Source of the DNA: Cladochytrium replicatum | Lineage: Eukaryota > Chytridiomycota > Chytridiomycetes > Cladochytriales > Cladochytriaceae | Reading direction: 5' to 3' | Length of the DNA: 40,741 bases | Assembly: GCA_025526935.1 (NCBI GenBank) | Contig: JAHLKD010000159.1 | Span: forward strand, 1 to 40,741 | Shown: positions 1 through 40,741 of the stretch, in pieces | How the letters are laid out: every line of letters starts with the position of its first letter | How positions within the stretch are numbered: position 1 is the first letter of the stretch | Notes under the pieces: generated by a model | Database searches by the model: none | Told to the model about the DNA's origin: nothing | Seen by the model: the letters and a program-made list of their open reading frames with translations, nothing else | Position numbers and translations under genes: made by a program

Positions 1-2062
1 AGAGGTTAGTCGAGGCGGCATAGCGAAGGATTACTATAAGGTTGATAATGGTCTGAGAACATGTTTGGTTGCGAAATGCAAGTGGAGCCAGAAGGTCGAT
101 AAGACGGGATCAACAAAAAACTTCCTCCGGCATCTGAAAAACCACCATGGAAGTATTGCCAGGTCGCTTGGACTGTTGGACATCGTCCCCAAGGGACAAC
201 AGACATTGAATTTCGGCTCGCAGGAGAAGGAGCAAAACTTTGTGTTCAATCCAGACGTAGCGTGGCGGTCGATTTTGGACTGGATTGCTGCAGACAATCA
301 GGCTTTTACTGTTGTGGAGAACGAGTTCTTTGTCAGCATGCTGAAGACTTTTCAGCCAAACATATACACCAAAGACGGCAAAAGCAGTGAAGCAAAAGGA
401 GATGGATCTTTACGATAGGCAGAAGGAGCTCATTAAAGGTCTGATTGTTGGTTCGCCTTCAAAAGTATCAATAACAGCTGACTGTTGGACATCGAAGAAC
501 CAGATTTCTTTTCTTGGAATTACTGCCCACTTCATCACGAAAGAATGGGAGCCGCAGGACTTGACTGCTGCAGATGATTCCGATGGGTTGGAAAGCATGA
601 AGGCGTCGCCATGGCTAGTCAGCTTGTCAAGTGTCTGGATGAATTTGGCATGCTATCGGGTGAACGCTTATTGTGCATTACAACCGACAACGGTTCAAAC
701 AACTTTACCATGAGTGCTAAGCTGGAGACGCTCTTGGAAGATAGGGATATTGCGTGGTCTGCAGAAACTCAACACATGCGGTGTATGGCACACATTATCA
801 ATCTTGCAGCAAAGGATTTTATCGATACATTCGCGCCCGCAGGGGACACAGTCGCAAATGACGATAACTCCGGCGTTAATGTCATAAACCTTCTTCGACG
901 GCTAGTCAGAGGAATCCGGTCTTCCCCAAAACGACGAAGCTCATTTATTGATTCGTGCCGATTTGTGAAACTGGTTCCTCTATTCCCAATTATCGATGTG
1001 ACAACTCGCTGGAATAGCACGTTCTATATGGTCAAACGAGCCTTACAGCTACGAGAGGCAATGGACAAAATATGCTGGATTGAAGATTCTTTGAAAGATT
1101 GGTCAATAAATCCAAAGCAATGGGAGGTCCTACAGAAGATCCGGGATGGTTTGAGTGTTTTCGAGGTTATATCAAAGGCAATCGAAGGGTCTAGATATCC
1201 AACACTTCCGCTTGTTATTCCATTTTACAACGATCTTATCGATCAACTGGAGGACCTAGAGGATGCAGAATTAGATGAAACTTTCACCAAAGCATTTCGA
1301 AATGCACTAGATAAGCTGAGAATATATTACTCAATCGCTAAGAGCCCGTGTTTAGCAGTTGCTACGGTACTCGATCCTCGTTTTAAGGATCAATATTATC
1401 GATTTTCAAAGGCTTGGGAGAAAGATGTAGGAAGGGATCAGGTCACCCTAGTGCGGAAAGTCTGGGAGGAATCGTATAAGTCACGGAAAATCAAGAACAG
1501 TGGTGCCGATGTTTTTGGAAACACGCCAGAACGTCGACACGATTCGAGCGGAGCTTCCGGTGATAGACAGAAAAAAACGGACGCTGAACGCTTGAGAGCC
1601 ATTAGATCCGTTTTCATCTGGCAAGAAGAGATTCCTGAGGAAAAAGATGAGCTGGATCGCTATCTTGGCGATCAGGTACTCCGCGGTATTGATTCTGATG
1701 GGAAGCCAATCAATATTATGGACTGGTGGAAGACCGTTGGAAGTGTGAACTTTCCAGCCCTAAGCCAGATGGCAATGGACTATTTAGGAATACCAGCAAC
1801 AAGCGCTCCAGTCGAACGAAAGTTTTCAGCCGGGGTTGATTTGGTACCTGCAACTCGCAACCGCCTTGCTCCAAGAACAATAAATGCGTTGATGTGCCGT
1901 CATGACTGGTTGCATCAATTGAGTGCTGAAGAACCGTTCAAAAATGATTCCCTAGATTCAAAAAGTGATGTTAGTGAGGATTTTGTAAAGGTGCATAATT
2001 TTGGCGAGGATTTTGATGTGGTATTAGAGTTGGAAGCAACTGATGATAACCCACTCCTTTAA
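1..2062 (+). pseudogene. hAT-family transposase, frameshifted, 5' end outside window
   Basis: Cut-and-paste transposase remnant. The frame open from base 2 carries a BED-type zinc finger: cysteines in CLVAKC, then histidines in LRHLKNHHG. The next part, with the hAT-typical SITADCWTS stretch and GITAHF, lies in another frame from about 370. The catalytic core and C-terminus return to the first frame from about 587 to the stop at 2062. ITTDNGSNN and the C-terminal hAT dimerisation region (PATSAPVERKFSAG ... NRL) are clear there. Two frame changes, near 363-371 and 560-590, with an in-frame stop at 575, have no convincing intron around them, so I read this as a decayed copy. Most of the coding length is otherwise well kept, which suggests fairly recent loss. 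Family assignment is confident; loss of function is inferred. Confidence 0.85.
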
Positions 2063-2094
2063 ATATAAATTGTTGTTTAGACTGTTCATCTGTT

Positions 2095-3505
2095 GAAGTA
2101 CCGTCCAGGAGTTGAGAAAGCGACCGCCTGGACAGAATCCTATTACAAGTAGTATTTGTAGAGAGGTTGGTTGTACTTGATCGAGATCAGTGAAGTATCA
2201 GTGAAGTACCGTCAATGAGTTGAGAAAGTGTCCGGGTGGACAGAATCTTATTGCTAGTAACATTATTAGAGAGGTTAGCTGTACTTGATAGAGATCACTG
2301 AAGTACCGTCAATGAGTTGAGAAAGTGTCCGGGTGGACAGAATCCTATTGCTAGTAACATTGATAGAGAGGTTAGTTGTATTGGGTAGAGATCACTGAAG
2401 TACCGTCAATGAGTTGAGAAAGTGTCCGGGTGGACAGAATCCTATTGCTAGTAGTATTTGTAGAGAGGTTAGCTGTACCTGATAGAGATTACTGAAGTAC
2501 CGTCAATGAGTTGAGAAAGTGTCCGGGTGGACAGAATCGTATTGCTAGTAACATTGATAGAGAGGTTAGCTGTATTGGGTAGAGATAACTGAAGTACGTC
2601 AATGAGTTGAGAAAGTGTCCGGGTGGACAGAATCTTATTGCTAGTAACATTGATAGAGATGTTAGTTTGTACTTGATAGAGATCACTCAAGTACCGTCAA
2701 TGAGTTAAGAAAGTGTCCGGGTGGACAGAATCTTATTGCTAGTAACATTGATAGAGAGGTTAGCTGTACTTGATAGAGATCACTGAAGTACCGTCAATGA
2801 GTTGAGAAAGTGTCCGGGTGGACATAATTTTATTGCTAGTAACATTGATAGAGATGTTAGTTGTACTTGATAGAGATCACTCAAGTACCGTCAATGAGTT
2901 AAGAAAGTGTCCGGGTGGACAGAATCTTATTGCTAGTAACATTGATAGAGAGGTTAGTTGTATTGGGTAGAGATCACTGAAGTACGTCAATGAGTTGAGA
3001 AAGTGTCCGGGTGGACAGAATCGTATTGCTAGTAACATTGATAGAGAGGTTAGTTGTATTGGGTAGAGATCACTGAAGTACCGTCAATGAGTTGAGAAAG
3101 TGTCCGGGTGGACAGAATCGTATTGCTAGTAACATTGATAGAGAGGTTAGTTGTATTGGGTAGAGATCACTGAAGTACGTCAATGAGTTGAGAAAGTGTC
3201 CGGGTGGACAGAATCGTATTGCTAGTAACATTGATAGAGAGGTTAGTTGTATTGGGTAGAGATCACTGAAGTACCGTCAATGAGTTGAGAAAGTGTCCGG
3301 GTGGACAGAATCGTATTGCTAGTAACATTGATAGAGAGGTTAGTTGTATTGGGTAGAGATCACTGAAGTACCGTCAATGAGTTGAGAAAGTGTCCGGGTG
3401 GACAGAATCCTATTGCTAGTAGTATTTGTAGAGAGGTTAGCTGTACCTGATAGAGATTACTGAAGTACCGTCAATGAGTTGAGAAAGTGTCCGGGTGGAC
3501 AGAAA
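2095..3505 (+). repeat. 97-bp minisatellite, about 15 direct copies
   Basis: Tandem units of 96-97 bp follow the hAT stop almost directly. Each unit contains the core ACCGTCAATGAGTTGAGAAA, then TGTCCGGGTGGACA, then TATTGCTAGTAACATTGATA and AGAGGTTAG. Core starts are spaced 96-98 bp from about 2205 to 3465. The first copy, about 2099-2135, is the most divergent. Some units lack one C (ACGTC instead of ACCGTC), and two alternative linkers (TTGGGTAGAGATC and CTTGATAGAGATC) mark sub-types. No unit has a useful open frame. The repeats may be subterminal repeats of the adjacent transposon or an independent satellite. Confidence 0.95.
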
Positions 3506-3540
3506 TCTGGGAGACTGAGTGTCACTGTGTCTGTCTGGGT

Positions 3541-3790
3541 AGAATAGGATTCTGTCCCCCCGGACACTTTCTCAACTCATTGACGGTACTTCAGTAATTT
3601 CTATCAGGTACAGCTAACCTCTCTATTAATGTTACTAGCAATAAGATTCTGTCCACCCGGACACTTTCTCAACTCATTGACGGTACTTCAGTGATCTCTA
3701 TCAAGTACAGCTAACCTCTCTATCAATTTTACTAGCAATAAGATTCTGTCCACCCGGACAGAATCCTCTCTATCAATGTTACTAGCCAGT
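3541..3790 (-). repeat. inverted copies of the 97-bp minisatellite
   Basis: The same unit continues in reverse orientation after a spacer of about 40 bp at 3505-3545. Two almost complete inverted units begin near 3545 and 3645, followed by a partial one that repeats the TGTCCACCCGGACA core and the ATCAATGTTACTAGC block near 3745-3785. The direct and inverted blocks form a very large imperfect palindrome. Sequence identity to the direct units is high, so the inversion is recent or maintained. Confidence 0.93.
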
Positions 3791-3927
3791 TTCTTCCCTA
3801 GCTTATTATTATTTTCAGATCGGGTAGAAAACTATAGTGTCAGGGAAGTATTATAGCATACATTCCTGTAACATTCCGGCTAAGAACACCGGGCCAGTAT
3901 CTTCCCACGACAAACAGTACAAACACC

Positions 3928-5856
3928 ATGCCTCGAACTACAAAGAAGCGAGCGTTAAAACAATCCAGACCATCATCTGAAAGAGAATCAAGTGCAGAAC
4001 CTGTGACTGCACCTGAAACATCTCTGGCATCGGGTTCTGAAGTGGAAGCAGAAGAAGTTGGCCTTGATGTCAAATCGACAGATGTCAAATCGACAGCTCC
4101 TTCAAAGAAACCGGCGCGACGTGGTACTAAAGGGGATGCTGACTATTTGCTCATCGACGGACTCTGTCCTGCTTCAGACATACGACTTTGGTATCGAAAA
4201 TTCAAAGCGAGCGGCCACAGCTACGACTCGGAGGCCTTCATCAGCAACTGTCAAACAAATCGTGATGAATGCGGCCCAAGATTTGTTCTTCAAGGGTTGA
4301 TCGACCGACTTAACTCTGACAGCAAGCTAGTTCGTCAAGCCCTGAACGAAATTCACGATGAATGCAGTGGACGAACGGAGTTCATAACAGCAGCAAACGC
4401 CTATCGTATGGAGTGCTTGAAAAGCTCTTCCTTTCAGAAGGAAACAACATTTCTGGACTTTTACAGGCGGCAGGGACACAAGTACGGCATTTACAGAGGA
4501 ATGCCCGTCACTGCAAAGGTTGATGAGTTCCAAGCGACCATCAAACGAGCAGATGAGGACCGTGAAAGGACAAAACAGGTCCTCAAACAGTCAGAACGAC
4601 TGTTGAACATGACAAAAGATCTTGAAGAGACTGCAATGAACGAGAGAAGGACCCGCATCGCAGCAGAAGTGCGAGAGAAGGCTCTCATTGATGAATTGGG
4701 CAGGGCGGGTGCATTGATTCAGCACGGCGAGCACGAAGAGCTAGCAAGATTCAGGGAGATCACCGCCGCAATGGAAAGGGAGAAGCAGGCAACTTCCCAG
4801 GAGATTTCACAATGGAAATCACGTGTGACCGCCCTGGAGGGAGAGCTTGCTGCTCTGAAACGACAGGCTGGTCATTCAGAAGCTGCAGCACCTGCGGCGC
4901 CAACATCAACAGGCGGCCTAATAAGCATATCGTCGGCTATCAAGGGGATTGGTAGAATTCCGAAGGTACATCGAACCAGTTCTCCAACGAGTTCCCTTGC
5001 ATTGCTTAGCCTGCAGCAGCATCGTCGTACGGCTATCCTTTTGGTGAAAGAGGTCATCCAGGGTATCTGCTTCCAGATGCATAAGATCAATGAGGTTATT
5101 TATGACCTTAAATTGCCGTCTCTTCCACCAGCAATCAAGTACGTCAATGTAAACTACGAAGTCCTCTCCCGAAATGAGTTTTTACGGCCCATATTTGTTG
5201 AATCAGACGACCGCTCAAGCCGAATATCAACTTCAAGTAGCAGTTCTCGGAGCAGCCTTACTCTTCTTAGGGTGCACATTTTGCTCGGAAACTGGATACG
5301 GCACAATAATTCGCTAAGTACGTCTGCCACTATCTATCGCATGTTCAGGGCATTAGTGGATGCATATCCTTCTGAGTGGCTAAGGTTCTGGACGGCATAC
5401 ATCGGGCATCTTTCGTCCATAACGCTCCCTGAGGTGGATTGGAAACCTTGGAAGACAGGTTTAGCCAAGGATTTCATGCTTTCAAATGACGACATTGATC
5501 GGTTCATCAGGACTGGGTTGGCGAAGGACGTAACCAGTGGTGGATGGGACTCTGACGATATGAACCAGATACAGAAGCTGATTTGGGCTGTTCCACCTAT
5601 CAACTTGTTTCTTTTTACGATAGTGTTTCTAAAATACACACTGTCCACACAGACACAAAGTGTTCATGTAAATATCCGTGGTCTAACTCAAAATTCAATC
5701 AATCCTCTCCTGGGCAGCAAAAACCCGGCGGGTCAGGGTCGGGTACGGGTTTCAACCACTTCGGGTCCGGGTATTCCCTTTGTACCCGTCAGTGACCCGG
5801 CGGGTCCCCAGACAAACACGACCCGACCCAAAGGGTTTGGTGCGGGTCGCCACTGA
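3928..5856 (+). CDS. unrecognised 642-aa protein with central coiled coil
   Basis: A long single open frame starts at an ATG in a reasonable context (ACACCATGCC). I do not recognise a family. The N-terminus (residues 1-70) is basic and Ser/Glu-rich, as in nuclear proteins. Residues about 75-190 look globular, with Trp, Tyr and Cys residues. Residues about 195-315 are rich in Glu, Arg, Lys and Leu in a coiled-coil pattern. A low-complexity Ser/Thr hinge and a second globular part follow (about 355-590). The last 45 residues are encoded by the GGGT-rich tract and may be read-through of a repeat rather than original protein. It sits between a satellite and a retroelement remnant, so it may be a mobile-element gene or a gene captured in repeats. 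Confidence 0.55.
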   Translation: MPRTTKKRALKQSRPSSERESSAEPVTAPETSLASGSEVEAEEVGLDVKSTDVKSTAPSKKPARRGTKGDADYLLIDGLCPASDIRLWYRKFKASGHSYDSEAFISNCQTNRDECGPRFVLQGLIDRLNSDSKLVRQALNEIHDECSGRTEFITAANAYRMECLKSSSFQKETTFLDFYRRQGHKYGIYRGMPVTAKVDEFQATIKRADEDRERTKQVLKQSERLLNMTKDLEETAMNERRTRIAAEVREKALIDELGRAGALIQHGEHEELARFREITAAMEREKQATSQEISQWKSRVTALEGELAALKRQAGHSEAAAPAAPTSTGGLISISSAIKGIGRIPKVHRTSSPTSSLALLSLQQHRRTAILLVKEVIQGICFQMHKINEVIYDLKLPSLPPAIKYVNVNYEVLSRNEFLRPIFVESDDRSSRISTSSSSSRSSLTLLRVHILLGNWIRHNNSLSTSATIYRMFRALVDAYPSEWLRFWTAYIGHLSSITLPEVDWKPWKTGLAKDFMLSNDDIDRFIRTGLAKDVTSGGWDSDDMNQIQKLIWAVPPINLFLFTIVFLKYTLSTQTQSVHVNIRGLTQNSINPLLGSKNPAGQGRVRVSTTSGPGIPFVPVSDPAGPQTNTTRPKGFGAGRH

Positions 5857-5885
5857 AACCCGGACCCGACCCGGACCTGCCGAAC
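5728..5885. repeat. GGGTCGGGT / ACCCGACCC-rich low-complexity tract
   Basis: Degenerate short repeats of GGGT(C/A)(C)GGGT appear first on one strand (about 5729-5775) and then on the opposite strand (ACCCG, about 5785-5880), giving a self-complementary stretch. Both flanking ORFs (unknown protein on plus, gag on minus) run into it and end in it. It probably formed or arrived at the junction between the two elements. Confidence 0.7.
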
Positions 5886-6853
5886 CTTAGTGCACACCCT
5901 AGAGACGTGTCCATACTGGCCACAACGACGACAGATCAGTGGTGCAGGTTTCATATTCTTACCGCGGGTGGAACCATTTCCACGTCCACGAGGAGGGCCA
6001 TATCCAAAATTGCGAGAGGGACCTCCACCACGGCGCATGCCACGTCCGCGTCCACGAGCGCGTCCACGGCCACGTCCACGGTAGATGAACATGTTCACTG
6101 GTGTTGTTGTTGTTGAAGGAAGTGCAGGGCCAGTTGGGACAGGTAAAGTCAGAGTCGATGTTGCCAGAGCCTGGGGGACAGGGATTCCATCATAGCCAAT
6201 ATTGAGCGAAGGTCCGCCAAGTTCAGCTTGTCTTTGTATTTCCAATCCATGAGTCCTGTCGTCAAGCATACGGGTGTAAAGATCATGATATTTAGTAAAG
6301 TTTTTGGCTCTCAATTGGTTGCTTATCGCGATGTCTTGTTCTTTGAAGGTTTCCAAGGTTTTTGTTATCATCTTCTCATCTGTGACTTCGGCAGCTTGTC
6401 CGATGCGCTTCATTTCGCCAGAAATTTTCAAGATCGCAGAGTTGTTGGCGATGATGTCGACATAATCGGAGAGTCGAAGTTTCTGCCACTTTCGACGTAC
6501 TTCAGTTGCAGCAGCATTCGCAAGTTGGGTGTAGGTCGTCTTGAGGTCTTCCAGAATTTTGCCCGGGTGGTACCATTCGGCATACTGAGCTCCAATAGTG
6601 TCAGTCGGCAAGGATTCCTGGATGAATAGCAGAAGTCGAGTTGCATTGGTGAACAAAATGTCTTCATCGGGGTGAAGTTGATTTTTGCTGAGTCCAGGGT
6701 GCCATCATCATTGATGCCAGGGATGACTTTGTTTTTGTCCAAAAATGAGCGGAGACTGTGGGCGATGGCGATTTTCTGGATGTTGGCGTGCCAGGCAATC
6801 CAGTTGGATCCATCAGTCTGCAGGATAATCTTCTTGCCCTTCAAGTTGGACAT
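5885..6853 (-). pseudogene. Copia-type retrotransposon gag remnant with zinc knuckle
   Basis: Minus-strand Gag-like reading. It opens at 6853 with MSNLKGKKIILQTDGSNW, the start typical of Ty1/copia Gag (UBN2-type) proteins, continues through a helical region, an Arg/Gly tract (GRGRGRARGRGRG) and a CCHC zinc knuckle (CRRCGQYGHVSRVC) near 5890-5935. A one-base frame change in a C-run near 6667-6672 splits it; reading on either side of that run continues the protein naturally. There is no protease, integrase or reverse transcriptase after the knuckle: the sequence passes into the GGGT-rich tract. This is a truncated element that cannot move on its own. Confidence 0.8.
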
Positions 6854-7003
6854 GCTGAGTGGCGGTGGTGATGATCTGGGGTGGTAGTTTTGTTGTGCTG
6901 GTGGGCTGTTTTGCCTGTTTCCGTTTCGAGTAGAGCGGGTGCGACGTTTTCCGGCCAGTTTGGAGCTTGATCGCCGATGATTTGGAGCAGTGTGCTGATA
7001 ACG

Positions 7004-7465
7004 TGTGAGTCTACTAGCTCTTGTGCAGAGAGGATCGTTGTCACGTGTTCATTGATTTACGTCAGGACGGCACATTTGTGTAGAGTGCACGTTTGACAGC
7101 CGTGCAGCTGTGAAGCTAGTGAGGACACTCGCCATATTTGAGGACTAGTTTCTAACTGGTAAGATCAGAATCGAGAGTTTGCTTCATCTTGAGACCCAAT
7201 AGTACAAGTATCCTGTAAAGTTTTTCCAAGTTCACACCTATCAGGTCTGCTGTTGGCTCTGTATTTCTGTTGCCCTTTCAAGAACAGTTTGGTGAATCTA
7301 GCTCTACGCTTTGACTCAATGACACATCAAGAGAGAGTCTGAATCAAGTTTGAGCTCCTCAATGTTTGAATTCCCACCTAGAATTTAGAATTTGCTGCTA
7401 GCAAAGTTGAACATTTCCCGAATGGTTCAACAGCTTCCTGTGTGTGTCCATAGTGATTCCTAACA
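7004..7465 (-). repeat. probable Copia 5' LTR with adjacent primer-binding-like site
   Basis: Upstream of gag in its own orientation, the minus strand reads TGTTAGGAATCACTATGG from 7465, a start typical of Copia LTRs, and ends in CA near 7004-7007. Directly after this comes GTTATCAGCAC, which resembles the initiator-tRNA-type priming site seen after many Copia LTRs. The length, about 460 bp, is normal for an LTR. The second LTR is absent, so the boundaries cannot be proved by comparison; the five bases next to 7465 (ATGTT on plus) would be the target-site duplication. Confidence 0.5.
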
Positions 7466-7485
7466 ATGTTTATCAAACTGCTGTT

Positions 7486-8000
7486 AGTCTAAATGTCTGG
7501 ATTTGCACTTTCATGAGAATCTGGAAGACTTCTTGCAAGCTCAACAACTTCATTGTGCTCCATGGGCATTGCTGCAGCAATAACATCGCGATCACAGTTT
7601 ACAATTACGTTCACGTTACCTGGTGAGCCTAAAATATGGTAGTGAAAGAGTTCGTAAAGAAAAGCTTTGAATTTGTGCAGCACCTCGAGGAACAGTCACA
7701 AGAATATGGATGTATCATCTCCTGGCAACGTTGCGATGACCACCACTATCACCAATCAAAGTGACTCGCTGAGGGAGTTTTTCGGAAGTCGTAAGATTCG
7801 ATCGTGTCCTCCAGTAAGCATGACGAGACTCTTGACTATCTTGTCTTTGTACGGTACAAATCATCGGCCACAAATGTTTCTTCCCGAGTAATAACAAAGA
7901 GCGGTCACGACGCCTTTGTGCGCATCTTGTAGCGCAATTTGAGACAACAGATGTACAGTCACCAGCGTTGGTGACTTGGTCAAGAATCACCTTGTGAGGT
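7486..8000 (-). pseudogene. possible FAD-dependent monooxygenase remnant
   Basis: Minus-strand fragments in more than one frame. One contains PQRVTLIGDSGG, similar to the RVTLIGDAAH motif that contacts FAD ribityl in aromatic-ring hydroxylases. About 150 bp further on, another frame reads VVELARSLPDSHES, like the DALELARAL helix that follows it in that family. The material in between does not match. The LTR begins only about 20 bp beyond the end, so the retroelement may have inserted into or beside the dead gene. Weak evidence, from two short motifs only. Confidence 0.25.
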
Positions 8001-8220
8001 GCAATGTTCGCGAAGCGGGGGCATGTTCAGACTGATGATTCTTGAGCATGCCTACAGATACAGCGAGAGGAGCGAAAACCGTGAAAGCGCAATCTGGGTC
8101 GGCGCTCGACGTGCAAAAAAAATGAAGAATTGTGGCATGTGAGAAATGGCAATCAATCCAAACGACGGATCAGCGATCCTCATGGCTGTGAAGATGTGTC
8201 AAAAACAATCATTGATGGGA

Positions 8221-10375
8221 TTACAAATTCTCTTCAATCTTGGTCCAACCCTCAACCCTCTTCCCGCCCTCCTCTTTCTCTCCTCCCATCTCCTCGATCA
8301 AAACCCGGCCAACCCCAACCCCCTTTCCAACATTCACTGTTTCAATCTCGTCTTCGTCCCCCTTGTTATCCTCAGAAATCAACAAGATCGACGGCGCAGT
8401 TCGGGCAGAGGTTGATTTGGACTGATCCGCGAATCCTTCTCGAACGATCTGCTCCCACATTTTGGAACGTGGGTCACGGTCAGCTGAGCTGTCGGTTGAT
8501 ATATCGAGCATGGAGCGGGATGGCTGAACTTCGAGAAGCTCGTGGGCAGAGACTGTAGGTTGAGGCTCTACACGATCGACGCTGGGATCCATGCCATTGT
8601 CGTCGGGTAAAGCTAGACGTCGCAATCCTTCAATGACTCTGGGAATTTCTTCAAACTGGGCTTTGGGAGCCGACATTGCGGACTCTTTGAGGGACTCAAA
8701 AACTATGGGTCCAGGGCATTCGGCAAGTATGGAAGTTTCCATCCCGTTGTTGCAGCTCTCTTCTCCTTCTCCACGCTGCTTGTCCTGTTCCTCTTTGACT
8801 TCTTCTTCTTGCTCTCCAGGCTGCTTGTCCAGCTCCTGTTCGAGCTCTCCTTCCTCTTCGTTTTCAACCAACCCTTCCTCCCACAAGTTCCTGTACCTTC
8901 CATCCGCTCGCACCCTCTTTGCCATCTCCAACTCCTCGGTCGCATCTTCAAGCTCCGGCGCACCGCCGTCTACCTCCATCTCTTGAATCATACCTGTCCC
9001 ATCATCCTCCTCTCCATCTTGTTCGTCTTCCACCGGCGCCCCTGTCACGTCTACAATCTTGAACTTGCGGACTGGTGCACTGAGGCGAGAAGGCTGTGGG
9101 GGTTCGCGAGACACGGGGAGCTCAGCTTCGGCGGCCTCGGCGACGCCTTCGCCCTCGTTGATCCGCGCGAGTTGCTCGTCTCGGAACTTTCGCAACGGGC
9201 CGTCGAACTCGGGCTCGGGCTCGACGCCGCCGTTCTGCTCCATGCGTCGCTGGCGCGCATTCTCTTGGAGTTTCCGCAGCGCTTTTGCATTGAAAAAATG
9301 AGTTTGGATGGATCACGGGTACACGTCTTCTTTTACCCTCAAAGTTTCGAAGTTGTTCAGCGCGTTTCTCCTCGCGCTGACGCTCGCGTTCTGCACGCTC
9401 GGCCTCGATTCCGCCGACAAACCTATCTCAACAAATTGAAAAGGAGAATTGCATGTATGGAGAGAGAAAGTTGATTACCATGCTTCGGTCGCAAGGCGTT
9501 CGGAATCGAAGACAGGATGGTCGTCGAGATAAGTCAAGGACTTGATCCTTGCGATCAAGGTGCGGCGGTAGTTTGTGATCTTGGGTATCACCGGGTTAGC
9601 CATCAAGTTAAGCACAGCCTTCAAGGTATCGTAAGAACATAGGAAAAGTAGCCGCGTATCGCAAAGTCCGTACCAAGTTGGGCATCTGTGTCAGCACTTC
9701 GACAATACCAGGGTCATCAATCTTGTTGTTTGACAGATCGAGCACTCTGAAAGGATAATGTGAGTAACTTTTCCTCAACTCGGTCTGGTGTTGGCTATTA
9801 TCTGCCTTACGATAGAGACGGACACTCGACAAGACCTTCCAGATCATCGCGCGTCCTGAGGAAGTTGTGCGAAAGAAGAAGTGTCTTGAGCATCTGAAGC
9901 TCACCGAGACCTGCGATTCGCTTCACGATGTTGTTGCACAGGTTCAAGGTGTCGAGGTTGACCAAAGCCGAAAGGTTGTCTGTGCACTCGACACAGTTCT
10001 GCTGAGCGTAGCTTATTGAAATAATGAGTAAATGAAAAGCTCAATTCTATTTGTGTCTCTCACATGCATCGAAGCTCAGTGCAAGTGACTGTTGTGTGAT
10101 CCCCTCAGTTTAACAGTCTTTAGATCCAAAGGCTCACTTACTTAAACCATCAAGATCCGAGATACCGTTTCCTTCGAGCCAGATTGTGCGCAGACCAATG
10201 TATGGCTCCAGGTTCTCGATCTTTGCAAACCCTGCGTGCCAAAGTTAAGCCCCTTTGCGCTGGATCTTATTTGACGCGATGAACCTTTGAAATGCAAATA
10301 CAGGCGATCATTGAGCTCTGGAGTCTGATAAAGCTTCTGCTCTTTGCAGAGCTGCTTTAGGTACGCAGGCGTCAT
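8221..10375 (-). CDS. DNAAF1: dynein axonemal assembly factor 1 (DNAAF1/LRRC50/ODA7)
   Basis: Leucine-rich-repeat protein that acts in the cytoplasm to pre-assemble dynein arms for the flagellar axoneme. Exons on minus: 10375-10285, 10231-10142, 10088-10064, 10011-9811, 9746-9674, 9618-9479, 9422-9337, 9281-8221. The sum is 1767 nt, 588 aa, in frame throughout. The start [16 protein letters not shown] matches the conserved family start, followed by [12 protein letters not shown]. Then come about six LRRs ([38 protein letters not shown]) and the cap [19 protein letters not shown] charged coiled coil and a Glu-rich acidic tail (from about 9240 down) complete it. Introns are 52-64 bp; exon 3 is only 25 bp. 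The gene implies flagellated zoospores. A non-coding upstream exon near 10470-10515 is possible. Confidence 0.93.
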
Positions 10376-10767
10376 AAGCGTGTTGCTGTTGTTGAAAAGT
10401 GAAATTTTAGGTTTGGTAGTAGTGAAAACGCGAGATGCTTTTGGCGGAGCAACGAGAGATCAGGCAAGTTACCCTTTTTCGTCGTATTCGCGCGCGTCGC
10501 GACGGCGAGCTAGCCATGTTGAGATTCCGTCTGCCGCGTCACGTCGAGACTCCGAAAGCATTTGTTGAAAGACGCGAACACACGTGATCGAAGTTAAGAT
10601 ATTGAATATCGATGGGAAAAAAGAAAGGGACGAAAGCAGAACATTTGTAACGCTCTCCGGTGATAGCGTGTGCTCCTTCCGTTATTGTTGATATTAATTC
10701 ACAAAACTATATAAAAATTTCGGGACTATTTTGACCGCAATCCCGTCTCGAGCCTCGAGAACACTGT
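10376..10767. other. upstream region of DNAAF1, no gene seen
   Basis: This stretch holds the presumed DNAAF1 promoter and 5' leader. A minus-strand ATG at about 10516 with a GTAACT donor shortly after could be a 5' exon, but joining it to the CAG acceptor before 10375 breaks the frame. It is AT-rich near 10690-10720 (ATATAAAAATTT). Confidence 0.4.
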
Positions 10768-11448
10768 CTGATGCAATTGATGCAAAACATAGTCGATGTC
10801 ATCGACTTTGGTGATACGCTCGGATCCGGCGTGAAGGGGAGCAGGCTTGAAGTTGCAGGACATGCAGGGGCTGTGAGAAGGGTTCTGACATATTGGCGTG
10901 GTACGGTTCGCCGCTGTCATCCTCCAACCCCGTTTTGAATCAAAATCTCAATGTGCAATGTCTTGATGTAGTTCCCAAAGGTGAGAGTTGAAACTGCAAG
11001 AGCTTCGGGAATGAATATCGTCGAGGAATACTGCAAAAAGCCCGAAACGCGGGTTTCTGGCCAACAAATTCGAAATCTGTTCCCCGCCTTAGGAGATTTC
11101 AGTTCTACCAGGCGGTTCCATGAATGCATAGTCGATATTAGAAACCATCGCGACCCTAACCCTATTTCAGAATTGACTCCGTTACATGGTATTGTGCGCC
11201 GGGTTGGATGATTTCGACTTTGTCTGGAGGAAATTCTCGGTGGATGCACACTGATCGATTGGATGGAACAGAATGATGAGCTCGTCGAGGATGCGTTTGA
11301 ATTGACCGAGAGGATTTCAGCGTTTTATGACGACGCTCGCCAACGAGGGATACGTGCGGTAAGATTTTACTTGAGGCAAAAGCTCACGACTCCAAAAAAC
11401 TCGTCGCCTAAGATCCAGTCTTGGATGGCATTTCAGAGAGTTTGTTGA
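10768..11448 (+). pseudogene. unidentified broken coding stretch
   Basis: Plus-strand fragments have protein-like composition. 10768-10929 reads MQLMQNIVDVIDFGDTLGSG and continues to TYWRGTVRRC. From 10981, in a different frame, MNIVEEYCKKPETRVSGQQI runs to a TGA at 11212-11214 and continues in the same frame as LCLEEILGGCTLIDWMEQND, with a possible donor (GTAAGA) near 11357. I could not find intron joins that keep the frame, and I do not recognise the family. It is either a decayed gene or a real gene whose structure I failed to resolve. Confidence 0.3.
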
Positions 11449-11450
11449 TG

Positions 11451-11711
11451 AGAATCAAACAAAATATTGTCTAAAGTAAGTACCTTCTTTGAAGCGAAGA
11501 GCGCTATCGACCCTTCATCGAGGGTGATTTATGTATGGGGACGTGAGAAAGGAGAAGAGCTTGGATAGGACAGACTCGTCATGTCGCTTTATTCACCAGG
11601 GTTGTAGAGAACCTTAACGATTTCCATGAATTAAAATAAGTGTTGTTCTGGATGGCCTGAACTTCGTTATCATAATCTATTCATCGTTCATTGTCTATTG
11701 TTGGAGTTGGC
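11451..11711. other. 3' flank of MT-A70 gene, nothing recognised
   Basis: 261 bp between the broken plus-strand stretch and the MT-A70 stop. No feature seen. Confidence 0.3.
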
Positions 11712-13462
11712 TTATTCTGACTTGACGTTTGCATCAATCGCAACCTTTTCCACAACATGCGTCCATCCACTTCTTTGTCTCCCTGACCTTCCCCACAGTT
11801 CTAAGAGTCTGTCGCCGTTGGGCCTTTCAGCAGGATCATACGTGCTTTGGGGCAGAAGCGTCTCGATCAGTTCATAGATGAACTCTGGTTTATCATCTCT
11901 TGATTCTCCTTTGTAGCAGTTCCGTCAGATTCATATAAAACTGGCTGGAAGGATAAAGAGTACCTGGTTGCATAGGCTTGATGAAATCAAACTCACAGTC
12001 TGCGCTCCTCTGATGTCTAAGATCCAGCTGTCCCTCCTATCAGAATGTAATTTTTTTTAAAACTCTCTGCAGAGAAGAGTCGTTGGGGTCCAGCGTTCCT
12101 TTTGTACCTTGCGAAAGATGAGGCAGGTGGTCTTTGACCGTGCAAAGAAGCGAGAGGGTTGGCGCGCTATGGTGTTGTTGGGTCTGAGTCGGACCCACAC
12201 AAAGTTTTCGACGTAGCGGAAGCCGGACCAGGATTTGTCTGCCATGGATAAGATCGCGGGCGTGAGTTCCTTAGGCGTCCAGATGAATAGAAAGCCTTTG
12301 GGGATGAGTGTTGGGATCGGGAGTTTGGACTTGGAAAAAAGTTTCAGTGAGCGTTGAAGGGATTGAGAAAGTGGGCGAGATGAGGTTACAAGCTGTTCGA
12401 CAGACACTTTGCCGGGAGATGGTGGCTCGCGCGGAAGGAGGAGCGGTGGGTCTATGAGTACGGCTTGGAAGTCGTTGCCGAGTATGGAGTAGTCGAAATC
12501 GAATACTTTGGGGGATTCAAAGTAGCGTGAGCCTGTGCAGGGTTGGTTTGGATCCCGGAAGGGACGGATGCGTTTCACCCAGGATCGGGGTATCGGGTCG
12601 GGAGGTATTCGGACGACGGTGTACACCCGTGGATCTGTTGGTGCACTTTCGAGCAATTTGAGTTTCTGGAGTGCGTATTGCAAGCACACTTACGTGACGG
12701 GTCGGGGAGCGATTGATGTAGTGCTGGGTTGTCTGTACTGAAGTAGTTTAGAGCGAGACACGACGGAAGCGTACCGCCTTCGACTGTGTAAAGCGGAAAT
12801 CGAACGTTTGTGTGGTGTCTCGTCTTCCCAAAAATCCTCGTCGGCAACGTCATAGTCACTAGGAATGAGTTGAATACAAAAGGTGTTGGTGACTATATGG
12901 GACATCTCACTCTGCTTCCTCGACGAAAGTGTCCCAGTCTCCGTCTGCGTGATTGTCTTCTAGCAATTGAAACAGTTCAGTGTCGTCTAGCATCGACGGA
13001 TCTTCTTGTGCCGAGCGAACAGTGAATGCTGATGTGCGCTTGAAGAGCTCCTCGAGCTGTTCTTGAGTTAACGCTGCTGTTGTAGTGGTATCTTCTTCCT
13101 TGGGTTGATAGAGATCAGAGGTTATTGATGACAAGGAGCCGAAAATAACTTTTTTCACCTCGATCGGTTGTGGTGAATCATGCATGGTGGATTGCGGATC
13201 TGCGAACATGCATGTTGAAGATGATGAAAGTGCGACTGGTTTTGCGAGGTCCGCTTGGAGGTTTTCGAGCTCATCAAACTTTTTCATGATGGCATCGACT
13301 GATTCTTCGTCTTCTGCGTAGCCCACATACCATGACGAGCTGGGAATATAAAGTTAATTCAGTTTCGATGAATAGAATGCACATATTTAGTATGGTTTAC
13401 CTCACATTAGCGCTGGATGTTGCTCTCCGTGCGGATGTTCGCTGCGAGCGCCGTGTCATCAT
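11712..13462 (-). CDS. MT-A70 family methyltransferase-like protein with DPPL motif
   Basis: Adenine methyltransferase-fold protein related to METTL3/METTL14/MTA proteins. Exons on minus: 13462-13401, 13339-12911, 12858-12775, 12737-12694, 12634-12108, 12036-11964, 11884-11712. The sum is 1392 nt, 463 aa, in frame. The N-terminal third starts MMTRRSQRTSARR, then SSWYVGYAEDEESVDAIMKK, and is acidic (DVADEDFWEDE). The MT-A70 part begins after about residue 200: FQAVLIDPPLLL (12441-12452), PKGFLFIWTPKEL, RYVENFVWVRLRPNN, ARSKTTCLIFRK, and the C-terminal NGDRLLELWGR plus SGWTHV. DPPL replaces the catalytic DPPW; METTL14 has EPPL and is inactive. A non-catalytic partner role (Kar4/METTL14- or MTA9-like) is inferred. 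One intron is only 37 bp, so exons 3-4 are the least certain join. Confidence 0.85.
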
Positions 13463-13550
13463 TAATGTTACTTCAAATGCCACCAACCCGATTAGGCAAT
13501 AATTACCGGCTGCGGAGTCCCAGACCTTGTATTTGCACCCACAGAGAAAA
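13463..13550. promoter_or_regulatory. 88-bp bidirectional intergenic region
   Basis: Only 88 bp separate the start codons of the minus-strand MT-A70 gene and the plus-strand R2-like gene, so they must share promoter sequence. No TATA box and no MluI-type S-phase element (ACGCGT) is visible within it. Confidence 0.7.
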
Positions 13551-15116
13551 ATGCTGTCACCTGGAGCGTTTGAGATCGACGAGACCATGGGCGACGACTC
13601 GAATGTGGTTAGCAGTCTGGACAAGGACGAGCCGATCCTGATCGAGCAGAAGAAGCGGTTCGTGCTGTTCCCCATAAAGCACCACAAAGTAAGTTTACAC
13701 TAGAAGCAGCCTCGATCGTACACCAACACTCGAAAACAGATCTGGCAGACGTACAAGACTGCGGAAGCAAAGTTTTGGAGTGCCGAGGAGCTGGAGCTCT
13801 CCGACGACGTCGATGGTACAGTATTAAATTGGGCAGCACGTTTGGGCTTCCGGAATCTCACTACTCTATTTGATGTAGGATGGGAACACATCGCTCAACG
13901 ACAGCGTGTCTTCTTCACGCAGCTCATCGCTATCCTTGCTTCCAGCGACACGGTGGTCCCCACAGAGTTTATCAACCGCTTTTCGGACGAGATTCAGGCT
14001 CCGGAAGCAAGGTGCATGTTTGGGTTCCAGCTGATGCAGCGAAACATCCACAACGAACTGTTCCATGTCATCCTCGACCTCTACGCGAAGAGCTCCATCG
14101 ATCAAGAGCTTGCTTTCGACAACATCAGGCAGTGTGAGTAATGGAATAAGCATCAGCAGTTTAAGGAGCGCAGAGTGCGTCTCTTACATTGAGCGTAGCG
14201 GTGTTTTCTTTTGCTTTCCTGTGCAGAGTTTATTTGGGTTTCCTTTATTCCCAACACCGCTTCGTGGTGTTGCGGTGTTTTTTCTCCGTCGACGTTTTAT
14301 TACCAACATCGCGAAGCAGTTTTTCTATTTATACTTAATCCTCACATTGCTTCGCGGTGTTTTTCTGTTTATTTTTTATCCCCCACAGCGCTTCGTGGTG
14401 TTTTACTTGCACTACTTGGGTGTTTTCTATACTTTCCAACCAACTAACATGATTTTTTTGTTCTACCAGTCGACAGCATGTCACGAAAAGCTGCTTGGGT
14501 GGAAGCGCATCTTTCCGAGAGTGGGGAAACGTACAGCACACGAATCGTTGCACTAGCCATCTACTCCTCAGTCTACTTTACATCAACAATCGCCACACTC
14601 GTCCATATGCTCCACCCACGACGCAACGAGCCCGCCATTCTCCCGGGGTTACTGCGAGCGATAGCCAAGATGTACCGCGACCACAATCTGTATATCTCGT
14701 TTTATAGAGCAGTATCTCTATCGCTTATCAACCGACCTGACCGAACCCAAATCCAGCGGATTGCAGCGGATGCGATAGGGATCGAGATCGACACGCTTAT
14801 AGATACGTTTGGAGTGTGCGGATCAGCGCTGAGCGAAGACGATGCAATGCTAAAGACGGAAGTTGCAGGGTTTGTGGTGAGGAGGGCGAATGCTATTCTT
14901 TCAGGGTTTGAGTGTGGGACACTTGCAGAGCCGAATGCAGGAGCAGGGATGTGGATCGATGGGGTTCTTGAAGATGAAGTGCGAGCAGATGATTCGGAGA
15001 TGTCTGGGATGCAGGGGATCGAGTTTACAGGAGCGGCAGCGTTTGGACATCCGAATCTCCCTAGCGAGATGCAGATCAACGTGCGACAGCAGTTTAGTCT
15101 TGAGGAGGACTTTTAA
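13551..15116 (+). CDS. ribonucleotide reductase R2-like pseudoenzyme (Rnr4-like)
   Basis: Class I ribonucleotide reductase small-subunit fold. Exons: 13551-13688, 13740-13815, 13879-14133, 14470-15116. The sum is 1116 nt, 371 aa, in frame. Family landmarks: RFVLFPIKHHKIWQTYKTAE, KFWSAEE, AILASSD, PEARCMFGFQL, NIHNEL, LPGLL, and the C-terminal FSLEEDF, the R1-binding tail. Active-site positions by alignment to mouse R2: Asp ligand kept (D95), Glu ligand replaced by Arg (R126), His ligand kept (H129), radical Tyr replaced by Phe (F133), second Glu to Ser (S189), third Glu to His (H228), last His to Tyr (Y231). It therefore cannot form the di-iron tyrosyl cofactor. Yeast Rnr4 shows the same kind of loss and acts as a structural partner of an active R2. 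The third intron, 336 bp, is far longer than its neighbours. Confidence 0.9.
14170..14420 (+). repeat. short stem-loop repeats inside R2-like intron 3
   Basis: The T-rich intron contains several related segments: GTAGCGGTGTTTTC near 14197, AACACCGCTTCGTGGTGTT near 14260, AACATCGCGAAGCAG near 14305, ATTGCTTCGCGGTGTTTT near 14347 and AGCGCTTCGTGGTGTTTT near 14388. They are about 40-45 bp apart. The second can fold into a perfect 6-bp stem (AACACC/GGTGTT). Confidence 0.7.
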
Positions 15117-15747
15117 TGATACACGAAAAGTTAACAAGGCGTAATATTAATTTCCAGTGATAATTCCCAGGCTTACCTAAACTGCCCATGTTTGCCAAGC
15201 CAGCCGCGGAAGAAAAGATAAAAAATAATCTTGGTGATTATTAAATATAGAAACAATGTCACGGAATCACTCCGCCAATGGCTGGCTGGGTGATGGGGTG
15301 CCAAACGAACAACGCACTGCCAATCCCGGGATTATATGTGCCGAGTCTGCCGAGCGACGACAATCTGCACTGCACACAGCCCTACTGCATCACTGCGAGT
15401 CGGACAATATTCCACTGCTGCAAGGCAGGTGATGAAACAAATTTGAGGCCCAGCTGATAATGTGATAACCAGCATGGACCCTTGTTCACGCTGCCAGCTG
15501 TCAGGTGCTTCCGACTGGGCCGTGCACCCGCTGCCCCTCATACCTGGGCTGTTTGCCCTACTCTCCCACGGTAGGTCCCAATGCTGCCAAACCCCCGACC
15601 CACCACTGCATTGGCACTTGTCACTTAAGTCTTGGCTGTTTCGTTTCTATTTGCTCTTAAATAAAACAACCACTGTAATAATCCTCCTCGCTTAAAATCG
15701 TGCCCATTGCCCTCGACTATCTCGACTGGCTGCCAAACCAATTTCAA
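15117..15747. other. intergenic region before LicD gene
   Basis: This holds the 3' end of the R2-like gene and the upstream region of the LicD-domain gene. An A/T-rich stretch at about 15655-15667 (CTTAAATAAAAC) could serve as a core promoter. Nothing else is recognisable. Confidence 0.4.
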
Positions 15748-17511
15748 ATGCTGCCGCTGTGGAACAACGCCAACAGCAAGTTCTCCTATCCATACTCACA
15801 TGTCCACGATCACTCCCCTCCTTCATCGCCGCTGGCAAAATACCCAAACAAACTCCTCAAACTGTTCGGTGGTGTGCGCATGTCGGGCCTCAAGCTCATA
15901 TGCGTCGCTTCGGCTGCATCGACCCTCGTTTGGGTCTACTCGCTCTCTCAATATCAGCCTTCAACTCAGGAAACAATCTCTGAAGAATGGGTAGTGCCCG
16001 CTCCAGATCATTCACCGCCTCTTATCGTGACAGAGTCGGCCAAAGTTCTTGCTCCATCACTGGGTGCTTCGCCCGTGATTGACTCCATCGTCCCAAGCAA
16101 ATCACCAGAACCTGACTGGGAGTCACCATCTCCGTCGCCATATTCATCATCCCCGTTTCCATCACAGTCACCATCTCCTTCACCCTCGCCATCTCCACCA
16201 TCCCGCATCCACATTCTGTCACCGTCCCCGTCACCATCACCTTCGCCATCAACATCGCCCTCGCTATCACCATCGCTATCGCCATCGCCGAACGCGGTGG
16301 TTGCCAGTGATCCCGTTCTCGCAAACAAACCCGCCGACGTCATTTTCAACTCCCAATTAGGAGATGACGACGAAGACGAGAACGTGTCGATCAAACAGGT
16401 TCCGCCCGACGAACGAAAGCTTTTCTCGCAGTCGTTTAGATACGACGAATCCAGGGAGCAGATCGAGGCCTATGATCTCGACGACGTGTGGGACATCCCG
16501 ACCGAAATGTTTGTGCCCACGCATCTCAAGCTGAACTACATGGACCTCCACATCCCGCCCTCGTCCGTACCCTCCATCGCAAACCAGCAGCGCTACACCA
16601 ACCTCGGCGCGTCGTACAACTTCGCCATTTCGGACCAGAAGCATTTCTTCGAGGATTTGTCGTGCCACCATCTCGCTCGAAAGTACTCAAACATGAGGGC
16701 GATCGACTACGATCTCGATCGCGGGCTTGTCCCGGACTTGGCCAAGATCGTCGCGTCGTGGTCAGCGTTCACGGAAAAGCACGAGATACCGACGTGGATG
16801 GCGCACGGGACGCTGCTGGGATGGTTCTGGAACCGGCAGCTCCTTCCTTGGGACACGGACCTCGATTTCCAGGTGCCCGTGCAGTCGCTTGCGACATTGA
16901 CGGGGCTGAATATGACGCGATCGCCGGACAAGCGTTACGTGCTCGAGGTGAACCCGCACTCGGCGTTCCGGATACACCAGCACCACAACGTCATCGATGC
17001 GCGGTGGATCGACACGCGCACGGGGTTGTTTCTCGACATCACCGCGTTGTCGATCACGATGCCCATGGAGACGTACAGAAACAATGCGAATTCCGGGTTT
17101 GCGAGGGTGGCGTGTAAGAGCACGCACCAGTACGAGGACTACGAGATCTCGCCGCTTGTGCTGACCACGCTTGAAGGCGCGAAGGTGTGGAGACCCGCGA
17201 GACCGCTGACGCTGCTCAGGAGGGAGTATAGCGAATACAGCATGTCGAAAAGGCACTGGTACTACAACAATGAAAAGTTTGTGTTTGACGAGTCGGAGCT
17301 GAGTTGGAAGAACACGGAGGTGGCGTTGCTTGTGGATGCGGGGGAGAGGAAGGAAGCGCAGAAGATGGCCAAGGAGGATTGGTGTAAAGGGTACATGGGG
17401 AGACCGACGTCAAAGTCGATTGCAAAGGCGGCACTGCGGGCGGGGAAAGCCGCGACACCGAAACCGAGCTCGGGGGCGAGTCCGAACACAATGGGTTCGT
17501 CAGGTAGATAG
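15748..17511 (+). CDS. LicD/Mnn4-type phosphotransferase family, type II membrane protein
   Basis: Single-exon gene, 587 aa from the first in-frame ATG (the frame is open further upstream to about 15700 but without ATG). A short cytoplasmic part is followed by a signal anchor (LKLICVASAASTLVWVYSL, residues about 48-66). A stem rich in SPSPSP repeats (about 125-190) and acidic DDDEDE follow. The C-terminal half is the LicD domain: MAHGTLLGWFWNRQLLPWDT then DLDF at about residues 352-374, with the conserved PWDxDxD acidic motif. In fungi this family (Mnn4) transfers or regulates mannosyl-phosphate on wall glycans; fukutin-related proteins are the animal relatives. Golgi location is inferred from the topology. 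Substrate unknown. Confidence 0.85.
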   Translation: MLPLWNNANSKFSYPYSHVHDHSPPSSPLAKYPNKLLKLFGGVRMSGLKLICVASAASTLVWVYSLSQYQPSTQETISEEWVVPAPDHSPPLIVTESAKVLAPSLGASPVIDSIVPSKSPEPDWESPSPSPYSSSPFPSQSPSPSPSPSPPSRIHILSPSPSPSPSPSTSPSLSPSLSPSPNAVVASDPVLANKPADVIFNSQLGDDDEDENVSIKQVPPDERKLFSQSFRYDESREQIEAYDLDDVWDIPTEMFVPTHLKLNYMDLHIPPSSVPSIANQQRYTNLGASYNFAISDQKHFFEDLSCHHLARKYSNMRAIDYDLDRGLVPDLAKIVASWSAFTEKHEIPTWMAHGTLLGWFWNRQLLPWDTDLDFQVPVQSLATLTGLNMTRSPDKRYVLEVNPHSAFRIHQHHNVIDARWIDTRTGLFLDITALSITMPMETYRNNANSGFARVACKSTHQYEDYEISPLVLTTLEGAKVWRPARPLTLLRREYSEYSMSKRHWYYNNEKFVFDESELSWKNTEVALLVDAGERKEAQKMAKEDWCKGYMGRPTSKSIAKAALRAGKAATPKPSSGASPNTMGSSGR

Positions 17512-18021
17512 ATTTGGGTGGTCGACCTGCAGTCTTCACTTTTAGCGGGATTTTCGATACTGACATTTTTATTCTTTGTCGTTCTTTCAGCTTACCTTCT
17601 TTTCCGTCTTCTTTAAAGAAACAGACTTTGCGATGTTTATATTCCCCCTTTCTTTTTCTGGGACCAAAAAGGACTGTGTACTACTACCGACATTTTTTAC
17701 TCGTTTGGGCTGTCTACCGAACTACCAAACATGGACATTTTTTGTGTGTAAACGCTGGTTGTCTTGGCTCTATGTGTCAAAGTAACAGAACCACCTCATA
17801 ACTTCTAGAATTCCGTGTTTTACCAGGGTGTTGCGCAAGGATCATCTCCGTGGGTCCTGCTAACGCTTTTCGCTAGGAGCCTCAGACTGACGGTATGTGG
17901 AATTATCATAAATAATAGCTCACACATCAAGAAAAAAGTTGAATCTTTACATGTGTTGTGTGGATAGATGGGATGCGTCATGCGCCCCCAAAATTTGTCA
18001 CAATCCAACTCCCCATCCACT
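17512..18021. other. intergenic, no gene seen
   Basis: The 3' flanks of the LicD gene (plus) and the hypothetical gene (minus), which converge. T-rich near 17540-17700. No RNA gene or repeat noted. Confidence 0.4.
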
Positions 18022-18873
18022 TCAGCAAAAGCAAGAAAGCACCGTTTTCCAAAACGATCTCCCCGATTCCCGGAAACTTTCCCCGGTTCCCGCCGAAAAT
18101 GTACCATAGCTCTGCACCAACCTATTTGGCCCCCCACTCATCGAAACAACAGGCCAAGTGTGCGTCTTTGCAACCACTATTTTCGGCGCGGTGTGTCTCG
18201 GGTCCTTGGACGGGATCCTATCGGTCTTCGATCTCCTCTCCGGCTCCGGATGGAGCGCGAGGATGGATGCTGATAGAGCTGGCGAGAGCTGTTCGTAGTC
18301 CGAATCGTCTGTTTCGGACTGCCAGTCGTCCCACCACTCTTCGTCCGTTAAGGGGAGGAAACGCGCAAGGGGGTCTTGCAGATTGACGCGGGTCACTGGG
18401 AGTTTTTGTGCTTTTGTGAGAATTTTGGATGGGTACTGGCGTTTGTGATAGACGCTTTGTGCTCGGGGTGTCTTGATCTCGGTGTTGAGGATCGTATCAT
18501 CATCATCATCATCTCTGCCGTGAGTGGTACGTAAATCCGAGTTGGATCGGAGGAATTCATTGATAGATATAGCAGAGTCGTCGTTTTCGGTGTGTTGGAA
18601 ATGCGACTTTTTGCATTTCCAGGTTGCCTCCGCTTCCTCTGTGCAGCTCGAGGCAAAAAGTGAAGTGACAGCTGATGGGAGAGGGTGCGATCGCACAATG
18701 GTTTGAAAGCTGTACTCGATGTCCTTGTCGGGACTGAGGTCCTCGAATTCCGAAGAGAACTGGGAGATCGAGGCTGTCTCGGATGTCAAACTGACCCCGG
18801 CAGAAGATGTACGGCTTCGTCCTGCAAAAGTCGTTTGGATGGAGTAGGGTAGTGGAGGAATCACGCCAGACAT
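18022..18873 (-). CDS. hypothetical Ser/Asp-rich protein, 283 aa
   Basis: Uninterrupted minus-strand frame from MSGVIPPLPYSIQTTF to the stop after VLSCFC. The protein is Ser-rich at the N-terminus, has a short acidic run (HGRDDDDDDTIL) and a tryptophan-rich patch (DEEWWDDWQSETDD). No signal peptide, membrane segment or known domain is seen. The composition suggests a largely disordered cytosolic or nuclear protein. It may lack introns or may be only part of a longer gene. Moderate confidence that it is real, based on length and the absence of a better frame. Confidence 0.5.
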   Translation of the reverse strand: MSGVIPPLPYSIQTTFAGRSRTSSAGVSLTSETASISQFSSEFEDLSPDKDIEYSFQTIVRSHPLPSAVTSLFASSCTEEAEATWKCKKSHFQHTENDDSAISINEFLRSNSDLRTTHGRDDDDDDTILNTEIKTPRAQSVYHKRQYPSKILTKAQKLPVTRVNLQDPLARFLPLTDEEWWDDWQSETDDSDYEQLSPALSASILALHPEPERRSKTDRIPSKDPRHTAPKIVVAKTHTWPVVSMSGGPNRLVQSYGTFSAGTGESFRESGRSFWKTVLSCFC

Positions 18874-19055
18874 GGGGAGAACAGATTGCTTTGAGTGCCG
18901 TGTTGTGAGAGATAGGGCTGTAGTGTGAGAGAAGTCTGGATCGTGTGACTAGACGTCTGATCGGAGGTTGTGATTCTGCGCGATTGGGAGAGCGGACTGT
19001 GGGTTAATGCAGTGGAACCAATTGTTTGATTGATTGAATAAAACAACTATGATAT

Positions 19056-19134
19056 GAATAAGCTGTGCTGGAGTCATGGAGATGAATAAGCTGTGCTGGA
19101 GTCATGGAGATGTAAAGCTGTGCTGGAGTCATGG
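19056..19134 (+). repeat. three-copy 28-bp tandem repeat
   Basis: Three copies of AAGCTGTGCTGGAGTCATGG, separated by AGATGAAT and AGATGT. The first two units are identical over 28 bp; the third lacks 2 bp of the linker. Confidence 0.9.
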
Positions 19135-19566
19135 CAAGTAAGTCTTCTCCACAGAAAAACTGTTAAATTTGAACGATAATGGTTTGGCAGTACAGAGAAG
19201 CTCTCAAAAAAAGAGTCTGGAACGGAACGGCAAGTCTTTCTGTGGTACAAAAACGCTCAGCAAATATGATGCATAAAGTGATGCAATTCCTGCACGTGCA
19301 AGTCTTAAACTTTTCTGCCCAGATTTGGTCGTGCGCAGAGTTTCAGAAACGATCGTCAAGAAGGAAGCATTGGCAAAGAGACTTGGCACAATGACTCTAG
19401 TACCAGCGCTAAACCAAAAAAACTTTAAAAAGTCAGATGTGTCAACAATCCGCCATGTCCACAAACATTCCGAGTTGCATAGGCAATAAATTTAGTCTCA
19501 GTTCATGGCAGTATTTCCCCATGTGCATGAAAAGAACATGACTCAGAAACGGACGCTCCTATCCCA

Positions 19567-19574
19567 ATAAAAGG
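19567..19574 (+). promoter_or_regulatory. TATA-like box of esterase A
   Basis: ATAAAAGG lies 51 bp before the start codon at 19626. The same octamer sits at the matching place before esterase B, within a duplicated upstream block. Confidence 0.6.
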
Positions 19575-19625
19575 AACTGGGTGCCCAGAGATTCGGCCGC
19601 AACTTCCTCAATCAATTTCCCGAAA

Positions 19626-20943
19626 ATGAAGCAGTCCATCGCCGTCATATTTCTCGTTTGTGTTACGCAAGCTCTGGGAGCTGCGATCGAGCCGCGTCAA
19701 GCATGCAGTGCTCTTTGGGGACAATGCGGAGGTCAAGGTAAGGAGGGGGTCCCTCAAAGACTATCTGGTAAACTGATCCAAACGATTCAAGGCTGGAGTG
19801 GACCCACTTGCTGTGCTTCTGGGTCGACATGCACGGTCAGTAATACTCTGGTTCAGAAGCTGCGACATCTAACTTGTCAAACTGCAGTTCAGTAACCCGT
19901 ACTACAGCCAATGTCTCCCGGGTTCTGCCCCGCCTGCGACCACAACCACCACCCGCACCAATCCCCCTACGACGACTACCACTTCTGGACCCTCTCCCAC
20001 TGCCACCTCCGGTCCGTCCACTCCCGGTCGCTCTGCTGGTTGCGGTAAAACTCCCACTCTGCGATCAGGAACGATCAACATCAACGGTCGCCAATACATC
20101 CTGAACATCCCCTCCAACTACGACAACAACAAGCCCTACCGTTTCATCGTCGCGCTCCACTGGCTGAACGGAAACATGAACGCCGTGGCAAACAGTGCCT
20201 ACTACGGCCTGCAGGTAAATGTCCGTGCTTTATTCCATCCATCTTTCCTGAGTTTGGTTCCCAGTCACTGAGTTCCGGTTCCACCATCTTTGTCGCCCCG
20301 AATGGATTGAACGCGGGCTGGGCGAACAGCGGCGGCTCTGACATCACATTCATTGATTCTGTCATGGCCCAAGTCCAGAACGACCTCTGCATTGACACCA
20401 CCCGTGTGTTTGCCACCGGTTTCTCGTACGGAGCTGCCATGAGCTACGCGCTCGCTTGTGCGCGAGGAAACGTGTTCCGTGGAGTGGTCACCTACGCTGG
20501 AGCAAACTTGAGTGGCTGCAACGGAGGGAACACTCCGGTTGCGTACTTTGGTACTTGAATTCCATTCTGTGTGAGTTGTTTTACTGATTTCAATCATTTG
20601 CAGGCATCCACGGAGTCAGTGATTCCGTTCTGAACATCTCCAACGGACGTCAGCTTCGCGACAACTTTGTGAAAGTCAACCAGTGCACCAACCAAAGCCC
20701 AGCTGAGCCTGCTCGGTATGTGTTAGTTCACTAAATCGTCGTGCTTCATGACTAAGATGTGGAAACTTAAATTCTTTTAGCGGGTCAGGAAGGCACATTT
20801 GCACTTCGTACTCTGGCTGCATGGCCGGAAAGCCCGTCAGGTGGTGCGCTCACTCTGGAGACCACGTGTACGACGAGAAGGACGCGGGGGCTTCATCTAG
20901 CTGGATTCCTGGCGAAGCTTGGAACTTCATCTCCCAGTTTTAA
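19626..20943 (+). CDS. secreted CBM1 carbohydrate esterase A (feruloyl/acetylxylan type)
   Basis: Plant-wall esterase with a cellulose-binding module. Exons: 19626-19737, 19792-19835, 19888-20214, 20265-20550, 20604-20715, 20781-20943. The sum is 1044 nt, 347 aa, in frame. Order: signal peptide (MKQSIAVIFLVCVTQALG), CBM1 with its aromatic and Cys pattern (CSALWGQCGGQ, GWSGPTCCASGSTC, NPYYSQC) split over three exons, a Thr/Pro/Ser linker, then the alpha/beta-hydrolase domain of the PHB-depolymerase/CE1 esterase group. The nucleophile motif is GFSYG (20419-20433); the likely Asp is in IHGVSDSV and the His in WCAHSGDH. It ends WIPGEAWNFISQF, as do several fungal feruloyl esterases. Exact substrate is not determined by sequence. 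Esterase B is a tandem paralogue. Confidence 0.92.
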
Positions 20944-21374
20944 ACTACGTGGAAAGGCATGCAAACTGATGTTTACAATTCTATGTGAAATTCTGACACC
21001 CGGATGGGGAGTCCCCTTGATTGTTCTATGTTGGGCTATGATCCCGATTCGATTAATATCGCTTTATAATAATAATATTAGCCTTGACTTCTTGTTATGA
21101 ATCTGGTGCAAGATTTCGGACGGTGTTGAGTGCTGCCTTGGGATTTTTGTTGGAGAACGTTTGCTATTATGATTAGCACATCTGTCCGCAGTTACGGACA
21201 CAATACCGCAGGTGTTTTAAGTTGCAACCAGCAATAATTTGGTCGTGCAGTTCATGGCAGTGGTTCCCCGTGTGCATAAAATGAACATGACACAAAACGA
21301 TGAACCGAAGCCGGGGTTGCGATAAAAGGGGCATGTAGCGCTTTTGTTCCGTGTCCGCCTAGGAATTCACGAAA
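20944..21374. other. intergenic region, promoter of esterase B
   Basis: 3' end of esterase A and the duplicated upstream block of esterase B. GTTCATGGCAGT ... CCCC(A/G)TGTGCAT ... GAACATGAC near 21249-21293 matches the block near 19500-19543. No other gene. Confidence 0.5.
21322..21329 (+). promoter_or_regulatory. TATA-like box of esterase B
   Basis: ATAAAAGG lies 45 bp before the start codon at 21375, within the upstream block shared with esterase A. Confidence 0.6.
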
Positions 21375-22709
21375 ATGAAGCACAACATCGCGGTCGTACT
21401 TCTTGCTATTTGTGTTGCGCAAGCTCTGGGTGCAGCCGTTGAGCCACGCCAAGCATGCAGCGCTCTCTGGGGACAATGTGGTGGTCAAGGTATTTAGTGG
21501 TTCCTTCAAAATGAGTGCAAGACTCTGATCTAGAACAATGATAGGCTGGAGCGGTCCCACTTGCTGTGCATCTGGTTCGACCTGCACGGTCAGTCTTGGA
21601 GCAAGCCAAGTATTATCCTTGTCCATGTTCAACCTTCTGTTTTGCAGTTTAGCAACCCGTACTACAGTCAATGTCTTCCAGGCTCGGTACCTCCGGCCAC
21701 CACTACCTCCCGCGCCAATCCTAGTACGACCACCACTAGGACTTCTGGACCCTCCCCGACCACCACCTCCGCTCCGTCCACTCCCGGCCGTTCAGCTGGT
21801 TGCGGCAAAACTCCCACCTTGCGATCAGGAACGATCAACATCAACGGTCGCCAATACATCCTGAACATCCCCTCCAACTACGACAACAACAAGCCCTACC
21901 GTTTCATCGTCGCGCTCCACTGGCTGAATGGAAACATGAACGCCGTGGCAAACAGTGCCTACTACGGCCTGCAGGTAAATGTCCGTGCTTTATTCCATCC
22001 ATCTTTCCTGAGTTTGGTTCCCAGTCACTGAGTTCCGGATCCACCATCTTTGTTGCTCCCAACGGAATAAACGCCGGCTGGGGTAACAGTGGCGGCTCTG
22101 ACATCACGTTCATCGACTCTGTCATGGCCCAAGTCCAAAACGACCTCTGCATTGACACCACCCGTGTGTTTGCCACCGGTTTCTCGTACGGAGCTGCCAT
22201 GAGCTACGCACTCGCTTGTGCGCGAGGAAACGTGTTCCGTGGAGTGGTCACCTACGCTGGAGCCAACCTGAGTGGCTGCAACGGAGGGAACACTCCGGTT
22301 GCCTACTTTGGTACGTTGTTCTCAGTTGTTCTGCACTTGATTCCATACCATGCACGTTGTTTATTGCATCAATAGGTATCCACGGTGTCGCTGATTCGGT
22401 CCTAAACATCTCCAACGGACGGCAGCTTCGCGACAACTTCGTCCGAGTCAACCAGTGCACCAACCAAAGTCCGCCTGAACCTGCTCGGTATGCCTTTCAT
22501 AGTAGTTGCATTTCAACCGAGCACCTGATTCTTTATTATCTTTCAGCGCATCCGGCTCCCATATCTGTACATCTTACTCTGGCTGCATGTCCGGAAAACC
22601 TGTTCGGTGGTGCGCTCATTCTGGCGATCACGTATTCGACCACAAGGACAATGGTGCCGCCACTAGCTGGATTCCTGGCGAAGCATGGAAGTTCATCTCC
22701 CAGTTTTAA
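21375..22709 (+). CDS. secreted CBM1 carbohydrate esterase B (tandem paralogue)
   Basis: Same gene structure as esterase A: exons 21375-21489, 21545-21588, 21648-21974, 22025-22310, 22376-22487, 22547-22709. The sum is 1047 nt, 348 aa, in frame. Signal peptide MKHNIAVVLLAICVAQALG, CBM1 (CSALWGQCGGQ, WSGPTCCASG), Thr/Ser/Pro linker, esterase domain with GFSYG, IHGVADSV and CAHSGDH. Exons 2, 3, 4, 5 and 6 have exactly the same lengths as in A; only exon 1 differs, by one codon. Intron 3 is identical in the two genes while the other introns have diverged. Active-site residues are intact in both copies. Confidence 0.92.
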
Positions 22710-22971
22710 GCAATGGCACCGTGACACCAAACTTTCTATGAATGATTCTATGCGAAACCCAGATAATTGAAGGTGCTCTTGAATGTTTCTATGTAGGGTT
22801 AACATCCCGCCGTGTATTACGACCGCTCCATAATACATTAATATTAGCGGTGCCCCAAACGAGAGTAGCGAGTGATTGGAACAGACGGGCTTTGTGGGAA
22901 TCAAACATGTTGCCCTCAAGAACTAAAGCACGTTGAAACAGAAAACAGGTTGGCATTGAATGAAGTCCTAT
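22710..22971. other. convergent 3' region between esterase B and GBF1
   Basis: 262 bp between converging genes. No feature noted beyond A/T-rich 3' flank. Confidence 0.4.
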
Positions 22972-25900
22972 TTATCGCAAAGATGCTGTCTGAGGAGCAA
23001 GCTCTACCCCATCATCAGATTGTCCGGCCATCCCACCAACTTCGATGGAGCTGGAGGCAGATTCTTCAGGTGGCAATTTTGCGACCTTAGATTCCAGTCT
23101 CCCATCCTCCGATAGAGCTCGAACAGGAAACAAATCTTCTTTGAGAGTTGGCAGAAAAACATTCACATTCTTCCAAGTTACGTCCCAAAGGTTCTGAGTG
23201 GCTGGCTTACTGGAGGTAGATGGTGGTGGCTGCTGATCAGATTCCGAAGGTTGAAAAACTCCTTGAGTTGACATCACCAACAGCATATTTTTCAGGCTCT
23301 CTAGCACACCCTCGTACTACATAAATAGACGAATTTAAGAATAGGAGGAGACAGCCATTTATCAGAGATTACCAAGTATTCCCCGCCTGCGTGCATGTAC
23401 TGGTTCAGGTATTGAAGAATTCGCACCCAAAGATCGGGAAGATCTTTCCACCTCATCATACGGTTCAAATACTGCAAGAATATTTTGCAGAGTAGCCCGG
23501 ATGCCCTCATTCGTGTCTCGTCCATTCCTTGCGGATCTAATTGAAACACCGCGGGCTTCAGAAGCTCATCCAAGAGCGGGAAGAGGACATTTTCGAAACA
23601 GTCAATCCATGGGTCGATGGAATCCGACTCAAGGTCTGGTGATAGCAACGCACGCTGAAGGAAGGTCAACGCAGATTGCCGCACTTCCCGAGAAGGATGA
23701 TAGCATTGTTGGCCGAGTCCCGACAGAATCGGCAACCAAAACTCAAAGTAAGCTAAGAAGTGAACGGTTACTGATGATTCGCAGGGTTTCACATAAGTAC
23801 AACCTCGCGATTGCTTCATCTCAGCCTGTTTCACCAACTTGGGGATTCTGAAGTGCAGCTTGTAGAGCTGCTCAACCGCACGCAGTGCTCGCTCAATTGC
23901 TGCCTGAACCGCTTGGCTTTTTAACAATAATATAAGCGAGTACACTTTGGAGAGAGCAGATCTTAAGTTACCTTTTTTGGTTCGCCACCTTTCTCGCAAT
24001 CTTAGGACTTCCTCCTCGGCTAGACCATCCGTCATCGGCAATTAAATTGCTGATTTGTGGGGGCGTTGCAGTTGAAACAACCTGGTACCCGCTCATACCG
24101 TTCATGGACCTCCCATTTGCTGAAAGGTTACTCAAGGATCCCAAAGAATTTGTTGTGGCCGGAGCGATAGAGCCCACGTCCTGGTTGCTGCCAGTCATGA
24201 AGCCACCCGCCGCCACCGCGAAAGAAATAAGCAGGTCAACACATTCCGCAAAGTTTTCTTCGTTCACGAGGTGCGAAGCGGAGACTTCGTCGTTGATTAA
24301 TATCGTAGCCACCTCAAATGAATACGATGCAGCTTCCTGGTGCATAGATGTTCCGGCTACTAGACCGAAAATTGTTCGCCAGCGACCATTCAGGATGAGC
24401 ACCGAAAGATCATCCTTGGCAAGGACCAGGATTCCCGCCATAAGTTGCTCTGCGACATTACTGAACGTATCTTGTGGAAGTCGGGGTATGCCTTCAAAGA
24501 GGGAGAAGATATCTACAATAACTTCATCCTTAACATTTGGTATCAGATGAGGCATTAGTGCAAATGATGCTTGTAATCACCTTGTGTGCAATACGAGAGA
24601 TAAGTCGAATAAGGCCCACAATTGCTCTATCCACAAGGAGGTGATGTGTCGTCTGTGCATTTGAAAAAATCCCCGAGATGAACTGACGTATCTGAGGCCA
24701 AACCACTTGGATCCGATCCCGGTTTTGAACCGCGATGTTCACCATTATTTCAAGCAAAAATGCAGATGCCGCATTGTACTTCATCTGAGTTTGCTGGCCT
24801 TCTACAGGCTGAGCACTTCCAGCTACTGGTGCTGTTGCGGCACCATGCTTTCCGGCCTCTACATTTTGAATCGCTGCATCTGAGATAGTCTGGAGAAGTT
24901 CAATCAAAGACGATTCTTGGAGAAATCTGCGAAGAAAGTATAAGAACATTAGAATTGTCTCACGTTGACAAAAACGCCTTTATTACCGGCTGTCAACAAA
25001 AACGTCTTCAACTCGACAGGCTCGCACACAATCCAAAGTGTGCCTCTCACAATCCAGCTCTTCGGCTGTAGGTGGGATATCATCCTCCTCGTCGACATCC
25101 GGAGCGAAAGGTCCACCGCCAAGTGAAAGAAATTGGGAGATCGTCGATAGAAGGCCTGCATCTTTGCGAGGCTGGACCGGTTGTTGCTGTTTTGGTTTCA
25201 GTGATTGTCTTTCGGAAGGTACACGTGGTATGGAGATTATCTGTTTCACAAAATCTTCTGCTTGCAGCATCGTGATCGGTAGTAGGGAGTGCAAGAAGAG
25301 GTTCCGTATGCATACCAATATCTTGATATCTGATGGTCAGCATTGTGACTCATGGTAACAGAAGCTCAAACTTACACTCTTCCAACCATTACGCAAAGTA
25401 TTTCCGTGTTCCATGGCGAAATTGAACATCAGAACAGCTGCCACTTGTCCGCGATACGACCGGCCGAACTCGACTGCCCATGGATCAACCTTGATTGGAC
25501 GACCATTTGTGTCCAATCCAATCTCGTCCTCGCGAAGTGAGCGTTCTGGGGGTAAGCGATCTGTCTCTCTCAACAGCCCAGTAATCTTGGATAGAGATAT
25601 GATGATATTGTCCAATACATCGTGCAATCCAAAGGAAGATGCGATTAGAGCACAGTGATGTAACCCAACAACAGCTTTCTGCATCGTCAAGTCATCTTCT
25701 GCATTGTCGAAAGCTGAAATCGGATGTTAGTTTCAGACGTTGTGACCAACAGGGTTGATCCCACCATAAGCGAGTGCCGCAACTATTGGACCCCGAACTA
25801 GGGAAAACATATCCTGATCAAACGCGCCAGCTGCCGTCGCCGTGTACAGGGCACCTTTGTCGGATCTTTTAATCAGTTCACGCCAAGCATAGCTGAAACC

Positions 25901-28900
25901 AAGGTCTCCTTCGTGCTCTTCTGGCATCACAATCTCATTTTCACGAATCGTATCGAAAATGTGTTTCTAGATACCATATCGCAGGTGATTACTACGATCC
26001 ACTCAATATAAAACTGTTCCATACCAAGTAATCCGCAGAGAAGTTCTTTCCATTGTTGATACCCCGAGTGTTCTTTTGAAAATCCTCGAATGTCATTCTC
26101 CTCTGAGTTAAGATCAACAACAAGATTACTGAATAATTAATTGTGTTCACCATACCCGAACTTGGGGATTGTGCTGGTCGGTATTCAGCATAATGACAGA
26201 GTAGGCGAGCAAAAATGTTGCACTTTGATCTTCGATCTCTCGATTCGGGTCACCTAAGGAGATAAGGTCCAGTTCATCTGAGAACCACACCTTTCATTGT
26301 CTGAGCTTACCCTCGATGGTCTTAAAGAATATATCAGAGAACTTATCCATAACACGCTCAATCTGCTGTGATTCCCCGGGTAATCGAAAGCTCTCCAGCA
26401 TCATTCGCAGGGCTTCATCAATTCGTTTCTGAAGCGGAGAGTTTAGCAAACGAAACACTTTCAGCGGAAGACATACCGCAGTGAATTCAAACTGTCCAAC
26501 AAATGCATGCATTACGTCTACATTTGCTGGCTTTGCCAAGTATTCGCCAAGCAGGTGCTTGTTAATTTTAGGAGTAGTTCGAAGAAGTCTTGCAAGTTCT
26601 TCCGGGGAGTAATTCTCCGGTAGAAACCCATTCGCTGAAAAAATCTTTGTTAGGAACATACAATGAAGCGATTATTTGCACTAACCTTTTAAGAAGTCGA
26701 TACCGTCCTTTGGCTTCTCGTTGAATCTCGTAGCTCCTTCCATCAATATGCGCTTCTTTCGCTTATTCTCTACAACCTGAAACGCCGTCGGTACAGCCTA
26801 CATTCAACGACATTGGGAGAGTATTCTATCGTATGTTTTGTATGTACGCACTGCTGTTTCAATCGCAACATTGGAGAAGAAGTCTGTTACCACCTTCTTG
26901 GCCGATCCACCAGCACCTTGTCGTTCCACAACTTGTCCAAGATATAGCAAAATCGCGTCCAGACATTGAGTCTGATGCGCCGGAGTAGTTGCTGGACCTC
27001 CCGGAGTGGCATCGGGGAACGAATGTTTGCACAAAAATCGAATAAGGTCCTCGAAGAGGTTGACTTCACTGTCTAGGTCTCCGTCGTAATTAACGTACAG
27101 CTCAGTGTGGAAGTCTGCGGAACGAGATAGCTGAGACATAGTGAGAATTTTGTGTGAATCAACGATGACTATCAAAACAAGTACCTGGACAAGACAGTCA
27201 AGCACAACTTCTCGGACTTCCCCAACCATAATCGTGGCAAGCGCATTCCGCACCTGCGTGAACGTGCGTGGGGCTGACGCTCCGGGGGAGTTTGCCCAAT
27301 CCACGGTCGATTGTCCGCTTCCCGCGGATGAAGGTGCAGATAGGCCAGATTGTGACACAACGTTACTCCATTCATCGACATCCCAACCAAGCAAACCCAT
27401 ATCCAGGCGCGACATCATCCACTTGATCAGCCACTCCGCCTGGAATTTTAACTGTTCTTTGCACGATTGCAAGAGGACAGTGGTCACTTTCAATGCAGTC
27501 GTAAAAAACGTCATGGTTGCATTTGAGGGAGGTGAGCTGACTGTAATGTTTGCAGCTTGAATTATCTTGGTTGTGCACACGGTCAGAATCAAGCTACAAT
27601 TTTGAATGCTGAATCCTACCTGGAACAAAAAGCGGCACATCTCATTTGTAATCAAGTCCTTCGCTAACACCGCCATTCGCTCCTCATCTGTATCGTAGTC
27701 GTCATCTGTGATGGTTGGAAGTGTTGGTTGCTCTTGTTCGGCTTGAGCATCCAGCGCACTCTCTGACTGTGGCGGGAGTTCTTGCTCCATTCCGTCGCTT
27801 TGCAACAGCGGAGCAGATTCTGAGCTCGGAATGTCAATACTGGGAAGTCCTGGTGGTGCTCCGTTGCCCGCGACATCAACCACATGGGCAACTGCCCGTC
27901 CAGCTGCATCAACATCGACATTCACAGCACTGCCTCTCCTTTCAACACCGGATTCGTTACGCTCTGCTGCGTTAGCATCTTCCGCTTCACTAGCAATAGC
28001 GCCTGTGATTCCTACGCTCACAACCCCGGCGCTAACATCCCTGCTCGTGACGATTTTCAAGTCCGAATTGCTTGAAGCAGAGCGCATCCATGGTTGCCCA
28101 TGCCCTTCTGCCTGGAATTCCAGATTCGATTCTCCTTGAGGTCCAGACGAATTAGCCATGACCTCACCACCAGAGACGGCTATAATTGTTGTGGTTTTAG
28201 AGGAACGATCTCTTCGCTGTGCTTTAAGCTGTGCGCCCCAGCTAATCCAGCAACAGAGAGACCGACCACCAACTTCTAAGGCCGTGTTCAGCAATCCCAG
28301 TGCAACCATTCTGTGGACCGAGTCAGAATGCTGTCGGTTTCGTGGATCCATCAGCGTTGTCAGCACACGAACCAGCTCTAAAATTGCTGGCAGACCGTAC
28401 GGTGCGAAGGAATACTTCTGGACCTCTTTAGTAGAGTTATTCGGATCTTGACGGAGCGTAACAGCGGTGCTTTGAATAGTTGCAGAGTCCACATTAGCTG
28501 CAGTGTTTCCGCTTTCGATAGAAAGAGTGTCCGATTGTTCGACAACGAATTCTCGCTGAGGTTGTTGGGAAAGCTTTGATCCCGACGCATTAATATGCGC
28601 GGAAGTGAATGGCTCTCCGGGTTTTGATTTATGAGGAGGGTTGAACTGGTCCTTCGCCCTCATTATGAATGTCAACCTAGGAGTAAAATTTGGGTCGGTA
28701 AACGAGTGAGGTTGATTGAAGGCTTCCAACCTTTCAAATAATGCCCTAGTGAGGACCACCAAAGTCTGCTCTGCGGAACGCCTCAAAAGCTCTGGAACAA
28801 AACGGTGAGTTAGTAACCTCCGTAGGAGACATCTGTGCCAACCAAACGCACCGCTCACTCTGCTTTGAAAACACATTCCAAATGCAGCTTCTACCATTTC

Positions 28901-29748
28901 GCAGATCCCCTTGTCATCTAGGCTACGCCGACCCGCATCAGAGTTCACAATCACTCTCAGAAGCTTCAGAATTCTCGTGAGTACGATCTCATCCGACACA
29001 GCATCCGTGGCCTCAAATTTGCAATGAGTGACGGAATGAACGAGGACCGACATCGCTCCAGGAAGATTAGGGTGATCTGGGTGAAGTATGCCGTGAAGAA
29101 CGAAACTTTCGACAGAGCTTAGAGCAGCGCTGGTGATCGGACCCGTTGTGTCTCCACTTTTTATTACTTCCAGAAATGGTTCAAGTAGATGCAATGGATC
29201 CAAATCGCGAAGGTCTAGAAGCAATAGAACTTCGAAACTGGTTTCTGAATCTGCACCTTACAACGCATACCTTTCCGAAGAGTCAGTCGCGCTTTTAATC
29301 TAGCGAATCCTTGCAGGAGAGGGGAATCTTGGCCAGACCCAATGCCGATTTCCTTCCTCTTTTCACTCGTAAATTCGAGAACGGCTTCAAGTCCGGGAGC
29401 CAGTCCGTGCGCAACAAAATCCTCGCAGTAGTCGTACCGTGTAGGCTCATACCCAGAGCCCCCTCGTTTCAGCGAACCCATTGTACCGGAAGGGCTCTGT
29501 CTGTAATAGTCGGTCCTGTAGGATTGGCTGCTCTGATCGCGTCCATACATGTTCGCGATGCTCCATCGCTGGTTCTTGCGCATAGTAGCGACCACGAAGG
29601 CGATCTCCGAGTGCACGACGGACAGCCATGAAATCTCCGCCAGCGGTTGCAGCCGTCGCTGGTGTTCCATCGCCTGTAGAGTTGCCACGTCGAAAAAGCC
29701 ACAGGATGGTGGCCAGCCACAGCGGATGAACGAACAAGCCACAGTCAT
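22972..29748 (-). CDS. GBF1: ARF guanine-nucleotide exchange factor, GBF1/Gea family
   Basis: Large multi-exon Sec7 ARF-GEF that activates ARF1 at the cis-Golgi for COPI coat recruitment. N-terminal DCB region: WLSVVHSEIAFVVATMRKNQ, RWS, then PFLEVIKSGDTTGPITS (near 29150), with SDEIVLTRILKLLRV. A long Ser/Asn/acidic insert (about 27650-28650) follows. HUS box: NYDGDLD near 27075-27095. Sec7 domain: GFLPENYSPEELARLLR, the glutamic finger FRLPGESQQIERVM (about 26355-26400), and MLNTDQHNPQVR (about 26160-26195). The C-terminal HDS-like part runs down to the stop at 22972 (ending QTASLR). The start may be the ATG at 29748 or the one at 29670. Introns are numerous and short; I did not resolve every junction. 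All key motifs are intact, so it should be functional. Confidence 0.9.
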
Positions 29749-29799
29749 AAGGTGGGAACTTTCTCACGAAGTGTATGGATATGACCAAAAGGCTTGCTA

Positions 29800-30742
29800 A
29801 AGAAGTAGGCACCACGCATGGAGGGACAACACTTTCTCCCGTCTCACAACTTGGAAGCTATCACCTTGATGAGGGCTGAGCTCAGAAATTCCGGCTTCTT
29901 TGTCCGTCCTCCCAACTTGGATCTCCTTTACCGGACTCCAAAGAACTGTGGGCCAACTTTCGCCGTCTTTCAAGTCTTGGGTACACCCCTTAAGTGCAAG
30001 GCGCTGAGTACCATTGGATGGAATAAGATAAACAAAGGCTATCTTGATCGTTATATTGAACAAGTGCGACGAGGTTTGAAGCATGATTGGGACAAGAATC
30101 TTATATATTAAACACCTCCTGCTAAGAAGTTCTACCAGTTCCTTTGAAATTGCGGGTTGGCCAAAGACGGCTGCTAGAGGCATTGCATGCTTGTTTCCAG
30201 CATTAATTTGTGCAGCCCATTGTCAGAAAACAATTCAAGCTTCATCTTTATACCAAGATATGTATCCTCCGCGTAGAAGAGCAGCTGTGCGAATGGTGGT
30301 TTCTTCCTAACTTTGGTAGTTTTCTCTGTCTTCACTAAGTATTGTGCCTCAAATGCTGGCAAGGGTCGTAATCACCGATGTTACACAACCGCGCATCAAA
30401 CCCGCGACCTGGTAGATTGCTGTTTTGCCAGCCCTCGTTGGAACAATGCACAGCAAATCAAAGCCAGCACTAATAAAGTTCCAAGCCTGTTTCTGATGTT
30501 CGTAGAGTTGGTGTATCCCAACTTGTCGAACAGCATGATTCTCCAAAATCAAGGTACTCGACAGGTTTACTCATGTCGCACAGTTGCTTCGCCAGCTTAT
30601 CCTGATTCACTTGCTCAGTATTCCTTATTACCCAAATCAACCCCTGCCCGCACCTTGTCGTGAGGCTAAAGAAGCTACATCGGGATAAACTTTGTTGCTT
30701 AATTTTGAGAAACGAAACATCTGTCGTGTTGCAGCCGCACAA
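29800..30742 (-). pseudogene. RecQ/DEAD-like helicase fragment, degenerate
   Basis: On the minus strand, 30349-30552 encodes YEHQKQAWNFISAGFDLLCI then VPTRAGKTAIYQVAGLM. This is the Q-motif region and Walker A loop of a RecQ/DEAD-type helicase, with PTRAGKT in place of PTGxGKT/S. The following stretches in other frames (30174-30362, FAQLLFYAEDTYLGIKMK, and 29797-30183) have protein-like composition but carry no other helicase motif that I can identify. The reading is broken by frame changes. Such fragments are common as repeats in fungal genomes. It lies directly upstream of GBF1 and downstream of S41 gene 1. Confidence 0.5.
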
Positions 30743-30761
30743 GAAGAGCTAGCACCACGTG

Positions 30762-33667
30762 CTATGCAAATGATACAAGGAGGTATTTGATTTTGACACC
30801 AAAACCGTCCGCGTTCGAAATGTCCGACGTGAACCGAAGGTTCAACCCAACAACGGATCTGCCCGAGACAGGCGCATATCGTGTACCAGAAGCTGATCCA
30901 ATTCCCGCAAAGTTGAAAAACTCGGAGATAGGCTGTTCTGTTGTGGGATCAAAAATGAAACAAGTGAAGAAATCCCTGTTGGCCTCGGAATGGACTTGAG
31001 AAGTTAGCCTGACAGACATCCTGACTGCTCCAGTCGGGACGGACAAGATCAGCACAGCCGATGTGTCGAGGTTGTCCACGTAGCCAGTTCCATCACCAAT
31101 GACCAAAGCTCCGTCAAGCAGACGCCATCCATTTGCAGGGTTACCGATCGTGTAAATCGCAGCAAAGTCGCTTTGAGGGAAAGTTTGGAGGTCCCATACG
31201 AGTGGGTACGATGAAGCTTTACCCTTCGGATAGACCTTGAGCATTCGATGTGTTTGAACGTACTGGACACCATCGCGGAAGGCCTGGACGGTGAGAGTTC
31301 GGAGTGACGGTGTGGCCAAAGCAGAGGATGGAAGTTCCAGGCCGAGGGTCTTCACAGTGGCATCATCAACGCCGGGAGTACGACCGAGAGACTTCTCCAT
31401 GAGGACTTCCTCTGTGAAACGATCAATGACGCGGAACGAGTCGAAGTTGGCAATCGTGAGGACATACGGCAATAAAGCGCTCCCAAGGGTACCAATAGGG
31501 CGTAGCGGTGTGAGGTTGAACTTCGCCTCGTAATAGCCCTTCCTGTGAACGGCATTGTTGAGGTAGCCAGCGATCTGGTCGAGATTCTCGAATACGGGTC
31601 CAACGTCATCTAGTATATCACTGCGGATATGATCATCAGAAGTTGTGAACTATGTATTACGCTCAAATACGTACCGAATAGACAGTTTTACGTTGCCACG
31701 ATCAGCGACGACACCGCGATCCTCGAGAAGCTCTCCTGCGTTCTTTAGGACACGGACGAACTGACGGTGACCAATTGTAGCATCCTGGCCGGTTCCCAAG
31801 ACGTCAAGACCGGGAAACCCGGATCCAGCCAAATTGGACAACGTATAAACGACAGCTCCACCACCGCCAGTTTCTCTGTCCGCGCCAATAATGAATGCAA
31901 GATCGTTGTCCTGCATTTGAGCGTTGAACATATCGCAGGCAGAGTAGCAGTTGCCGTTGTTGTAGACCACCACTGGCTTGATGTAAGCGGTCCCCAGCCT
32001 GTTAGCGTCCTCCTGTGACGTGAGTGGAACAGGATCGGTGTACTTGTCCCCATTCTGGAGAGCCTTGACGTAAGCTTGGTAGTACTTGTCATTGCCGAAT
32101 GTTTTTCTGTTCACGATGAAATCGGTATTAACTGGAGTGACAATTCCACGGAATGCGCCGGTGGAGATCTGTCCACGACGAAGAAAGAGCTGAGGGAGCA
32201 TGTCGGCAATGAACACGAACCCTCCTATTCAACAAAAAGAAACACTTCAGAAAGGGAGATACACGTTAGGGATTGCAAGATCAACTCACCTGGGTTGCCT
32301 GTGACGTCGATGATTAATCCGTCTGTATCAGCGAGCTCATTACTCAGCAGACTTTGGACGAAGTAAATGAACTCATCGGTGTTTCGGTAAACAGCCTCCC
32401 CGGGATTAAAGGAGTAGAGCCGAATGATACCTACATTGCAAGACTCTGAACGATACTTGGTCTATAATGAATGGTGAGGTTTGCTGTTTCGAGCTTATGG
32501 ATTTCTTTGAACTCATACCCAACCCAAAATGCTATTCGACCGGTTAAAGGGAATCTGGTCCCCGTAAGGAAGTTGGTTTCGAAATTGCTTGTTCTCCATA
32601 ACCGGTGTCAAAAGTGTCTTCTTCGTCTTTTCGTCAGTAAGGACGCGGGCACTGGTGTCTATCTGCTGAACTTGAAGCGGCGGATGGTTTGGCCAATCGA
32701 TGGTCGACTCACAATCTTGAACGATTTCAATCAACCAAGGTAACGTAGCTGTGTAGCGTGTGACAAGTTTTCCGGCCAGATCATAACGAGCCAAGCTAAA
32801 AGTAATGTTGTCAGCTTCGGGAAAAGCGTGCGCGTAACCAAGTCGATTGGTAAGGTAGAACGCTGCGCTTCGGTATCCGCCAGACAAGTTGGCTCCGTTC
32901 TGATCGTCCTGAACCATCTCAAAAAACTCCTTAAAAGACATGCCGTCTATTTTCTCTAACTGCAGAGGGCTCGCTCAATTTAGCGCTTCAGAATTTCATT
33001 GAAACAATACTCACGATGTCTCCGATTTGAATCTGCCTGGCTTCTGGAGTAAGTGCAAGTTCATCGTCAGAGCCTATGGAAAACACTGCCGGTCTGGCGT
33101 TGTTGATTTGATCGTCAGTCTTGCTGAGACCGAAACGAATGGGAACAATAACATCTACGCAGCCGTGGGGGTACGGCATGAAGTAGATGGCGCTGTTTGA
33201 CGAGGTTATCATAGACTGCAGGACAAGTATCATAAAACTTACTGGAAATCGCGTAAGCTCGAAAACCTAAGCAGCAAGTTAACCAATATCGCATCAGACC
33301 ACAAAAATCTGCAAAACCTACATCTTTGCCATTTTGAGATGGAACTCGCGGTCGGTATAGTTCTTCGCATTGGCAACTAGGTCGCGCAATACTGGACGAT
33401 AATCTGCTCGGGGGCCGTAATTGGCAAGCTTCGAGTCAAGCGTGGGATCTATGCATGTGAATTGAGTGTCAGACATCTGAATTGCGTGACAGCTGTGAAG
33501 AACATACAAATCCCAAACATTCTCTCAATGCTGTCTGCCACATACTGGCGGGTTTCCGGAGCGTAGCTTACGAACGCATCAAAGTCTTTACGCCGGTTTG
33601 AAAACAGCTCTTGGCCGAGCACCGAGATCGCGAGAGAGATCGCGAGAAAACGGGAGAGCAGGATCAT
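30762..33667 (-). CDS. secreted S41-family peptidase, copy 1
   Basis: Multi-exon gene (introns about 55-75 bp) starting at 33667 with a signal peptide (MILLSRFLAISLAISVLG) and ending VSFA at 30762. N-terminal part: NRRKDFDAFVSYAPETRQYV, DSKLANYGPRADYRPVLRDL. A conserved FMPYPHGC (about 33170-33190) may hold the catalytic His of a CPAF-like S41 enzyme. Catalytic region: VFIADMLPQLFLRRG, then NNGNCYSACDMF with the likely nucleophile Ser (about 31925-31960), and IIGADRETGGGG. The last 240 residues form a separate C-terminal domain of unknown function. A close tandem paralogue follows at 34022-36937. Expanded secreted S41 sets are known in chytrids. Exon limits are not fully resolved. Confidence 0.85.
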
Positions 33668-34021
33668 GGTTGGTTGTGGCTGTAGGCAGTTTCCCCTGGA
33701 CGGGTATTAATATTGTAGGGAAGTTGTCATAAGAAATTTTTAGTCTGTGCACCAAGTGCTAGTGCTGAGCAGCCTGACTCTCACAGTCACATTAGTAATG
33801 TGCGGCCTTTTTGTTTGCTGAGCAGCTTGGGCCCGAAACCAATTCTTGACCAATCGCAAATTTGTATGATGGATTTGTTCCAGTATCTATTATAATAGAT
33901 CAACTTTCCAGAATACAGTATCTAATGTGCCAAAACAGTTGTGCTCTACTGCCTAGGATGTTTAAGTTTCTAGCAAAAGGAGAGCACCAGAAATAACCAG
34001 TGTAGTCCATCATCCTCGACT
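33668..34021. promoter_or_regulatory. intergenic region between the two S41 genes, with palindrome
   Basis: Upstream of S41 copy 1 and downstream of copy 2. It contains a perfect 16-bp palindrome, ATCTATTATAATAGAT (33885-33900), and a direct repeat CAGTATCTA at 33881-33889 and 33916-33924. No gene. Confidence 0.5.
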
Positions 34022-36937
34022 CTAAGCGAAGCTGACTTTGAAGGTGGTAACCTTGACTCCGAAACCTTGCACAACAGCTGGGTCCGATGTGAACCGAAGG
34101 TTCAGTCCAACAACCGACTTGCCCGCGACTGACGCAGCTCGGGTTGTCGTAAGAGTTCCAGTTCCGGCGACGTTAAAGAATGTAGCGAGTGTCGTGTCTG
34201 CCGCAGGATCGAAAAGGGAGAGATTGAGGAAGTCATAGCCAGACTCCGAATTGACTTGACCGGAAAATTGAACAGAAACTTGAGCCGCACCGGTTGGGAC
34301 GGCCAGGATCAGCACCGCAGAGGTGTCGAGGTTGTTCACGTATGTGACGCCGTTTCCGATGATAAGTTGTCCGTTCTGACGATTCCAGCCGTTGGCGGGG
34401 TTGCCAGTCGTGTAGATGGCGGCGAAGTTGTTCGCCGGGTACGAAGTAAAGTCCCACGTGAAGGGGAACGATGAAACCTTTCCCCCGGGATAGATCTTGA
34501 TGGTACGATGGGTCTCGACATACTGGACACCGTCGCGCCATGCTTGAACGGTAATGGCGCGAAGTGCTGGAGTAGCCAGAAACTCCGCAGGAAGATCAAT
34601 ATTCAAGGTCTTCACTGTGGCATCGTCCACACCAGGAGAGCGGCCAAGAGACTTTTCTTCTATAAGCTGCTCAGTGTCCTTGTCAAACAATTTGTACGAG
34701 TCAAAGTTGGCGATTTTGAGAACGAAGGGTGAAGGAGAATTTGCAAAGATTGCTGCAGCCCGGATAGGTGACATCGAGAACTTGGACTCGTAAATGCCCT
34801 TCCGGTGAACTGCGGTGTTGAGGAAACCCGCAATTTGGTCAAGGTTCTCGTACAGGGGACCTGTGTTATCTTGGATATCGCTTTATTGGATGGTCAGCAG
34901 ACGTACTTGACTCAAGAATTCACAGATATTCACCGGATGGACAATTTGACGTTGCCTCGATCAGCAATGATACCTCGATCCTCAATGAACTCTCCAGCGT
35001 TCTTGAGAAGACGGACGTACTGTCTGTACCCAACTCGAGCATCCTGACCGGTTTGCAAGACATCAATTCCGGGAAAGCCTGCCCCGCTCAAATCCGAGAG
35101 TGCGAATACGTTCGCGCCGCCTGCGCCAGTCTGCTTGTCTTCACCAATGATGAACGCAAGATCGTTGTCTTGCATGTGAGCACTGAACAGATCGCAAGCA
35201 GAGTAGCAGTTTCCGTTGTTGAAGACCACAACGGGTTTGATGTAAGCAGTTCCCAACTTGTTTGCGTCGGCTTGAGCAGTGAAGGGAATCGGTTCTGTGT
35301 ACTTGTCGCCGTTCTGGAGCGCCTTCACATAAGCTTGGTAGTAATCGTCTGCTCCGAATGCTTGAAGATTTACAACCAATTCGGTATTGACGGGGGTGAC
35401 AATTCCACGGGAGCCGCCAATGGAAACTTTTCCGCGACGAAGGAAAAGCTGAGGGAGTTCGTCGGCAATGAAGACAAAACCACCTGTGATTAAGTCATTA
35501 GCATCCCAAGACCTTGCCATAAGACTTGGGCTCACCGCCGTTGCTCGTAATATCAATAACCAAGCCGTCGGTGTCCGCGAGCTGGTTGGCTAGCAGACTT
35601 TGGAACAGATAAATAAACTCCTCGGTCTTGTACACTTCCTCAGAAGGCGAAAAGGAAGCTAGACGAATAATTCCAATGTTGCAAGAATCGGCACGATATT
35701 TGGTCTGCAGACAAACGTTGAGAATGGGGGAATTAGAGGATGTGGAAAACATACCCAACCCAAGATGGTGGATGGAGTCGGGGTGTACGGAATCTGGTAG
35801 CCAACGTCGGGGTAATCAGCGAGCATCTTTTCAAAGCGGTCGTTCTTCATGATGGGAGTTTGAAGGTTCTTCTTTGTCTTTTCGTCAATAGAGACACGAG
35901 TGTTGTTCTGCTGAACGCGTAGCGGAGGGTCGCTTGGCCAGGTGATAGTTGGTTCGCAAGTTTGAGTGTCAAAGGCAATGAGCCAAGGCAATGTAATGGT
36001 GTAGCGAGTAACCAGATTTCCAGCGAGATCGTAACGTGCCAGAGTCAAAGTGGTGTTGTCAGTGTCCGGGAATGCGTTGGAATCGCCGAAACGACGGGAG
36101 ACGTAAGTCGCGGTGCTTCGGTATCCACCAGACAAGTTCGCGCCGTTCTGATCGTCCTGGACCAGATCAAAGAACTCCTTGAACGTCAAACCATCTATTA
36201 TCTCCAACTATAACCAAGATTCAGGAAATTATACAGAGATGTGGCATTGCATCGCTTACAATGTCTCCGAATTGGATCTGCTCAACTTCGGGAGTGAGGG
36301 CACGAACTGCCGCCGCGGATCGGGATACTACAGCGGGTCTGGGATTGTTGATCTGATCGTCAGTCTTGCTAAGATCGAAACGGATAGGAAGAAGCACAGT
36401 TGCGCAGCCGTGGGGGTAGGGCATAAAGTAGTTGGTGCTGTTAGAAGAGTCAGGGTCAGAAGAGTATATGTGGCCAGAATCGTCTGTACTCACTGGAAAT
36501 CGCGTAAGCTAGTGATCCTGTGAGAAAGCACGTTAATAGCTACCAGATCAACCGAACACCCACAACGTACATCTTCGCCATTTTGAGGTGGAACTCGCGG
36601 TCAGTGTAAGTCTTGGCATTGGCAACAAGGTCACTCAACACCGGGCGATAATCGGAGCGTGCGCCGTAGTTGGCAAGCTTCGAGTCGAGCGAGGGATCTA
36701 GTTGATCAAATATGTCAAAATGAGGCGAACATGGTGCTGTGTGATATTCTTACAGATCCCAAACATCTTTTCAATGCTGTTCGCCACATATTGTCGCGTA
36801 TCTGGAGCGTAGCTCACGAAAGCGTCGAAGTCCTTGCGACGTTTGGAGTACAGGTCGTACTTTGTGGTTCCGACTACCACTTGGCCAAGCACAGAAGACG
36901 CGAGAGATCCGACAACCAGAATCAGGGAGAGATGCAT
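34022..36937 (-). CDS. secreted S41-family peptidase, copy 2
   Basis: Tandem paralogue of the preceding gene with the same domain order. It starts at 36937 with signal peptide MHLSLILVVGSLASSVLG; an ATG ten codons upstream at 36967 is in frame but gives a poorer signal sequence. Landmarks: SKRRKDFDAFVSYAPDTRQY, FMPYPHGC (about 36410-36430), FVFIADELPQLFLRRG, NNGNCYSACDLF with the putative catalytic Ser (about 35186-35225), IIGEDKQTGAGG, and the C-terminal domain ending KVSFA. A Lys occurs where copy 1 has Arg (DKQTG against DRETG). Divergent from the mucin gene, 335 bp away. Exon limits are not fully resolved. Confidence 0.85.
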
Positions 36938-37272
36938 CGATGTGATGTACCGTAGGAAGTGCTCCACGGGGGGCGAGGATAATATTTGACGATGTGGGTG
37001 CCACTATCAGATAGCCCGACTCTTATTGAACGTAAAGATTGTGTAATTTTGTGGTGCAAATTTACGGTGGGGCGGTGTCACGGACCAATCAGCGTGTGCG
37101 TAGCCTGATAAATGGCTGCAGATTTTGAAGAAAAACTTTGCGGTCAGGGTCCCACGCATCCGTATCGCATAGCGCAATATATTCCGCACTCGCTGCAGCA
37201 GCAGAAGAGGGTTTTCTCTTAAACTTTGCGGCATCGCTACATTTTAAAAACGAAACTCACTGGACTGCAGAC
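36938..37272. promoter_or_regulatory. divergent promoter region, S41 copy 2 and mucin
   Basis: 335 bp between two secreted-protein genes transcribed away from each other. No clear TATA box; no repeat noted. Confidence 0.4.
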
Positions 37273-38797
37273 ATGCGCTCCACCATCCTCGCGCCGCTCT
37301 TGGCCATCGTTCTCGCCGCTGTGCAAGCAGATGCTTCTCCGATTGTGCGTTCAAACCATAGTTCGATTCATGAAGCTTACAACCTTGCTTTATGTAGTTC
37401 TTCCGTCGCCAAGCGGTTGTGTTCCCGAGCACTTGCCCGGTCGACCCCAACCCGCCCGCTACTTATCCCGGTGATGGTATGTAACATGAAATTGCGTTGT
37501 TAGGCCCGCCCGAGGATGCTGACATCAAATTGTAGCTCCGCCTGCCACCATCAGTTCCGTCGTCCCGACGACGACCATCACGACAACTGTGCCCACATCG
37601 GAGGTTGTAACCACCACTACCACCAGTACCACTACTACCACTACCACAACCACCACTACTACTGATGTCCCATCGCCCACTACTACTACTACGACTACAA
37701 CAACTGAGGTCCCGCCTTCCCCTACCACCACCACCACTACTGTCCCCGTTACTTCGGCGACCACTACCTCGGATGTTCCCTCGTCTGTCACCACGACGAC
37801 CACCACCGCAGCTCCGTCGTCTGCGACCACTACCTCGACTTCGGCCGCCGGGACCACCACGACCACTTCCGAAGCCGTGTCCTCTGCTGCCACTACGGTT
37901 GTCCCAACCTCTGCGACCTCCACCGCAGCTCCGTCGTCTGCGACCACTACGACCACTTCGGTCGCTGTGACCACCACGACTACTTCCGAAGCCGTGTCCT
38001 CTGCTGCCACCACGGTTGCCCCAACCTCTGAGACCGCCACGACTACTTCGATTGTCGCGTCCTCTGCGACCACCGCGGCTGCGTCTTCTTCCATCTCGTC
38101 CCCTTGCACGACCACAGTTGAGCCTACTCAAACTGGTACGCCCACTGTCAACCCCGGTGATTCTTCAACACCCTGCACCACGACTACTGTTGCAACCACC
38201 CCGACTGGCACTGTGCAAGGTGGCGACTCTTCTACACCCTGCACCACGACCACTGTCGCTACCACTCCGACTGGCACAGTTCAAGGCGGTGACTCGACTC
38301 CATGCACTACTACCACTGTTGCAACCACCCCGACTGGTACTGTTCAAGGCGGTGAATCAGCCCCTGGCGGAGGTTATGCTACCAGCGCTCCGAACGTCAG
38401 TGGCGAGGAAACTACAGCTCCCGCCACTACTCCATGCGAGACCTCTACCCCTGGCGGAGTTGAAGGTGAAAACTCTACCCCTGCTGGTGGCGACTACCCC
38501 GAAGGTGGATACGGGACCACTGGCGGTGTGGAAGGTGAAGAGTCTACTCCATCGCCCACGACCACTCCTTGCGAAGGAACCGCAACTGTTGAAGGAGGTG
38601 ACTCTACTCCCTCTGGTGGTGATTTTGGCGGTTACGGTAGCTACGAGACCACACCTGGAGAGGTTGAAGGTGAGACCACTCCCTCGCCTGCGGGTGACAA
38701 GGACTCTGCGTACTTGGCATCTGCCTCTCAACCCACCGCGATTGTATCGTTCTTTGCAACTGTCTTTGCGGCACTCGTTGCAGTTGCTTTCGCCTGA
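37273..38797 (+). CDS. GPI-anchored Ser/Thr-rich mucin-like wall protein
   Basis: Exons 37273-37344, 37398-37476, 37536-38797; 1413 nt, 470 aa, in frame. Signal peptide MRSTILAPLLAIVLAAVQADA, then FFRRQ with a dibasic Kex2-like site, a short Cys/Pro segment (FPSTCPVDPNPP), and about 190 residues dominated by Thr and Ser with Pro and Val. Four imperfect repeats of about 20 residues follow (TPCTTTTVATTPTGTVQ plus GGDS, 38161-38350), and a Gly/Glu-rich repeat region with PCE and GGVEGE. The hydrophobic C-terminus (VSFFATVFAALVAVAFA) with preceding small residues is a GPI-attachment signal. It probably coats the cell surface and is heavily O-glycosylated. The several long antisense frames here are shadows of the repeats. 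Confidence 0.88.
38161..38355 (+). repeat. intragenic minisatellite in the mucin gene
   Basis: Four units of about 60-66 bp encode TPCTTTTVATTPTGTVQ followed by GGDS/GGES. Unit length varies by one codon (SST against ST). Confidence 0.85.
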
Positions 38798-39084
38798 ATT
38801 GGTATCGCTCTTTAAGCGTTAGCTTGCTCTTTTTGGGAGTGCTTATCTGTTTTTGAAGGATTCTCAATTTGCAGTTTGTTTTGGTTTGATTTCATATTCG
38901 GGGAGCGGTTTCGCTAGATTTGAGGAACACGTACACAGTGCACAACCGTAAACGTAGCACTGCTACTGTGTAGATTTAGATAATACAACCAACACGGTGC
39001 GGATCTTAAAGATTGTCTGTATTCCAGATACAAATCCAGCCCACTCATTAACACTACCGCATTAGGAAGGTAGCGTCTTTACGA
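38798..39084. other. intergenic, mucin 3' end to MCM3 copy
   Basis: 287 bp, T/A-rich, with CACACTGTGC-like segments near 38930-38960. No gene. Confidence 0.4.
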
Positions 39085-40597
<1,513 letters not shown>

Positions 40598-40612
40598 GAG
40601 TGGAACTTGCGA

Positions 40613-40741
40613 GGGTTAGTTAGGGTTAGTTAGGGGTTAGTTAGGGTTAGTTAGGGTTAGTTAGGGTTAGTTAGGGTTAGTTAGGGTTAGTTGGTTAGTT
40701 AGGGTTAGTAGGCTTAGTAGGGTTAGTTTAGGGTTAGTTAG
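40613..40741 (+). repeat. telomere-like 10-bp repeat, TTAGGGTTAG
   Basis: About twelve units of TTAGGGTTAG run to the window edge, G-rich strand pointing right as at a right-hand chromosome end. Fairly regular to about 40690, then more irregular (TTGGTTAG, TAGGCTTAG, GTTTAGGG). The canonical fungal unit is TTAGGG; here every TTAGGG alternates with a bare TTAG. Confidence 0.85.

Follow-up and report, generated by a model that had tools for sequence, protein, structure and literature searches.

A paralogue of the ribonucleotide reductase small subunit with a dismantled metal site and a predicted R1-docking tail in chytrid fungi: a candidate non-catalytic subunit

The DNA considered here, called the window below, is a stretch of 40,741 nucleotides that forms contig 159 (JAHLKD010000159.1) of the Cladochytrium replicatum genome, an assembly of 50.5 Mb in 198 contigs from a chytrid of the order Cladochytriales. 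On the forward strand, at 13551-15116, lies an intact gene of four exons, with 371 codons and a TAA stop (Table 1). Its product matches letter for letter a GenBank protein of C. replicatum (P0001), whose record is titled 'ferritin-like superfamily'. A preliminary description of this DNA had placed an R2 ribonucleotide reductase paralogue here, and the identification stands: the product scores 175.3 bits against Pfam PF00268 (Ribonuc_red_sm, cut-off 33.6), which makes it a member of that family, and phmmer matches it to human R2 at E=2.8e-52. Because of these matches, and of the clade of relatives described below, a chance open reading frame is excluded. The frame had also been described as 371 codons with in-frame introns; the 371 codons are indeed intact, but introns 1 and 3 carry in-frame stops, so that reading through is possible in intron 2 only.

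Table 1. Features of the R2 paralogue gene, in window coordinates.
Feature	Position	Strand	Remarks
Exon 1, ATG start, codons 1-46	13551..13688	+	model; product identical to P0001
Intron 1, 51 nt, GT-AG, phase 0	13689..13739	+	aligned place and phase of intron 1 of the normal R2 gene
Exon 2	13740..13815	+	W59 codon at 13776-13778, Trp of the Trp-Asp-His triad
Intron 2, 63 nt, GT-AG, phase 1	13816..13878	+	no in-frame stop; absent from the normal R2 genes of the C. replicatum genome
Exon 3	13879..14133	+	holds D95, R126, H129, F133
D95, retained metal ligand	13947-13949	+	exon 3
R126 replacing Glu	14040-14042	+	exon 3
H129, retained ligand and triad His	14049-14051	+	exon 3
F133 replacing radical Tyr	14061-14063	+	exon 3
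Intron 3, 336 nt, GT-AG, phase 1	14134..14469	+	aligned place and phase of intron 2 of the normal R2 gene; repeat-rich
Exon 4, including stop codon	14470..15116	+	holds S189, D227, H228, Y231
S189 replacing Glu	14565-14567	+	exon 4
D227, triad Asp retained	14679-14681	+	exon 4
H228 replacing Glu	14682-14684	+	exon 4
Y231 replacing His	14691-14693	+	exon 4
C-terminal tail FSLEEDF, residues 365-371, predicted R1-docking peptide	15093..15113	+	sequence; role from family

Two of the three introns thus coincide in position and phase with the only two introns of normal R2, and the most likely origin of the copy is therefore a duplication that carried a genomic R2 gene along with its introns, as opposed to retroposition; inheritance of the shared introns from an older common gene is equally compatible with the match. 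The last intron has 5 to 7 times the length of either of the others, and contains four copies of a 15-mer resembling GCKTMGYGGTGTTTT as well as two inverted pairs.

Elsewhere on the contig, a hAT transposase frame (PF05699) occupies 578-2062, and a satellite of 97-bp units lies at 2197-3760 (13.5 copies, 93% match), with about two copies after it, from 3543, whose consensus is the reverse complement of the satellite unit. A reverse-strand frame at 5733-6704 has a weak match to a CCHC zinc knuckle and is retroelement-like. The contig ends, at 40612-40741, in about 13 copies of the 10-bp repeat TTAGTTAGGG. Three copies of this repeat used as a query give 328 forward and 310 reverse matches in the genome, and among the roughly 100 matches listed, those on the reverse strand fall at contig starts and those on the forward strand at high coordinates. 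The query (TTAGGG)4 has no match in the C. replicatum genome. The telomere of this species seems to be a fused 10-mer, TTAG followed by TTAGGG.

What has become of the metal site? With yeast Rnr2, as its sequence is given in the PDB, serving as the residue ruler, the ligand columns D145, E176, H179, E239, E273 and H276 correspond to D95, R126, H129, S189, H228 and Y231 of the paralogue, so that two of the six metal ligands (D95 and H129) are retained and four are replaced. The column of the radical tyrosine, Tyr183, holds F133, and that of the C-terminal tyrosine, Tyr376, holds S332, in a stretch that aligns poorly. The preliminary description had read the same four replacements, the same phenylalanine, and the retention of D95, H129 and the FSLEEDF tail; the Rnr2 ruler agrees on every one of these. 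Misplacement of the residues, which would have undone that reading, is ruled out by this ruler together with the alignment to human R2, which runs without gaps around residues 126-133 and 226-231, the matched introns and the clade. The paralogue accordingly differs from a normal class Ia R2 in having no complete metal site, no radical tyrosine and no C-terminal relay tyrosine. It also falls outside the R2c/R2lox group, in which the ligands are kept with Glu at D145, since D95 is Asp and four ligands are replaced. R2 binds R1 through its C-terminal peptide, and the tail of the paralogue, judged by its sequence, is a peptide of the normal R1-docking type. With the normal R2 of C. replicatum (P0191) the paralogue shares the fold, two intron positions, a conserved block at residues 36-69 and the tail, at 30% identity over 286 columns.

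The genome encodes normal R2 as well. In a six-frame search with PF00268, R2 matches were found on two contigs besides the window, C22 and C67. The two genes, when spliced, each encode 340 residues with all six ligands and both tyrosines, which answers in its favour the check for a second, active R2 proposed in the preliminary description, and rules out the absence of a normal R2. Their proteins are 96.5% identical and their coding sequences 89.7%; the codon differences, 91 silent and 12 replacement, make a pattern that would fit diverged haplotypes or a segmental duplication. R1 (PF02867) matches also lie on C22 and C67, separated from the R2 genes by about 13 and 9 kb, the normal R2-R1 linked pair thus being present twice (loci L006 and L007). 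The paralogue is single-copy: in the genome search, DNA 13000-16000 of the window matched itself and one 116-bp stretch on contig C106, and the protein matched itself and the two normal R2 genes. No second copy of window 25000-31000, or of the paralogue region 13000-16000, was found in the genome. In the 600 bases upstream of each gene, the MCB core, looked for as a shared G1/S promoter word, occurs once at the C22 R2 gene and not at the paralogue or the C67 gene, where about one occurrence is expected in each.

The paralogue has relatives in other chytrids. A family profile was made from ten of them and used to score 7,992 candidates. Among the best 120 of the 3,535 matches, at least 25 proteins, at 318 to 564 bits, form the family, and the next matches, from 291 bits, are normal R2 proteins; more distant members may lie beyond the best 120 or beyond the candidates scored. 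The 25 proteins come from 21 named species, two of which have two proteins each, and from two further sources; the EukProt label Hompol1 we take to be Homolaphlyctis polyrhiza. The 11 species whose taxonomy was retrieved are all Chytridiomycota, and fall into seven orders plus a family whose order is uncertain. In public databases the named entries go by 'ribonucleotide reductase small subunit', 'subunit M2', 'ferritin-like' or 'hypothetical'. When IMG/VR was scanned with the alignment of ten family members, a single relative came up, a 254-residue R2 piece in which the usual ligand and tyrosine motifs are seen by eye.

In a corrected tree of 54 rows and 309 columns, with the trait columns masked, the 24 family rows included (of 25) form a single clade at 100/100. 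Within it the two Batrachochytrium rows join at 100/99, the two Synchytrium rows at 100/100, and Rhizophlyctis joins Borealophlyctis at 93/93, while many deeper forks are weakly settled. For the nine species having both proteins, the distances among paralogues correlate with those among normal R2 proteins (Mantel r 0.53, p 0.027), which is consistent with vertical descent of the paralogue. Divergence has been fast: across these species the paralogues share 40% identity on average and the normal R2 proteins 80%, and the mean paralogue distance is 6.4-fold larger. A forced grouping of the paralogues with 17 chytrid normal R2 rows is not rejected by an AU test (p 0.43). The phylogeny proposed as a check of the preliminary description has thus produced a conserved chytrid clade that mostly retains the tail, a result that speaks against decay. 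Two members of the family are unusual. The protein P0093, encoded on a 1,669-bp contig, retains four ligands, D145, E176, H179 and E239, as well as the radical-position tyrosine. At E273 it has Arg, like Rnr4, at H276 Thr and at D272 Glu. It may represent an intermediate in the decay, less decayed than the rest, although the tree gives it no firm position within the clade. In P0083, from Chytridiales sp. JEL 0842, the paralogue is fused to a methyltransferase domain in one gene model of 689 aa, which may be a gene-model error.

The pattern of retention and loss across the family is uneven. In yeast Rnr2 numbering, the Trp and His of the Trp-Asp-His relay triad, W108 and H179, are present in all 25 rows and its Asp, D272, in 24. 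The ligands other than H179 fare differently: D145 is kept in 15 of the 25 rows, E239 in two, E176 in one, and E273 and H276 in none, with Arg or Lys at E176 in 19 and Tyr at H276 in 21. The radical Tyr183 survives in one row (Phe in 14) and Tyr376 in none. As a control, the six ligands are found in 283 of 284 other R2 proteins and both tyrosines in all 284, in a set that consists of the best matches from R2-query searches and is not a random sample. At 133 columns that the family fills, 29 normal R2 rows show no variation; the family keeps 24 of these columns at a level of at least 90%, and 17 of the 24 fall in residues 36-131. At 24/133, three random picks would all be kept with P about 0.005, a figure that serves as a guide only because the triad was chosen after looking. 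In E. coli R2 the corresponding side chains, Trp48, Asp237 and His118, are linked by hydrogen bonds into a chain that runs from the metal site to the R1 side; whether the conserved Trp of class Ia R2 itself acts as a redox relay is still debated. With the metal site, the radical tyrosine and the C-terminal tyrosine gone, the triad cannot serve radical transfer in the paralogue chain by the known path, and it is therefore likely to be kept for structure or for coupling to R1.

Towards the C-terminus, conservation is 0.15 at residues 341-360 and then 0.52 at 361-371, and the predicted structure has low confidence around the linker, with residues 343-365 under pLDDT 50. A tail ending in DF is present in 20 of the 25 rows; the other five are P0003 and P0084, both labelled partial, P0013 and P0005, which have odd ends, and the methyltransferase fusion P0083, which was trimmed for alignment. 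Ahead of the tail, every one of the 25 rows has a gap at the GKTNFF segment. Alignment is poor in this stretch; the tail may be presented differently than in normal R2.

How does this family compare with known R2 partners? Yeast Rnr4 is described as a whole-genome-duplication ohnolog of RNR2, and it stabilises the diiron centre of Rnr2 in the heterodimer (PMC2704937). Rnr4 and the chytrid paralogue are alike in the R2 fold, the loss of diiron ligands, the change of His276 to Tyr, the DF-ending tail and the presence of a normal R2 in the same genome; if an Rnr4-type protein is one whose iron ligands are lost while a normal R2 gene exists elsewhere in the genome, then the paralogue is of that type. 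They differ in what was lost. At the ligand columns Rnr4 reads D, E, Y, E, R, Y, so that it keeps D145, E176 and E239, along with both tyrosines, and has lost H179, whereas the chytrid clade keeps H179 in all 25 rows and almost never E176, E239 or the radical tyrosine. The preliminary description was right that His276 is Tyr in both, but the Glu-to-Arg change that it also took to be common lies at E273 in Rnr4 and at E176 here, which leaves His276 to Tyr as the one replacement in common. Its further statement that the loss is at least as complete as in Rnr4 is borne out, two of six ligands being kept here against three of six in Rnr4. To call the paralogue Rnr4-like is fair as a functional analogy; shared descent is another matter, as the two lost different sets of ligands. 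The best trees place Rnr4 with yeast Rnr2 (100/97, 100/98 and 100/98), and in two of them the chytrid rows stand apart at 100/100; the description of Rnr4 as an ohnolog of RNR2 points the same way. When Rnr4 was forced to group with the paralogues, the AU test gave p 0.048 on a tree masked with two mischosen trait columns, 0.324 on the corrected tree, and 0.385 on a set that took 13 slower rows from the family and 16 more from normal R2. We favour a descent apart from Rnr4, as the trees suggest, with the qualification that the forced grouping is not firmly rejected, long branches limiting the AU tests.

A second comparison is with the apicomplexan R2_e2 proteins, of which PfR4 of Plasmodium interacts with PfR2 and R1, as described in PMC3824934. 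R2_e2/PfR4 and the chytrid clade are each a second R2 clade confined to one phylum, beside a normal R2, and both have long branches, have mostly lost the radical tyrosine, have lost the C-terminal tyrosine and have kept the tail (PMC3824934). The paralogue of C. replicatum shares the tyrosine losses and does not share the ligand retention, for in R2_e2 the iron-coordinating residues are kept with few exceptions and in the chytrid clade they are mostly lost, a contrast drawn from the published description, with no known R2_e2 in the tree (PMC3824934). For early fungi, the passages of PMC8085122 covered here deal with cobalamin and class II RNR, and contain nothing on a second R2.

What, then, might the chytrid protein do? 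From the biology of Rnr4 and PfR4 and from the conservation pattern we infer a non-catalytic R2 partner. In the reading that we prefer, to which we assign a probability of roughly 0.5, the paralogue would be a catalytically dead R2 ('pseudo-beta' or 'beta-prime'), belonging to an old Chytridiomycota clade. Its tail would dock on R1, and it would pair with normal R2 to give an asymmetric alpha2-beta-beta-prime reductase in which the normal chain alone would carry the iron-tyrosyl cofactor. The dead chain would stabilise, assemble or tune the reductase, like Rnr4 in yeast and as the association of PfR4 suggests in Plasmodium. We propose, more tentatively, that the Chytridiomycota evolved such a dedicated subunit early and independently of Rnr4 and PfR4, with more of the site dismantled than in either, and with the triad retained. 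Several observations count against the beta-prime reading. Some chytrids, such as Spizellomyces and Polychytrium, have normal R2 with no paralogue among the best 120 of 3,535 matches, so that the partner may not be required; the 6.4-fold larger distances are loose for an obligate partner; the gene lies about 25.5 kb from the telomere-like contig end; and the gap at GKTNFF may mean that the tail is offered to R1 in another way.

Fast divergence, and the chytrids with normal R2 and no paralogue among the matches listed, would also suit a decoy for R1, a dead homodimer that fills the tail-binding groove and lowers reductase activity, at stages such as zoospores or resting cells. A decoy needs no catalytic part, and none is retained, and the conservation of the tail beyond an unconserved linker is as expected of one. 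One would think, however, that a scaffold for tail display could do with less than the 17 of 24 strongly kept normal R2 positions in residues 36-131, and we regard the decoy as the less likely explanation. Use of the helical bundle for some other task, outside ribonucleotide reduction, strikes us as improbable: the tail is kept in 20 of 25 rows and each triad residue in at least 24, which points to R1 docking and R2 architecture, even though the C-terminal third is poorly conserved, the GKTNFF segment is gapped throughout, and P0083 carries its methyltransferase domain, perhaps through a gene-model fusion. Could a metal centre have been rebuilt? D95, H129 and the new H228 might form a two-histidine-one-carboxylate site for one metal at iron position 1, and the set Asp145, His179 and His273 occurs in seven rows, C. 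replicatum among them. It is absent from the other 18, and all seven rows with the set have Arg or Lys at position 176, a charge that would sit in the site if, as we assume, the usual R2 ligand geometry applies; such a centre is very improbable. A decaying pseudogene or gene-model artefact, which fast divergence and a location near a telomere-like contig end might suggest, is scarcely credible for an intact frame with GT-AG introns, an identical public model, two introns matching normal R2, and relatives in seven orders that form one clade and conserve particular sites.

The preferred reading, a non-catalytic partner of normal R2, has precedents, since such partners are already known from the yeast genome duplication and from apicomplexans. 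No description of a chytrid metal-dead R2 clade was found in the open-access PMC literature, as covered by titles and abstract openings. If the reading is true, the chytrids would add a third case, which spans a fungal phylum and differs from the others in the pattern of loss and in its greater completeness; it would suggest that eukaryotes made an R2 copy into a non-catalytic partner more than once. There is a practical side as well: given the names on the family records, anyone relying on annotation to describe nucleotide metabolism in chytrids would take a dead subunit for an active one. The family is also a natural experiment that separates the residues R2 needs for structure and R1 docking from those it needs for the metal and the radical, in which Trp108, His179 and Asp272 stay while most ligands and both tyrosines go. 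If the early and independent origin of such a subunit holds, the triad that is taught as a radical relay would be under selection for structure, or for an R1-coupled conformation, even in a chain unable to carry a radical.
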